In this document: positions 1 through 32,257 of the stretch, piece by piece | How positions within the stretch are numbered: position 1 is the stretch's first letter | Layout of the letters: each line of letters starts with the position of its first letter | Virus record (IMG/VR): IMGVR_UViG_3300032116_000838 | Coordinates: 1 to 32,257 of that record | Source: a virus | Length of the DNA: 32,257 nucleotides | Strand: one strand, 5' to 3' | The notes under the pieces: generated by a model | The model's database searches: none | Told to the model about the DNA's origin: nothing | Seen by the model: the letters and a program-made list of their open reading frames with translations, nothing else | Translations under genes and position numbers: made by a program

Positions 1-2
1 AA

Positions 3-1136
3 ATGGAAAATTTAAATAGTGTATGTTATGTTGGTGTAATCGGTGAGATACGACCAATAGAAGGGGCAGATAACATAGAACTTGCAATGGTTGGTGGTTG
101 GCAAGCAATCACCAAGAAAGGTGAATACGAAGTAGGTAATAAGGTTGTTGTTGCAACTACCGATGCGGTAATCCCTGTTGAGTTATCTGACTTGATGGTA
201 GTGACTGGATACTTGAGAAAAGGTCAAAGAGTTAGAACTGTGAAACTTCGTGGAGTTTACTCTGAGTGTTTGTTAATACCATTCAAATACTTAGCACCGA
301 AATCTTTGGAGAACAATGTAAGTGAAGGTCACGACATGATGAATATCTTGGGTATTACTAAATACGAACCACCAGTTAAGATGGTTGAGATGAGTGTTGG
401 AGGTAGAAAATTCAAATACCACCAAAACCCTAACTTCCACGTTTACTACAAGTTCCCTAACTTGAAGAATGTACCAGATCTTTTTACTGAGGAGGATAAA
501 GTTTCAATCACTCGTAAACTTCACGGAACCAATGCTCGTTATGGTATTGTAAGAAAGAAAAAACTTTCAATCTTGGATCGTATCAAAAAATTCTTTGGAA
601 ACAAATGGGTTGAGTTTGATTACGTTTATGGATCTCACAATGTTGAAAAAGGATCCACCTCTCAAGGGTTCTATTCAACTGATGTATGGAGAACTGTGGC
701 GGAGGAATACAATATCCAAGAAAAGTTGTGGAACTACGTTAAAAAATACTACACTCCTGAAAGATTAGGTAGTGGTATCGTAATCTATGGTGAAATTTAT
801 GGACACGGAATTCAAAAGAACTACGACTATGGTTTAAGTGATATTCGTTTTGCTGGTTTTGATATTGAAGTTAACGGTACTTACAAACCATTCTTTACTG
901 AGAGAGGTGTATTTGACGAATTGGATTTACCAAAAGTAGATTTATTATACACTGGTCCCTGGAATAAAGAGACTCAAGATATGTTTGTATTCGGTAATTT
1001 CATAGAAGGTACTAAAGTTCCTCATGAAGGTATTGTAGTTAAATGTTTGAGTGGTGTACGTAACAAAGTTGCGAAGGTAATCAATCCTGACTACTTGATC
1101 TACGGAGAAAAAAATAATGTTGGTGACTCCCATTGA
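3..1136 (+). CDS. RNA ligase, DRB0094/Rnl5-like
   Basis: Likely ATP-dependent RNA ligase that seals RNA breaks via a covalent lysyl-AMP. The N-terminal ~100 residues resemble the OB-like domain of the DRB0094 family (EIRPIEGADNIELA, VGGWQ, KKGEYEVG). The nucleotidyltransferase core follows: motif I KLHGTN with Lys172, motif III-like YGEIYG (262-267), FAGFDIEV (283-290), motif IV HEGIVVK (341-347) and a motif V-like KVAKVINPDYL near 357. At 377 residues it is about family length and looks intact. The ATG lies two bases from the window edge, so an upstream in-frame start cannot be excluded. The stop codon sits in the loop of the terminator that follows. In phages such enzymes typically repair tRNAs cut by host defence nucleases; that role here is inference. 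Confidence 0.88.
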   Translation: MENLNSVCYVGVIGEIRPIEGADNIELAMVGGWQAITKKGEYEVGNKVVVATTDAVIPVELSDLMVVTGYLRKGQRVRTVKLRGVYSECLLIPFKYLAPKSLENNVSEGHDMMNILGITKYEPPVKMVEMSVGGRKFKYHQNPNFHVYYKFPNLKNVPDLFTEEDKVSITRKLHGTNARYGIVRKKKLSILDRIKKFFGNKWVEFDYVYGSHNVEKGSTSQGFYSTDVWRTVAEEYNIQEKLWNYVKKYYTPERLGSGIVIYGEIYGHGIQKNYDYGLSDIRFAGFDIEVNGTYKPFFTERGVFDELDLPKVDLLYTGPWNKETQDMFVFGNFIEGTKVPHEGIVVKCLSGVRNKVAKVINPDYLIYGEKNNVGDSH

Positions 1137-1153
1137 TGGAGTCACCTTTTTTT
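1122..1153 (+). terminator. Intrinsic terminator of the RNA ligase gene
   Basis: A perfect 9-bp stem, GGTGACTCC (1122-1130) with GGAGTCACC (1138-1146), has a 7-base loop and is followed by seven T (1147-1153). The ligase stop codon TGA (1134-1136) lies in the loop, so the 5' arm is coding sequence. Confidence 0.9.
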
Positions 1154-1177
1154 ATTATCATTTAAAAAAGAAAAATT

Positions 1178-1438
1178 ATGGCAACATTTTGGACAGAAGC
1201 AGAAGTAGAATTAGATGTAAATGATATCTACGAAAATTTATCAGATCGTGAAATTTTAAAGTTAGTTGATTTACTTGTTGAAGAAGGTGTAGTAATATCA
1301 ACAAACACAAGTAAAAATGAAAGTATGAGTTTTTTAGATGAGGAGTGGAAAAATACACTTTTGACTCTAATGAATAACAGACACAGACTTTCAAATGAAG
1401 ATGAAGAAACAATCAAAACAATTGCAAATAAATTATAA
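1178..1438 (+). CDS. Conserved-looking small acidic phage protein
   Basis: 86 residues, acidic, soluble, with no signal peptide or membrane segment. The middle (LSDREILKLVDLLVEEG, about 22-38) and the end (NNRHRLSNEDEETI) look helical and resemble small proteins I associate with T4-like and other large phages, but I know of no assigned function. The start is preceded by AAAAATT, the A-rich context common in this window. Its TAA overlaps the next ATG (TAATG), so it begins a translationally coupled chain with the AAA+ ATPase two genes on. Confidence 0.75.
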   Translation: MATFWTEAEVELDVNDIYENLSDREILKLVDLLVEEGVVISTNTSKNESMSFLDEEWKNTLLTLMNNRHRLSNEDEETIKTIANKL

Positions 1439-1683
1439 TGGCAAAAGACAACGACCTGATCTATGGGGTTTACGATAGAACAAGAGGAGTGGGTGGTTGT
1501 GATGACTACTTTGGGTACTTCAAAAAAGAATCAGACGCGAGAACAGAAATGAAAGCTCAATTTGAACACTTAAAAACAAAAAACCCAAAAGAAACTCTGA
1601 AACTCCATAAAGACAGAGTTGTAAAAATGAAAGATAAAACAGAAGAAATTTTAATAATTATACACCCAATTTTAGTAAGATGA
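1438..1683 (+). CDS. Small hypothetical protein
   Basis: 81 residues, lysine-rich, with a short Tyr/Gly/Asp-rich N-terminal part (YGVYDRTRGVGGCDDYFGYF) and a charged helical middle. No family recognised. It is coupled on both sides: TAATG with the preceding gene and a four-base ATGA overlap with the AAA+ ATPase gene. This suggests co-expression, and possibly a shared role with the ATPase (inference). Confidence 0.72.
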   Translation: MAKDNDLIYGVYDRTRGVGGCDDYFGYFKKESDARTEMKAQFEHLKTKNPKETLKLHKDRVVKMKDKTEEILIIIHPILVR

Positions 1684-2675
1684 GAGAGGACCAAATTGAA
1701 GACTATATTGCTGAATTAAACATGATTGAAAGACTCGAAAATATAAAAATGTCAGATGAAAACGTGTATACCACATTAAGTAATCATAAAGAAGATAAAC
1801 CTGTAAGTAATTCACCAACCTGTTGGGGGACATTACAAGATGAGGAGTTTGTTCCGGCATTTACATCAGTTCCAAAAGTACCATCAGGTATTTACGAAGT
1901 TGTATGGAACAGACAACTAAACCAACACACATTAAAGAAACAACCATTCAAGACCGATGAGTTGTATCAATTACCTTCATACGAGATTACAGATATCTTA
2001 AAAGACATTCAAAACTTTTGGGATCGTAGAGACAAGTATAAAGAATATAACTTTGTTCACAAACGAGGTATTCTAATGTACGGTGAACCAGGTTGTGGTA
2101 AGTCAGGTATTATCCAATTAATTTCAAAACAATTAATTGATAATGACGGTATTATTATCAACATTAAAGACCAAGACGATGTTGATTACTTTATGGACTT
2201 TATTGCAACATTCAGAAAGATTGAACCTAACCGACCATTGATTGTATTGTTAGAGGATATTGACTCAATCGCCGGTGAGAATAGCCACTCAACAAGTAGA
2301 TTGTTAAACATCTTAGATGGTGTAAAACAAATTGAAGATGTTGTTTACATCGCTACTACTAACTATCCTGAGAAATTACAGGATCGTATTACAAACAGAC
2401 CATCTCGTTTTGATAGAAGATATAAAGTTGAACTTCCAAATGACGATATTCGCGAAGCGTACATTCGTCACAAGTTGACAGAAGAAGATATCAAAGGTAT
2501 TGATGTTCAAGAGTGGGTAAAAAGAACCGAAGGAATGTCCCTTTCACACTTGAAAGAAGTCGTAATTTCAACTATTGTTATGGGAAGAGAATTTGAGGAA
2601 GTGATGGATAACCTTGAAGGATTGAAAAAAGCACCATCAATAAAAGGTTCAGGAAAAGTAGGATTTGGAAGATGA
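1680..2675 (+). CDS. AAA+ ATPase, BCS1-like
   Basis: 331-residue ATPase. A ~100-residue N-terminal region without recognised motifs precedes one AAA+ module: Walker A GEPGCGKS (135-142), Walker B LIVLLEDID (187-195), sensor 1 ATTN (225-228) and arginine-finger region RPSRFDRR (240-247). The order and the RPSRFDRR sequence resemble the BCS1/classical AAA branch rather than clamp loaders or ClpX. Related ATPases are common in large phages, usually with unknown substrate; remodelling of a host or phage protein complex is inference. It overlaps the genes on both sides by four bases (ATGA). A partnership with the phage ClpP 17 kb downstream is conceivable, but the ClpP-docking loop of ClpX was not seen. 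Confidence 0.88.
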   Translation: MREDQIEDYIAELNMIERLENIKMSDENVYTTLSNHKEDKPVSNSPTCWGTLQDEEFVPAFTSVPKVPSGIYEVVWNRQLNQHTLKKQPFKTDELYQLPSYEITDILKDIQNFWDRRDKYKEYNFVHKRGILMYGEPGCGKSGIIQLISKQLIDNDGIIINIKDQDDVDYFMDFIATFRKIEPNRPLIVLLEDIDSIAGENSHSTSRLLNILDGVKQIEDVVYIATTNYPEKLQDRITNRPSRFDRRYKVELPNDDIREAYIRHKLTEEDIKGIDVQEWVKRTEGMSLSHLKEVVISTIVMGREFEEVMDNLEGLKKAPSIKGSGKVGFGR

Positions 2676-2824
2676 AAAAAGGAATTTATTACGTACCGTT
2701 ATTTTTAATTTTATTATTTGTAATGGTAGGAACATTTTATGTGAGTGATTATTTAGGGTTTGCAATGTCGTCACTAGCATTGTTATTATTAGGTGAAGTT
2801 TATTATTTAAGATTTTTAAAATGA
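2672..2824 (+). CDS. Membrane microprotein, 50 aa
   Basis: Starts MKKGIYYVPLFLILLF and consists almost wholly of two hydrophobic stretches (about 8-22 and 30-47), so a small inner-membrane protein with two helices is likely. No family recognised. The ATG overlaps the stop of the AAA+ ATPase (ATGA) and its own stop overlaps the next start (ATGA); this coupling is the main reason to accept it. Confidence 0.6.
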   Translation: MKKGIYYVPLFLILLFVMVGTFYVSDYLGFAMSSLALLLLGEVYYLRFLK

Positions 2825-2997
2825 TTATAGAGCACGAAGGAAATATTTATGAAACGGTAATAAGTAAACCAATAAACGAGGGTGATTATTACTACGACTG
2901 TATGGTTAATGAAGTTAAACAGTGTAAATCATTTATTTGCTTCGATCCTTGGTCATTAAAATTGGAATTAAAAAAAAATGAAAATGAAGAAGTTTAG
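2821..2997 (+). CDS. Small hypothetical protein, 58 aa
   Basis: Starts MIIEHEGNIYETVISKP, has a Tyr/Asp-rich middle with three cysteines (residues 27, 34 and 40) and ends in a charged tail. No family recognised. Supported by the ATGA overlap with the preceding gene and continuous coding-like composition. Its last 20 bases overlap the start of the lipoprotein gene in another frame. Confidence 0.55.
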   Translation: MIIEHEGNIYETVISKPINEGDYYYDCMVNEVKQCKSFICFDPWSLKLELKKNENEEV

Positions 2998-3151
2998 TTT
3001 AATTATTGGATTGTTATTACTATCAAGTTGCAAGACATCAAAGAGTCACTGTGATGCATATTCGTCATATGAGATAAAAGTAGAACACTGTCATATTGAT
3101 GAAGAAAGTTATTGTTACTATACAGTTGACACAATTCTCTTGACCAAGTAA
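2978..3151 (+). CDS. Small lipoprotein, 57 aa
   Basis: Lipoprotein signal: basic start MKMKKF, hydrophobic core LIIGLLLLSS, then a lipobox ending at Cys18 (LSSC). The mature part is only ~40 residues, with four further cysteines (Cys25, 39, 46 plus the anchor) that could form disulfides in the periplasm. No family recognised. A downstream in-frame ATG (residue 3) is an equally plausible start. Similar tiny lipoproteins recur at 8683, 14214 and possibly 29379. Confidence 0.6.
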   Translation: MKMKKFSLIIGLLLLSSCKTSKSHCDAYSSYEIKVEHCHIDEESYCYYTVDTILLTK

Positions 3152-3168
3152 AAAAGATTGATTATACT
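3140..3168 (+). promoter_or_regulatory. Candidate sigma-70-like promoter
   Basis: TTGACC (3140-3145), a 17-base spacer and TATACT (3163-3168) match the classical E. coli-type promoter and lie just before the gene at 3189. This layout is not typical for the Bacteroidota primary sigma factor and the -35 box overlaps the end of the upstream gene, so chance is quite possible. Confidence 0.3.
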
Positions 3169-3188
3169 TCCAAAACAAAAAAGAAAAC

Positions 3189-3623
3189 ATGACAATTAAA
3201 CAGGCACTTAAACAGAAAAACAAACTGGTTAAAAACATTGCTGAGAACACAAAGTTGATGCAACAACACAACTCAGTTGAGGTTGGTAACCAAAGACCAT
3301 ACAGCACGGTAGCGTTGTACAATCAGATCCAAAAAGATACCAAAGAATTGGCGTCTTTGAAGGCAAAAATCCACATCGCAAATGCAGAGGTGATGGAAGA
3401 CATCTTTTGGATGTCAGAAATGAAATCAACAATTGCAGCCCTAAAAAAAATGGACTGTACTGAAGGAAGGTCAAATCGTGATCGTTTCCGAATGGAAAGT
3501 GAAGTGGTTTTAACTTCTGAAATCTCTTTGGTTAGTAGAAACCAAGAGGTAAAAATGTTGGAAGCAAAAATTGAAGAAATCCAAGACAAATTGGACACCT
3601 TCAACGCAACCACAGAAATTTAA
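3189..3623 (+). CDS. DIP1984-like coiled-coil protein
   Basis: 144 residues, almost entirely helical and highly charged, with heptad-like stretches near 5-25, 40-75 and 115-140. The layout (N-terminal helix QALKQKNKLVKNIAENTKLM, central LYNQIQKDTKELASLKAKI, final EAKIEEIQDKLDTFNATTEI) resembles the DIP1984 family, whose members end in a similar N-x-T-T-E-L segment. The family's biochemical role is unknown. It is followed by ~320 bases without a convincing gene and a strong terminator, so it is probably the last gene of its unit. Confidence 0.65.
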   Translation: MTIKQALKQKNKLVKNIAENTKLMQQHNSVEVGNQRPYSTVALYNQIQKDTKELASLKAKIHIANAEVMEDIFWMSEMKSTIAALKKMDCTEGRSNRDRFRMESEVVLTSEISLVSRNQEVKMLEAKIEEIQDKLDTFNATTEI

Positions 3624-3803
3624 TATGGTTTGTGGATAGGGTTAGAAAGTGATGGTTGTTCTACAATTAGTATCCGACTGGATGGATAATTGATAAAGGT
3701 AACGAACTGACTCAAGCTGACATCTCAAATACTCAAAAGTCATTTGATTAAAACTTAAAACTCTCTTTTTAACCTATTTTTGACTCTTGAAACAAATCAT
3801 ATG
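3624..3803 (+). other. Non-coding stretch with possible decayed coding sequence
   Basis: No start-to-stop gene of useful length is visible and no tRNA cloverleaf was found. Directly after the upstream stop, the same frame reads YGLWIGLESDGCSTISIRLDG to a stop; the next frame then continues DKGNELTQADISNTQKSFD to TAA near 3751. Both segments look protein-like and could be the remnant of a frameshifted small gene, or chance. Confidence 0.3.
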
Positions 3804-3832
3804 AACCCCCATCCTTGTGGTGGGGGTTTTTT
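3804..3832 (+). terminator. Strong intrinsic terminator
   Basis: AACCCCCA (3804-3811) pairs with TGGGGGTT (3821-3828), with further pairing inside, followed by six T (3827-3832). It is the first of several GC-rich hairpins and closes the unit that ends with the coiled-coil gene. Confidence 0.85.
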
Positions 3833-3836
3833 AAAA

Positions 3837-3886
3837 GACCCCATCCTTAGTGGTGGGCTTTTAGGACCGTTATCCGTTAGGGTAAC
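3837..3886 (+). other. Two additional hairpins downstream of the terminator
   Basis: Bases 3838-3860 are a degenerate copy of the preceding terminator arm (ACCCCATCCTTAGTGGTGGG) and can fold alike but end in a weaker CTTTT. Bases 3869-3886 form GTTATCC / GGGTAAC around a GTTA tetraloop, including one G-U pair. They may be back-up terminators or part of a small structured RNA. Confidence 0.4.
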
Positions 3887-3890
3887 AACC

Positions 3891-3918
3891 AAAGGGGGAA
3901 TTCGCTACTCCCCCTTTT
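3891..3918 (+). terminator. Third hairpin, possible terminator
   Basis: AAAGGGGGA (3891-3899) pairs perfectly with TCCCCCTTT (3909-3917) around a 9-base loop; T residues follow only to 3918. Because of the A and T flanks it could terminate in either direction, insulating the promoter at 3944. Confidence 0.6.
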
Positions 3919-3943
3919 CTATTTAATATAAATCCTTATTATT

Positions 3944-3973
3944 TTGATATGTGGGGAATTTTATTTATATTTG
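3944..3973 (+). promoter_or_regulatory. Bacteroidota-type promoter for the 4020 operon
   Basis: TTG (3944-3946), 19 bases, then TATATTTG (3966-3973) matches the TTG / TAnnTTTG promoter of the Bacteroidota primary sigma factor. It stands just after the hairpin series, where a new promoter is needed. Transcription from about 3979 would give a ~40-base leader to the HAD gene. Confidence 0.6.
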
Positions 3974-4019
3974 TGGTAATGCTGTTGGCAGTTGTTAAAA
4001 AAAACCAAAAACTTAAACG

Positions 4020-4613
4020 ATGAAGATCTTGTTCTTAGATAATGATGGTGTAATCTGCCTCTCAAATAATTGGGGTGGACGAGCGACTAAATGGGCAAAT
4101 TTTCATAAAGATAATCGTGATGTTGAATTTGAAAATCGACCTGTTCATACACGATTTGATAACTTTGATGAAAAAGCCATTAAGGTATTAAATGAAATTC
4201 TAGAAGAAACAGGGGCTGAGATTGTTGTTAGTTCTGATTGGAGATTACACGCAACATTAGAGGAACTTGGTGATTACTACGAAAGTCAAGGAATAATCAA
4301 ACGACCAATTGCTGTAACCGGCATATTTAAAGACCTATTTCCAAAAGAGTGGAATGCATTTAGATTTCGCGCTGAGTTGGAACTAGAGAGAAGTATGGAG
4401 ATCGGACATTGGTTGGAGAATCATCCCGAAGTTACACATTGGGTTGCGATTGATGACCTTGATATGAGTGTTGAGTTTTTATCTAAATATTTTTCAGGTA
4501 AAGAGGATAAAAACCCTGGTCTAACTAATTTTGTTTTAACACCACGATCAAGAGAGGGTATTAAACAATCAGGTATTAAAGAAAAAATTCTAAAATTTTT
4601 AAAAGATGACTAA
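4020..4613 (+). CDS. HAD-family phosphatase-like protein
   Basis: 197 residues with HAD motifs: motif I FLDNDGVI (nucleophile Asp7 and Asp9), motif II VVSSDWR (Ser71/Ser72), and the acidic pair AIDDLD (Asp145-Asp146) near the C-terminus. The D-N-D-G-V-I start and S-S-D-W-R segment resemble the HAD domain found in 'Swiss Army Knife' RNA repair proteins and in many stand-alone phage proteins. The reaction is probably hydrolysis of a phosphomonoester; an RNA 3'- or 5'-end role, fitting the RNA ligase at 3-1136, is inference. First gene after the 3944 promoter; its end overlaps the next start by eight bases. Confidence 0.8.
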   Translation: MKILFLDNDGVICLSNNWGGRATKWANFHKDNRDVEFENRPVHTRFDNFDEKAIKVLNEILEETGAEIVVSSDWRLHATLEELGDYYESQGIIKRPIAVTGIFKDLFPKEWNAFRFRAELELERSMEIGHWLENHPEVTHWVAIDDLDMSVEFLSKYFSGKEDKNPGLTNFVLTPRSREGIKQSGIKEKILKFLKDD

Positions 4614-4992
4614 AGAAGAAATGAATGAGTTTTTAGAATCAATAGGTGGACTCGAAAACGGATTTCGTTCAGACAGAGGTCCAATCAAAGATTCAGGATT
4701 TTTTAGTGTTGGATCTGGCTGGTATCCACTAATTAAGGATCTGATTACTGATCTTATTGAATTGGGGTGGGATAAACAAACTTGTCAAGTAAAAGAAAAA
4801 TTTGGTGGACTTAGATTTTATATCAATGGTGCATCAACTGAAGTTCATAAAAGAATAAGTGATGCTGAAAATCTAAGTTATGAAACTTGTGAAACCTGTG
4901 GAGAAAAAGGAGAATTAAGAACAAATATTGGTTGGCATACAACATTATGTAATAAACACTATGAAGAACATAAGACAAATATTCAAAAATAA
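4606..4992 (+). CDS. Conserved phage protein with C-terminal zinc-site-like cysteines
   Basis: 128 residues. The middle has a conserved-looking block (VGSGWYPLIKDLITDLIELGWD, then CQVKEKFGGLRFYING), followed by CETCGEKGELR and TLCNKHYEEH, a likely zinc-binding set (Cys-x2-Cys, Cys-x2-His). I recognise this arrangement from many phage hypothetical proteins, but no function is known to me. Overlaps the HAD gene by eight bases. Confidence 0.72.
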   Translation: MTKEEMNEFLESIGGLENGFRSDRGPIKDSGFFSVGSGWYPLIKDLITDLIELGWDKQTCQVKEKFGGLRFYINGASTEVHKRISDAENLSYETCETCGEKGELRTNIGWHTTLCNKHYEEHKTNIQK

Positions 4993-5002
4993 TAGAACAC
5001 TT

Positions 5003-5272
5003 ATGGATCATCCTGAAGTTCAGGAATTGATTGATTATTGTGTTGAGTTGGAGGGTCAAGTGGTTGAAAAGAAAATTGATGATACTTATAGTAAAGAAGA
5101 GATTTATCTTCAGATGCTTAAGGACATCTATGATAGTTGTGATAAAACTTTAACTGACGATCAACTGTCAGAAAGGTTTAAGGAGACACCAAGAGTGGAC
5201 TTCAAGCAAGCTGTAATAAATCTAAAAAAGTATATGGGAGCCGTATCACAAATGTACGGGTTTATGTTATGA
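5003..5272 (+). CDS. Small acidic hypothetical protein
   Basis: 89 residues from MDHPEVQELIDYCVELE; mainly helical and acidic, with no recognised domain. In-frame ATGs at 4928 and 4961 would extend it but overlap the upstream gene by 65 or 32 bases; the ATG at 5003, ten bases after the upstream stop, fits the genome's style better. Ends with a four-base overlap (ATGA) with the next gene. Confidence 0.62.
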   Translation: MDHPEVQELIDYCVELEGQVVEKKIDDTYSKEEIYLQMLKDIYDSCDKTLTDDQLSERFKETPRVDFKQAVINLKKYMGAVSQMYGFML

Positions 5273-5586
5273 GTGAAAATGCAAAACAAAGAGTTAAATT
5301 AATTATGGTTGAAGAAAAACCATATGTCGTGTCTTTAGACAAAGTAGAAATTGGTGATAAAGTTATTGTTACGGTAAATGGTCAATATCCATCGATTGTA
5401 GAATGTGAAAACCAAACTGTTCTTACATTATTAACCGATTCTAAATTATCATTAACGAAGGCATTTAAAATCTTTATGGAACCTGAGAACATCAAATTCC
5501 AACCAGACCAAATTGAAAAAATATTAGAAAATGATGGTTTGATGGAAGTTGAGTTTGATAATGGGGTATATAAGTATAGTCTATGA
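5269..5586 (+). CDS. Hypothetical protein, 105 aa
   Basis: An N-terminal beta-rich half (VKLIMVEEKPYVVSLDKVEIGDKVIVTVNGQYP) resembles a small barrel; a helical part with FKIFMEPENIKFQPDQIEKIL follows, then a beta end. No family recognised. Coupled upstream by ATGA and downstream to a tiny membrane protein by another ATGA. Confidence 0.68.
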   Translation: MSENAKQRVKLIMVEEKPYVVSLDKVEIGDKVIVTVNGQYPSIVECENQTVLTLLTDSKLSLTKAFKIFMEPENIKFQPDQIEKILENDGLMEVEFDNGVYKYSL

Positions 5587-5687
5587 TGAGTATTATAGAA
5601 ACGTACATTCACAGTATAGGACTAATTTTAACAGTAGTTCTTTTAGGTGGGTACATAACTTATAGATATTTAAAGAGAAAAAAGTAA
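5583..5687 (+). CDS. Membrane microprotein, 34 aa
   Basis: Reads MMSIIETYIHSIGLILTVVL and ends RYLKRKK: one membrane helix followed by a basic tail, predicting an N-out, C-in orientation. The start could be either of two adjacent ATGs (5583 or 5586). It fills the space between its neighbours exactly, with an ATGA overlap before and a TAATG overlap after. Function unknown. Confidence 0.5.
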   Translation: MMSIIETYIHSIGLILTVVLLGGYITYRYLKRKK

Positions 5688-6319
5688 TGGCATATATAGA
5701 ACACAATTTTTTTCCTGTTAAAGTTTATGTTCGTAATGAATATATGTATCAAAATCAAAAAGGTCACGGTGAATTTACACCGGCAGTTGTTTTATCTGTA
5801 AGGTGTATGCCAGGTCAAGCCGCTCTCTTCCAAGTTTTACTTGATAATGGAGTGGTTAGAGATAAACTACCATGTCATGCTTTATTAACAAAACCAGAGT
5901 CACCTCAGAATGATTTACCGTTGCATTATTTACAAATATGGAATTGTTTTTCTTATAACTTCACCCTATTCCAAATAGGTTATTTACCTGACGCACCCGT
6001 TGAGGTTTATATGAAGGATAAGAAGTGGTATTCAGGAAAGTATTTTGCAACAATTAATTGGGGTGCTAATGATATGAATACAGATCTTTCATTGGCTGAG
6101 GATCCAATGGAACATAAAGCTCATCATATTATTTTCTTAGACAATGGACAAATCGCTTTACAACCTAATAATAGAGTTAAATGGTCTGAGGCTAGTTTCG
6201 TAACAAAACCATTCCCCGAAAAACCTGATTATCTTGTTAATGATGGTTATTATAATGTTGAGGTTGAAGAAAAATGGAGAACTGAAGATAGTGAAAGAAT
6301 GTTTTACGATAATGAGTAA
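5687..6319 (+). CDS. Conserved-looking phage protein with two SH3/Tudor-like halves
   Basis: 210 residues. Two similar segments are visible: FFPVKVYVRNEY...GEFTPAVVLSV...FQVLLDNGVV (about 8-58) and APVEVYMKDKKWYSGKYFATI...HHIIFLDNGQIAL (about 103-157). Both run P-V-x-V-Y, then G-x-[FY], then a strand ending L-D-N-G, as in small Tudor/SH3-like barrels that bind nucleic acids or proteins. An aromatic linker (LPLHYLQIWNCFSYNF) joins them, and the acidic C-terminus is likely disordered. No named family recognised; the duplication is read from the sequence, the fold is inference. Confidence 0.7.
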   Translation: MAYIEHNFFPVKVYVRNEYMYQNQKGHGEFTPAVVLSVRCMPGQAALFQVLLDNGVVRDKLPCHALLTKPESPQNDLPLHYLQIWNCFSYNFTLFQIGYLPDAPVEVYMKDKKWYSGKYFATINWGANDMNTDLSLAEDPMEHKAHHIIFLDNGQIALQPNNRVKWSEASFVTKPFPEKPDYLVNDGYYNVEVEEKWRTEDSERMFYDNE

Positions 6320-6369
6320 TAACACCTTTCTCTACGGCATAACCGCCATAATACACAAATTCATTTTTT

Positions 6370-6591
6370 ATGAGAACTTTAGATTTACATGGAGTTAAAC
6401 ACGCAGACGTACCCAAATTAATGGATCAATTTATTTGGGAACAGATGAATAAAAAGTCGAGGGAAGTTGAGATCATCACAGGTATAAGTCAAGCGATGAA
6501 ACAAGTAGTAATAAAGAACCTCAAAGATTATGACTTCATCTATAATGAAGCGTGGAACAACCCCGGTAAGTTAATTGTAAGTTTAGTTTAA
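6370..6591 (+). CDS. Smr-domain protein
   Basis: 73 residues comprising a single Smr domain: LDLHG (4-8) at the start, the helix VPKLMDQFIWEQM, the strand VEIITG (33-38) and the final NNPGKLIVSLV. Smr domains of MutS2 and related proteins bind or nick branched DNA or act on RNA at stalled ribosomes. The usual ITGKG turn is ITGIS here, so the loop normally holding Gly/His residues is altered and activity is uncertain. Last gene before the terminator at 6609. Confidence 0.75.
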   Translation: MRTLDLHGVKHADVPKLMDQFIWEQMNKKSREVEIITGISQAMKQVVIKNLKDYDFIYNEAWNNPGKLIVSLV

Positions 6592-6608
6592 TGAAAAAAA
6601 AGTGTGAT

Positions 6609-6637
6609 CCCCCGGTTGAATAAGTCGGGGGTTTTTT
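6609..6637 (+). terminator. Intrinsic terminator after the Smr gene
   Basis: CCCCCG (6609-6614) pairs with CGGGGG (6626-6631), followed by six T (6632-6637). The loop contains the TTG that could serve as the -33 element of the next promoter. Confidence 0.85.
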
Positions 6638-6646
6638 GTATCTTTG
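6616..6646 (+). promoter_or_regulatory. Bacteroidota-type promoter, leaderless start
   Basis: TTG (6616-6618), 20 bases, TATCTTTG (6639-6646), then four bases to the ATG at 6651. The expected transcription start is at or within a base or two of the A of ATG, so the mRNA would be leaderless. The -33 element lies in the upstream terminator loop. Confidence 0.68.
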
Positions 6647-6650
6647 CTCT

Positions 6651-8405
6651 ATGTTAGAAGTAGAAGGTAAAACATTTCATAAGTTTGTAGAGATAAAGAA
6701 CTATAGAACTAGTTTATATCTTAACTATTGCGATATAAATCAAAAAGATAGAAATGTTTTAGGTTTGTATGTTATAACAAAAAAGAAAGATATGTTCTTT
6801 TCTGATGTTCAGATCTACACTGAAGATGCCTTTGTTGAGCATTTCGGAAATCCATTTGCGTCAGTACATTTTGATAGAGAAAGATTGTTTATTGAAGAAG
6901 GTGATGATAAAATATCAATTAAATACCAAGTTCAAATAAAAGATAGAAAAGTGGGTGGTAGGTTCTTCACAGAAAGAAAGAATACACACTATCTCACATT
7001 CAATTTCAAAAAGAAAATGTTTTACTCAGGAACATTTTCAACCAAAAAGAAAAAAGTTATCGGAAAAAGTATGAAAGTTAACCCAACATACTTTGCAATC
7101 GAAACTTTCTTAAGAAACATTAGAATTGATAATAGTGTCGCTGTGGACCAGTATCTTTATTTTTTCTTGGAAAAGATTTGGGATAGAATGGGAATTGAAA
7201 ACCCACAAAATTTTCAGTGGGACTGTATGAGATCTTTTTACAGTCTGACTTATTATTTGGTTAATGACATCAAAATCCCAAACGAATGGAAAAAATTTAC
7301 TGGAATATTCTTTTCTAAAAAAGAATTACAAAAAACCAATATGAATTTGGTCGATGCCGCAATGGACAAACTAAAACTCAAAGGATCTAAAGTTAAACAG
7401 ATTTTTAATGAAATGCCTTGGGTTGATTTTGATAGATTGTATATGACCTATAATTTATTGGGTATTGATAGATTTAACAAAATTGAAAACAAAGTTTTTG
7501 ATGAACACTATAGTAAAGACGAATATAGCGTGAAGAGTTTGGAGATGAATAAAATGGGAAGGTATTATGAATGTTTCTACACAGATAAGTACAATTACCC
7601 AAACTATTATACCAGTAGAGTATTAATTCCTTTAACACCAAAAGAAAAAGATAGAATTTTAGATTTGATGCCATATTTTGATGGGTATAAATGGAGCACA
7701 CTACTTGACCACTTAGATATGAAACGAGAGTTATTAAATTTAGGTGAGGATGTGAGACTAAAATTCACAAACATGAGTAGTTTTAATTTAGAACACGAGG
7801 AGTTTAGTCGTCTTTTACTATCATACAGAAAAGGTGAGATTGAAAGATTTTATGGTGATGTTGATAGTTTAGAAACACCTATCGAACATCAAGGTGAGAC
7901 ATATTATCCAGTACTTCTTCGTAAAACATCAGACTACGAAAAAGAATCACAACATCAACGAAATTGTGTTAGAACTTATGCAGAAAGAGCCGATTGTTTA
8001 ATATTCTCAATTCGTAAAGGATCCAAAGATGGTGATGAAAGAATTACTGTTGAATACCAATACAGAAAAAATGAGATACTAAATGTCCAAGAAAGAGCAA
8101 AGTTTAATGCACTACCTTCGGATGAGTTTTCACAAGTTGCTAAAATTCAACTTGCGAACATCAACCTTATGTATAAACTAGGAACCCTCAAGTTACCAAA
8201 GTTGGTCAAAACATATCGTAGTGGTAAAGTTATTGAACAAGAATCAACATTTAGAAGTTTAGAGCACGAAGGAACCAAAGTGATTGCGATGACACCTCGA
8301 TGGGATGTGTCTACACCTGAATTACAAACTTGGCAAAATGAACTTTTGGATTATAATGAAATACCTGTTGAAGACTTCAACGAGTGGCTTGATCAATTAC
8401 CGTAA
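6651..8405 (+). CDS. PcfJ-like protein
   Basis: 584 residues. The C-terminal part (about 420-500) resembles PcfJ-type proteins known from plasmids and phages: a Thr-Ser-Asp-Tyr-x-x-E segment, QHQRNCVRTYAERADCLIF, IRKG, then ERITVEYQYRKNEILNVQERAKFNALPSDE. The N-terminal ~400 residues are basic, aromatic-rich and not recognised. PcfJ function is unknown. A longer reading from a TTG at 6636 is possible but would cover the promoter, so the ATG at 6651 is preferred. A promoter for the next gene overlaps its 3' end. Confidence 0.75.
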   Translation: MLEVEGKTFHKFVEIKNYRTSLYLNYCDINQKDRNVLGLYVITKKKDMFFSDVQIYTEDAFVEHFGNPFASVHFDRERLFIEEGDDKISIKYQVQIKDRKVGGRFFTERKNTHYLTFNFKKKMFYSGTFSTKKKKVIGKSMKVNPTYFAIETFLRNIRIDNSVAVDQYLYFFLEKIWDRMGIENPQNFQWDCMRSFYSLTYYLVNDIKIPNEWKKFTGIFFSKKELQKTNMNLVDAAMDKLKLKGSKVKQIFNEMPWVDFDRLYMTYNLLGIDRFNKIENKVFDEHYSKDEYSVKSLEMNKMGRYYECFYTDKYNYPNYYTSRVLIPLTPKEKDRILDLMPYFDGYKWSTLLDHLDMKRELLNLGEDVRLKFTNMSSFNLEHEEFSRLLLSYRKGEIERFYGDVDSLETPIEHQGETYYPVLLRKTSDYEKESQHQRNCVRTYAERADCLIFSIRKGSKDGDERITVEYQYRKNEILNVQERAKFNALPSDEFSQVAKIQLANINLMYKLGTLKLPKLVKTYRSGKVIEQESTFRSLEHEGTKVIAMTPRWDVSTPELQTWQNELLDYNEIPVEDFNEWLDQLP

Positions 8406-8419
8406 AAATATTATATTTG
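8389..8419 (+). promoter_or_regulatory. Bacteroidota-type promoter, leaderless start
   Basis: TTG (8389-8391), 20 bases, TATATTTG (8412-8419), then TAAA and the ATG at 8424: the same spacing as at 6616-6651. The -33 element lies in the end of the preceding gene. Confidence 0.65.
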
Positions 8420-8423
8420 TAAA

Positions 8424-8702
8424 ATGGAAGACAAACAGTACGAGTTACTAAACGAAATGGTCGTTAAAATTAACGAGGCAAGAACATATAATAGAATAAC
8501 AGGTTTTATTACTCTTATTTGGTTATTTGAATTTTTTTATACTTTTTTTTGGACCAAAAATTTTGATGCAATGTATTGGTTTATTTGGGTTGTTTGTGTT
8601 GTCGGATGGGTACACATGAATAAAAAATATAAAGTTGCCATGGAGGAATATGAAGAATTAAGAAAAGACTATAACACAAGATATGAAGATGAAGACAATT
8701 AA
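8424..8702 (+). CDS. Small membrane protein with two helices
   Basis: 92 residues. A short soluble N-terminus (EDKQYELLNEMVVKINEA) precedes two adjacent hydrophobic helices (about 23-41 and 48-67: ITGFITLIWLFEFFYTFFW and YWFIWVVCVVGWV), then a charged tail. It probably forms a helical hairpin in the inner membrane with both ends in the cytoplasm. No family recognised. Served by the promoter at 8389; its 3' end overlaps the following lipoprotein gene by 20 bases. Confidence 0.7.
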   Translation: MEDKQYELLNEMVVKINEARTYNRITGFITLIWLFEFFYTFFWTKNFDAMYWFIWVVCVVGWVHMNKKYKVAMEEYEELRKDYNTRYEDEDN

Positions 8703-8934
8703 AATTTTACTATTAACCTTTTTACTATTTTCCTGTGGTGGGAAAAAATATAAATACGAAATCAAAGGAAAAGTTTATGTACCAACATCGGGACTTAACC
8801 CAATGCATGATGCAATTTGGTATACTGACACAATAAATTTTGATGGAGATACGATATATTATTTCAACAGTGACGGATCAGAAGTTAGAATCCACCCACC
8901 ATTTATTTTAATTGATCACACATTAGACAAATGA
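8683..8934 (+). CDS. Small lipoprotein, 83 aa
   Basis: Lipoprotein signal peptide: MKMKTIK, hydrophobic core ILLLTFLLF, lipobox FSC with the lipidated Cys at residue 18, then GGKKYKYE. The mature part is ~65 residues, beta-rich, and unrecognised. A second in-frame ATG at 8689 gives an equally good signal with a smaller overlap. Coupled to the next gene by ATGA. Localisation: inner leaflet of the outer membrane or periplasmic face of the inner membrane. Confidence 0.7.
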   Translation: MKMKTIKILLLTFLLFSCGGKKYKYEIKGKVYVPTSGLNPMHDAIWYTDTINFDGDTIYYFNSDGSEVRIHPPFILIDHTLDK

Positions 8935-9512
8935 AAACATATAAACAACTACCCATCCCTGAAGACTCTGCTTGGAGTAGAAACACTTTATATGGTAAAT
9001 TAAATTGGAGAATAAGATATTTTCTTGAAGGTGTAAAAAACATCATCAGATGGATACCAACTATCTACCACGATAGAGATTGGGATGGGGTATACATTCT
9101 AAAAATCTTACAGAAAAAAATAGAGTTCCAAAGAAAAGAACTTGTAAATGCCAATAGACATACAGAGGTTGAAAGAGACAATCGTTATATGACTTTGGCT
9201 CTTAACTTACTTGAAAGAGTTAAGGAAGAACATTATTCATTAGAGTGTATGGATTATTGGGATAATACTATAAGTTTTGAGGACGTATCAGATAACCCAA
9301 ACTTAAAATCTATTGAGATTGAAACAACTGCGGAAAGATTTGACGAGTACTTAAACAAATATCCTTCTTCAGTTCGTGCTATTATTAAAGAACACGGTGA
9401 ACAAGATGATAAAAAGCGTTTATGTTTATTGGTATCTTACTATAATCATAATAAAGCAAATAAACTTCTTTTCCGAGTTTTAGAGGAAAAATTGGCCCAA
9501 TGGTGGGATTAA
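8931..9512 (+). CDS. Conserved-looking phage protein, 193 aa
   Basis: Soluble, basic-aromatic protein. The segment RYFLEGVKNIIRWIPTIYHDRDWDGVYILKILQKKIEFQ, split here as KNIIRWIPTIYHDRDWD and YILKILQKKIEFQ, resembles a family of small proteins common in large phages (W-x-D-R-D-W-D then a helix ending in a coiled coil). The rest is helical and charged. Function unknown. Starts in an ATGA overlap with the lipoprotein gene. Confidence 0.72.
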   Translation: MKTYKQLPIPEDSAWSRNTLYGKLNWRIRYFLEGVKNIIRWIPTIYHDRDWDGVYILKILQKKIEFQRKELVNANRHTEVERDNRYMTLALNLLERVKEEHYSLECMDYWDNTISFEDVSDNPNLKSIEIETTAERFDEYLNKYPSSVRAIIKEHGEQDDKKRLCLLVSYYNHNKANKLLFRVLEEKLAQWWD

Positions 9513-9523
9513 AAAATAAAATT

Positions 9524-9703
9524 ATGCAAGACAAAAGAATCATACACGGACAATTGATGAATGAACATCGAAAATTGGCAAACGAGATTGCCGACATAAA
9601 GGCAAACAGTTACGAATTAAATGAGGAAGAAAAAAGAAAGGTTGCCGATCTACAAAGACGACAAATGATCATAATGAAACAACTTGAAAATTTGTTTAAA
9701 TAG
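9524..9703 (+). CDS. Small coiled-coil protein, 59 aa
   Basis: Highly charged and helical throughout (HGQLMNEHRKLANEIADIKA, then EEEKRKVADLQRRQMIIMKQ), with heptad-like hydrophobic spacing, so probably an oligomeric coiled coil. The ATG at 9524 follows AAAATT, the common start context here; a longer start at 9500 would overlap the upstream gene. One base separates its stop from the RmlB start. Confidence 0.6.
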   Translation: MQDKRIIHGQLMNEHRKLANEIADIKANSYELNEEEKRKVADLQRRQMIIMKQLENLFK

Positions 9704-9704
9704 T

Positions 9705-10631
9705 ATGAGAGTAGTTGTTACAGGAGGAGCGGGTTTTATTGGTTCGTCATTTATTAATTACTTATTGGATAATTTTGAATGTGATGTTCTTTGTATTGAT
9801 AAATTAACATACGCTGGAAGTAAGAATAATATTAAACACAATGTGAAATTATTACAAAAAGATATTTGTGATGTAACTGCAGATGAACTAGGTGAGTTTG
9901 ATTATATTGTTCATTTTGCGGCAGAGTCACACGTTGACAACTCAATCAGTAATGGATTACCTTTCGTGAAAACAAACGTAGAAGGAACATTTAACTTATT
10001 AGAGATCTCAAGAAAAAACAAAAACCTTAAGAAATTTATCCACATTTCAACAGATGAAGTTTATGGTGATATGGATGAACATTTTTCCATAAACCATATT
10101 GCAAAAGAAGAAGATTATCTTAAACCAAGTTCATATTATTCAGCAACAAAGGCGGCATCTGACATGTTGGTATTATCGGCTAATAGAACTTACGGGCTCC
10201 CTTACTTGATCACAAGAACTTGTAATAACTTTGGTGAACATCAATTTGAAGAAAAGTTTTTACCAACAATTGCAAGATCAATCAAAGAAGAAAAACCAAT
10301 ACCGGTATATGGGGATGGAAAACAAGTGAGAGAGTGGATGTATGTTTATGATAATGTTAAAGTTATTTGTGATTTCATGTTTGATGATACTGTTATAAAC
10401 CAAATAATGAATATTGGAACAGGATTTAGAGTAACAAATTTAGATATAATTAATAAAATTGCATCAATCCTAAACAAAGAAGTTCAAATAAATCACGTTG
10501 AAGATAGATTAGGTCATGACAGAAAGTATGGACTATTCTCAAAAAAGATGATGTCGTTTTATCAAAACAAAGAAGAGACAATCGAGTTTAAAAACCTTTA
10601 TGATTATTTAGAAGAACAATATGGAAAATAG
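9705..10631 (+). CDS. rfbB: dTDP-glucose 4,6-dehydratase
   Basis: Converts dTDP-glucose to dTDP-4-keto-6-deoxyglucose, the second step of dTDP-L-rhamnose synthesis, using bound NAD. Visible: Rossmann motif GGAGFIG (7-13), HFAAESHVDNS (70-80), catalytic STDEVYGD with Thr116-Asp117-Glu118, and the YSATK catalytic pair Tyr145/Lys149. At 308 residues it is slightly shorter than the usual 330-360 but complete in its core. An upstream ATG at 9684 would overlap the previous gene, so 9705 is used. It opens a sugar and glycosyltransferase group; the epimerase of the next step (rfbC) is 21 kb away at 31432, and rfbA/rfbD are not in the window. Confidence 0.9.
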   Translation: MRVVVTGGAGFIGSSFINYLLDNFECDVLCIDKLTYAGSKNNIKHNVKLLQKDICDVTADELGEFDYIVHFAAESHVDNSISNGLPFVKTNVEGTFNLLEISRKNKNLKKFIHISTDEVYGDMDEHFSINHIAKEEDYLKPSSYYSATKAASDMLVLSANRTYGLPYLITRTCNNFGEHQFEEKFLPTIARSIKEEKPIPVYGDGKQVREWMYVYDNVKVICDFMFDDTVINQIMNIGTGFRVTNLDIINKIASILNKEVQINHVEDRLGHDRKYGLFSKKMMSFYQNKEETIEFKNLYDYLEEQYGK

Positions 10632-10863
10632 AAGTAGACACTACGGAGACGTGGGAAAATGGATTGAAAAAGTAATTGACTCTTGTAAGACTGTTGATCA
10701 AGTTATAACAACAAGAAAATTAATTAGAAACTTTGATAAACAAATACAAAATAAACATATCGACGCTTACTGGCATACATACTATTATGAGTTAATACAA
10801 CCACTTGAGTATTACCTTCAAAATAAAGGCGACGAAATCTTTAATGAAAAACTCAAATCATGA
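10621..10863 (+). CDS. Small helical protein, paralogue of 30375
   Basis: 80 residues. Core IEKVIDSCKTVDQVITTRKLIRNF (about 15-38) aligns without gaps with the product at 30375-30581 (I-x-K-[VI]-x-S-C-x-T-x-x-Q-[VL]-x-[TS]-x-K-L-[IF]-x-N-F), so the two are paralogues. Function unknown. Starts within the last 11 bases of rfbB and ends with an ATGA overlap. Confidence 0.7.
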   Translation: MENRSRHYGDVGKWIEKVIDSCKTVDQVITTRKLIRNFDKQIQNKHIDAYWHTYYYELIQPLEYYLQNKGDEIFNEKLKS

Positions 10864-11105
10864 CAGGATACCTAACACAAACACTTGGAGAATGGATGGT
10901 TAAAGATCAGAATGATGATAAACTCTATCCATTATGTGAAGAAACAAAAAAATGGTTACTCAAAGAAAGTACAAAAAAATTCTTGAAAGAAGATTTAGAA
11001 GTGGTTTTTGATTTTATTATCAAAGGAGAATATTGTGAAACCAAAGAACAGATGACCAAAAATTATTTTGCAAAAATTAAACGAGTAGAACACGACAGCC
11101 TATAA
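10860..11105 (+). CDS. Small hypothetical protein, 81 aa
   Basis: Soluble, charged, helical (LTQTLGEWMVKDQNDDKLY, then EETKKWLLKESTKKFLKEDL, then EYCETKEQMTKNYFAKIKRV). No family recognised. ATGA overlap upstream; five bases before the next gene, so co-transcribed with the sugar genes. Confidence 0.65.
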   Translation: MTGYLTQTLGEWMVKDQNDDKLYPLCEETKKWLLKESTKKFLKEDLEVVFDFIIKGEYCETKEQMTKNYFAKIKRVEHDSL

Positions 11106-11109
11106 AGTT

Positions 11110-12018
11110 ATGAGTGAATTTGGTATTAAGGTATCTGGATGTTTGGGTGATATTATAAATGTCACACCTTTAATAAAATATATAAGTAGATGTCACAATG
11201 TTAAGTTACACTTAGAGACAAATTTACCTAATCTTTTTATAAATAATCCATATATAAAAAAAGTTTATGATACTAATTCTGGTGAAATAATTCCTGAAAA
11301 CGTTTTAATTTACGACTGCAATATCCACCAAAATAACGGGATTCAAAAACAAATAAGAAAAATGTCAATGTTCGATTATTTTTCAACTTCATTAGGATTT
11401 CAAGTTCTACCTGAAGAAAGAACATTAGAGTTTTATCCTGATCCTTTAGATTTTGAATTACCAAGTGGAAAATATGTAGTTTTAAATCCATCAATAACTT
11501 GGGAATCGAGAACTTGGCCTAAAGAAAAATGGGAGGAATTGGCTAATAAAATTTTATCTTCAGGACTTAAAGTTGTTATTGACGGTAAAGACGTAAATTA
11601 TGGGGATGATAAAAAAACATTCCATAACATTAATAATGAGAATATAATAAATACTGGTAATAAGTTAAACTTATCACAACTTTGGCATTTATTGAATAAT
11701 AGTTTGGCTGTTGTGACTTTAGATACGGGTATGTTACACTTTGCTGGTACTACAAATGCACATATAATTGAAGTTGGTAGTGCTATTCATCATTATTATA
11801 AGACTCCATGGAGAAATGGTAGTCAAGAATATAAACATACATTTGTTGGTGGATCTTGTAAGTTATTTTGTCAATCTGATATGAAATATAATACTAATGG
11901 ATCAAATAAAATAACTGATGGGTTCCCAAGTCACGGATGTTTTGAAAATAAACCGACATTCGAATGTCAACCATCAGTAAACGGAGTATTCAACGCCGTT
12001 TTAGAATTATTAAAGTAA
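11110..12018 (+). CDS. Glycosyltransferase family 9-like (heptosyltransferase-like)
   Basis: 302 residues with the layout of ADP-heptose:LPS heptosyltransferases: N-terminal GCLGDIINVTPLIKYI, a middle LNPSITWESRTWPKEKWEELA, and the C-terminal sugar-nucleotide region LWHLLNNSLAVVTLDTGMLHFAGTT. The C-terminus adds a cysteine-containing stretch (SCKLFCQSD, SHGCFENKPTFECQP) seen in some phage and environmental relatives. Substrate unknown; it may glycosylate phage proteins or alter host surface sugars (inference). It is followed closely by a methyltransferase and a second glycosyltransferase. Confidence 0.82.
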   Translation: MSEFGIKVSGCLGDIINVTPLIKYISRCHNVKLHLETNLPNLFINNPYIKKVYDTNSGEIIPENVLIYDCNIHQNNGIQKQIRKMSMFDYFSTSLGFQVLPEERTLEFYPDPLDFELPSGKYVVLNPSITWESRTWPKEKWEELANKILSSGLKVVIDGKDVNYGDDKKTFHNINNENIINTGNKLNLSQLWHLLNNSLAVVTLDTGMLHFAGTTNAHIIEVGSAIHHYYKTPWRNGSQEYKHTFVGGSCKLFCQSDMKYNTNGSNKITDGFPSHGCFENKPTFECQPSVNGVFNAVLELLK

Positions 12019-12028
12019 AAATTAAGTT

Positions 12029-12640
12029 ATGGAAAATAGATTAGAATTACCAAATCTTTTGTCACAACTATCATTAAAAACAAAAGGGGTTGAGGTAGGA
12101 TCTTTCAAAGGAGAATTTGCCGCTCACATTATAAGAAATTGGTCAGGTAAAATTTATTTAGTTGACATTTGGAGACCAATGAATGAAGATGAATATAACG
12201 ACGCAACAAATAATAAATATCATATTGACGCTTATTCTAGTGTTATTGAAAATTTAAAAGGATATGAAGATAGAGCATTCATGTTACGTATGACAGGTAA
12301 TGAGGCTTCTAAACTATTTTCCGATGAATCACTAGATTTTGTTTATATTGATGCCAATCACACATATGAAGCGGTAAAAGATGATTTGAAAGACTGGTAT
12401 AGGAAAGTTAAATCTGGAGGATTAGTGATGGGTCATGATTATTTACCTGATTATTTTTATGAAGGTAAAGAAGAAAAAAATCAAGCAGTTTATACTTATC
12501 CTGATGGTAAACCTGAATTGGCAAAATTTTCAGGATTTTTTGGTGTCAAACCAGCAGTTGATGAGTTTGCATCAGAAAATGGTTATACTGTAAATAAAAC
12601 TAATGAGTTTTTAGGAACTTGGTGGTTTATAAAAAAATAA
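12029..12640 (+). CDS. SAM-dependent methyltransferase (Methyltransf_24-like)
   Basis: 203 residues, class I Rossmann methyltransferase: motif I VEVGSFKGEFA (about 20-30), acidic strand end YLVDIW, and a motif IV-like FVYIDANHTYEAVKDDLKDW followed by KSGGLVMGHDY. The D-A-N-H-T-Y-E segment is characteristic of the Methyltransf_24 group, which often modifies sugars next to glycosyltransferases. Its position between two glycosyltransferases suggests methylation of a glycan; not demonstrated. Confidence 0.85.
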   Translation: MENRLELPNLLSQLSLKTKGVEVGSFKGEFAAHIIRNWSGKIYLVDIWRPMNEDEYNDATNNKYHIDAYSSVIENLKGYEDRAFMLRMTGNEASKLFSDESLDFVYIDANHTYEAVKDDLKDWYRKVKSGGLVMGHDYLPDYFYEGKEEKNQAVYTYPDGKPELAKFSGFFGVKPAVDEFASENGYTVNKTNEFLGTWWFIKK

Positions 12641-12649
12641 TATAATAAT

Positions 12650-13777
12650 ATGATTGAAAAAATTCCAGTTGTACTATATTGTACGGAAAATTATTTAGAA
12701 GGATCTTTAAATTTAATTAGAAGTCTAAATTTATATCACAACGATTTAACTTTCTATCTATATACCGTTAATTTTTTATACAAACCAACAATAGAAAATG
12801 TTAATAGTGTTTTTATCACTGAGGAACAAATAGATAGTAATATCCAATTTAAAGGTACTAGAAATGACATTGGAAATACAAATGTTTATAAAGCAATTTT
12901 TTTAAAAAGTAGAATTATATTACATTCATTAGAAACTTTAAAATTAAATAATACAATATATTTGGATTCAGACTTATTACCAACAGGTAATATCTCAAAT
13001 TTGTATCAATATTTTGATAAAATAACACATTACCCATTAATCCAACAGGGAATATATGAATATCAAATTGCTTTTGGTAGGGGAAATCCATTTCATAATG
13101 GGGGATTTGATGAAACAAATATTTTGGAATACCCATTAATGAAAAAACATTTCATAAATATACAAAATAGAAAACCTTATTCTGTCGCTTCAGTAATGTT
13201 ATATAACCAAAATTGCATTCAATTCATTAGAGAATATAATTGGTTAAATAATTTAGCATTTGATATGACAAGAGATGAAATTGAATATTTTTACCCTTTT
13301 TGTGATGAAACATCAGTCAATACATTACTTTGGAAATACCAATATAATGATAGATTACCTCTGATGCAAATGAATATTAGTAAAATTGAAAATGTACTCG
13401 AATATTTTGAATCAAATTATAATGAAGAACTTGAAGTAGAACCGTTTGTCTTCGTACCAAAAAATTCTGAAAGAAAAAGATTCATATTTTTTCATGGCAT
13501 CAAAGGTAAAATGTCTGATGATACATTCATGTTCCAACAAAATATGTTTAAATATAGATTGGATAATAACGAAAATAAGATGTACATTTCTTCCAATGTA
13601 AATTTTAGTAGAGATCTTGAAATTAATATTTTTGACAACGATCAAAAAACATATTCATTGATAACAACAATTAATAAAGGAATAGAGTATTGGATATCAA
13701 CATCTAAACAATTTTTAGATTATAAAAAGTTAATTGTTAAAATATACGACGACGGAAAACTAATTTTTAAAATATGA
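12650..13777 (+). CDS. Putative GT-A glycosyltransferase
   Basis: 375 residues. The N-terminal ~270 residues look like a GT-A nucleotide-sugar transferase: IPVVLYCTENYLEGSLNLIRSL at the start and a DxD metal site in IYLDSDLLP (Asp106, Asp108), later HNGGFDET and PFCDETSVNTLLWKY as in GT8-like enzymes. The C-terminal ~90 residues are beta-rich and could be a separate carbohydrate-binding module. The gene looks more AT-rich than its neighbours, possibly from recent acquisition (visual impression only). Confidence 0.68.
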   Translation: MIEKIPVVLYCTENYLEGSLNLIRSLNLYHNDLTFYLYTVNFLYKPTIENVNSVFITEEQIDSNIQFKGTRNDIGNTNVYKAIFLKSRIILHSLETLKLNNTIYLDSDLLPTGNISNLYQYFDKITHYPLIQQGIYEYQIAFGRGNPFHNGGFDETNILEYPLMKKHFINIQNRKPYSVASVMLYNQNCIQFIREYNWLNNLAFDMTRDEIEYFYPFCDETSVNTLLWKYQYNDRLPLMQMNISKIENVLEYFESNYNEELEVEPFVFVPKNSERKRFIFFHGIKGKMSDDTFMFQQNMFKYRLDNNENKMYISSNVNFSRDLEINIFDNDQKTYSLITTINKGIEYWISTSKQFLDYKKLIVKIYDDGKLIFKI

Positions 13778-14217
13778 AATATCTAACAAACTTCAGAATC
13801 ATTAGATTCGAATACCCATTTCCAACTGAGGAACTAACTGTGAGAATTTGGGATAAGATGGATGAAACTGAAACAAAATGGGCAATCCAATTGACCTTGA
13901 AAGGAATTAACGACACTGGTGATTCACCTATGGGATCTTGGGATATATTTTTCTTGGATGATAAATTACAAGAAAAAATTGAAGAGGTATTGAAAAAATA
14001 CGACGTACCTTATAAGACTGATGATCACGGAAATAAATTACTTGATGATCTTGAATACTTCTCAAAAGAATTTTTAGAGAAATTAGATTCATACTTAGGT
14101 GAGAATTTGACTATTGATGATATTTTAGATAGAATTTTAGAAGTTGGCTATGAAAACATAACTGTTTTTGAAAAATACTATTTAGGAAACAACATAGAGA
14201 TAAAAGAAAAAAAATGA
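13774..14217 (+). CDS. Hypothetical acidic protein, 147 aa
   Basis: A beta-rich N-terminal half (IIRFEYPFPTEELTVRIWDKM, WAIQLTLKG, WDIFFLDD) and a helical acidic C-terminal half. No family recognised. It overlaps both neighbours by four bases (ATGA), linking the sugar island to the lipoprotein and repeat-protein genes. Confidence 0.7.
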   Translation: MKYLTNFRIIRFEYPFPTEELTVRIWDKMDETETKWAIQLTLKGINDTGDSPMGSWDIFFLDDKLQEKIEEVLKKYDVPYKTDDHGNKLLDDLEYFSKEFLEKLDSYLGENLTIDDILDRILEVGYENITVFEKYYLGNNIEIKEKK

Positions 14218-14447
14218 AAAAACTATTTTTAATTTTAACCACAGCAATTGTGGTATCTTCTTGTGATGGAGGGAGCGGTAACTACAAATATGTGATTTAT
14301 GACAATCGAGGAATGGTATATGAATGTAATTTCTATAACAAAAATGAAGATGGGTGTGTTATGTTTAATGATAGACCTGGTAAAGACAACACACCTGGTA
14401 CACCAACAATTTTATGTGGGAATTATACAATTCAAAAAATGAAATGA
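14214..14447 (+). CDS. Small lipoprotein, 77 aa
   Basis: Signal peptide MKKLFLILTTAIVV with lipobox SSC (lipidated Cys17), then DGGSGNYKYV. The mature domain of ~60 residues is beta-like with three more cysteines (Cys38, 47, 68). No family recognised. ATGA overlaps on both sides. One of several tiny lipoproteins in the window. Confidence 0.72.
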   Translation: MKKLFLILTTAIVVSSCDGGSGNYKYVIYDNRGMVYECNFYNKNEDGCVMFNDRPGKDNTPGTPTILCGNYTIQKMK

Positions 14448-15796
14448 AAAATCCATCAGGAAATAAATTAGAGAAACTTGTCTTTGGGATGTTTGACCAA
14501 ATGGTTGAAGGTGCCGACAAGTATGTGACAAAACAAGGATCAACTTGGTTGATCTTCACCGAAAGTAGAAAATGGGTGATTGAGTTCACAAAAGATAAAA
14601 CCTTATGGTTCAACTATAATGTATTTCAAAATGAGTTGGATCTGATCGGTAAGGACTGCACCGAAGAAAGAGATTTGATTAAGAACTGGTTTGAATCAAG
14701 ATTTTTGAATAAACCAAAGATTGATGAAACTTTGGACAATGCTGCTAATATGATTCATCATATTGAAGACACCATTCAAAATGGGGTGAAAGAGGCCCAT
14801 CATGTTGATGTTATGAAGTTTTTTGATAAAAAAATGGAAAATACAATTCAAAATGGGGTGAAGAACACCTACCACTTTCAAACTGAGATTCCTAACCAGG
14901 TTGAAGACGTCATTCAAGAGGGGGTGAAACGCACTTTTGACATGGAATTCCGAAACCAGTTAAGTGTTGAAGACACCATTCAAGAGGGAGTGAAGGACAC
15001 CCTAAAAATATCAAACAAGCGTTCAAAGTCAGTTGAAGACACCATTCAAAATGGGGTGAAAGAAACAACACCTAGTGGTTATTTGGGTTCAATAGAGATG
15101 AAAGGGAAAATAGTTCATCAAATTGAATCTCCAAAACAAAATAATGAGGTTGAAGACACTATTCAAAATGGGGTAAGACACACCAAATCTTACAACTATA
15201 CCCGCAAGCGTTTCGTTGAAGACACCATACAAAATGGTGTTAAAGAAACCAAAGAGGATAGACTTTTTCGTACCATACATGTTATGAATACAATTAAAAA
15301 TGGAGTGAAAGAAACTAAAGAAAGTATGTTGGAAAGTTTGGAACAAATGGACCACCAGGTTACTAATAGTGAGATTACAGAAAACATTAACGACGCAATT
15401 GAAAATGGTGTTAAAGAAACTAAAGAAATTTCAAATATTAACTTAATGTCTGAAATTTTTAAGGTTAATGCGAAACAAGCAATAAGAGATGGTGTTAAAG
15501 AACTTAAAGTATGGAAATCCAATAGATGTGAAGAACACGGTTATTTTGAATTTGTTGATGGGATTCCAACATACACACCTATGATTCAAGTTAAGGATGT
15601 ACTTGAAAATGGTGTTAAAGAAATACAACCACTACCAGCACAAGATGGTAATAGAGATTGGGGTTTATATTATCACAGACAAGAAGATAGAACAAAACCA
15701 CATACAGAATATGTGAAAGAAGTTATTGAGGATTCTTACAATCATATGGGTAGAGTTGAAGGTGTAATTAGAAATACAAATAAAGATGGGATTTGA
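14444..15796 (+). CDS. Repeat protein with eleven DTIQNGVK-type motifs
   Basis: 450 residues from MKNPSGNK. Residues 1-95 form a mixed domain (MVEGADKYVTKQGSTWLIF, KWVIEFTKDKTLWFNYNVF, ERDLIKNWFESRFLN). The rest carries eleven copies of a motif close to E-D-T-I-Q-N-G-V-K-E-T, starting at residues 108, 132, 154, 176, 198, 237, 259, 281, 316, 344 and 384. Most successive copies are 22 residues apart; sequence between copies is unrelated. Copies 1-7 are nearly identical in DNA, later ones drift. Family and function not recognised. Repeats of this type suggest a repeated binding element or amphipathic helix. It overlaps the lipoprotein gene by ATGA and the next gene by 11 bases. Confidence 0.78.
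   Translation: MKNPSGNKLEKLVFGMFDQMVEGADKYVTKQGSTWLIFTESRKWVIEFTKDKTLWFNYNVFQNELDLIGKDCTEERDLIKNWFESRFLNKPKIDETLDNAANMIHHIEDTIQNGVKEAHHVDVMKFFDKKMENTIQNGVKNTYHFQTEIPNQVEDVIQEGVKRTFDMEFRNQLSVEDTIQEGVKDTLKISNKRSKSVEDTIQNGVKETTPSGYLGSIEMKGKIVHQIESPKQNNEVEDTIQNGVRHTKSYNYTRKRFVEDTIQNGVKETKEDRLFRTIHVMNTIKNGVKETKESMLESLEQMDHQVTNSEITENINDAIENGVKETKEISNINLMSEIFKVNAKQAIRDGVKELKVWKSNRCEEHGYFEFVDGIPTYTPMIQVKDVLENGVKEIQPLPAQDGNRDWGLYYHRQEDRTKPHTEYVKEVIEDSYNHMGRVEGVIRNTNKDGI
14765..15619 (+). repeat. Eleven in-frame coding repeats, mostly 66-bp period
   Basis: Copies of about 26 bases close to GAAGACACCATTCAAAATGG plus GGTGAA start at 14765, 14837, 14903, 14969, 15035, 15152, 15218, 15284, 15389, 15473 and 15593. 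Every interval is a multiple of three and six of the ten are exactly 66 (14837 to 15035 and 15152 to 15284, with 72 before). The intervening DNA is not similar between copies. This is a protein repeat, not a CRISPR array. Confidence 0.9.
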
Positions 15797-16103
15797 TAAG
15801 AAGATATTAGATTTGAGTAGAACGATCTATCAAACATCTGTAATGGTTCACGGAACAAAACAGAACCCGTCAGAACAGATTGATAAGATCAGAGCGATGA
15901 TCCGTGAGTTCATCAGGACAGAAGTTGTTCCTTATGAGTTGACAAATCAAGAAAAATTGACTTTTATTTTAAAAAACGAATCGATGATCTGTGATGCGAT
16001 TGGTAAAGGACACAAGGCAAGTAACGGAGATGAGTTCCAACCTGTCAGAGATAAAATAAAAAAATACAGAATTGAATTAGGAATTATTAAAGATGGAAAA
16101 TAA
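15786..16103 (+). CDS. Hypothetical protein, 105 aa
   Basis: Soluble helical protein (KKILDLSRTIYQTSVMVHGT, then EQIDKIRAMIREFIRTEVVP, then KKYRIELGIIKDGK). No family recognised. Starts in the last 11 bases of the repeat-protein gene and overlaps the following small gene by 11 bases. Confidence 0.68.
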   Translation: MGFDKKILDLSRTIYQTSVMVHGTKQNPSEQIDKIRAMIREFIRTEVVPYELTNQEKLTFILKNESMICDAIGKGHKASNGDEFQPVRDKIKKYRIELGIIKDGK

Positions 16104-16257
16104 TATTGAACAAAGTGCTGTAGACTGGTTAGTTGAGCAGTACAAGAAAGTTGGTGGGATTTCTATTAGTATGGCAGAAAAAGCCAAACAAATGGAGAAC
16201 GAAAAATTGGAATCCCTCAAAGATTTTGAAACTTGGAAAGAATGGAAAAACAAATAA
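16093..16257 (+). CDS. Small conserved-looking phage protein, 54 aa
   Basis: Starts MENNIEQSAVDWLVEQYKKV and ends FETWKEWKNK; charged and helical. The segment SAVDWLVEQ followed by a run of glutamates and lysines resembles a short protein found in many large phages, function unknown. It begins inside the end of the previous gene and stops one base before the next ATG. A longer reading in another frame from 16133 is a shadow of this gene joined to the next. Confidence 0.62.
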   Translation: MENNIEQSAVDWLVEQYKKVGGISISMAEKAKQMENEKLESLKDFETWKEWKNK

Positions 16258-16258
16258 T

Positions 16259-16417
16259 ATGGGAAAATTATCAATTTTAACACGACTCCGACTATGGATC
16301 GGATCAATAGGATGGAGAATGTTTATTTGGGGTGCTGATACAACAGAAGAAAAATATTGGGATGACATCTATGAATTAGAAAAAATGCGTAGAGAACAAA
16401 AAGAAGAGGAAGAATAA
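16259..16417 (+). CDS. Small hypothetical protein, 52 aa
   Basis: Begins MGKLSILTRLRLWIGSIGWR, an amphipathic or membrane-surface helix, and ends in an acidic, charged tail (EKMRREQKEEEE). Function unknown. The start directly follows the previous stop (TAATATG) and one base separates it from the thymidylate synthase gene. Confidence 0.58.
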   Translation: MGKLSILTRLRLWIGSIGWRMFIWGADTTEEKYWDDIYELEKMRREQKEEEE

Positions 16418-16418
16418 C

Positions 16419-17585
16419 ATGAATAAGTTAGATAAACAATACCAAGATTTACTCCAAACTATTTTAGATTACGGAGTTGAAAAGAAAGACCGAACAGGTA
16501 CAGGAACCAAAAGTATTTTTGGTTATACCATTCGTCATAACATGAAAGATGGGTTCCCATTACTTACAACCAAGAAGATGGCTTGGAAAACTATGGTGAC
16601 CGAGTTATTATGGTTCCTTCGTGGTGATACAAACATTAAGTTCCTTGTTGATAATGGTTGTCATATTTGGGATGGTGATGCGTACAAGAATTACTGTACC
16701 GCTTATAAAGATGGTCACGAATTTTATGAGGATGAACAAGTAAAGCGTTCTTTTACTCAAGAAGAATTCATCAACAAAATCAAAACAGATGATGAGTTTG
16801 CTAAAAAGTGGGGTGAATTAGGTCCCGTGTATGGTAAGCAATGGAGAAGTTGGGGTAGTAATATAATAGATGAGTTGGGTAATGTTTATACCAATGAAGT
16901 TGATTACGATATTCAAAATGGAAAATTACCATATGGTTCTTCCAATAGAAAATTTGTTATTGATGAAATTAAAAAATTAAACCCGTCAATAGACCAAATC
17001 CAAAACCTAATCCGTGACCTTAAAACAAATCCAGACTCAAGACGATTAATGGTTTCAGCTTGGAATGTTGGAGAATTAGACCAAATGGTACTTCCACCTT
17101 GCCATTATGGATTTCAAGTTTATACAAGAGAGTTGAGTTCACAGGAACGCAAGGACATTTACGATAAGTCAAACCACGCGAAAGATATCTTTCCAACCGA
17201 TGAAAATGGATGGAATAACTTATTTGATGGATTTAATATTCCAACCAGAGCAATCTCTTTAATGTATAACGCTAGAAGCCAAGATGTTCCACTTGGAACA
17301 CCATTTAATTTGGCATCTTATGGATTACTTCTAACAATATTAGCAAAGGAGGTTAATATGGTTCCTGATGAGTTAATTTCAAATATGGGTGATTGTCACA
17401 TATACCTTAATCAGATTGATGGTGTAAAAGAACAATTAACAAGAGAACCATTTGAGTTGCCAACCCTTAATCCATTCCCAACTTATGAAGGGTCAAGACC
17501 ATCTATAGAATCTTATGTTATTGGTGATTTCACACTTAAAAACTACCAATCACACCCGACTATCAAAATGCCGCTTTCTAACTAG
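16419..17585 (+). CDS. thyA: Thymidylate synthase (ThyA type)
   Basis: Makes dTMP from dUMP with methylenetetrahydrofolate for phage DNA synthesis. Visible: DRTGTGT (24-30), phosphate-binding Arg25; ELLWFLRGDTNI (62-73); LGPVYGKQWR (134-143); DSRRL; SAWNVGELDQM; catalytic Cys228 in LPPCHYGFQ; RSQDVPLGTPFNLASY (286-301); and the C-terminal MGDCHIYLNQ. At 388 residues it is ~120 longer than E. coli ThyA; extra sequence lies at about 86-130, 148-188 and 238-280, but the reading frame is intact and all core motifs are present. A hairpin and a homing endonuclease gene follow directly. Confidence 0.93.
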   Translation: MNKLDKQYQDLLQTILDYGVEKKDRTGTGTKSIFGYTIRHNMKDGFPLLTTKKMAWKTMVTELLWFLRGDTNIKFLVDNGCHIWDGDAYKNYCTAYKDGHEFYEDEQVKRSFTQEEFINKIKTDDEFAKKWGELGPVYGKQWRSWGSNIIDELGNVYTNEVDYDIQNGKLPYGSSNRKFVIDEIKKLNPSIDQIQNLIRDLKTNPDSRRLMVSAWNVGELDQMVLPPCHYGFQVYTRELSSQERKDIYDKSNHAKDIFPTDENGWNNLFDGFNIPTRAISLMYNARSQDVPLGTPFNLASYGLLLTILAKEVNMVPDELISNMGDCHIYLNQIDGVKEQLTREPFELPTLNPFPTYEGSRPSIESYVIGDFTLKNYQSHPTIKMPLSN

Positions 17586-17591
17586 TTTTTT

Positions 17592-17649
17592 TAGGACTAC
17601 CCTTTAACTTTTTAACTTTTGTAGATATTTATATTAAAAGGTAGTCCTA
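17592..17649 (+). promoter_or_regulatory. Long hairpin ending on the start codon of the homing endonuclease
   Basis: AGGACTACC (17593-17601) pairs with GGTAGTCCT (17640-17648); the base pair outside it joins T17592 to A17649, the A of the ATG. After one C-A mismatch, five more pairs (TTTAA 17603-17607 with TTAAA 17634-17638) extend it inward around a 26-base loop. In read-through transcripts from thyA this would bury the start region; transcripts begun inside the loop would lack the 5' arm. Confidence 0.72.
17626..17633 (+). promoter_or_regulatory. Late-promoter-like motif TATTTATA
   Basis: TATTTATA with 15 bases to the ATG at 17649, the same placement as before the endolysin, 21696 and 31963 genes. 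Transcription would start near 17640, at the edge of the 3' hairpin arm. Confidence 0.5.
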
Positions 17650-18383
17650 TGATTGGAATTTATAGAATAAAAAATTTGAAAAACAAAAAGTGTTATTATG
17701 GTTCTTCTAAAAATATAGAAAAAAGATGGAGAACACATTCAAACAACTTAAAAAACGGAAAACATCATAATATCCACTTACAAAGGTCTTGGGATAAGTA
17801 TGGTGAGGATAATTTTGTGTTTGAGTTGGTTGAGGAGTGTAATGAAACTATATTACTTGAGTTAGAACAAAAATACTTGGATTTAAACCCTGAGTTCAAT
17901 ATAGGGATTAAATCAAGTGGAGGAGATAATCTTACAAAAAACCCAAATAAAGAAGACATTGTTCGTAAAATGACTCAATCAGTTAAAAAAAGATATGAAT
18001 TAATGTCTGAAGATGAAAGAAAAGAAAAACATTCCCAACCGATGGATAAAAATCCAAATTGGAAAGGTGGTACAAGTTTTAAATATTGTGAATGCGGTGT
18101 AAAAATATTACCAACCAACAATATTTGTATAAATTGTAGAGATAAGAGTGGTGATAAAAATCCATTTTTTGGAAAACAACATACAGAAGAGACAAAACGA
18201 AAATTAAGTGAATTTAGAAAAGGAACTTATAATGGAGAACAAAATATACCTATAATAATTGATGATATTGAATATAGGTCTGCCGGTGAAGCGTCTAAAT
18301 TACTTAACATACCTATGGTAACTATTAGATGGAGAGTTAAAAGTAAAAACAAAAAGTTTGACAATTACAGATATAAAAATTAA
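17649..18383 (+). CDS. GIY-YIG homing endonuclease with NUMOD motifs
   Basis: 244 residues, free-standing homing endonuclease of the I-TevI/Seg type. N-terminal nuclease: GIY (3-5), YYG (16-18), Arg26, His30, His40, Glu71/Glu73 and Asn84, matching the order of I-TevI active-site residues. Then two NUMOD3-like DNA-binding motifs (DKNPNWKGG at 133, DKNPFFGKQHTEETKRKL at 169), a possible zinc site Cys147/149-Cys160/163 between them, and a NUMOD1-like helix-turn-helix (YRSAGEASKLLNIPMVTIRW, 209-228). Such enzymes cut a phage genome lacking the gene so it is copied in. It lies between thyA and a small gene without interrupting either. Confidence 0.92.
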   Translation: MIGIYRIKNLKNKKCYYGSSKNIEKRWRTHSNNLKNGKHHNIHLQRSWDKYGEDNFVFELVEECNETILLELEQKYLDLNPEFNIGIKSSGGDNLTKNPNKEDIVRKMTQSVKKRYELMSEDERKEKHSQPMDKNPNWKGGTSFKYCECGVKILPTNNICINCRDKSGDKNPFFGKQHTEETKRKLSEFRKGTYNGEQNIPIIIDDIEYRSAGEASKLLNIPMVTIRWRVKSKNKKFDNYRYKN

Positions 18384-18393
18384 AATTAAAAAA

Positions 18394-18519
18394 ATGAAAA
18401 TTGATAAAATAAAACTTGACCACAATAATCGAATGATTAGAATTGGTTTTGGAAAACACGATGGTAATTGGTTTTTCAGAATTGATTTATGGTATAAAGG
18501 ATATAGAATAAAAAAATAA
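18394..18519 (+). CDS. Small hypothetical protein, 41 aa
   Basis: Starts MKIDKIKLDHNNRMIRIGFG and ends FRIDLWYKGYRIKK: a beta-rich, basic small protein. The R-I-G-F-G...F-R-I-D-L-W pattern recalls small phage proteins with two short strands. Preceded by AAAAAAA, a typical start context here. Function unknown. Confidence 0.5.
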   Translation: MKIDKIKLDHNNRMIRIGFGKHDGNWFFRIDLWYKGYRIKK

Positions 18520-18520
18520 T

Positions 18521-18958
18521 ATGATGACAAAAGTATATTCAGCATTCCCCGGTGTAGGGAAGACAACCTATTTCAACACAACAGATAGAAATGTGTTGGA
18601 CAGTGATAGTTCAAAGTTTGATAAGAAAAATTTTCCTGACAACTACATTGATCATATTGAAAGAAACATTCAGGATCCAAAAATAGATAAGATCTTAGTA
18701 TCATCACATAAAGATGTGAGAGACGCACTTCTTAAAAAAGGAATCCCATTTGTGTTGGTTTACCCAAACAGAGACATTAAAGATGAATACATCCAACGAT
18801 ACAAAGACAGAGGTAATAACGATGCGTTTGTTGACTTGTTGGAAAAAAATTGGGATAATTGGATGGACGAGATGGACCAAATGGAAGCACCACAAGGTCA
18901 AACATTATACAAAGTTAAATTAGGTCCAGGTCAGTATTTAGCTGACGTAATTGATTAA
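18521..18958 (+). CDS. P-loop nucleotide kinase-like phage protein
   Basis: 145 residues with an N-terminal Walker A, AFPGVGKTT (8-16), followed by NVLDSDSSKFD, ILVSSHKDVRDALLKKG, FVLVYPNRDIKDEYIQRYK and LLEKNWDNWMDEM. This order (P-loop, D-S-D-S, S-S-H, Y-P near a basic lid) resembles a small P-loop kinase-like family frequent in large phages; substrate unknown. Two adjacent ATGs (18521, 18524) are possible starts. Confidence 0.78.
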   Translation: MMTKVYSAFPGVGKTTYFNTTDRNVLDSDSSKFDKKNFPDNYIDHIERNIQDPKIDKILVSSHKDVRDALLKKGIPFVLVYPNRDIKDEYIQRYKDRGNNDAFVDLLEKNWDNWMDEMDQMEAPQGQTLYKVKLGPGQYLADVID

Positions 18959-18961
18959 ATT

Positions 18962-19204
18962 ATGAGAACAATTAAAATCAGATTTGTAAAAACTAAAAAT
19001 GCTAATTACCACCTCCAAAGAAAAGGATGGTTTGGTAGATGGAAAGATATTGGTTATAGTGTTGATATGGGATATGGAGGTTTTTATATGATATATACCG
19101 CCAAAACAAAAGAAGAATTACTTGATGAGGTTTTAGATAAACATTACCAAGTGTGTAGAAACCATGTTGAGATTATAGAATACCCAACAATAAAAATTTA
19201 TTAA
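18962..19204 (+). CDS. Small hypothetical protein, 80 aa
   Basis: Beta-rich (IKIRFVKTKNANYHLQRK, WKDIGYSVDMGYGGFYMIY) with a helix KTKEELLDEVLDKHYQ. No family recognised. Three bases after the previous stop, with the AAATT-ATG start context. Confidence 0.65.
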   Translation: MRTIKIRFVKTKNANYHLQRKGWFGRWKDIGYSVDMGYGGFYMIYTAKTKEELLDEVLDKHYQVCRNHVEIIEYPTIKIY

Positions 19205-19209
19205 AAATT

Positions 19210-19443
19210 ATGCAAACAAACACGTCGTGGGATGACCCACAATTATCAGACGGAGATTTCCCGTCAAACCAACCTAAGTTCAAAGTAGGAGACAAAGCAA
19301 TCAAAGTAAAAGGGTATAAGTTCCCATGTACAATCGTATCAGTATTCCAAACAGCAGAAGGACATGTACGAGTTGTTGGTGAGATGGATGAATACGGATT
19401 ACTACACATTTTTAACGAAGACCAATTAGAAAAAGCAAATTAA
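19210..19443 (+). CDS. Small SH3/KOW-like protein, 77 aa
   Basis: An acidic N-terminal tail precedes a small barrel-like domain: FKVGDKAIKVKGYKFPCTIV, VFQTAEGHVRVVGEM, GLLHIFNEDQLEK. The start F-K-V-G-D-x-A and ending H-I-F-N-x-x-Q-L are common in phage-encoded SH3/KOW-like proteins of unknown function. Start context AAAATT-ATG; ClpP begins two bases after its stop. Confidence 0.68.
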   Translation: MQTNTSWDDPQLSDGDFPSNQPKFKVGDKAIKVKGYKFPCTIVSVFQTAEGHVRVVGEMDEYGLLHIFNEDQLEKAN

Positions 19444-19444
19444 G

Positions 19445-20170
19445 ATGAATTACGGAAAAGAGTTTAGAAGTTTCGCAAAGAGCGAAGGAATTAGTTCACT
19501 GGCGTTGGACCAGTTTGAAGCATCACTTACCCCATACATTTTGGAAGAGAGAGAAATGAGAGTAACTCAAATGGACATCTTCTCAAGATTGATGCGTGAC
19601 CGTATCTTATGGTTATCGGGGCCTGTAGATCAAAGAATGTCAGATATAGTACAAGCACAATTATTGTTTTTGGATTCAGTTGAAAAGAAAGACATCACAC
19701 TTTATATTAATAGTCCTGGTGGTTCAGTAATGTGTGGTCTTGGTATTGTGGATTTGATGAACTATGTAAGTTCAGACATAGTGACCACAAACTTAGGTAT
19801 GTGTGCATCGATGGGTTCAGTTCTTGTATCATCAGGAACAAAAGGAAAACGTTCATCACTTATCCATTCAAAAGTAATGACACACCAAGTAAGTCACGGA
19901 ACACGAGGAAACATCCAAGACACTCGTATCGATCAAATGGAGGGTGAAAAGTATAACTACATTTTATTCAAGATCTTGGCGGAGAATTGCGGTAGAACAT
20001 TCCAAGAGGTATTAGACTTTTCATCAAGAGATAGATGGTACAATTCAGAAGAAGCAAAAGAGTTCGGACTTATTGATGAGATAATCGGAGCGGATAAAAA
20101 CAAATCAATCACGAACTACTTGGATGGGTTTGATGATTATTACAAGAAAGAAGTATTGGGTGTAAAGTAA
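19445..20170 (+). CDS. clpP: ClpP-family serine protease
   Basis: 241 residues, peptidase family S14. Landmarks: LYINSPGGSV (87-95), nucleophile Ser122 in CASMGSVL, His147 in VMTHQ, and Asp196 in SSRDRWYNSEEAKEFGLIDE. The catalytic triad is complete. The N-terminus is ~30 residues longer than bacterial ClpP before the R-I-L-W-L-S-G strand. Phage ClpP homologues occur in large phages; they may act in capsid maturation or alter host proteolysis, and this one has no Clp ATPase beside it. Its TAA lies in the loop of the following terminator. Confidence 0.92.
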   Translation: MNYGKEFRSFAKSEGISSLALDQFEASLTPYILEEREMRVTQMDIFSRLMRDRILWLSGPVDQRMSDIVQAQLLFLDSVEKKDITLYINSPGGSVMCGLGIVDLMNYVSSDIVTTNLGMCASMGSVLVSSGTKGKRSSLIHSKVMTHQVSHGTRGNIQDTRIDQMEGEKYNYILFKILAENCGRTFQEVLDFSSRDRWYNSEEAKEFGLIDEIIGADKNKSITNYLDGFDDYYKKEVLGVK

Positions 20171-20192
20171 ATATTTACACCCAAATATTTTT
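20158..20192 (+). terminator. Intrinsic terminator overlapping the clpP end
   Basis: GGGTGTAAA (20158-20166) pairs with TTTACACCC (20174-20182); five bases later comes TTTTT (20188-20192). The clpP stop codon TAA (20168-20170) lies in the seven-base loop. Confidence 0.75.
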
Positions 20193-20193
20193 A
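20186..20193 (+). promoter_or_regulatory. Possible late-promoter-like motif TATTTTTA
   Basis: TATTTTTA ends 14 bases before the ATG at 20208, matching the spacing of the TATTTATA motifs, but it coincides with the T tract of the clpP terminator and may only reflect that. Confidence 0.25.
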
Positions 20194-20207
20194 ATTAAAA
20201 TTAAATT

Positions 20208-20489
20208 ATGGAAAAAGAAATATTAAAAGAAACGGTAAGTAAGGAAAGACCGGTAATGCCAAAGAAAAAAACTTACAAACCAAGAAAGAAAAAAGAAAAT
20301 AAAGTTAATTTGGAAGATGAAATGGTAATGAGATCTGAAGAAATTCCTAATATAAGAGGGTTACAAAAACAGGTTGGGTACTATAAAATTGGTAAAAGTT
20401 TTCATGTATTTTTTGAACAAAAACCAAAAGCAATTCACAGATACTTTACCAAACTATTGTTAGGTTGGAAATGGCACGACCAAAAGTAA
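20208..20489 (+). CDS. Small basic hypothetical protein, 93 aa
   Basis: The N-terminal ~40 residues are very basic and probably disordered (PKKKTYKPRKKKENK), suggesting nucleic-acid contact. The C-terminal ~35 residues (VGYYKIGKSFHVFFEQKPKA, then KLLLGWKWHDQK) look beta-rich and conserved. No family recognised. The next gene starts 19 bases before its stop in another frame. Confidence 0.66.
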   Translation: MEKEILKETVSKERPVMPKKKTYKPRKKKENKVNLEDEMVMRSEEIPNIRGLQKQVGYYKIGKSFHVFFEQKPKAIHRYFTKLLLGWKWHDQK

Positions 20490-20719
20490 AAAGAATTCAT
20501 GTGAATCAACACCACATCAGATCCAACAAAACAAAAGGAACTGATCTACCTGTGATTACAATAAAGGAAGGTAAAACAAATACCTACTGTAATGAAGTAG
20601 AAATTTTGGGACCAAGTAAAGTAATATATGGAGGTTCAGGTTGTGATACCAAACCAATACTTAGTTGTGGTGCAAGAGTGGTAATTGAAACTACAAGTGA
20701 TATAAACATTATAACATAA
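20471..20719 (+). CDS. Conserved small phage protein, 82 aa
   Basis: Begins MARPKVKRIHVNQHHIRSNK, then LPVITIKEGKTN, EVEILGPSKVIY and LSCGARVVIET. I recognise this pattern (H-V-N-Q-H start, V-x-I-x-G-P-S, C-G-A-R-V-x-I-E-T) from a widespread phage protein of unknown function; beta-rich. An ATG at 20465 would add two residues. The stop codon abuts the bidirectional terminator. Confidence 0.75.
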   Translation: MARPKVKRIHVNQHHIRSNKTKGTDLPVITIKEGKTNTYCNEVEILGPSKVIYGGSGCDTKPILSCGARVVIETTSDINIIT

Positions 20720-20745
20720 AAAACCCCGATTTGAGTCGGGGTTTT
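20720..20745. terminator. Bidirectional terminator between convergent genes
   Basis: AAAACCCCGA (20720-20729) pairs perfectly with TCGGGGTTTT (20736-20745) around a six-base loop. T runs exist on both strands, so it can end the plus-strand unit and the minus-strand endolysin gene. Confidence 0.9.
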
Positions 20746-20750
20746 GTGTT

Positions 20751-21587
20751 TTACTTAAGTAAGTTATAATACTCTTTGAAATGTTTGATTCGATCAGGTA
20801 AGCCAATAGTTCCACCATTCACTCTCTTTGTCACTGCAGTTACAGTTGCATCATCCGTACCTTTATCACAGATTGACCATAATTTATTTGAGTCAAAGAA
20901 GAATGCTGCCGATGCTAAAGGATATTTGGTTGCAACTAAATCAGGGTTCGCAACACAATCTTCACCAATGAATTTTGTAAAGTTAGTATAGTTTGCCTTA
21001 CCTGTTAATTGAATGTAACCTCTACCTCTAAATTTAAAACCTTCTTTAGATGCTTCATCACCATTACCCATTCTTGATGCGTAAACACGAGATGCGATTT
21101 TTTCAGGTTGACGAGCATAAGACTCATTCAGGTTACCAGGGAAATACTTACCAAAGATTTTCTTTAAACCATCGGCAGAGTAATTCAAGTTCTCACTAAC
21201 CGCTTTAAAACCGCCTGACTCGTGACCACATTGCGCTAAGAAATGAGCTAGTCTTAAATTATTTGTGATGTTGAATTTTTTGGCAGTTTCAGGTATCTGT
21301 GCAAGAACTGCATCAGGAATGTGACCCTTTAATTTTTCAATATTTAATGGACCTCCTGATGGGATAACCACATCCTCTTTAATAACTTCTGCGGTAGGTT
21401 TTGACTCACCAAATAGTTTTGCCCATGTGGCATCACCAACGATACCATCATCTTTTAAACCATTTGCTTTTTGCCAAGCTTTAACCGCGGCTTCTGTTTT
21501 AGGACCAAATTTTCCAATTGCTTCTACACCTAATTTTTCTTGGAGTTTTTTTACGTCAGCTCCTTCTGACCCAACTTTTAGTACCAT
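20751..21587 (-). CDS. Endolysin: peptidoglycan-binding plus GH19-like domain
   Basis: 278 residues from MVLKVGSEGADV. Residues 5-58 are a peptidoglycan-binding type 1 domain (DVKKLQEKLG, GKFGPKTEAAVKAWQ, DGIVGDATWAKLFG). A GH19-type chitinase/lysozyme domain follows from about 85 to 278: HFLAQCGHESGGF with likely catalytic Glu123, second acid candidate Glu132, RGRGYIQLTGKANY (187-200), and VTKRVNGGTIGLPDR (252-266). It should cleave cell-wall glycan for host lysis. No signal peptide, so release probably needs a holin. A start at 21626 would add 13 residues and cover the promoter motif. It is the only minus-strand gene in the window. Confidence 0.9.
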   Translation of the reverse strand: MVLKVGSEGADVKKLQEKLGVEAIGKFGPKTEAAVKAWQKANGLKDDGIVGDATWAKLFGESKPTAEVIKEDVVIPSGGPLNIEKLKGHIPDAVLAQIPETAKKFNITNNLRLAHFLAQCGHESGGFKAVSENLNYSADGLKKIFGKYFPGNLNESYARQPEKIASRVYASRMGNGDEASKEGFKFRGRGYIQLTGKANYTNFTKFIGEDCVANPDLVATKYPLASAAFFFDSNKLWSICDKGTDDATVTAVTKRVNGGTIGLPDRIKHFKEYYNLLK

Positions 21588-21602
21588 AATTTTTGATTTT
21601 CC

Positions 21603-21610
21603 TATAAATA
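21603..21610 (-). promoter_or_regulatory. Late-promoter-like motif for the endolysin
   Basis: On the minus strand the bases read TATTTATA and end 15 bases before the endolysin ATG. The plus strand shows TATAAATA. Confidence 0.5.
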
Positions 21611-21673
21611 GTAAATTCTCAGACAAAGTAAAGATTTTATTATAAAAAAAACCTCAGTTCGTGAATTTTGAGA

Positions 21674-21681
21674 TACTTATT
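21674..21681 (+). promoter_or_regulatory. Late-promoter-like motif, divergent
   Basis: TACTTATT, six of eight matches to TATTTATA, ends 14 bases before the ATG at 21696. It lies back to back with the endolysin motif in a 108-base divergent intergenic region. Confidence 0.4.
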
Positions 21682-21695
21682 AGAAAAAGGGAATT

Positions 21696-22295
21696 ATGGG
21701 ATACACAAGAGAACAGGTCGAGGCTGCCGTCAAAGCCAAAGGTTATGTTTACTTTGAAGACACAAACAACAAAGGGTTCGATGTAAACATTGTAGGTATA
21801 AGAAATGCTGCTACCGGTCAAAAGGTAACAAATGCGTTTGATGACTTATTAACAATAAGTTATAAAGATGAAACAGGTGCGTGGAAATATCACGAATGGC
21901 CAGCAACCACAGATCCTGGAAAAAAAGGTGTAATGGAATATCACAACGCCGCAGGAGTTGCTAGACTTGTTGAAGGACAATACAGAGGTTCACACGGAAT
22001 CGGTCTTCATCAAGGAAAGTACGAAGCATTAAAACAAGCAAAAAATGTTAAAGTTTATCGTGACCCAAATCGTGATTTAACTTATGACGAAACAAAAATT
22101 GCTGAGGGTGTATTTGGTATTAACATTCACAAAGCTGGCGCTGATTCAACTTATGTAGAAAATTGGAGTGAAGGATGTCAAGTTTTCAAAAGATCCGCAG
22201 ACTTTGAAGCGTTTATGAAAATCTGTAGAAAGGCTAGAGATACTCACGGAAACTCTTTTACTTACACATTGATTGAATCAACAGACATAAAATAA
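21696..22295 (+). CDS. Phage protein with L,D-transpeptidase-like signature
   Basis: 199 residues, no signal peptide. Visible: FDVNIVGIRNAATGQKV (28-44), a FDDLLTISY strand, ATTDPGKKGVMEYHN, GQYRGSHGIGLHQGKYEAL, and near the C-terminus GINIHKAG followed by NWSEGCQVFK. A conserved His followed by S-x-G-C resembles the active-site arrangement of L,D-transpeptidase (YkuD-like) wall enzymes, and related proteins sit near lysis genes in phages. The position, divergent from the endolysin, supports a cell-wall role. The fold assignment is inference; the context makes lysis or wall remodelling most plausible. Confidence 0.6.
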   Translation: MGYTREQVEAAVKAKGYVYFEDTNNKGFDVNIVGIRNAATGQKVTNAFDDLLTISYKDETGAWKYHEWPATTDPGKKGVMEYHNAAGVARLVEGQYRGSHGIGLHQGKYEALKQAKNVKVYRDPNRDLTYDETKIAEGVFGINIHKAGADSTYVENWSEGCQVFKRSADFEAFMKICRKARDTHGNSFTYTLIESTDIK

Positions 22296-22320
22296 AAACT
22301 AAAACTTAAGAACCACGTAA

Positions 22321-24228
22321 ATGAAACAATTCAAAAGTCTGTTATTCGGACTTTTATTCTTTTTACCATTCATTGGTAAAGCTCAAGTACCCGCAGCACC
22401 ATCAAACGGATTGTGGGGTATCATTGCAGCCCAATATCAAGTTGGGACAACAGCACAAGGCACAACAAACGCAAAGATTACATTACAAAACACAACCCTT
22501 ACAAAATTTGCAGGGGTACAGTTTAGAGTATTCTACGATAATGTAGCGTTTACAAATGCAACCGTATCTCTTATCGGATCATCAACAAACTTAGACCTTC
22601 AGTTTATCACCAACACAACAAATGGATACATTACCATTACTTTGGTTTATACAGGTCCAAGTGCGACTTACACGATTCCAAATGGTGAGAGATTTCTAAT
22701 TACCTTTACTCACGCACCAGCGGCAACATTTAATAACTTGGCGTCTATCTCCAACTTAACTTGGACGGGACCTCAGTCTTTTACACCATATGCCGCTAAA
22801 CAAGATGGTATGGACACAACATTAAGTGTCCATAACTATGGTGGTGTGTTTACTCCTGTGAACTTTGCTTATCATGGAACGTTCACAAACGTTACAGGTT
22901 CTCCTGCCAAATATCTGAATTTAGCATTACAGAGAAGACCATTTGGTGGAAACACTTGGACACAACATTCTACTTATGTTACTGATATCAACGGGGACTT
23001 CAACATCTCAGTTCCATTAGATACTACATATTGGGATGTGAGACTTGCAATTCAAGGAGACACAATGGGTGTTGGTAATATTATTTCGTCAACAGATGCT
23101 CAGCTAATCAATCAGTGGGTTTTAGGTAACGGAACTATGACTGGATTTGATTACTACACGGCAGATGTGAATGGTTCTAATAGTACAACTATATCTGATG
23201 TATGGGGTGTGTTTGGTAGAATCTCAGGAAGATTTAACGTATGGCCTAACAACACAAAAGATGTTAAATTCTTTACTGCATCTGAATATACAACTATTAA
23301 CGGATCGGCAACTAACTACACATCAACAATCGCAGGGGTAACAAACTTTACATTTGATATCTTACCGGGTCAACCTGACTCTGTGGTTTATTATGTGATG
23401 GTTCCTGGTGACGCTAACGGTACAGGTTACAACATGGCTCGTGTTACTCCAATTGAAGTATTGGTTGGACCCATACCAGGTTTAGAGTCACAAATCTATA
23501 ATGTAATTGATACTAAAGTTGAGTATGATTTCCCAACATCAACAATTGAAGTAAATGTTCCTCACATTTCTGTTGAAGCTGGAAACTTGGTTGAATTACC
23601 TGTTAAAGTTTTCACAAACGGAGAAGAGTTATCATCACTTCAGTTTGGATTGAAATATGATACTGACCTATTAGAATTTAAAGGTGTGTATTCTTCATCA
23701 AATGCTATGGAATGGATTACATATGTAAATCCAAACGATGGTCAAGTTGATTGGGGTGGATTTGATCCTACAAATAATGAACAACCATTAGTAGATGGTG
23801 ATGAGGTTGTGACTTTACAATTTATCGCAAAACAACCACAGAACCTATGGGAAGAAAGTCCTCTTTACACTTCTTTGAAATTCGCAGGGACAACTCAGTC
23901 TGAAGATTTAACAATCACACCGACAAATGGAATACTTCAAGTACTAAAGAGTAATATGGGTGTGGTGATTGGAAATACAATCTCTGTAGTTCCTAATCCT
24001 GTAGTTGATGAAGTTACCATTTCATTTGAAGTTAAAGAAACAACAAACGCAAACCTATCAATTTCGGATGTTGTTGGAAGAAAGTTAATTACAATCTTGG
24101 ATGGTCAATTACCAAACGGAGAGTATAACTATGTTGAGAACTTAGGTAGTTTAGAAAGAGGACTTTACTTAGTTACATTAACTATGGAAAACGGAGAAAC
24201 TAAAGTTTCAAAAATTGTAAAACAATAA
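22321..24228 (+). CDS. Secreted cohesin/dockerin-like protein with T9SS sorting domain
   Basis: 635 residues. Signal peptide 1-22 (KSLLFGLLFFLPF, cleavage after GKAQ). Residues ~35-160 and ~412-543 are two cohesin-like beta domains (e.g. VEAGNLVELPVKVF, LQFGLKYDTDLLEFKGV). Between them is a dockerin-like part with an EF-hand-like loop (DVNGSNSTTISD, 282-293), GRISGRF (299-305), and PGDANGTG (362-369). Residues ~556-635 form a type A T9SS C-terminal sorting domain (VVPNPVVDEVTI, SDVVGRKL, LERGLYLVTL, KIVKQ end). The family knowledge: such tails send proteins through the Bacteroidota type IX system to the surface. Such a protein is unexpected in a phage; it could reach the surface of infected cells. 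Confidence 0.82.
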   Translation: MKQFKSLLFGLLFFLPFIGKAQVPAAPSNGLWGIIAAQYQVGTTAQGTTNAKITLQNTTLTKFAGVQFRVFYDNVAFTNATVSLIGSSTNLDLQFITNTTNGYITITLVYTGPSATYTIPNGERFLITFTHAPAATFNNLASISNLTWTGPQSFTPYAAKQDGMDTTLSVHNYGGVFTPVNFAYHGTFTNVTGSPAKYLNLALQRRPFGGNTWTQHSTYVTDINGDFNISVPLDTTYWDVRLAIQGDTMGVGNIISSTDAQLINQWVLGNGTMTGFDYYTADVNGSNSTTISDVWGVFGRISGRFNVWPNNTKDVKFFTASEYTTINGSATNYTSTIAGVTNFTFDILPGQPDSVVYYVMVPGDANGTGYNMARVTPIEVLVGPIPGLESQIYNVIDTKVEYDFPTSTIEVNVPHISVEAGNLVELPVKVFTNGEELSSLQFGLKYDTDLLEFKGVYSSSNAMEWITYVNPNDGQVDWGGFDPTNNEQPLVDGDEVVTLQFIAKQPQNLWEESPLYTSLKFAGTTQSEDLTITPTNGILQVLKSNMGVVIGNTISVVPNPVVDEVTISFEVKETTNANLSISDVVGRKLITILDGQLPNGEYNYVENLGSLERGLYLVTLTMENGETKVSKIVKQ

Positions 24229-24250
24229 ACTCAAAATAAACAAAAACAAA

Positions 24251-24583
24251 ATGTCAGAAGAAACACAAGACACAAACGACGGAACGTGGTCAGGATTAAA
24301 AAAGACCATCGTTGGTACATTATCAACAGTAATTGCTGGTGGTGGAACATGGTTAGGTGTTATGTTATATGGTGGAGGTGAGGAAGAACCAAAAGAGGAA
24401 ACAAAAACAGAACAGTCTGGAGGTCAAGCACCAATCACTATTAACGTACAACAAAATCAAGAGAATAAACAAAAAACTGAGAACAATAATGGTGGTGGTG
24501 TAATTCGTGAAAGAATTATCGAAAAACCTGCGGCTCAACAACCAACCCAACCTCAACCTAAAAAAGAGGAAGAGTCTTGGTAA
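24251..24583 (+). CDS. Single-pass membrane protein with disordered Gln/Asn/Pro tail
   Basis: 110 residues: short acidic N-terminus, one membrane helix (about 18-41, IVGTLSTVIAGGGTWLGVML), then a tail rich in Glu, Gln, Asn and Pro (INVQQNQENKQKTENNN, AAQQPTQPQPKKEEE). Such layouts occur among phage holin-like or spanin-like proteins, and the lysis genes are nearby, but no family was recognised. It sits between the T9SS protein and a second membrane protein. Confidence 0.65.
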   Translation: MSEETQDTNDGTWSGLKKTIVGTLSTVIAGGGTWLGVMLYGGGEEEPKEETKTEQSGGQAPITINVQQNQENKQKTENNNGGGVIRERIIEKPAAQQPTQPQPKKEEESW

Positions 24584-24606
24584 TAAACAATAAATAAAAA
24601 AATAAA

Positions 24607-24888
24607 ATGGCACAAAAGAAAACAAAAAAATCATTCTTAGTAAGAATGTTTATGGATCAAAACGACATCAACGAAAAATCAATCGTAGGTTTCGGATCAT
24701 TTTTAATGATGGTAATTTGTTTAGGTGTAGATATCTACACAGGATTTCACGGACAAGAAATGCCAATCAACAAATTTATCTACGATGGTTTTTTATGGAT
24801 CACTTTAGGTTCATTTGGAATTGCTTCAGTTGACAAATATTTGTCAGGTAAAAATCAGAACAACGAAGAAGAAGAAGTAGAAGGGTAA
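24607..24888 (+). CDS. Two-helix membrane protein, holin candidate
   Basis: 93 residues: basic N-terminus (KKTKKSFLVRMFMDQNDINEKS), helix 1 about 26-47 (VGFGSFLMMVICLGVDIYTG), helix 2 about 58-77 (FIYDGFLWITLGSFGIASVD), and a charged tail KYLSGKNQNNEEEE. Size and topology fit a class II holin, and the family of small phage proteins with D-K-Y-L after the last helix looks familiar, but context alone cannot prove lysis. One-base overlap (TAATG) with the CsgG-like gene. Confidence 0.65.
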   Translation: MAQKKTKKSFLVRMFMDQNDINEKSIVGFGSFLMMVICLGVDIYTGFHGQEMPINKFIYDGFLWITLGSFGIASVDKYLSGKNQNNEEEEVEG

Positions 24889-25628
24889 TGAAAAGAATAC
24901 TTTACATATTACCACTTTTATTGATTGGATGTAAAACATTACAAGCCCAGCCCCCTCAAACAGGAGGGGGTATTGGCTCTGTTAAGACAGAACAATATGT
25001 TGCTGATTTTGAAAAGAAACAATCAATAGACTCGGTTGCTGATTACGACGGATCAATCCAAGTTCCAATCCAATTACTAAAGATTGGTATTAATGAAGAA
25101 CTTTACGAATTATATCCTGAGTTAAAAGATAAAAGAGTAGGTCTTGGTGTAACAAATATTGTAATTGAATATTTGGAATACACTAACAGATTTATTTTCA
25201 CCGAAGAAAAGGAAGAGATCAAACAAAGAATGATTGCACAAGATAAAGCATCAGACAAGGGAGTATCTTCAAATAAAATCGAAGTGAAAGGTAATGTTGT
25301 ATTGGCTAAGTACTTTGTTTATATTGAGGTATATGATTTCTCAGTATCAGAAGACGAAGTTGTAAAAGTTAATGGACAACAAACCGTAAATCAAACTACA
25401 AGATTAGGTCTTCAGATCAAATTTGTAGATGCTGAAACAAGTCAAGTGATTGTAGGATCAGGACTTGGAGAAGCAGTAACAATTAAAACAACATCAATCT
25501 TGGGTGATATCTCAGATGATGTTAAATTCAACCAATCAACTGTAGGTATATCTACAAAAAAAGCTTTAGAGACAGCTTCATCAAGAGTTGTAACTAGACT
25601 TATATCAAAAGGTGTATTTCCAAAGTGA
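24888..25628 (+). CDS. CsgG-like outer-membrane lipoprotein
   Basis: 246 residues. Lipoprotein signal MKRILYILPLLLIGC with lipidated Cys15. The body resembles CsgG, the nonameric curli secretion pore: GLGVTNIVIEYLEYTNRFIF (84-103), a charged helix with RMIAQDKAS, KYFVYIEVYDFSV, a strand pair TTRLGLQIKFVDAETSQVIV, then FNQSTVGISTKKALETASSR near the end. CsgG-type proteins secrete amyloid subunits or act in envelope transport; here no CsgA, CsgB, CsgE or CsgF is evident. Coupled by ATGA to the beta-barrel gene, so the two products likely act together. Confidence 0.8.
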   Translation: MKRILYILPLLLIGCKTLQAQPPQTGGGIGSVKTEQYVADFEKKQSIDSVADYDGSIQVPIQLLKIGINEELYELYPELKDKRVGLGVTNIVIEYLEYTNRFIFTEEKEEIKQRMIAQDKASDKGVSSNKIEVKGNVVLAKYFVYIEVYDFSVSEDEVVKVNGQQTVNQTTRLGLQIKFVDAETSQVIVGSGLGEAVTIKTTSILGDISDDVKFNQSTVGISTKKALETASSRVVTRLISKGVFPK

Positions 25629-27295
25629 GAATAAACATTTGTATATCTTTGTTGTTCGTCTTGTTTAGTTTCTTCAATCTAAACGCACAGACCTACAACT
25701 ATTCTTACACCGATCCTTGTACTGGAAATGTAAAAAATATCATAGTCCCCATCAATGGCTCAGTCACGGTGGGGTATTATGGTTTTGTCGAGAACTTCAC
25801 TCAACAACAATTTGTCGATGGAACTTTTGAAACTTGGGTCAACCAAGTTTTTTCACAATATGACGGATCTCCTTGTTCAGAAATAATTGGACTTGGTGGT
25901 CAAATAAACATGGCTCAAGATGTCGCATTAAACACGATAGGTATTATCAACTCATTATCATCTTTAATGGACATATCAAACGGAGCCACAGATTTTCTTA
26001 GCGGTAGTTTAACCGCAGCATCTAATTCTTCTAACACTAACGGAAACAAAGGTAACAAGAAGAATGGGAATAGTTCCCAAAATGGAAGTGGAAATAATAA
26101 TACAACAACAAATACTAATAACACCACGACCAATAACAATCAAATACAAAATAATGGAACAAGTAACACTAATGAAGGAAGTACAACCACTTCTGGAACA
26201 AATGAAACAAGTTCAAACAACGGAGGAAATGGAACCACTAATCAAAATGGTGGAACTCAAAATCCAACATCAGCAGGAGGAACTACAACTGAGGGTGGAT
26301 CAAATGAGAATGGAAATTCACAGGCTATCGAGCCTATAAACAATCAAAACACTAATACAAATGAAAACAATAGCAATACTTCTGTCGGTGGCAATACTGG
26401 GGAGTCTAGTGGGAATGGGACTAGTGGGAATGGTGAAGGAAATAATCAAACAAACCAAGAAGTAACAAATAATGGTTCTTCAACTAACCCTAACGGTAAT
26501 GGTTTTAATAACGGTGGGAACTCTGGTATGGGGAATAATAGTGGAAACCCACCCAATGGGGAGGAAACTACAACCCAAACAGAGGAACAAGGAGGACAAA
26601 CAAACATTACCCAAGGGGCAACCAAAACAGTAAATCAGAATAGGGAAGGTGGAAAACCCACAGTCATTGCATCAAGCGACTTTGTGGGTTTTAACTTTCA
26701 AAACTCTGAAGTTAGAACAGGATTAAAATTAACAGGGGGATATCATAACATGCGTTGGGACGGTGAAACTGCTCGTGGTGGTTTAGTTGATTATGTATCG
26801 GCACAGAGAGGACCAAACATGACAGGATATCACGCATGGATCAACAAAAGGAGTGTGGGACTTTTATCAGGAACTTTATCTTTAGGATTTGAAGGTAGGG
26901 GATCTGTTTATGGTACTTTGGCGGGAGGACAAATGTTCATGTTCCCAAAGGTGCCGAGTCTTAAAGCGGTTTATATGGGAACAATATCATACGGACAGGT
27001 CTATAAAACACCATTTATCGGATCAGCACTTATTGCTGGTGGAATGTACGACTTAAAGTTTGGTAAAAGAATAGATATAAAGTTAATGACTTTATTTGTC
27101 TATTCACCATATGTAAGTTACTATAACGATTTAGTATTGAAATCACCTTATGTTATTCTACCAAGTTTAGGAACTAACATAAGTATAACGAAAAGATTTA
27201 AATTCAATATAAATGCAGGAGGGGCGTGGGCAATCAAGGTAAACACTTTAAATTATACAATAACATGTGGAACAAGATTATTAGTTGGACAATAG
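25625..27295 (+). CDS. Secreted protein with Asn/Gly linker and C-terminal outer-membrane barrel
   Basis: 556 residues. Signal peptide 1-22 (ISLLFVLFSFFNLNAQ). Residues 23-130: a small domain (YNYSYTDPCTGNVKNII, ITVGYYG-like strands). Residues ~133-345: very low complexity, dominated by Asn, Gly, Thr and Ser, likely disordered. Residues ~350-556: alternating amphipathic strands (TGLKLTGGYHNMRW, LLSGTLSLGFEGRGSVYGTL, SLGTNISITKRFKFNIN, YTITCGTRLLVGQ) as in an outer-membrane barrel. The long linker could span from periplasm or surface to a partner. No named family. Overlaps CsgG by ATGA and the next gene by 31 bases. Confidence 0.72.
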   Translation: MRINICISLLFVLFSFFNLNAQTYNYSYTDPCTGNVKNIIVPINGSVTVGYYGFVENFTQQQFVDGTFETWVNQVFSQYDGSPCSEIIGLGGQINMAQDVALNTIGIINSLSSLMDISNGATDFLSGSLTAASNSSNTNGNKGNKKNGNSSQNGSGNNNTTTNTNNTTTNNNQIQNNGTSNTNEGSTTTSGTNETSSNNGGNGTTNQNGGTQNPTSAGGTTTEGGSNENGNSQAIEPINNQNTNTNENNSNTSVGGNTGESSGNGTSGNGEGNNQTNQEVTNNGSSTNPNGNGFNNGGNSGMGNNSGNPPNGEETTTQTEEQGGQTNITQGATKTVNQNREGGKPTVIASSDFVGFNFQNSEVRTGLKLTGGYHNMRWDGETARGGLVDYVSAQRGPNMTGYHAWINKRSVGLLSGTLSLGFEGRGSVYGTLAGGQMFMFPKVPSLKAVYMGTISYGQVYKTPFIGSALIAGGMYDLKFGKRIDIKLMTLFVYSPYVSYYNDLVLKSPYVILPSLGTNISITKRFKFNINAGGAWAIKVNTLNYTITCGTRLLVGQ

Positions 27296-28437
27296 TCCTT
27301 TTTACTTTCTTTTCTTTAGATGCTCAACCATTTACATATTCGGGTTATGTTTATGGTGCAAATAATCAAGGTATATCAAATGTAGCGGTAAACCTTTATG
27401 GTAGAAGGGTTGACCCTTATGAAGTAACATTTCCCACTTACAGTACTGCTGCTGCTTACAATGCAGGAACCGTGATTCCTTCATCAGACGATGTAACTCA
27501 TGGACCATTCAACATTGGATTTACTTTTACCTTTTTTGGTAATAACTATACCCAATTTTACGTAGGTTCAAATGGGTGGATTGGATTTAGTGCGAATCAA
27601 ACAACAGGTTATACCGCAGCATACATACCAAATGCAGGATCACCAAGGAATGTTATCATGGCAGATTGGGAAGATTTATTTCCAGGATCTGCAAACATTT
27701 ACTATACTACAATAGGGACAGCACCGAATAGAAAATTAGTGGTGTCCTTTAATTCAGTTCCACATTATGGATGTAGATCAAACCTACACACCTTTCAGTT
27801 TGTTCTTACTGAAACTTCTAACACAATCGACATAAATTACCTATCAAAACCATTGTGTACTGGTAATAACTCAACAGCAGGTCTTGTGAATATTGATAAT
27901 ACAAATGTGGTTCCTGTAGGAGGAAGAAACGCATCTGCTTGGTCTACCTCAAATTCGAGTGTAAGATTCACACCATCACCAGCAGAAACAGTTTTCACGC
28001 TAAAAGGAACTTATCTTACAAACGCATCAGGTTACTATAACATAGTTCCAAATTTAGACGCTCAATCCTTTGTATTCGAAGTAAGGTTGGAAACAATACC
28101 AATTACATCATATACGATTACAGATGCTAGAGCTCCTCTTATGATTTTATTAAATAACACAACAATGAACTCAAAGTTGTGGTATCAAATGGACATTAAC
28201 GGAGATACTAAAATTACTGTTTCAGATTCGTATAATATTTATGGAAGAATTTCAGGAAGATTTACATCTTGGTTCTCACCTAACTATAGAATATTCACAC
28301 CGGCTCAATGGTCGGCGATAAATGTAGGAACCACAGATCTCAGAGTTTTATATCCTGGAGTTCAGTCCATGACTATAACACCTGTGAATGGGGGATCAAC
28401 TAACTTTCATGTTATAAGAACAGGAATAACAAATTAA
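27265..28437 (+). CDS. Secreted beta-rich protein sharing the GRISGRF module
   Basis: 390 residues from MWNKIISWTIVLFTFFSLDA; this start gives a clean signal peptide ending DAQ, whereas the ATG at 27226 does not. An N-terminal adhesin-like strand (SGYVYGANNQGISNVAVNLY) is followed by a beta-sandwich typical of Bacteroidota surface proteins (FNIGFTFTFFGNNYTQFYVG, NGWIGF, MADWEDLFPG, LHTFQFVLTETSNTIDINY). Near 309-352 it has DINGDTKITVSD, YGRISGRF and FTPAQWSAIN, clearly related to the 282-326 region of the T9SS protein at 22321. No T9SS tail is present, so it may be carried out by another route or by its partner. Confidence 0.75.
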   Translation: MWNKIISWTIVLFTFFSLDAQPFTYSGYVYGANNQGISNVAVNLYGRRVDPYEVTFPTYSTAAAYNAGTVIPSSDDVTHGPFNIGFTFTFFGNNYTQFYVGSNGWIGFSANQTTGYTAAYIPNAGSPRNVIMADWEDLFPGSANIYYTTIGTAPNRKLVVSFNSVPHYGCRSNLHTFQFVLTETSNTIDINYLSKPLCTGNNSTAGLVNIDNTNVVPVGGRNASAWSTSNSSVRFTPSPAETVFTLKGTYLTNASGYYNIVPNLDAQSFVFEVRLETIPITSYTITDARAPLMILLNNTTMNSKLWYQMDINGDTKITVSDSYNIYGRISGRFTSWFSPNYRIFTPAQWSAINVGTTDLRVLYPGVQSMTITPVNGGSTNFHVIRTGITN

Positions 28438-28441
28438 AATT

Positions 28442-28894
28442 ATGAAAAATATAATCTTACTACTCAGTATGTTACTACTTGGTAACCTCGCAATGGCTCA
28501 ACAATGTGTTTATGTTGATTCAGTTTACAACACAGCTAAATTAAAAGAAATGGGAAACCGAGACATTCGTTTTGGTATTAGACAAATTGTTGAAGACGAA
28601 CTGTCTGAAAAGTTTTGTTTATCTGAAGATGGAAAGGATATTGATGTTGAGGTGTATTACTTTGGATTACCGAAAACGACAATTAGAATTGTTGGTGTTG
28701 AGAAAACAGAATCAGTTACACAGGTTGGTGTAAGATTATATTACGATGGTAAATGTTATGAAGGTATTGGGGAATCTGAAACTGAGATTAAAGCAATCAT
28801 GATTGAAGTAAAAGAGGGTATGTTACCTTTTGAAAAGATGACAGTATCATCAGCACTAAAAAAGGCTATTCACGAAGCCGTTATCAAAATATGA
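28442..28894 (+). CDS. Periplasmic protein with signal peptide, 150 aa
   Basis: Signal peptide MKNIILLLSMLLLGNLAMA, cleavage before QQCVY. The mature part alternates helices and strands (FGIRQIVEDELSEKF, DIDVEVYYFG, TQVGVRLYYDGKCYEG, SALKKAIHEAVIKI). The strand order and final helix recall the CsgG/TolB-N-like periplasmic fold, but this is weak. Start context AAAATT-ATG; ATGA overlap with the metallopeptidase gene. Confidence 0.68.
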   Translation: MKNIILLLSMLLLGNLAMAQQCVYVDSVYNTAKLKEMGNRDIRFGIRQIVEDELSEKFCLSEDGKDIDVEVYYFGLPKTTIRIVGVEKTESVTQVGVRLYYDGKCYEGIGESETEIKAIMIEVKEGMLPFEKMTVSSALKKAIHEAVIKI

Positions 28895-29343
28895 AAATAT
28901 GGCAACTTTTGATATTGTTAATGTTTTGGTCATCATCTTTCTCGCAAATCCGTATTGCAGATGTTGGAGATGGTTGGAAAAATAAAGTAGAACAAGCTTT
29001 AGACACCATAAAGAAATATGATGTTCAGAAGTATTATCTAATTATGGAGAACTGCTCTAATGTTGCGTATTGGAACGGAGGATTCTCAACGACAGAAGGA
29101 GATAGTACAATCACCATCCCAACAAGAGAAATGAAAGACGGAAATATCTATAACATTTCTGCGATACTTGTTCATGAATCCCTACATTTATTCTTTAAAA
29201 GAACAAACTTCAACCTAAAACCTAATCTTGAAGAAGTTGTATGTTATCAACACGAGTTGGAGTTTTTAGAAAAAATACCTTGTGTTGATTATTGGTTAAT
29301 AGAAAATGCTAAAAACAAAATCAAATTTTATTCAAAACCATAG
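28891..29343 (+). CDS. Secreted HExxH metallopeptidase-like protein
   Basis: 150 residues with a signal peptide (KIWQLLILLMFWSSSFSQ, about 1-19) and a zinc-binding HESLH motif (His95, Glu96, His99) in AILVHESLHLFFK; a downstream Glu in LEEVVCYQHELEF (114/115) could be the third ligand, as in gluzincins. Small and without a visible propeptide. A zinc endopeptidase in the periplasm or outside the cell is likely; the substrate could be a neighbour's product or host surface protein (inference). Last gene of the surface cluster; a short hairpin and a promoter follow. Confidence 0.72.
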   Translation: MKIWQLLILLMFWSSSFSQIRIADVGDGWKNKVEQALDTIKKYDVQKYYLIMENCSNVAYWNGGFSTTEGDSTITIPTREMKDGNIYNISAILVHESLHLFFKRTNFNLKPNLEEVVCYQHELEFLEKIPCVDYWLIENAKNKIKFYSKP

Positions 29344-29374
29344 TTGATTTAACAACACAAATCATTTATTTTTC
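29344..29374 (+). promoter_or_regulatory. Bacteroidota-type promoter variant, leaderless start
   Basis: TTG (29344-29346), 20 bases, TATTTTTC (29367-29374; consensus TAnnTTTG with the last base changed), then GGGT and the ATG at 29379. A six-base inverted repeat TGATTT/AAATCA (29345-29350, 29359-29364) overlaps it and may be a weak terminator of the upstream unit. Confidence 0.45.
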
Positions 29375-29378
29375 GGGT

Positions 29379-29672
29379 ATGAAAAAAACTAAAACAGACC
29401 CAAACAAAATTATTAGAGTAAAACCAAGAATGATCAAAGAAGGTCCTGATGTTGCTCCATTATTTACAATCATACTTGGATTTTTACTTGGTATCGTTTT
29501 TATGTCTTTAGTGTCCTGTGAAGAACAAAAATCACAAAAAGAAATTCCAACAGAAATTACAAATGTAACTGAATACACTTACCAAGAGTGTGAATACATC
29601 AAGGTAGGAATTGGCACTCGTGCTTGGGGAACACATAAAGGAAATTGTAAAAACCCAATCCACAAAAAATGA
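29379..29672 (+). CDS. Membrane-anchored small protein with lipobox-like Cys
   Basis: 97 residues. A basic N-terminus of ~27 residues, a hydrophobic helix (APLFTIILGFLLGIVFMSL, about 28-46), then VSCEEQ: the Cys is placed as in a lipobox, though the N-region is long for a signal peptide. The C-terminal part (YTYQECEYIKVGIGTRAWGT, then HKGNCKNPIH) is a Cys/His-containing motif seen in other small phage proteins. Function unknown; ATGA overlap with the next gene. Confidence 0.66.
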   Translation: MKKTKTDPNKIIRVKPRMIKEGPDVAPLFTIILGFLLGIVFMSLVSCEEQKSQKEIPTEITNVTEYTYQECEYIKVGIGTRAWGTHKGNCKNPIHKK

Positions 29673-29992
29673 CAGATCAAGAAATACTTAAGTTCGGAGA
29701 GATTCAATATCTTAAAGGAAGATTGGATGAATTATACAAAGCAATTCCAACAATAACTAATATGGAACGAAGACGAAAACTTGACCAACGTATTGAAAAA
29801 TACATTACTAAGTTGAAGAAAGTTGATGAGGTTGCTTATAAACTATACGAGGTCCAATTAAATGCAACTCACAGGGTTAAAGTCAAAGGAAAATTAGAAA
29901 CAGAAAATTTACTAAAAGAAATTTTGGCAACTGAAAGTATAACAGATGAATATCTAATTAAAAAAATTAAAGACAAAATTGAAACTTTATAA
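29669..29992 (+). CDS. Small coiled-coil protein, 107 aa
   Basis: Charged and helical throughout (YLKGRLDELYKAIPTITNME, RRKLDQRIEKYITKLKKVDE, then DEYLIKKIKDKIETL). No family recognised. ATGA overlap upstream; its last base is the first base of the next ATG (TAATG). Confidence 0.66.
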   Translation: MTDQEILKFGEIQYLKGRLDELYKAIPTITNMERRRKLDQRIEKYITKLKKVDEVAYKLYEVQLNATHRVKVKGKLETENLLKEILATESITDEYLIKKIKDKIETL

Positions 29993-30372
29993 TGTCAAAC
30001 AAACCTGATAATGTTTCCGACAACCCTGGTTTACTTCCTTATGGTAGTAATGTAGGAGCACCTGCAATTAAAGTTTTAAATATAGAACATTGGAAAGAAC
30101 CAAGAGTTTTGAATGTTAACAAACAATTTGAAGATAGGTTTGAACAATTAAAAAAAGAATATCAAAAACTTATTGACGAATATAAATGGAATGACTTGGT
30201 CTATAAATCAAAATTTAGTTTTGAACCAGTTATTGGAAAAATTTATCACCTATATTATGCTAATGATGGAAAAATATTTCTATCTTTGATATCTCCAAAC
30301 GAGTGGAAGAGAGAACATATAGGTAGTTTTAAATATAATCACGATAACAAATGGGAAAAAATAGAAGATTAA
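29992..30372 (+). CDS. DUF2452-like protein
   Basis: 126 residues matching the DUF2452 pattern closely: KPDNVSDNPGLLPYGSNVGAP at the start (split KPDNVSDNPGLLPY, then NVGAPAIK), VNKQFEDRFEQLKKEYQKLI, FEPVIGKIYHLYYANDGKIF, LSLISPNEWKREHIGSFKYN. The domain is known from bacteria, eukaryotes and phages but has no established biochemical function. Full length, single domain. Confidence 0.82.
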   Translation: MSNKPDNVSDNPGLLPYGSNVGAPAIKVLNIEHWKEPRVLNVNKQFEDRFEQLKKEYQKLIDEYKWNDLVYKSKFSFEPVIGKIYHLYYANDGKIFLSLISPNEWKREHIGSFKYNHDNKWEKIED

Positions 30373-30374
30373 AA

Positions 30375-30581
30375 ATGGCTTACGAAGATGACTTTCAGTA
30401 TATTACAAAAATTGTAAGTTCTTGTGAAACTTACGAACAACTTTTAACTTCAAAAAAATTATTTGAAAACTTCAAACAAAAGTGGGATAAGCAAATTCCA
30501 AAAATGGAAATGATAAACTATATGTATCGATTTGAATCGACATATGATATGAAAAGAACAAAAATATGTTTAAAAGATTAG
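30375..30581 (+). CDS. Small helical protein, paralogue of 10621
   Basis: 68 residues; core ITKIVSSCETYEQLLTSKKL (10-29) plus FENF aligns with the product at 10621-10863. The ATG at 30375 follows AAAAA, two bases after the previous stop; an earlier ATG at 30351 would overlap it. Function unknown. Confidence 0.66.
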   Translation: MAYEDDFQYITKIVSSCETYEQLLTSKKLFENFKQKWDKQIPKMEMINYMYRFESTYDMKRTKICLKD

Positions 30582-30715
30582 AATTTTTCGTAAGTACTTT
30601 CAGAGGACTTGGATTGGGAATAACATTTAGTTTCTATGATAATTGTTTTATATGTGTTGGAACATTTTTATGTTTTAATATCTATTTTGAATTGAATTTG
30701 GGAAAAATTTATTAA
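30566..30715 (+). CDS. Small hydrophobic protein, 49 aa
   Basis: Starts MFKRLEFFVSTFRGLGLGIT; two hydrophobic, aromatic stretches (FRGLGLGITFSFYDNCF, FICVGTFLCFNIYF) may lie in or on the membrane. It overlaps the previous gene by 16 bases. Similar short F/Y/L-rich proteins occur in large phages; function unknown. A promoter for the next gene overlaps its end. Confidence 0.5.
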   Translation: MFKRLEFFVSTFRGLGLGITFSFYDNCFICVGTFLCFNIYFELNLGKIY

Positions 30716-30720
30716 ATTTG
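30692..30720 (+). promoter_or_regulatory. Bacteroidota-type promoter, leaderless start
   Basis: TTG (30692-30694), 18 bases, TAAATTTG (30713-30720), then TAAT and the ATG at 30725, the same four-base spacing as the other host-type promoters. Confidence 0.6.
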
Positions 30721-30724
30721 TAAT

Positions 30725-31432
30725 ATGATACTTACAATAATTTCTGACACTCACAACAAACACAAACACGTTACAGGTGATTTGAAGGGTGGTGATTTAT
30801 TATTACATGCCGGTGACCTTTCTTCTATGGGTTACGAACACGAGATCCGTGAGTTTGCTAAGTGGTATAATGGTTTAAACAACTACCACCATAAAGTGTT
30901 TATTTCTGGTAACCACGATTGGGGATTTCAAAACAATGTTGAGAAAGTCAAAAGTATCTTATCTGAATATGACACTATCAATTACCTACAAGATGATTGG
31001 ATTACAGTTGGAGATGGTGACCCACATGATAATAACACACAAACTGTTAAAATTTGGGGTAGTCCATGGCAACCTGAGTTCTATAATTGGGCGTTTAACT
31101 TACCACGAAATGGTGAAGAGTTGAAGGCGGTATGGGATATGATTCCTGAAGATATTGATATCTTGATTACTCACGGTCCAGCTTGGGGATTCTTGGATGA
31201 TGTAGAAGGTCGTCGAAATGATCACTTGGGTTGTGAGTTACTTGCAGAACGAATCAAACAAATAAAACCAAAGATCCATATCTGCGGACACATCCATACT
31301 GGTTACGGACATTACTATGATGGACATACACACTACTTCAATGCTGCAGTATTGAATGAACGATACTTATACGCTCATTTACCTTGGCACATTGATTGGA
31401 ACCCAATAACAAATGAAATACAATTTTTATAA
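30725..31432 (+). CDS. Calcineurin-like metallophosphoesterase
   Basis: 235 residues with all metal-binding motifs of the calcineurin-like superfamily: SDTHNKH (Asp8, His10), LHAGDLSS (Asp31), SGNHDWG (Asn63, His64), LITHGPAWG and CGHIHTGYG. Probably a two-metal phosphodiesterase or phosphatase; substrates in this superfamily range from nucleic acids to cyclic nucleotides. A role in degrading a host defence signal or nucleic acid is speculation. Full length; its last base is the first base of the rfbC start (TAATG). Confidence 0.88.
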   Translation: MILTIISDTHNKHKHVTGDLKGGDLLLHAGDLSSMGYEHEIREFAKWYNGLNNYHHKVFISGNHDWGFQNNVEKVKSILSEYDTINYLQDDWITVGDGDPHDNNTQTVKIWGSPWQPEFYNWAFNLPRNGEELKAVWDMIPEDIDILITHGPAWGFLDDVEGRRNDHLGCELLAERIKQIKPKIHICGHIHTGYGHYYDGHTHYFNAAVLNERYLYAHLPWHIDWNPITNEIQFL

Positions 31433-31929
31433 TGGAGAAAGCACACTTTATTGAAAACAGAGTCTTTAGAGATAAAAGAGGGACATTCAGCCCATTAGAT
31501 CTTGCCAAGTTAGATAAGAATTGGTTACAGAGTAATATTAGTGTAAACCCCCGTAAATACACACTTCGGGGGTTACACTTTCAAAAGAATGAATACGCTC
31601 AAGCCAAACTAATTAAAGTTATATCTGGTAGGATATTAGACTTTGTTGTTGATCTTAGAATGGTATCAGAAGATTATAATAAAATTTTCTTTTTTGATAT
31701 GAAAGAGGGTGATGAGGTATATGTGCCAAGATATTTTGCTCACGGATTCATAACAACCGAAGAAAACTCGGTAGTTCAATATTTGGTTGATAATGAATAC
31801 AGTCCTGAGAATGAAGGAGTTAAAGTTTGGACTGACTATCCTGAGATAGTTAAAGAAGTACAAAAATACAATGAGTGGTTCCTTGAGGAATTTGTAGTCA
31901 TACACGATAAAGATTTGGTTGAAAAATAA
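31432..31929 (+). CDS. rfbC: dTDP-4-dehydrorhamnose 3,5-epimerase
   Basis: 165 residues, cupin fold RmlC type; epimerises dTDP-4-keto-6-deoxyglucose, the product of RfbB. Visible: RGLHFQ with catalytic His49, AKLIKVISGRILDFVVDLR (58-76), VYVPRYFAHGFIT with His104, and YLVDNEYSPENEGVKVW with Tyr123. Slightly shorter than the common ~180 residues but with all core strands. It supplies the step after rfbB (9705) although 21 kb separates them. Confidence 0.9.
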   Translation: MEKAHFIENRVFRDKRGTFSPLDLAKLDKNWLQSNISVNPRKYTLRGLHFQKNEYAQAKLIKVISGRILDFVVDLRMVSEDYNKIFFFDMKEGDEVYVPRYFAHGFITTEENSVVQYLVDNEYSPENEGVKVWTDYPEIVKEVQKYNEWFLEEFVVIHDKDLVEK

Positions 31930-31940
31930 AAACTTGATGA

Positions 31941-31948
31941 TATTTATA
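31941..31948 (+). promoter_or_regulatory. Late-promoter-like motif TATTTATA
   Basis: TATTTATA ends 14 bases before the ATG at 31963; the intergenic sequence around it is nearly pure A/T. Confidence 0.45.
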
Positions 31949-31962
31949 ATAAAAAATATATT

Positions 31963-32257
31963 ATGGATAAGTTTGATTTAAGTGAAAAATTGAAAGAAGA
32001 ACTAAAGAAAAGAAATCTTTGGGAACAAGAAGAAGACGAAGATGACGATCAAAATGAAGATAAAGATCAAGATGATGAAACTTCTTCAAATCACAATGAA
32101 GATTTCTGTGATATGGTTTGCCAATTACTTCACTCACAAACTCAAGTACATATATTCCATTTAGGTACTAAATCATATTCTGAACACAAAGCATTACAAG
32201 GTTATTATGAAGGAATTGATGCTCTTGTTGATGGTGTTATAGAATCTTATCAAGGTA
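31963..32257 (+). CDS. Partial DUF5856-like (Dps/ferritin-like) phage protein
   Basis: The gene runs off the window after 98 codons. An N-terminal helix (LSEKLKEELKKRNLWEQ) is followed by an acidic run of Asp, Glu and Gln (about 22-40), then FCDMVCQLLHSQTQVHIFHL and GTKSYSEHKALQGYYEGIDA. The helical segment with H-x-x-T-x-S-Y-x-x-H and Y-x-x-[IL]-D-x-L-V-D-x-x-x-E-x-Y is that of phage proteins with a Dps/ferritin-like fold (DUF5856). Function unknown; family call made by eye. Confidence 0.7.
   Translation, partial: MDKFDLSEKLKEELKKRNLWEQEEDEDDDQNEDKDQDDETSSNHNEDFCDMVCQLLHSQTQVHIFHLGTKSYSEHKALQGYYEGIDALVDGVIESYQG

Follow-up and report, generated by a model that had tools for sequence, protein, structure and literature searches.

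What does a hairpin that ends on the start codon of a selfish endonuclease gene do, and how did such a gene come to stand directly behind an intact host gene? Both questions are raised by the 32,257-nt stretch of viral DNA analysed here (the window), in which the endonuclease starts 63 nt behind thyA. The initial annotation, made from the letters of the window, had proposed that the hairpin hides the start in read-through RNA and leaves it free in late RNA, in the manner of phage T4 I-TevI.

Endonuclease and its kinship to I-TevI

The endonuclease gene (17649-18383, plus strand) encodes 244 aa. It was identified as a freestanding I-TevI-type GIY-YIG endonuclease by Pfam, by matches to solved structures and by comparison with T4. 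The domains PF01541, PF22635 and PF07460 (GIY-YIG, I-TevI zinc finger and NUMOD3) were all above the Pfam cut-offs, and both solved halves of I-TevI were matched (1I3J, 8e-15; 1MK0, 2e-12). When the T4 genome was compared, the sole match was I-TevI, with 38% identity over residues 3-233 (E 5e-40). T4 carries I-TevI within an intron of td, the homologue of thyA. The window thyA (16419-17585, plus strand; PF00303, 4e-93) encodes thymidylate synthase and is the host gene of the element. It is one uninterrupted frame ending at 17585, and a hidden td intron was rejected because no Rfam match was found in 16000-19500.

The same endonuclease family was also found beside a ThyA paralogue (L021, 2109-2933) and beside the unrelated ThyX, co-directional with it in L032 (2263-2937) and divergent from it in L239 (2918-3595). 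The family thus adjoins three kinds of thymidylate-synthase gene. In three large phage contigs (L064, L069 and L077), thyA is in pieces with a related endonuclease inside, resembling the td intron; Rfam gave no intron match at the loci with interrupted thyA.

Hairpin and opening of the start codon

The hairpin occupies 17592-17649 on the plus strand. By inspection of the sequence, TAGGACTACC (17592-17601) is paired with GGTAGTCCTA (17640-17649) in a 10-bp stem, whose outermost pair uses the A of the ATG at 17649. Beyond a C.A mismatch (17602/17639) the stem is extended by TTTAA (17603-17607) and TTAAA (17634-17638), and the loop holds TATTTATA at 17626-17633. The minimum free energy is -15.9 kcal/mol with a z value of -3.7, and none of 200 dinucleotide shuffles was equally stable (mean -7.9, sd 2.2). 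A listing of the window gave 20 inverted repeats, among them this one (I3), with 16-nt arms that are 94% complementary. The stem closing on the A of the ATG and the motif in its loop were therefore present as first described.

The accessibility of the start was measured as the cost of opening positions -12 to +3 around it, and the late RNA was taken from 5 nt past the motif. For the endonuclease, the predicted cost was 15.5 kcal/mol in read-through RNA and 2.8 kcal/mol in late RNA. This agrees with the proposal that the start is hidden in read-through RNA and free after TATTTATA. The mean cost for the 42 other window genes was 3.3, and none reached the endonuclease value. The next one, 13.6 kcal/mol at 24888, is the only further high value among the window starts. 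Among 232 starts of Immutovirus, the mean was 3.2 and the maximum 10.4. The difference between read-through and late RNA was 1.8 on average and at most 6.0 for 21 Immutovirus late-promoter genes, three of the 24 having been left out with the motif too close to the start. A comparable calculation for T4 I-TevI, with the region -15 to +3, gave 14.3 and 5.0. As a model, the mechanism of the initial annotation is well supported by prediction and comparison. Only 7 nt separate the thyA stop (17585) and the 5' arm, so that ribosomes terminating there may partly melt this arm.

Late promoter motif

The consensus of the T4 late promoters is TATAAATA. The motif TATTTATA is the reverse complement of this consensus and hence differs from the T4 motif on the coding strand. 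It is the coding-strand motif of a T4-like Flavobacterium-phage group. The core (17626-17633, plus strand) lies within the extended promoter GATATTTATATTAAA (17624-17638, plus strand), and with the spacing of T4 late promoters the late transcript is predicted to start at 17639 on the same strand.

By a window-wide count, TATTTATA was not enriched (6 matches against 4.4 expected). Upstream of genes, it was found before 2 of the 44 window genes against 0.19 simulated. These are the endonuclease and an endolysin-like gene, before which the motif stands at 21587-21610 on the minus strand. The best relatives of the window thyA among named phages are Immutovirus, 160-kb Flavobacterium phages with annotated T4-type gp20 and gp23. 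In the Immutovirus genome, TATTTATA lies no more than 60 nt upstream of 16 of the 64 genes in structural or late blocks, whose borders were drawn by hand from the annotation, against 0.73 simulated. Outside the structural blocks it was found upstream of 8 of 168 genes (1.7 simulated). The genes preceded by it include terminase, gp20, tail sheath, tape measure and tail spike. In the related contig G002, the motif stands before 31 of 165 predicted genes (2.6 simulated; 5 for the reverse-motif control), and in the endonuclease-bearing contig G001 before 7 of 100 (1.2 simulated; 5 for the reverse motif). A random AT-rich word is compatible with the window count and was ruled out by the related genomes. 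The pattern TTTTTAGGACTACC by itself was too unspecific.

The T4 late-sigma family phrog_234 was detected in 9 of 15 records, T4 itself being one of the nine. The match was strong in three relatives and weak (E 0.008) in Immutovirus. We regard TATTTATA as the core of the late promoters in this phage group, and the genes that it serves suggest its timing. The read-through RNA would be early. The part that the initial annotation gave to the motif in late RNA fits its promoter-like enrichment before late genes of Immutovirus and in G002. A further stretch, GATATTTATAATAAA, was noted near the right end of the window (31939-31953).

Hairpin in relatives

The hairpin was compared in relatives that have the same endonuclease. 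The expectation that they would share it held for 28 of 31 distinct relatives (window included), in which the opening contrast was at least 5.1, and it failed for L295, L340 and L309 (differences of 0.0, 0.2 and 2.2). L039, L040 and L041 pass the opening measure, yet fold like shuffles (z about 0), and L032 has a folding z of -1.8 only. In 21 distinct aligned sequences, 94.5% of 328 cells were paired, against at most 58.3% with the partner slid. Changes on both sides occurred at two pairs (3 cells), for example C-G to U-A in L315, and single pairs were broken in four relatives (L014, L031, L033 and L246). Because the broken cells, with the mismatch pair excluded, are about as many as the wobble cells, the pairing alignment alone is modest support. 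Covariation is weak, and an identical pattern would arise from two inverted operator copies evolving together.

Stronger support for kept pairing than the alignment is given by L042, L307 and L321. Their ancestral arms have decayed, and a different upstream stretch hides the ATG. In L239, where the endonuclease is divergent from thyX, the 5' arm has been lost while the promoter and the 3' arm persist (opening 3.5 vs 2.2). This loss, in one case, matches the prediction for a device against read-through. In the sister clade (L045 type, 43% identical), the promoter is present and a start-hiding hairpin is lacking. In L247, the hairpin is retained although the endonuclease frame is dead. A chance hairpin was ruled out by the shuffles, the start-opening controls and the conservation of pairing.

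The I-TevI-like genes of the sister clade (L045-L062) occupy the equivalent site behind thyA, with the same promoter.

Arms as probable copies of the target site

The codons at 17588-17608 are TTT TTA GGA CTA CCC TTT AAC, which translate as FLGLPFN, the motif that ThyA has where the td intron is inserted. This target-site copy (TTTTTAGGACTACCCTTTAAC, plus strand) includes the 5' arm (17592-17607). An inverted copy (ATCATAGGACTACCTTTTAAT, 17633-17653, minus strand) includes the 3' arm and the start codon. The 5' arm agrees with the core of the T4 td homing site at 19 of 24 bases, whereas 300 shuffled leaders never exceeded 16. The 3' arm, read on the minus strand, agrees with the native thyA site of the phage group at 17 of 24 (0 of 300 shuffles). 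In the same test, the accepted operator of T4 I-TevI scored 14 of 24, which was reached by 39 of 300 shuffles. Among the 32 leaders examined, the plus copy was found at -53 to -61 in 30 and the minus copy at a constant place in 23.

The initial annotation had stated that these elements share no sequence with T4. This is wrong because the endonuclease is a homologue of I-TevI sited behind the homologue of td, and the 38% identity and the 19/24 match of the arm contradict it directly. The view of the control as convergent is likewise at odds with the I-TevI homology, with the same host gene (thyA being td) and with the td-site-like arms. Conservation of the T4 operator letters was tried and rejected: a 26-base query of operator plus promoter scored 16 of 26 in the window, and 22 of 300 shuffles did so too. 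Since this is not clearly above the shuffles, we make no claim that the operator letters were directly inherited.

Autorepression of I-TevI through a homing-site-like operator has been published (PMC2988022, available part). Here too, a homing-site-like sequence is located at the late promoter of the endonuclease, and by analogy the arms may be operators bound by the enzyme. At the position of I-TevI cleavage the arm has GCCGC and not CNNNG, as expected if it were an operator that escapes cutting.

thyA alleles and insertion scars

The equivalent of the I-TevI homing site in thyA (17268-17309, plus strand) is changed, NARSQDVPLGTPFN replacing NQRSVDTFLGLPFN in the allele alignment. At the cleavage position, the window has GCTAG where CAACG is expected. 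The 3' part of this thyA is of the element type. In its tail, KMPLSN, codon 384 (17568-17570, plus strand) is Met, and native tails have Ala at this place. Ala before PLSN occurs in none of the 39 element-bearing thyA rows of both clades, against 32 of 42 element-free rows (28 strict and 4 with variant endings).

Of 81 rows, 75 were long enough for the thyA alignment: 34 element-bearing, 30 element-free with the Ala tail and 11 other element-free. In these 75, the differences between element and native ThyA are concentrated in codons about 240-388. The tail was at first taken as the entire difference, and this was revised to the longer span. Residue 291 is F or L in all 30 Ala-tail element-free rows, a comparison class defined partly by the Ala tail, and P or G in all 34 element-bearing rows; the 11 other element-free rows have P (8), G (2) and F (1). 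CNNNG at the cleavage position was found in 31 of 31 Ala-tail element-free, 18 of 37 element-bearing and 2 of 11 other element-free rows. The C-terminal part of element-associated ThyA forms a supported cluster on the tree, with 27 of 28 clade-1 rows, 9 of 9 sister-clade rows and 9 element-free rows. Because of this clustering, the allele associations do not represent independent events. L029, by comparison, falls among native ThyA on the tree, with a site and a tail of the element type. We read the allele data as an element that carries a resistant 3' part of thyA along with it. The ThyA alleles beside the element appear to have lost the td-type homing site, at which cleavage would occur.

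Scars of insertion were found behind the endonuclease. In front of the next gene, the right junction AATTAAAAAAATG (18384-18396, plus strand) probably retains the last bases of native thyA (AAT TAA), as judged against the element-free locus L275. After the endonuclease stop the window keeps only AATTAA, as around the thyA stop in element-free loci. A displaced native-type thyA tail is present in 10 of 36 clade-1 loci and in 2 of 11 sister-clade loci (L054 and L060). In six of the 36 (L029, L030, L031, L033, L272 and L315) the endonuclease frame is fused into the displaced tail, and in four more (L014, L246, L251 and L309) the tail lies no more than 270 nt away. L328 is a fossil with an element-type tail, the 5' arm and then a native-tail remnant, and the endonuclease is absent. 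One-sided repair with microhomology has been described for T4 (PMC2988022, in part), and endonuclease genes bringing a foreign host-gene tail for fungal mitochondria (PMC3630166, in part).

About 260 nt beyond the endonuclease, L014 and L246 have a second gene frame downstream that terminates in a thyA tail (YQSHPSIKAPLSN). This would fit a hotspot of repeated insertion at the thyA 3' end.

Proposed mechanism and alternatives

We consider it probable that the locus, taken as a whole, is a freestanding I-TevI-type element with a control cassette and a resistant thyA part. In this proposal, a freestanding I-TevI-type homing endonuclease would have become established immediately after thyA in a Flavobacterium phage of T4-like type. 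It would have its own control cassette, in which two inverted copies of the probable target, the td/thyA FLGLPFN site, flank the late promoter. In thyA read-through RNA the copies would pair and the 10-bp stem would close on the A of the ATG, so that the endonuclease would not be translated from it. In late RNA, beginning near 17639, the start would be open because the 5' copy would be missing. On DNA, the same copies would be placed as operators of the enzyme, as known for I-TevI. The element would travel with a thyA 3' part bearing an altered target site, through which the donor allele would escape cleavage. An I-TevI-type module with operator and hairpin merged is most likely, and we favour that selection keeps both the RNA hairpin and the DNA operator pair. 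The fullest version is put forward tentatively, as a serious possibility: a 58-nt cassette that is promoter, operator pair and RNA switch together, with a hairpin from inverted target copies, so that enzyme binding on DNA and translation timing on RNA would share the same letters, and an attached thyA that is immune.

The inverted repeat could instead be a DNA operator pair for autorepression of the endonuclease, with an RNA hairpin that is incidental and not selected. Both arms do resemble the td/thyA target, and autorepression of this kind is on record for I-TevI (PMC2988022, available part). A minus-strand copy is kept without the 5' copy in L239 (18/24) and, more weakly, in the sister clade L045-L062 (15-16/24), while the 5' copy is still recognisable in L309, L295 and L340, all without the hairpin. 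However, the end of the stem is the start codon in every aligned member, and a perfect 10-bp stem would be expected to hinder initiation regardless of its origin. In L042, L307 and L321 the inverted copy is gone, and a new 5' arm still hides the ATG. L239 misses the 5' arm alone, and no thyX read-through would enter its endonuclease because the genes are divergent. We consider operators without a selected hairpin rather unlikely.

It is highly improbable that the 5' arm has no regulatory role and is a mere fossil, be it of the homing site or of a piece of thyA that an insertion left behind. FLGLPFN is read in frame and the arm lies at the left edge of the element next to the thyA tail; but complementarity to the leader is largely kept in the 21 aligned distinct sequences with some coordinated change, and the arm is retained beside ThyX (L032) and the ThyA paralogue (L021). 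We give equally little credence to the idea that transcription is terminated, or the RNA processed, at this hairpin between the thyA and endonuclease genes. The hairpin does sit in the gap separating two co-directional genes. However, its stem has no T-run behind it and includes the start codon, and the terminator reading was rejected after a search of 17300-18500, which spans this gap, found no terminator.

Comparison with known systems

The merged module that we prefer is closest to T4 td/I-TevI. The two share a homologous endonuclease, the same host gene and, by folding prediction, a hairpin that opens only in late RNA, as well as a target-like operator adjoining the late promoter (PMC2988022, in part). 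Unlike I-TevI, the window endonuclease stands behind an uninterrupted thyA and not in an intron, and its promoter is TATTTATA. In T4 the operator and the hairpin are separate, whereas the operator-like copies of the window would be the two arms of the hairpin. T4 SegB and Aeh1 MobE are also freestanding, with an arrangement of promoter and RNA structure of the I-TevI type (PMC2988022, available part). They are other endonucleases with other host genes, MobE being HNH. No report of SegB or MobE hairpin arms as target copies was found in the open-access literature, and in the same literature a hairpin of target copies, the merged variant, was not found in print.

The proposed homing resembles the intronless homing of the T4 seg genes segF and segG, which are freestanding with host-gene co-conversion (PMC2988022, in part); here the probable cleavage site is about 350 bp off. 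Unlike in the seg genes, the probable target here would be the td intron site. The displaced tails resemble the mitochondrial mORF hybrids, in which an endonuclease comes with a host-gene C-terminus and the native one is displaced downstream. Such hybrid genes are Allomyces atp6 and Glomus atp6, atp9, cox2 and nad3 (PMC3630166, available part). Unlike the mORFs, the present case concerns a phage thyA, and the window keeps just a few bases of the displaced tail.

The locus extends the textbook td/I-TevI system to freestanding endonucleases in phages of the Flavobacterium type and probably joins two controls that T4 keeps apart. The published rationale for the delayed expression of I-TevI in T4 is the protection of td splicing (PMC2988022, in part). 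The relatives form a natural series in which the hairpin is kept, rebuilt with another arm or absent, with ThyA or ThyX neighbours and with fossils after loss. This series could test why selfish nucleases delay their expression without intron splicing to protect. It also bears on whether intron endonucleases originate from freestanding ones already cutting the same site.

Other insertions at thyA were observed as well. In L247 (1175-4820, minus strand), the 5' part of thyA carries an inserted DUF7487 endonuclease that shares the late motif. This endonuclease has its own start-hiding structure (9.2 vs 1.5 kcal/mol); upstream of it lies a displaced N-terminal piece of thyA, and downstream a complete thyA into which an insertion has been made in frame. 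In L332 (3614-3670), another GIY-YIG-like gene stands behind thyA, and its late leader has a short inverted repeat, TATGGTA ... TACCATA, immediately before the ATG.

Follow-up and report, generated by a model that had tools for sequence, protein, structure and literature searches.

Known phage systems with CsgG or T9SS cargo

Curli-type CsgG/CsgF modules have been reported in pelagimyophages (PMC7029224) and in the Methylophilales phage Melnitz (PMC9004378). Phage-borne T9SS cargo has been reported in Cryophage, where a T9SS type A tail and variable surface genes were described and superinfection was suggested (PMC7468147). Each of the two is thereby known on its own; their combination, as found here in a Bacteroidota phage, is new, and no report of a cohesin/dockerin/T9SS/CsgG-fold combination was found in the literature searched.

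The cassette resembles the pelagimyophage and Melnitz modules, which belong to T4-like phages and have an exported CsgG near replication genes, preceded by small proteins and followed by exported partners, one of them with a PA14 domain. Unlike in HTVC008M, whose proteins score as true CsgG and true CsgF and where curlin repeats also occur, the CsgG likeness is seen only at the level of the fold, and CsgF and curlin are replaced as display parts by cohesin/dockerin modules and a T9SS tail. In HTVC008M itself, gp018 of the gp016-gp018 region (L244:8871-11963) has curlin repeats and PA14 above cut-offs, whereas the literature describes curlins as missing. The cassette also differs from Cryophage, in which enzymes and PA14 proteins are the cargo, in having a single conserved scaffold per genome as part of a fixed cassette.

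Organization of the cassette

The window, i.e., the whole stretch of DNA analysed (32,257 bases), represents part of a large Bacteroidota phage; its IMG/VR record is classed as linear and is probably a fragment. The originally described genes and coordinates at 22321-29343 are confirmed, and the gene overlaps in the cassette are real (1-31 nt). The following features are all on the + strand.

22321..24228, scaffold and T9SS cargo, 635 aa: the signal peptide is followed by a weak cohesin-like domain at the N-terminus, a dockerin-like module, a cohesin (409-508) and the T9SS type A tail (558-635)
24251..24583, small protein, 110 aa: one weakly hydrophobic Gly/Thr-rich segment and an acidic/Gln/Pro-rich tail; in 34/35 distinct relatives
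24607..24888, small membrane protein, 93 aa: holin-like by size and layout only; in 13/35 distinct relatives
24888..25628, exported protein with a predicted CsgG fold, 246 aa: lipobox LIGC present in the window
25625..27295, barrel protein, 556 aa: conserved N-terminal domain with a Cys pair, helix, Asn/Gly/Thr disordered linker of about 220 aa, 12-strand barrel
27265..28437, slot protein, 390 aa: a variable middle lies between the signal peptide and a C-terminal dockerin-like module, which is a homologue of the one in 22321
27348..28438, segment exchanged among near-identical phages, from DNA comparison with the related locus L002
28442..28894, exported protein, 150 aa: second CsgG-like protein, by profile comparison a shortened relative of 24888
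28891..29343, exported HExxH protein, 150 aa: putative small metallopeptidase; order and strand differ among relatives

The slot protein starts at an ATG within a longer ORF from 27226, and its signal peptide agrees with the start at 27265. The six products originally predicted to be exported all carry signal peptides of the Bacteroidota Q-rule type (PMC5837995) in the window. In a rule-based scan for SPI sites with Gln after the cleavage site, 84-96% of the members of all six exported families have such a signal, compared with 5% of the remaining ORFs of these loci (43 of 903). These signals fit a Bacteroidota host and probable export by that host. Of the two small proteins taken to be membrane proteins, 24607 has a distinct hydrophobic segment, whereas 24251 has only the weak Gly/Thr-rich one. 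The HES-x-H motif behind the proposed secreted peptidase at 28891 is kept in relatives, although the protein matches no Pfam family above cut-off.

Several features lie outside the cassette. A 460-aa ORF at 14414-15796 has about ten degenerate copies of VEDTIQNGVKET and no Pfam match. At 16419-18383, a GIY-YIG homing nuclease that has an I-TevI-type zinc finger comes after thymidylate synthase, and a strong bidirectional terminator-like hairpin (20720-20745) lies between the 20465 ORF and a GH19 endolysin. The frequency of the Bacteroidota promoter pattern is no higher than chance. Genes for a nucleotide-sugar epimerase/dehydratase, GT9 and GT8 glycosyltransferases and a dTDP-sugar epimerase are found at 9684-12018, 12650-13777 and 31432-31929; judging by these sugar-modifying genes, the phage may also change host surface sugars.

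Scaffold protein

Among the window proteins, the 22321 product is the only cassette product with Pfam family matches above cut-off. Its cohesin (PF00963, E 3e-10) and its T9SS type A tail (E 1e-9 in Pfam and 4e-10 for TIGR04183) both exceed curated cut-offs, in agreement with the original prediction. The dockerin proposed there (PF00404) reaches only E 0.007 in the window, short of the cut-off. Among the genomes of 18 relatives, four have a match that exceeds it, and one of these four also has a stray match outside the cassette. The CsgG family that was named gave no Pfam match (see below). With a signal peptide and Por_Secre_tail/TIGR04183 above cut-off, 22321 qualifies by sequence as T9SS type A cargo. 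The tail is found in 26 of 27 scaffold family members, most of which have two cohesin-like domains, and it occurs exactly once per phage record, always in the scaffold (18/18 records). The scaffold gene is read as two ORFs, through a true split or a frameshift, in the immuto phages (gp014-gp015, L153:11598-13422) and at L233:4270-6162.

The cassette shares with cellulosome scaffolds the pairing of cohesins with dockerin-like modules on exported partner proteins. It differs from them in carrying lectins in place of glycoside hydrolases, in its degenerate dockerins and in being phage-borne, and the binding remains putative.

CsgG-fold and barrel proteins

The 24888 product was originally described as a CsgG-like lipoprotein. 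The fold is borne out, while a family match and conservation of the lipobox are not: CsgG PF03783 gave no match for the window protein and only a sub-threshold one for one relative (E 0.009-0.018), and the cysteine of the lipobox is missing from many relatives. Comparison of PDB sequences with the family profile gave nothing convincing, and hhalign of the family against true CsgG is collinear (E 0.005, probability 7.6%). In the AlphaFold2 model (mean pLDDT 72), Foldseek ranks 1-17 are all CsgG (best E 3e-8), and VIA alignment with solved CsgG gives Z 12.8 (162 residues aligned, 3.5 A), compared with 9-10 for PelC/LptE/FlgT. These results of structural modeling indicate that 24888 has a CsgG fold; a role as a pore is putative. 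The hairpin regions are shorter than those of CsgG, the second one is of low confidence in the model, and the amphipathic pattern is indistinct.

The 28442 product matches the CsgG-like family in profile comparison (probability 96.5%). Ribosomal S1 matches of this protein are weak and were judged spurious, and profile comparison with CsgE was negative. Among the window proteins and their relatives, no Pfam match to CsgF, CsgE or curlin-repeat partners was found.

The predicted structure of 25625 contains an outer-membrane barrel of 12 strands, as expected from the original prediction. The closest structures are autotransporter translocators, with NalP at Z 25.1 (VIA; 234 residues, 2.8 A); other 12-strand barrels score Z 18-19, and FapF 19.3. 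The aligned range with NalP opens at the helix, and the helix may therefore be placed as in autotransporters. The barrel is similar to NalP, EspP and FapF in having 12 strands and a preceding helix, probably in a matching place, but a 220-aa disordered linker separates helix and barrel and there is no large passenger, unlike in autotransporters. Its function is putative.

An exchangeable lectin slot

The 27265 gene is a swap slot, in which near-identical phages differ almost exclusively. DNA identity between the window and L002 is 91.4% at 21001-27347 and 93.6% from 28439, with no alignment at 27348-28438; one junction directly follows the signal peptide, and the other coincides with the stop codon. 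The same pattern is seen in L004 and L008. Among slot relatives, Pfam detects Lectin_C in 16 of 27 and Laminin_G_3 in 5, the others including PA14, pentaxin and GEVED; in the window itself, the variable middle of the slot protein matches no Pfam family, and no lectin domain is recognised. The C-terminal half of the slot protein corresponds to the dockerin-containing middle of the scaffold (hhalign 99.8%, E 3e-28). A diversity-generating retroelement was considered as the source of the variation, and PF00078 reverse transcriptase was found in none of 19 records.

Exported Endonuclease_NS proteins occur in 56 of 183 loci, mostly adjoining the slot and including immuto gp012. Neither the slot nor these nucleases figured in the earlier reading, and the exchangeable lectin slot is the strongest clue to function.

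Distribution of the cassette

The scaffold, the barrel, the slot protein and the 28442 homologue lie with the CsgG-like gene on the same strand within 8 kb for 35/35 distinct CsgG-like proteins, which represent 49 CsgG-query loci with enough flank. This set comes from the closest 80 relatives, and the share may be lower among remote ones. Because of this conservation the cassette is not a chance assembly. The HExxH gene is present in 21 of the 35 distinct relatives. IMG/VR includes 150 stretches with relatives of the CsgG-like protein and 301 with relatives of the barrel, on contigs of up to 373 kb.

In cultured phages, tblastn detects relatives of the CsgG-like protein and the scaffold only in the Flavobacterium immuto phages. 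In these phages gp013 encodes the lectin and is followed by gp014/gp015 for the two-piece scaffold, gp016 for the small protein, gp017 for the CsgG-like protein, gp018 for the barrel and gp019 for the second CsgG-like protein.

The cassette is essentially absent from bacterial chromosomes. The GTDB collection (84,980 species) gave four matches: at L154 and L156 neighbouring genes match viral loci, and one further match is in a phage-like contig. At L157:8963-9106, a fragment of the CsgG-like gene at a bacterial contig end is joined within the gene to unrelated sequence. In Flavobacteriaceae, 1 of 299 genomes has a profile match, in a phage-like contig with an endolysin. A bacterial-host origin of the cassette was rejected as the matches are mostly in phage-like contigs or beside virus-like neighbours. 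Contiguity in chromosomes alone, which had been named as grounds for abandoning the idea, was thus not seen, and the view of a conserved phage-borne unit of exported products, including a CsgG-fold protein and an outer-membrane barrel, holds.

Possible functions of the cassette

The cassette is probably a lectin module of the cell surface or envelope. A more specific reading, put forward at somewhat less than even confidence, is that it remodels the envelope of the infected Bacteroidota cell by displaying an exchangeable lectin, carried by a cohesin scaffold that T9SS exports. Host Sec would export all six products with signal peptides, and the scaffold would reach the surface through host T9SS. 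Both the signal peptides and the sorting tail indicate use of host machinery rather than the phage's own export complex that was first proposed. The dockerin-like end of the 27265 protein would bind the scaffold cohesin or cohesins and so display the lectin. From the domain analysis, this joining of slot protein and scaffold is plausible at slightly under even chances. The slot protein has no T9SS tail of its own; the 12-strand barrel, together with the CsgG-fold protein and the latter's shortened relative, would form an outer-membrane conduit or anchor that brings out the lectin. The metallopeptidase might trim or process surface proteins.

Dockerin matches that are mostly sub-threshold and the missing recognised lectin domain in the window's slot stand against this explanation, and the proposed cohesin-dockerin binding is based on what is known from other systems. 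CsgG exports unfolded chains, and the exit of a folded lectin would be hard to account for. In a fuller version, which is less likely than not, a cellulosome-like viral lectin scaffold is assembled along two paths, with the scaffold leaving through host T9SS and the lectin through a conduit of the phage's CsgG-fold and barrel proteins, and the lectin cassette is exchanged in phage competition.

As to purpose, the displayed lectin may occupy surface glycans that serve as phage receptors, so that sibling and rival virions cannot adsorb. Such superinfection exclusion by receptor occlusion is proposed tentatively; an exported endonuclease beside the slot would fit breakdown of incoming DNA. Alternatively, the lectin might make infected cells adhere to particles or to adjacent cells and so bring progeny into contact with new hosts, similarly to the 'sibling capture' proposed for pelagimyophage curli (PMC7029224). 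The lectin/PA14 domains and scaffold are consistent with adhesion, as is the parallel design of the HTVC008M module with its curlin-repeat PA14 protein, but clumping was not observed with Melnitz, which carries a related module (PMC9004378), and the exported nuclease and peptidase would be left unexplained. Receptor occlusion is slightly preferred, since the exchange affects the sugar-binding part and exported nucleases lie alongside; adhesion is only a little less likely, and the present data fit both.

Lysis control, in which the CsgG-fold protein and barrel open or weaken the outer membrane and the small membrane proteins act like holins, has been put forward for Melnitz CsgGF (PMC9004378) and would suit the endolysin-type genes directly upstream in the window (20751, 21696). 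It is improbable here: the cassette of the immuto phages comes after replication genes with the annotated endolysin about 6 kb beyond it, 24607 is often missing, and lysis needs no lectins, cohesins or T9SS tail. The cohesin/dockerin architecture and the relatives' exported nuclease could also point to a small cellulosome-like complex of lectin, nuclease and peptidase that scavenges surface carbohydrate or nutrients, a reading with little likelihood given that no glycoside hydrolase was found among the slot proteins scanned and that a short lytic cycle would offer little gain. Least probable is placement of the lectin on the particle. Exchangeable lectins do look like receptor-binding parts, but signal peptides and the T9SS tail are conserved, the immuto cassette is far from terminase, capsid and tail-spike genes, and each dockerin-like match elsewhere in the phage genomes consists of one calcium loop, in a protein that lacks a signal peptide. 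The suggestion that the cassette arms the virion is not supported, no link between the two having been found.

Implications

Since their first description in 2020 (PMC7029224), phage CsgG modules have lacked an established role. Bacteroidota phages provide a second build in which a CsgG-fold protein is coupled with carbohydrate-binding proteins, here with the binding part exchanged. The cultured pair of immuto phages and Flavobacterium sp. LMO8 makes the model testable. Overall, the cassette suggests a general strategy in which phages use a lectin to remodel the surface of the host.

Follow-up and report, generated by a model that had tools for sequence, protein, structure and literature searches.

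The locus raises the question of why a virus should encode a protein that ends in the C-terminal tail of bacterial T9SS cargo, and which other proteins belong with it. The window, i.e. the whole stretch of DNA that was analysed, comes from IMG/VR, where it is a virus record of 32,257 bases; among its phage-type genes are an RNA ligase, a head-maturation-protease/ClpP-like gene, a thymidylate synthase and an endolysin. An ORF directly following the thymidylate synthase gene (16419-17585) resembles GIY-YIG-type homing endonucleases by inspection (17649-18383, plus strand) and is possibly mobile. The plus strand also carries a 460-aa ORF (14414-15796) with about ten imperfect 42-nt repeats, many of them 66 nt apart ((V)EDTIQNGVKET-like units), and this ORF had no PHROG match. 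The protein with the tail, here called COH, was found exactly where an earlier note on this DNA had placed it, and has the following parts:

22321..24228, plus strand: COH, 635 aa; signal peptide, cohesin-like, transthyretin/CNA-B-like, dockerin-like and cohesin domains, T9SS tail
22390..22854, plus strand: COH residues 24-178, weaker cohesin-like domain
22879..23052, plus strand: COH residues about 187-244, transthyretin-like/CNA-B-like, with weak PDB profile matches
23047..23253, plus strand: COH residues 243-311, dockerin-like domain with a canonical second F-hand loop
23524..23958, plus strand: COH residues 402-546, cohesin domain, identified by Pfam and predicted structure
23989..24225, plus strand: COH residues 557-635, T9SS type A C-terminal sorting domain (TIGR04183)

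The end of COH had been read as a type A T9SS tail, and a search with the TIGR04183 model had been proposed. This search gave a match to residues 557-635 above the curated cut-off (E=4.3e-10; 39.4 bits, cut-off 23), and the Pfam family Por_Secre_tail (PF18962) likewise matched the C-terminus above its cut-off (E=1.1e-9). The PF18962 tail was present in all of the 19 diverse COH homologues scanned, and the PNP, GRK and GLY motifs are retained in COH. When whole records were searched, each contained a single T9SS tail, located in an ORF of the size of COH (9/9; eight virus records and one MAG); among control genomes TIGR04183 exceeded its cut-off in 1 of 14. The N-terminus of COH is signal-peptide-like (MKQFKSLLFGLLFFLPFIGKAQ). 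The curated models and the established knowledge of T9SS strongly support the prediction that the COH tail is recognised by this system.

The interior of COH was analysed domain by domain. The second of the two cohesin-like domains suggested earlier was borne out: Pfam Cohesin matched residues 409-508 with E=3.2e-10 (40.8 bits, cut-off 24.1), and the predicted structure of residues 402-546 aligned with 6kgf_C (CaCohA2) over 137 residues at 2.8 Å (Z 14.5). The first domain is weak by comparison. Scanned alone, it matched Pfam Cohesin (PF00963) in 13 of 19 homologues, with a best E-value of 2.3e-5, the copy in the window scoring 17.1 bits, below the curated cut-off of 24.1; no cohesin likeness of residues 24-178 was detected by profile comparison with the second domain or by PDB profile search. 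The EF-hand-like region noted between the cohesins is present, and its identity could be specified as dockerin-like, as about 70 residues aligned with the ScaB dockerin 4uyp_B (E=2e-4, PDB profile search). Pfam Dockerin_1 (PF00404) gave 17.0 bits for COH, under its cut-off of 22.9, and E-values as low as 7.8e-5 in COH homologues. The domain has one canonical 12-residue loop, DVNGSNSTTISD (the second loop), and a degenerate first calcium loop. An additional conserved stretch (residues 312-400) separates it from the cohesin domain. The model of the whole protein was of modest confidence (pLDDT 61, pTM 0.33) and renders the dockerin region poorly.

COH belongs to a module of six co-oriented genes, COH, TM, G, F, DOC and E, which in the window is arranged as follows, with two further ORFs that accompany the module in some or many relatives:

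24251..24583, plus strand: TM, small, charged at its tail, with one probable membrane segment; invariably located between COH and G
24607-24888, plus strand: holin-like ORF with two TM segments, located within the cassette; only some relatives have it close to the module (27 matches)
24888..25628, plus strand: G, lipoprotein of CsgG fold according to AlphaFold2 model and Foldseek
25625..27295, plus strand: F, exported; conserved N-terminal DPC domain, Asn/Ser/Gly-rich linker and C-terminal domain
27226..28437, plus strand: DOC, exported; the N-terminal binding module varies, the C-terminal domain is dockerin-like
28442..28894, plus strand: E, exported; related to G
28891..29343, plus strand: M, exported; contains the HExxH motif HESLHLF; often close to the module, in varying position and strand

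A scan of viral contigs yielded 88 COH relatives, from which 79 distinct loci were kept. With per-gene HMMs, 70 distinct modules were found in which each of the six genes is present exactly once, all on a single strand and within 5.5-9.2 kb. The order of the genes was COH-TM-G-F-DOC-E in 54 modules, COH-TM-G-F-E-DOC in 14 and DOC-COH-TM-G-F-E in 2. COH fell to 43% identity between modules, yet the full gene set was retained. When viral contigs were scanned with G instead, at least 560 relatives were found. Among the loci centred on the best 80 of these matches, 41 of 41 long loci had TM, F, E and a COH whose cohesin and tail share a single ORF; one DOC was found in every long locus when the COH- and G-centred sets were pooled. 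The linkage is no artefact of a search centred on COH, since the G-centred loci show the same gene set; G relatives more distant than the best 80 may differ in their gene linkage. The phages carrying the module form a widespread group, and probably all of them infect Bacteroidetes.

Signal-like N-termini were assigned by a simple and crude rule, which recognised 82/90 COH, 79/79 G, 75/75 F, 62/65 E, 68/70 DOC and 62/68 M proteins against 150/1044 other ORFs of the same loci, a large contrast. In addition, a lipobox-like site was present in 53 of the 79 distinct G homologues. M, perhaps a protease, gave a weak match to Tox-MPTase2, below the cut-off.

G is placed as CsgG-like by predicted fold only. 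The AlphaFold2 model had a pLDDT of only 66, and the top 17 Foldseek matches to it were all CsgG (best E 3.5e-7); VIA-align gave a Z of 11.8 against CsgG (168 residues, 4.2 Å), compared with 8.8 for the next fold, LptE. The best viral match of the G model was a phage CsgG. At the sequence level, Pfam CsgG matched 1 of 19 members of the G family (E=0.018), with nothing above the cut-off, hhalign against nine CsgG proteins gave about 2%, and G had no PDB profile match. A CsgG pore is not established for G, because its relation to CsgG is only distant. E proved to be a relative of G (hhalign, 94.6%, 6.7e-8) and was rejected as a CsgE, as comparison with nine CsgE/CsgF sequences gave 0% for CsgE. 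F was likewise rejected as a CsgF, since the same hhalign comparison, made with genuine CsgE and CsgF sequences, yielded no significant match. A search for CsgE in 240 genomes of one class found none. F had no match in Pfam, NCBIfam or PDB profile searches, and its C-terminal domain may, judged from its sequence, resemble an outer-membrane β-barrel.

DOC, whose true start is probably the ATG at 27265, links the module to the dockerin-like domain of COH. The C-terminus of DOC is homologous to that domain (hhalign, 99.7%, 5e-26), which makes DOC a likely partner of COH and agrees with the earlier suggestion that COH self-assembles or binds a second secreted protein. The N-terminal modules of 69 distinct DOC proteins comprised C-type lectin (49), LamG-like (15), PA14 (5), Ig_7 (4) and GEVED (4) domains. 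Cassettes that are otherwise nearly identical have exchanged this binding module for another. The window and one relative (L009) share 98.8% identity in G, 96.1% in COH and 98.7% in E, but about 35% in DOC; in another pair (L061 and L058) G was 99.6% identical, and DOC was 27.5% identical in its N-terminus and 78% in its C-terminus. The C-terminal domain of DOC fell to as low as 34% identity while COH was 96% identical, which speaks against a cohesin-dockerin pair of tight specificity; either the dockerin-like contact tolerates variation or its partner is not the cohesin. DGR-driven variation of DOC was considered and rejected, as the flanks examined, which do not cover distant elements, held no template DNA repeat of the 70 DOC genes.

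The N-terminus of DOC in the window matched neither lectin nor LamG. A counterpart of this module, 42% identical, is part of a 732-aa protein encoded by an uncultured phage of 634,780 bases; the C-terminus of the protein is a T9SS type B sorting domain (TIGR04131, 41.8 bits against a cut-off of 35). The segment of this large phage that was analysed (L208; LR745206.1 20077-32508) carries the T9SS type B cargo protein at 5692-7890, and on its minus strand, by inspection, an EF-G-like ORF (9941-11905) and a glutamyl-tRNA-synthetase-like ORF (3259-4116).

Among the isolates in the phage collection, the sole relatives were the Flavobacterium phages immuto (Immutovirus, MW353175-7), whose host is Flavobacterium sp. 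LMO8. The gene products gp13-gp19 of immuto, most of them annotated as hypothetical, constitute the whole module. The full module is common to immuto and the window, but in immuto COH is encoded by two genes and DOC lies upstream. The two COH proteins each have their own signal-like N-terminus: gp14 has cohesin-like and dockerin-like domains and the C-terminal end GDVNGTGLN, and gp15 has a cohesin and a T9SS tail (TIGR04183, 45.4 bits). Beside them, gp13 is a DOC of the C-type-lectin type. Parts that are split in immuto and fused elsewhere show the pattern expected of physically interacting proteins, here of cohesin with dockerin.

On balance, the cassette is probably a phage device for surface display, in which the Sec and T9SS machineries of a Bacteroidota host would anchor a cohesin scaffold that recruits exchangeable lectins. 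During infection, COH, F, DOC, E and the lipoprotein G would be exported by Sec. The host T9SS would recognise the tail of COH, carry the protein over the outer membrane and remove the tail, leaving COH attached to the surface. One or both cohesin domains of COH would then hold dockerin-like partners, namely the lectin-type protein DOC and/or another COH, giving a scaffold or short chain with the lectin at its end. G, F, E and TM would most likely act together in the envelope, as a complex by which DOC or COH gets to the outer membrane or through it. A T9SS tail is absent from DOC, which counts against surface display and leaves the route of DOC to the surface unexplained. The displayed binding module may alter what the infected cell adheres to, or what adheres to the cell, either by adhesion to neighbouring host cells or glycan-rich particles or by masking receptors against competing phages; adhesion and receptor masking are inseparable at the level of sequence. 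A more specific version, which we put forward tentatively and consider rather doubtful, is an adhesive organelle on the living host, in which T9SS-anchored COH units would be joined by cohesin-dockerin links, with an exchangeable lectin at the end that would tether the infected cell to uninfected hosts, particles or polysaccharide. If true, this would be, to our knowledge, the first virus-encoded cellulosome-like scaffold. The window also contains a run of sugar genes (9684-13777 and 31432-31929), with nucleotide-sugar epimerase/dehydratase and dTDP-4-dehydrorhamnose 3,5-epimerase-like genes, and with glycosyltransferase-like and methyltransferase-like ORFs by inspection; these may also remodel the host surface.

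The surroundings of the module could suggest a different use, in lysis or egress. G with TM, F and E would open or weaken the outer membrane late in infection, and the lectin and cohesin proteins would be accessory. In the window the module adjoins the endolysin gene (20751-21626) and includes the holin-like ORF, and the CsgGF of phage Melnitz and of pelagimyophages has been discussed in terms of lysis or egress, such a role having been proposed for Melnitz (PMC9004378, PMC7029224). In many modules, however, endolysin and holin-like genes are absent or located elsewhere; in immuto, nucleotide-metabolism genes border the module on one side and small ORFs on the other, and some 6 kb separate it from the annotated endolysin. 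A T9SS-anchored cohesin with exchangeable lectins has no obvious use in lysis either, and we regard a lysis module as unlikely. The variability of DOC could also be taken as a sign of host recognition by the virion, as receptor-binding proteins typically have exchangeable lectin and LamG domains. COH and DOC would then be receptor-binding or decoration proteins, and the T9SS-like tail a mere β-sandwich module. Against this stand the signal-like N-termini of nearly all members of five families and the lipobox-like sites of G, which indicate that the products leave the cytoplasm, the site of tailed-virion assembly. The COH tail also scores above the T9SS cut-off with its motifs kept, and neither COH nor DOC had a structural PHROG match. 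Together these observations make a virion component very improbable.

Cohesins, dockerins, C-type lectins and T9SS tails all occur in Bacteroidota, and the module might accordingly be an ordinary surface-protein cluster of a Bacteroidota host, recently captured and without a phage-specific role. This we consider highly unlikely, given the at least 560 viral contigs with G and the full gene set kept by modules with diverged COH. Moreover, the COH profile, applied to 84,980 species genomes by means of two short patterns, found a single cellular match, a 16.5-kb contig of a Sphingomonadaceae MAG; distant cellular relatives, such as a remote ancestor, could have been missed by such patterns. The contig is a misbinned phage, since its ORFs resemble phage loci throughout. 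It (L082, RFPL01000028.1) is also the source of the only T9SS tail in that MAG.

Surface display by means of COH and DOC has partial parallels in known systems. The earlier note had taken T9SS cargo to be foreign to phages; the tail of COH is indeed phage-borne, but T9SS tails have already been reported in phages (PMC7468147, PMC6949934). Cryophage has three variable T9SS type A cargo genes, for which a role in superinfection or competition was suggested (Bellas et al. 2020, PMC7468147). Both systems have phage-encoded type A tails and variability between phage variants. The Cryophage cargo, however, consists of single enzymes or a PA14 protein; in the module the tail belongs to a conserved cohesin scaffold, and it is a second protein, the dockerin-like lectin, that varies. 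Similarly, one crAss-BACON ORF of a Bacteroidota phage combines a carbohydrate-binding-type domain with a T9SS tail; unlike the module, it comes with no mention of a cohesin/dockerin or CsgG-fold partner in the part of that source consulted (PMC6949934). CsgG/CsgF genes occur in pelagimyophages (PMC7029224) and Melnitz (PMC9004378). These curli (type VIII) genes resemble the module in that a phage CsgG-fold protein is encoded in an operon with other exported proteins; the module differs in having no detectable CsgE or CsgF, a G that is CsgG-like by fold only, and T9SS cargo and lectins. The likeness to Clostridial cellulosomes lies in the cohesin fold (Z 14.5), the dockerin-like domain (4uyp_B, 2e-4) and the modular-looking surface proteins. 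In contrast to these cellulosomes, the module is viral, has one or two cohesins per scaffold, a T9SS tail in place of the cell-wall anchor, lectins in place of glycosidases, and a degenerate calcium loop 1 in the dockerin. No description of a phage cassette with cohesin, dockerin, T9SS tail and lectin was found in the open-access literature (subscription papers and preprints lay outside the search). Overall, phage-borne T9SS cargo is already known, and it is the cohesin/dockerin/lectin architecture that was not found in the literature searched.

The module offers a possible partner context for phage CsgG-like proteins such as those of pelagimyophages. The question can be addressed experimentally, because the cultured phage immuto and its host Flavobacterium sp. 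LMO8 provide a system that carries the module. The exchange of lectins between near-identical phages is a natural experiment on the targets of surface binders. If the proposed display of COH and DOC is true, phages would carry a whole assembly that redecorates the surface of Bacteroidota during infection, going beyond single enzymes with borrowed secretion.
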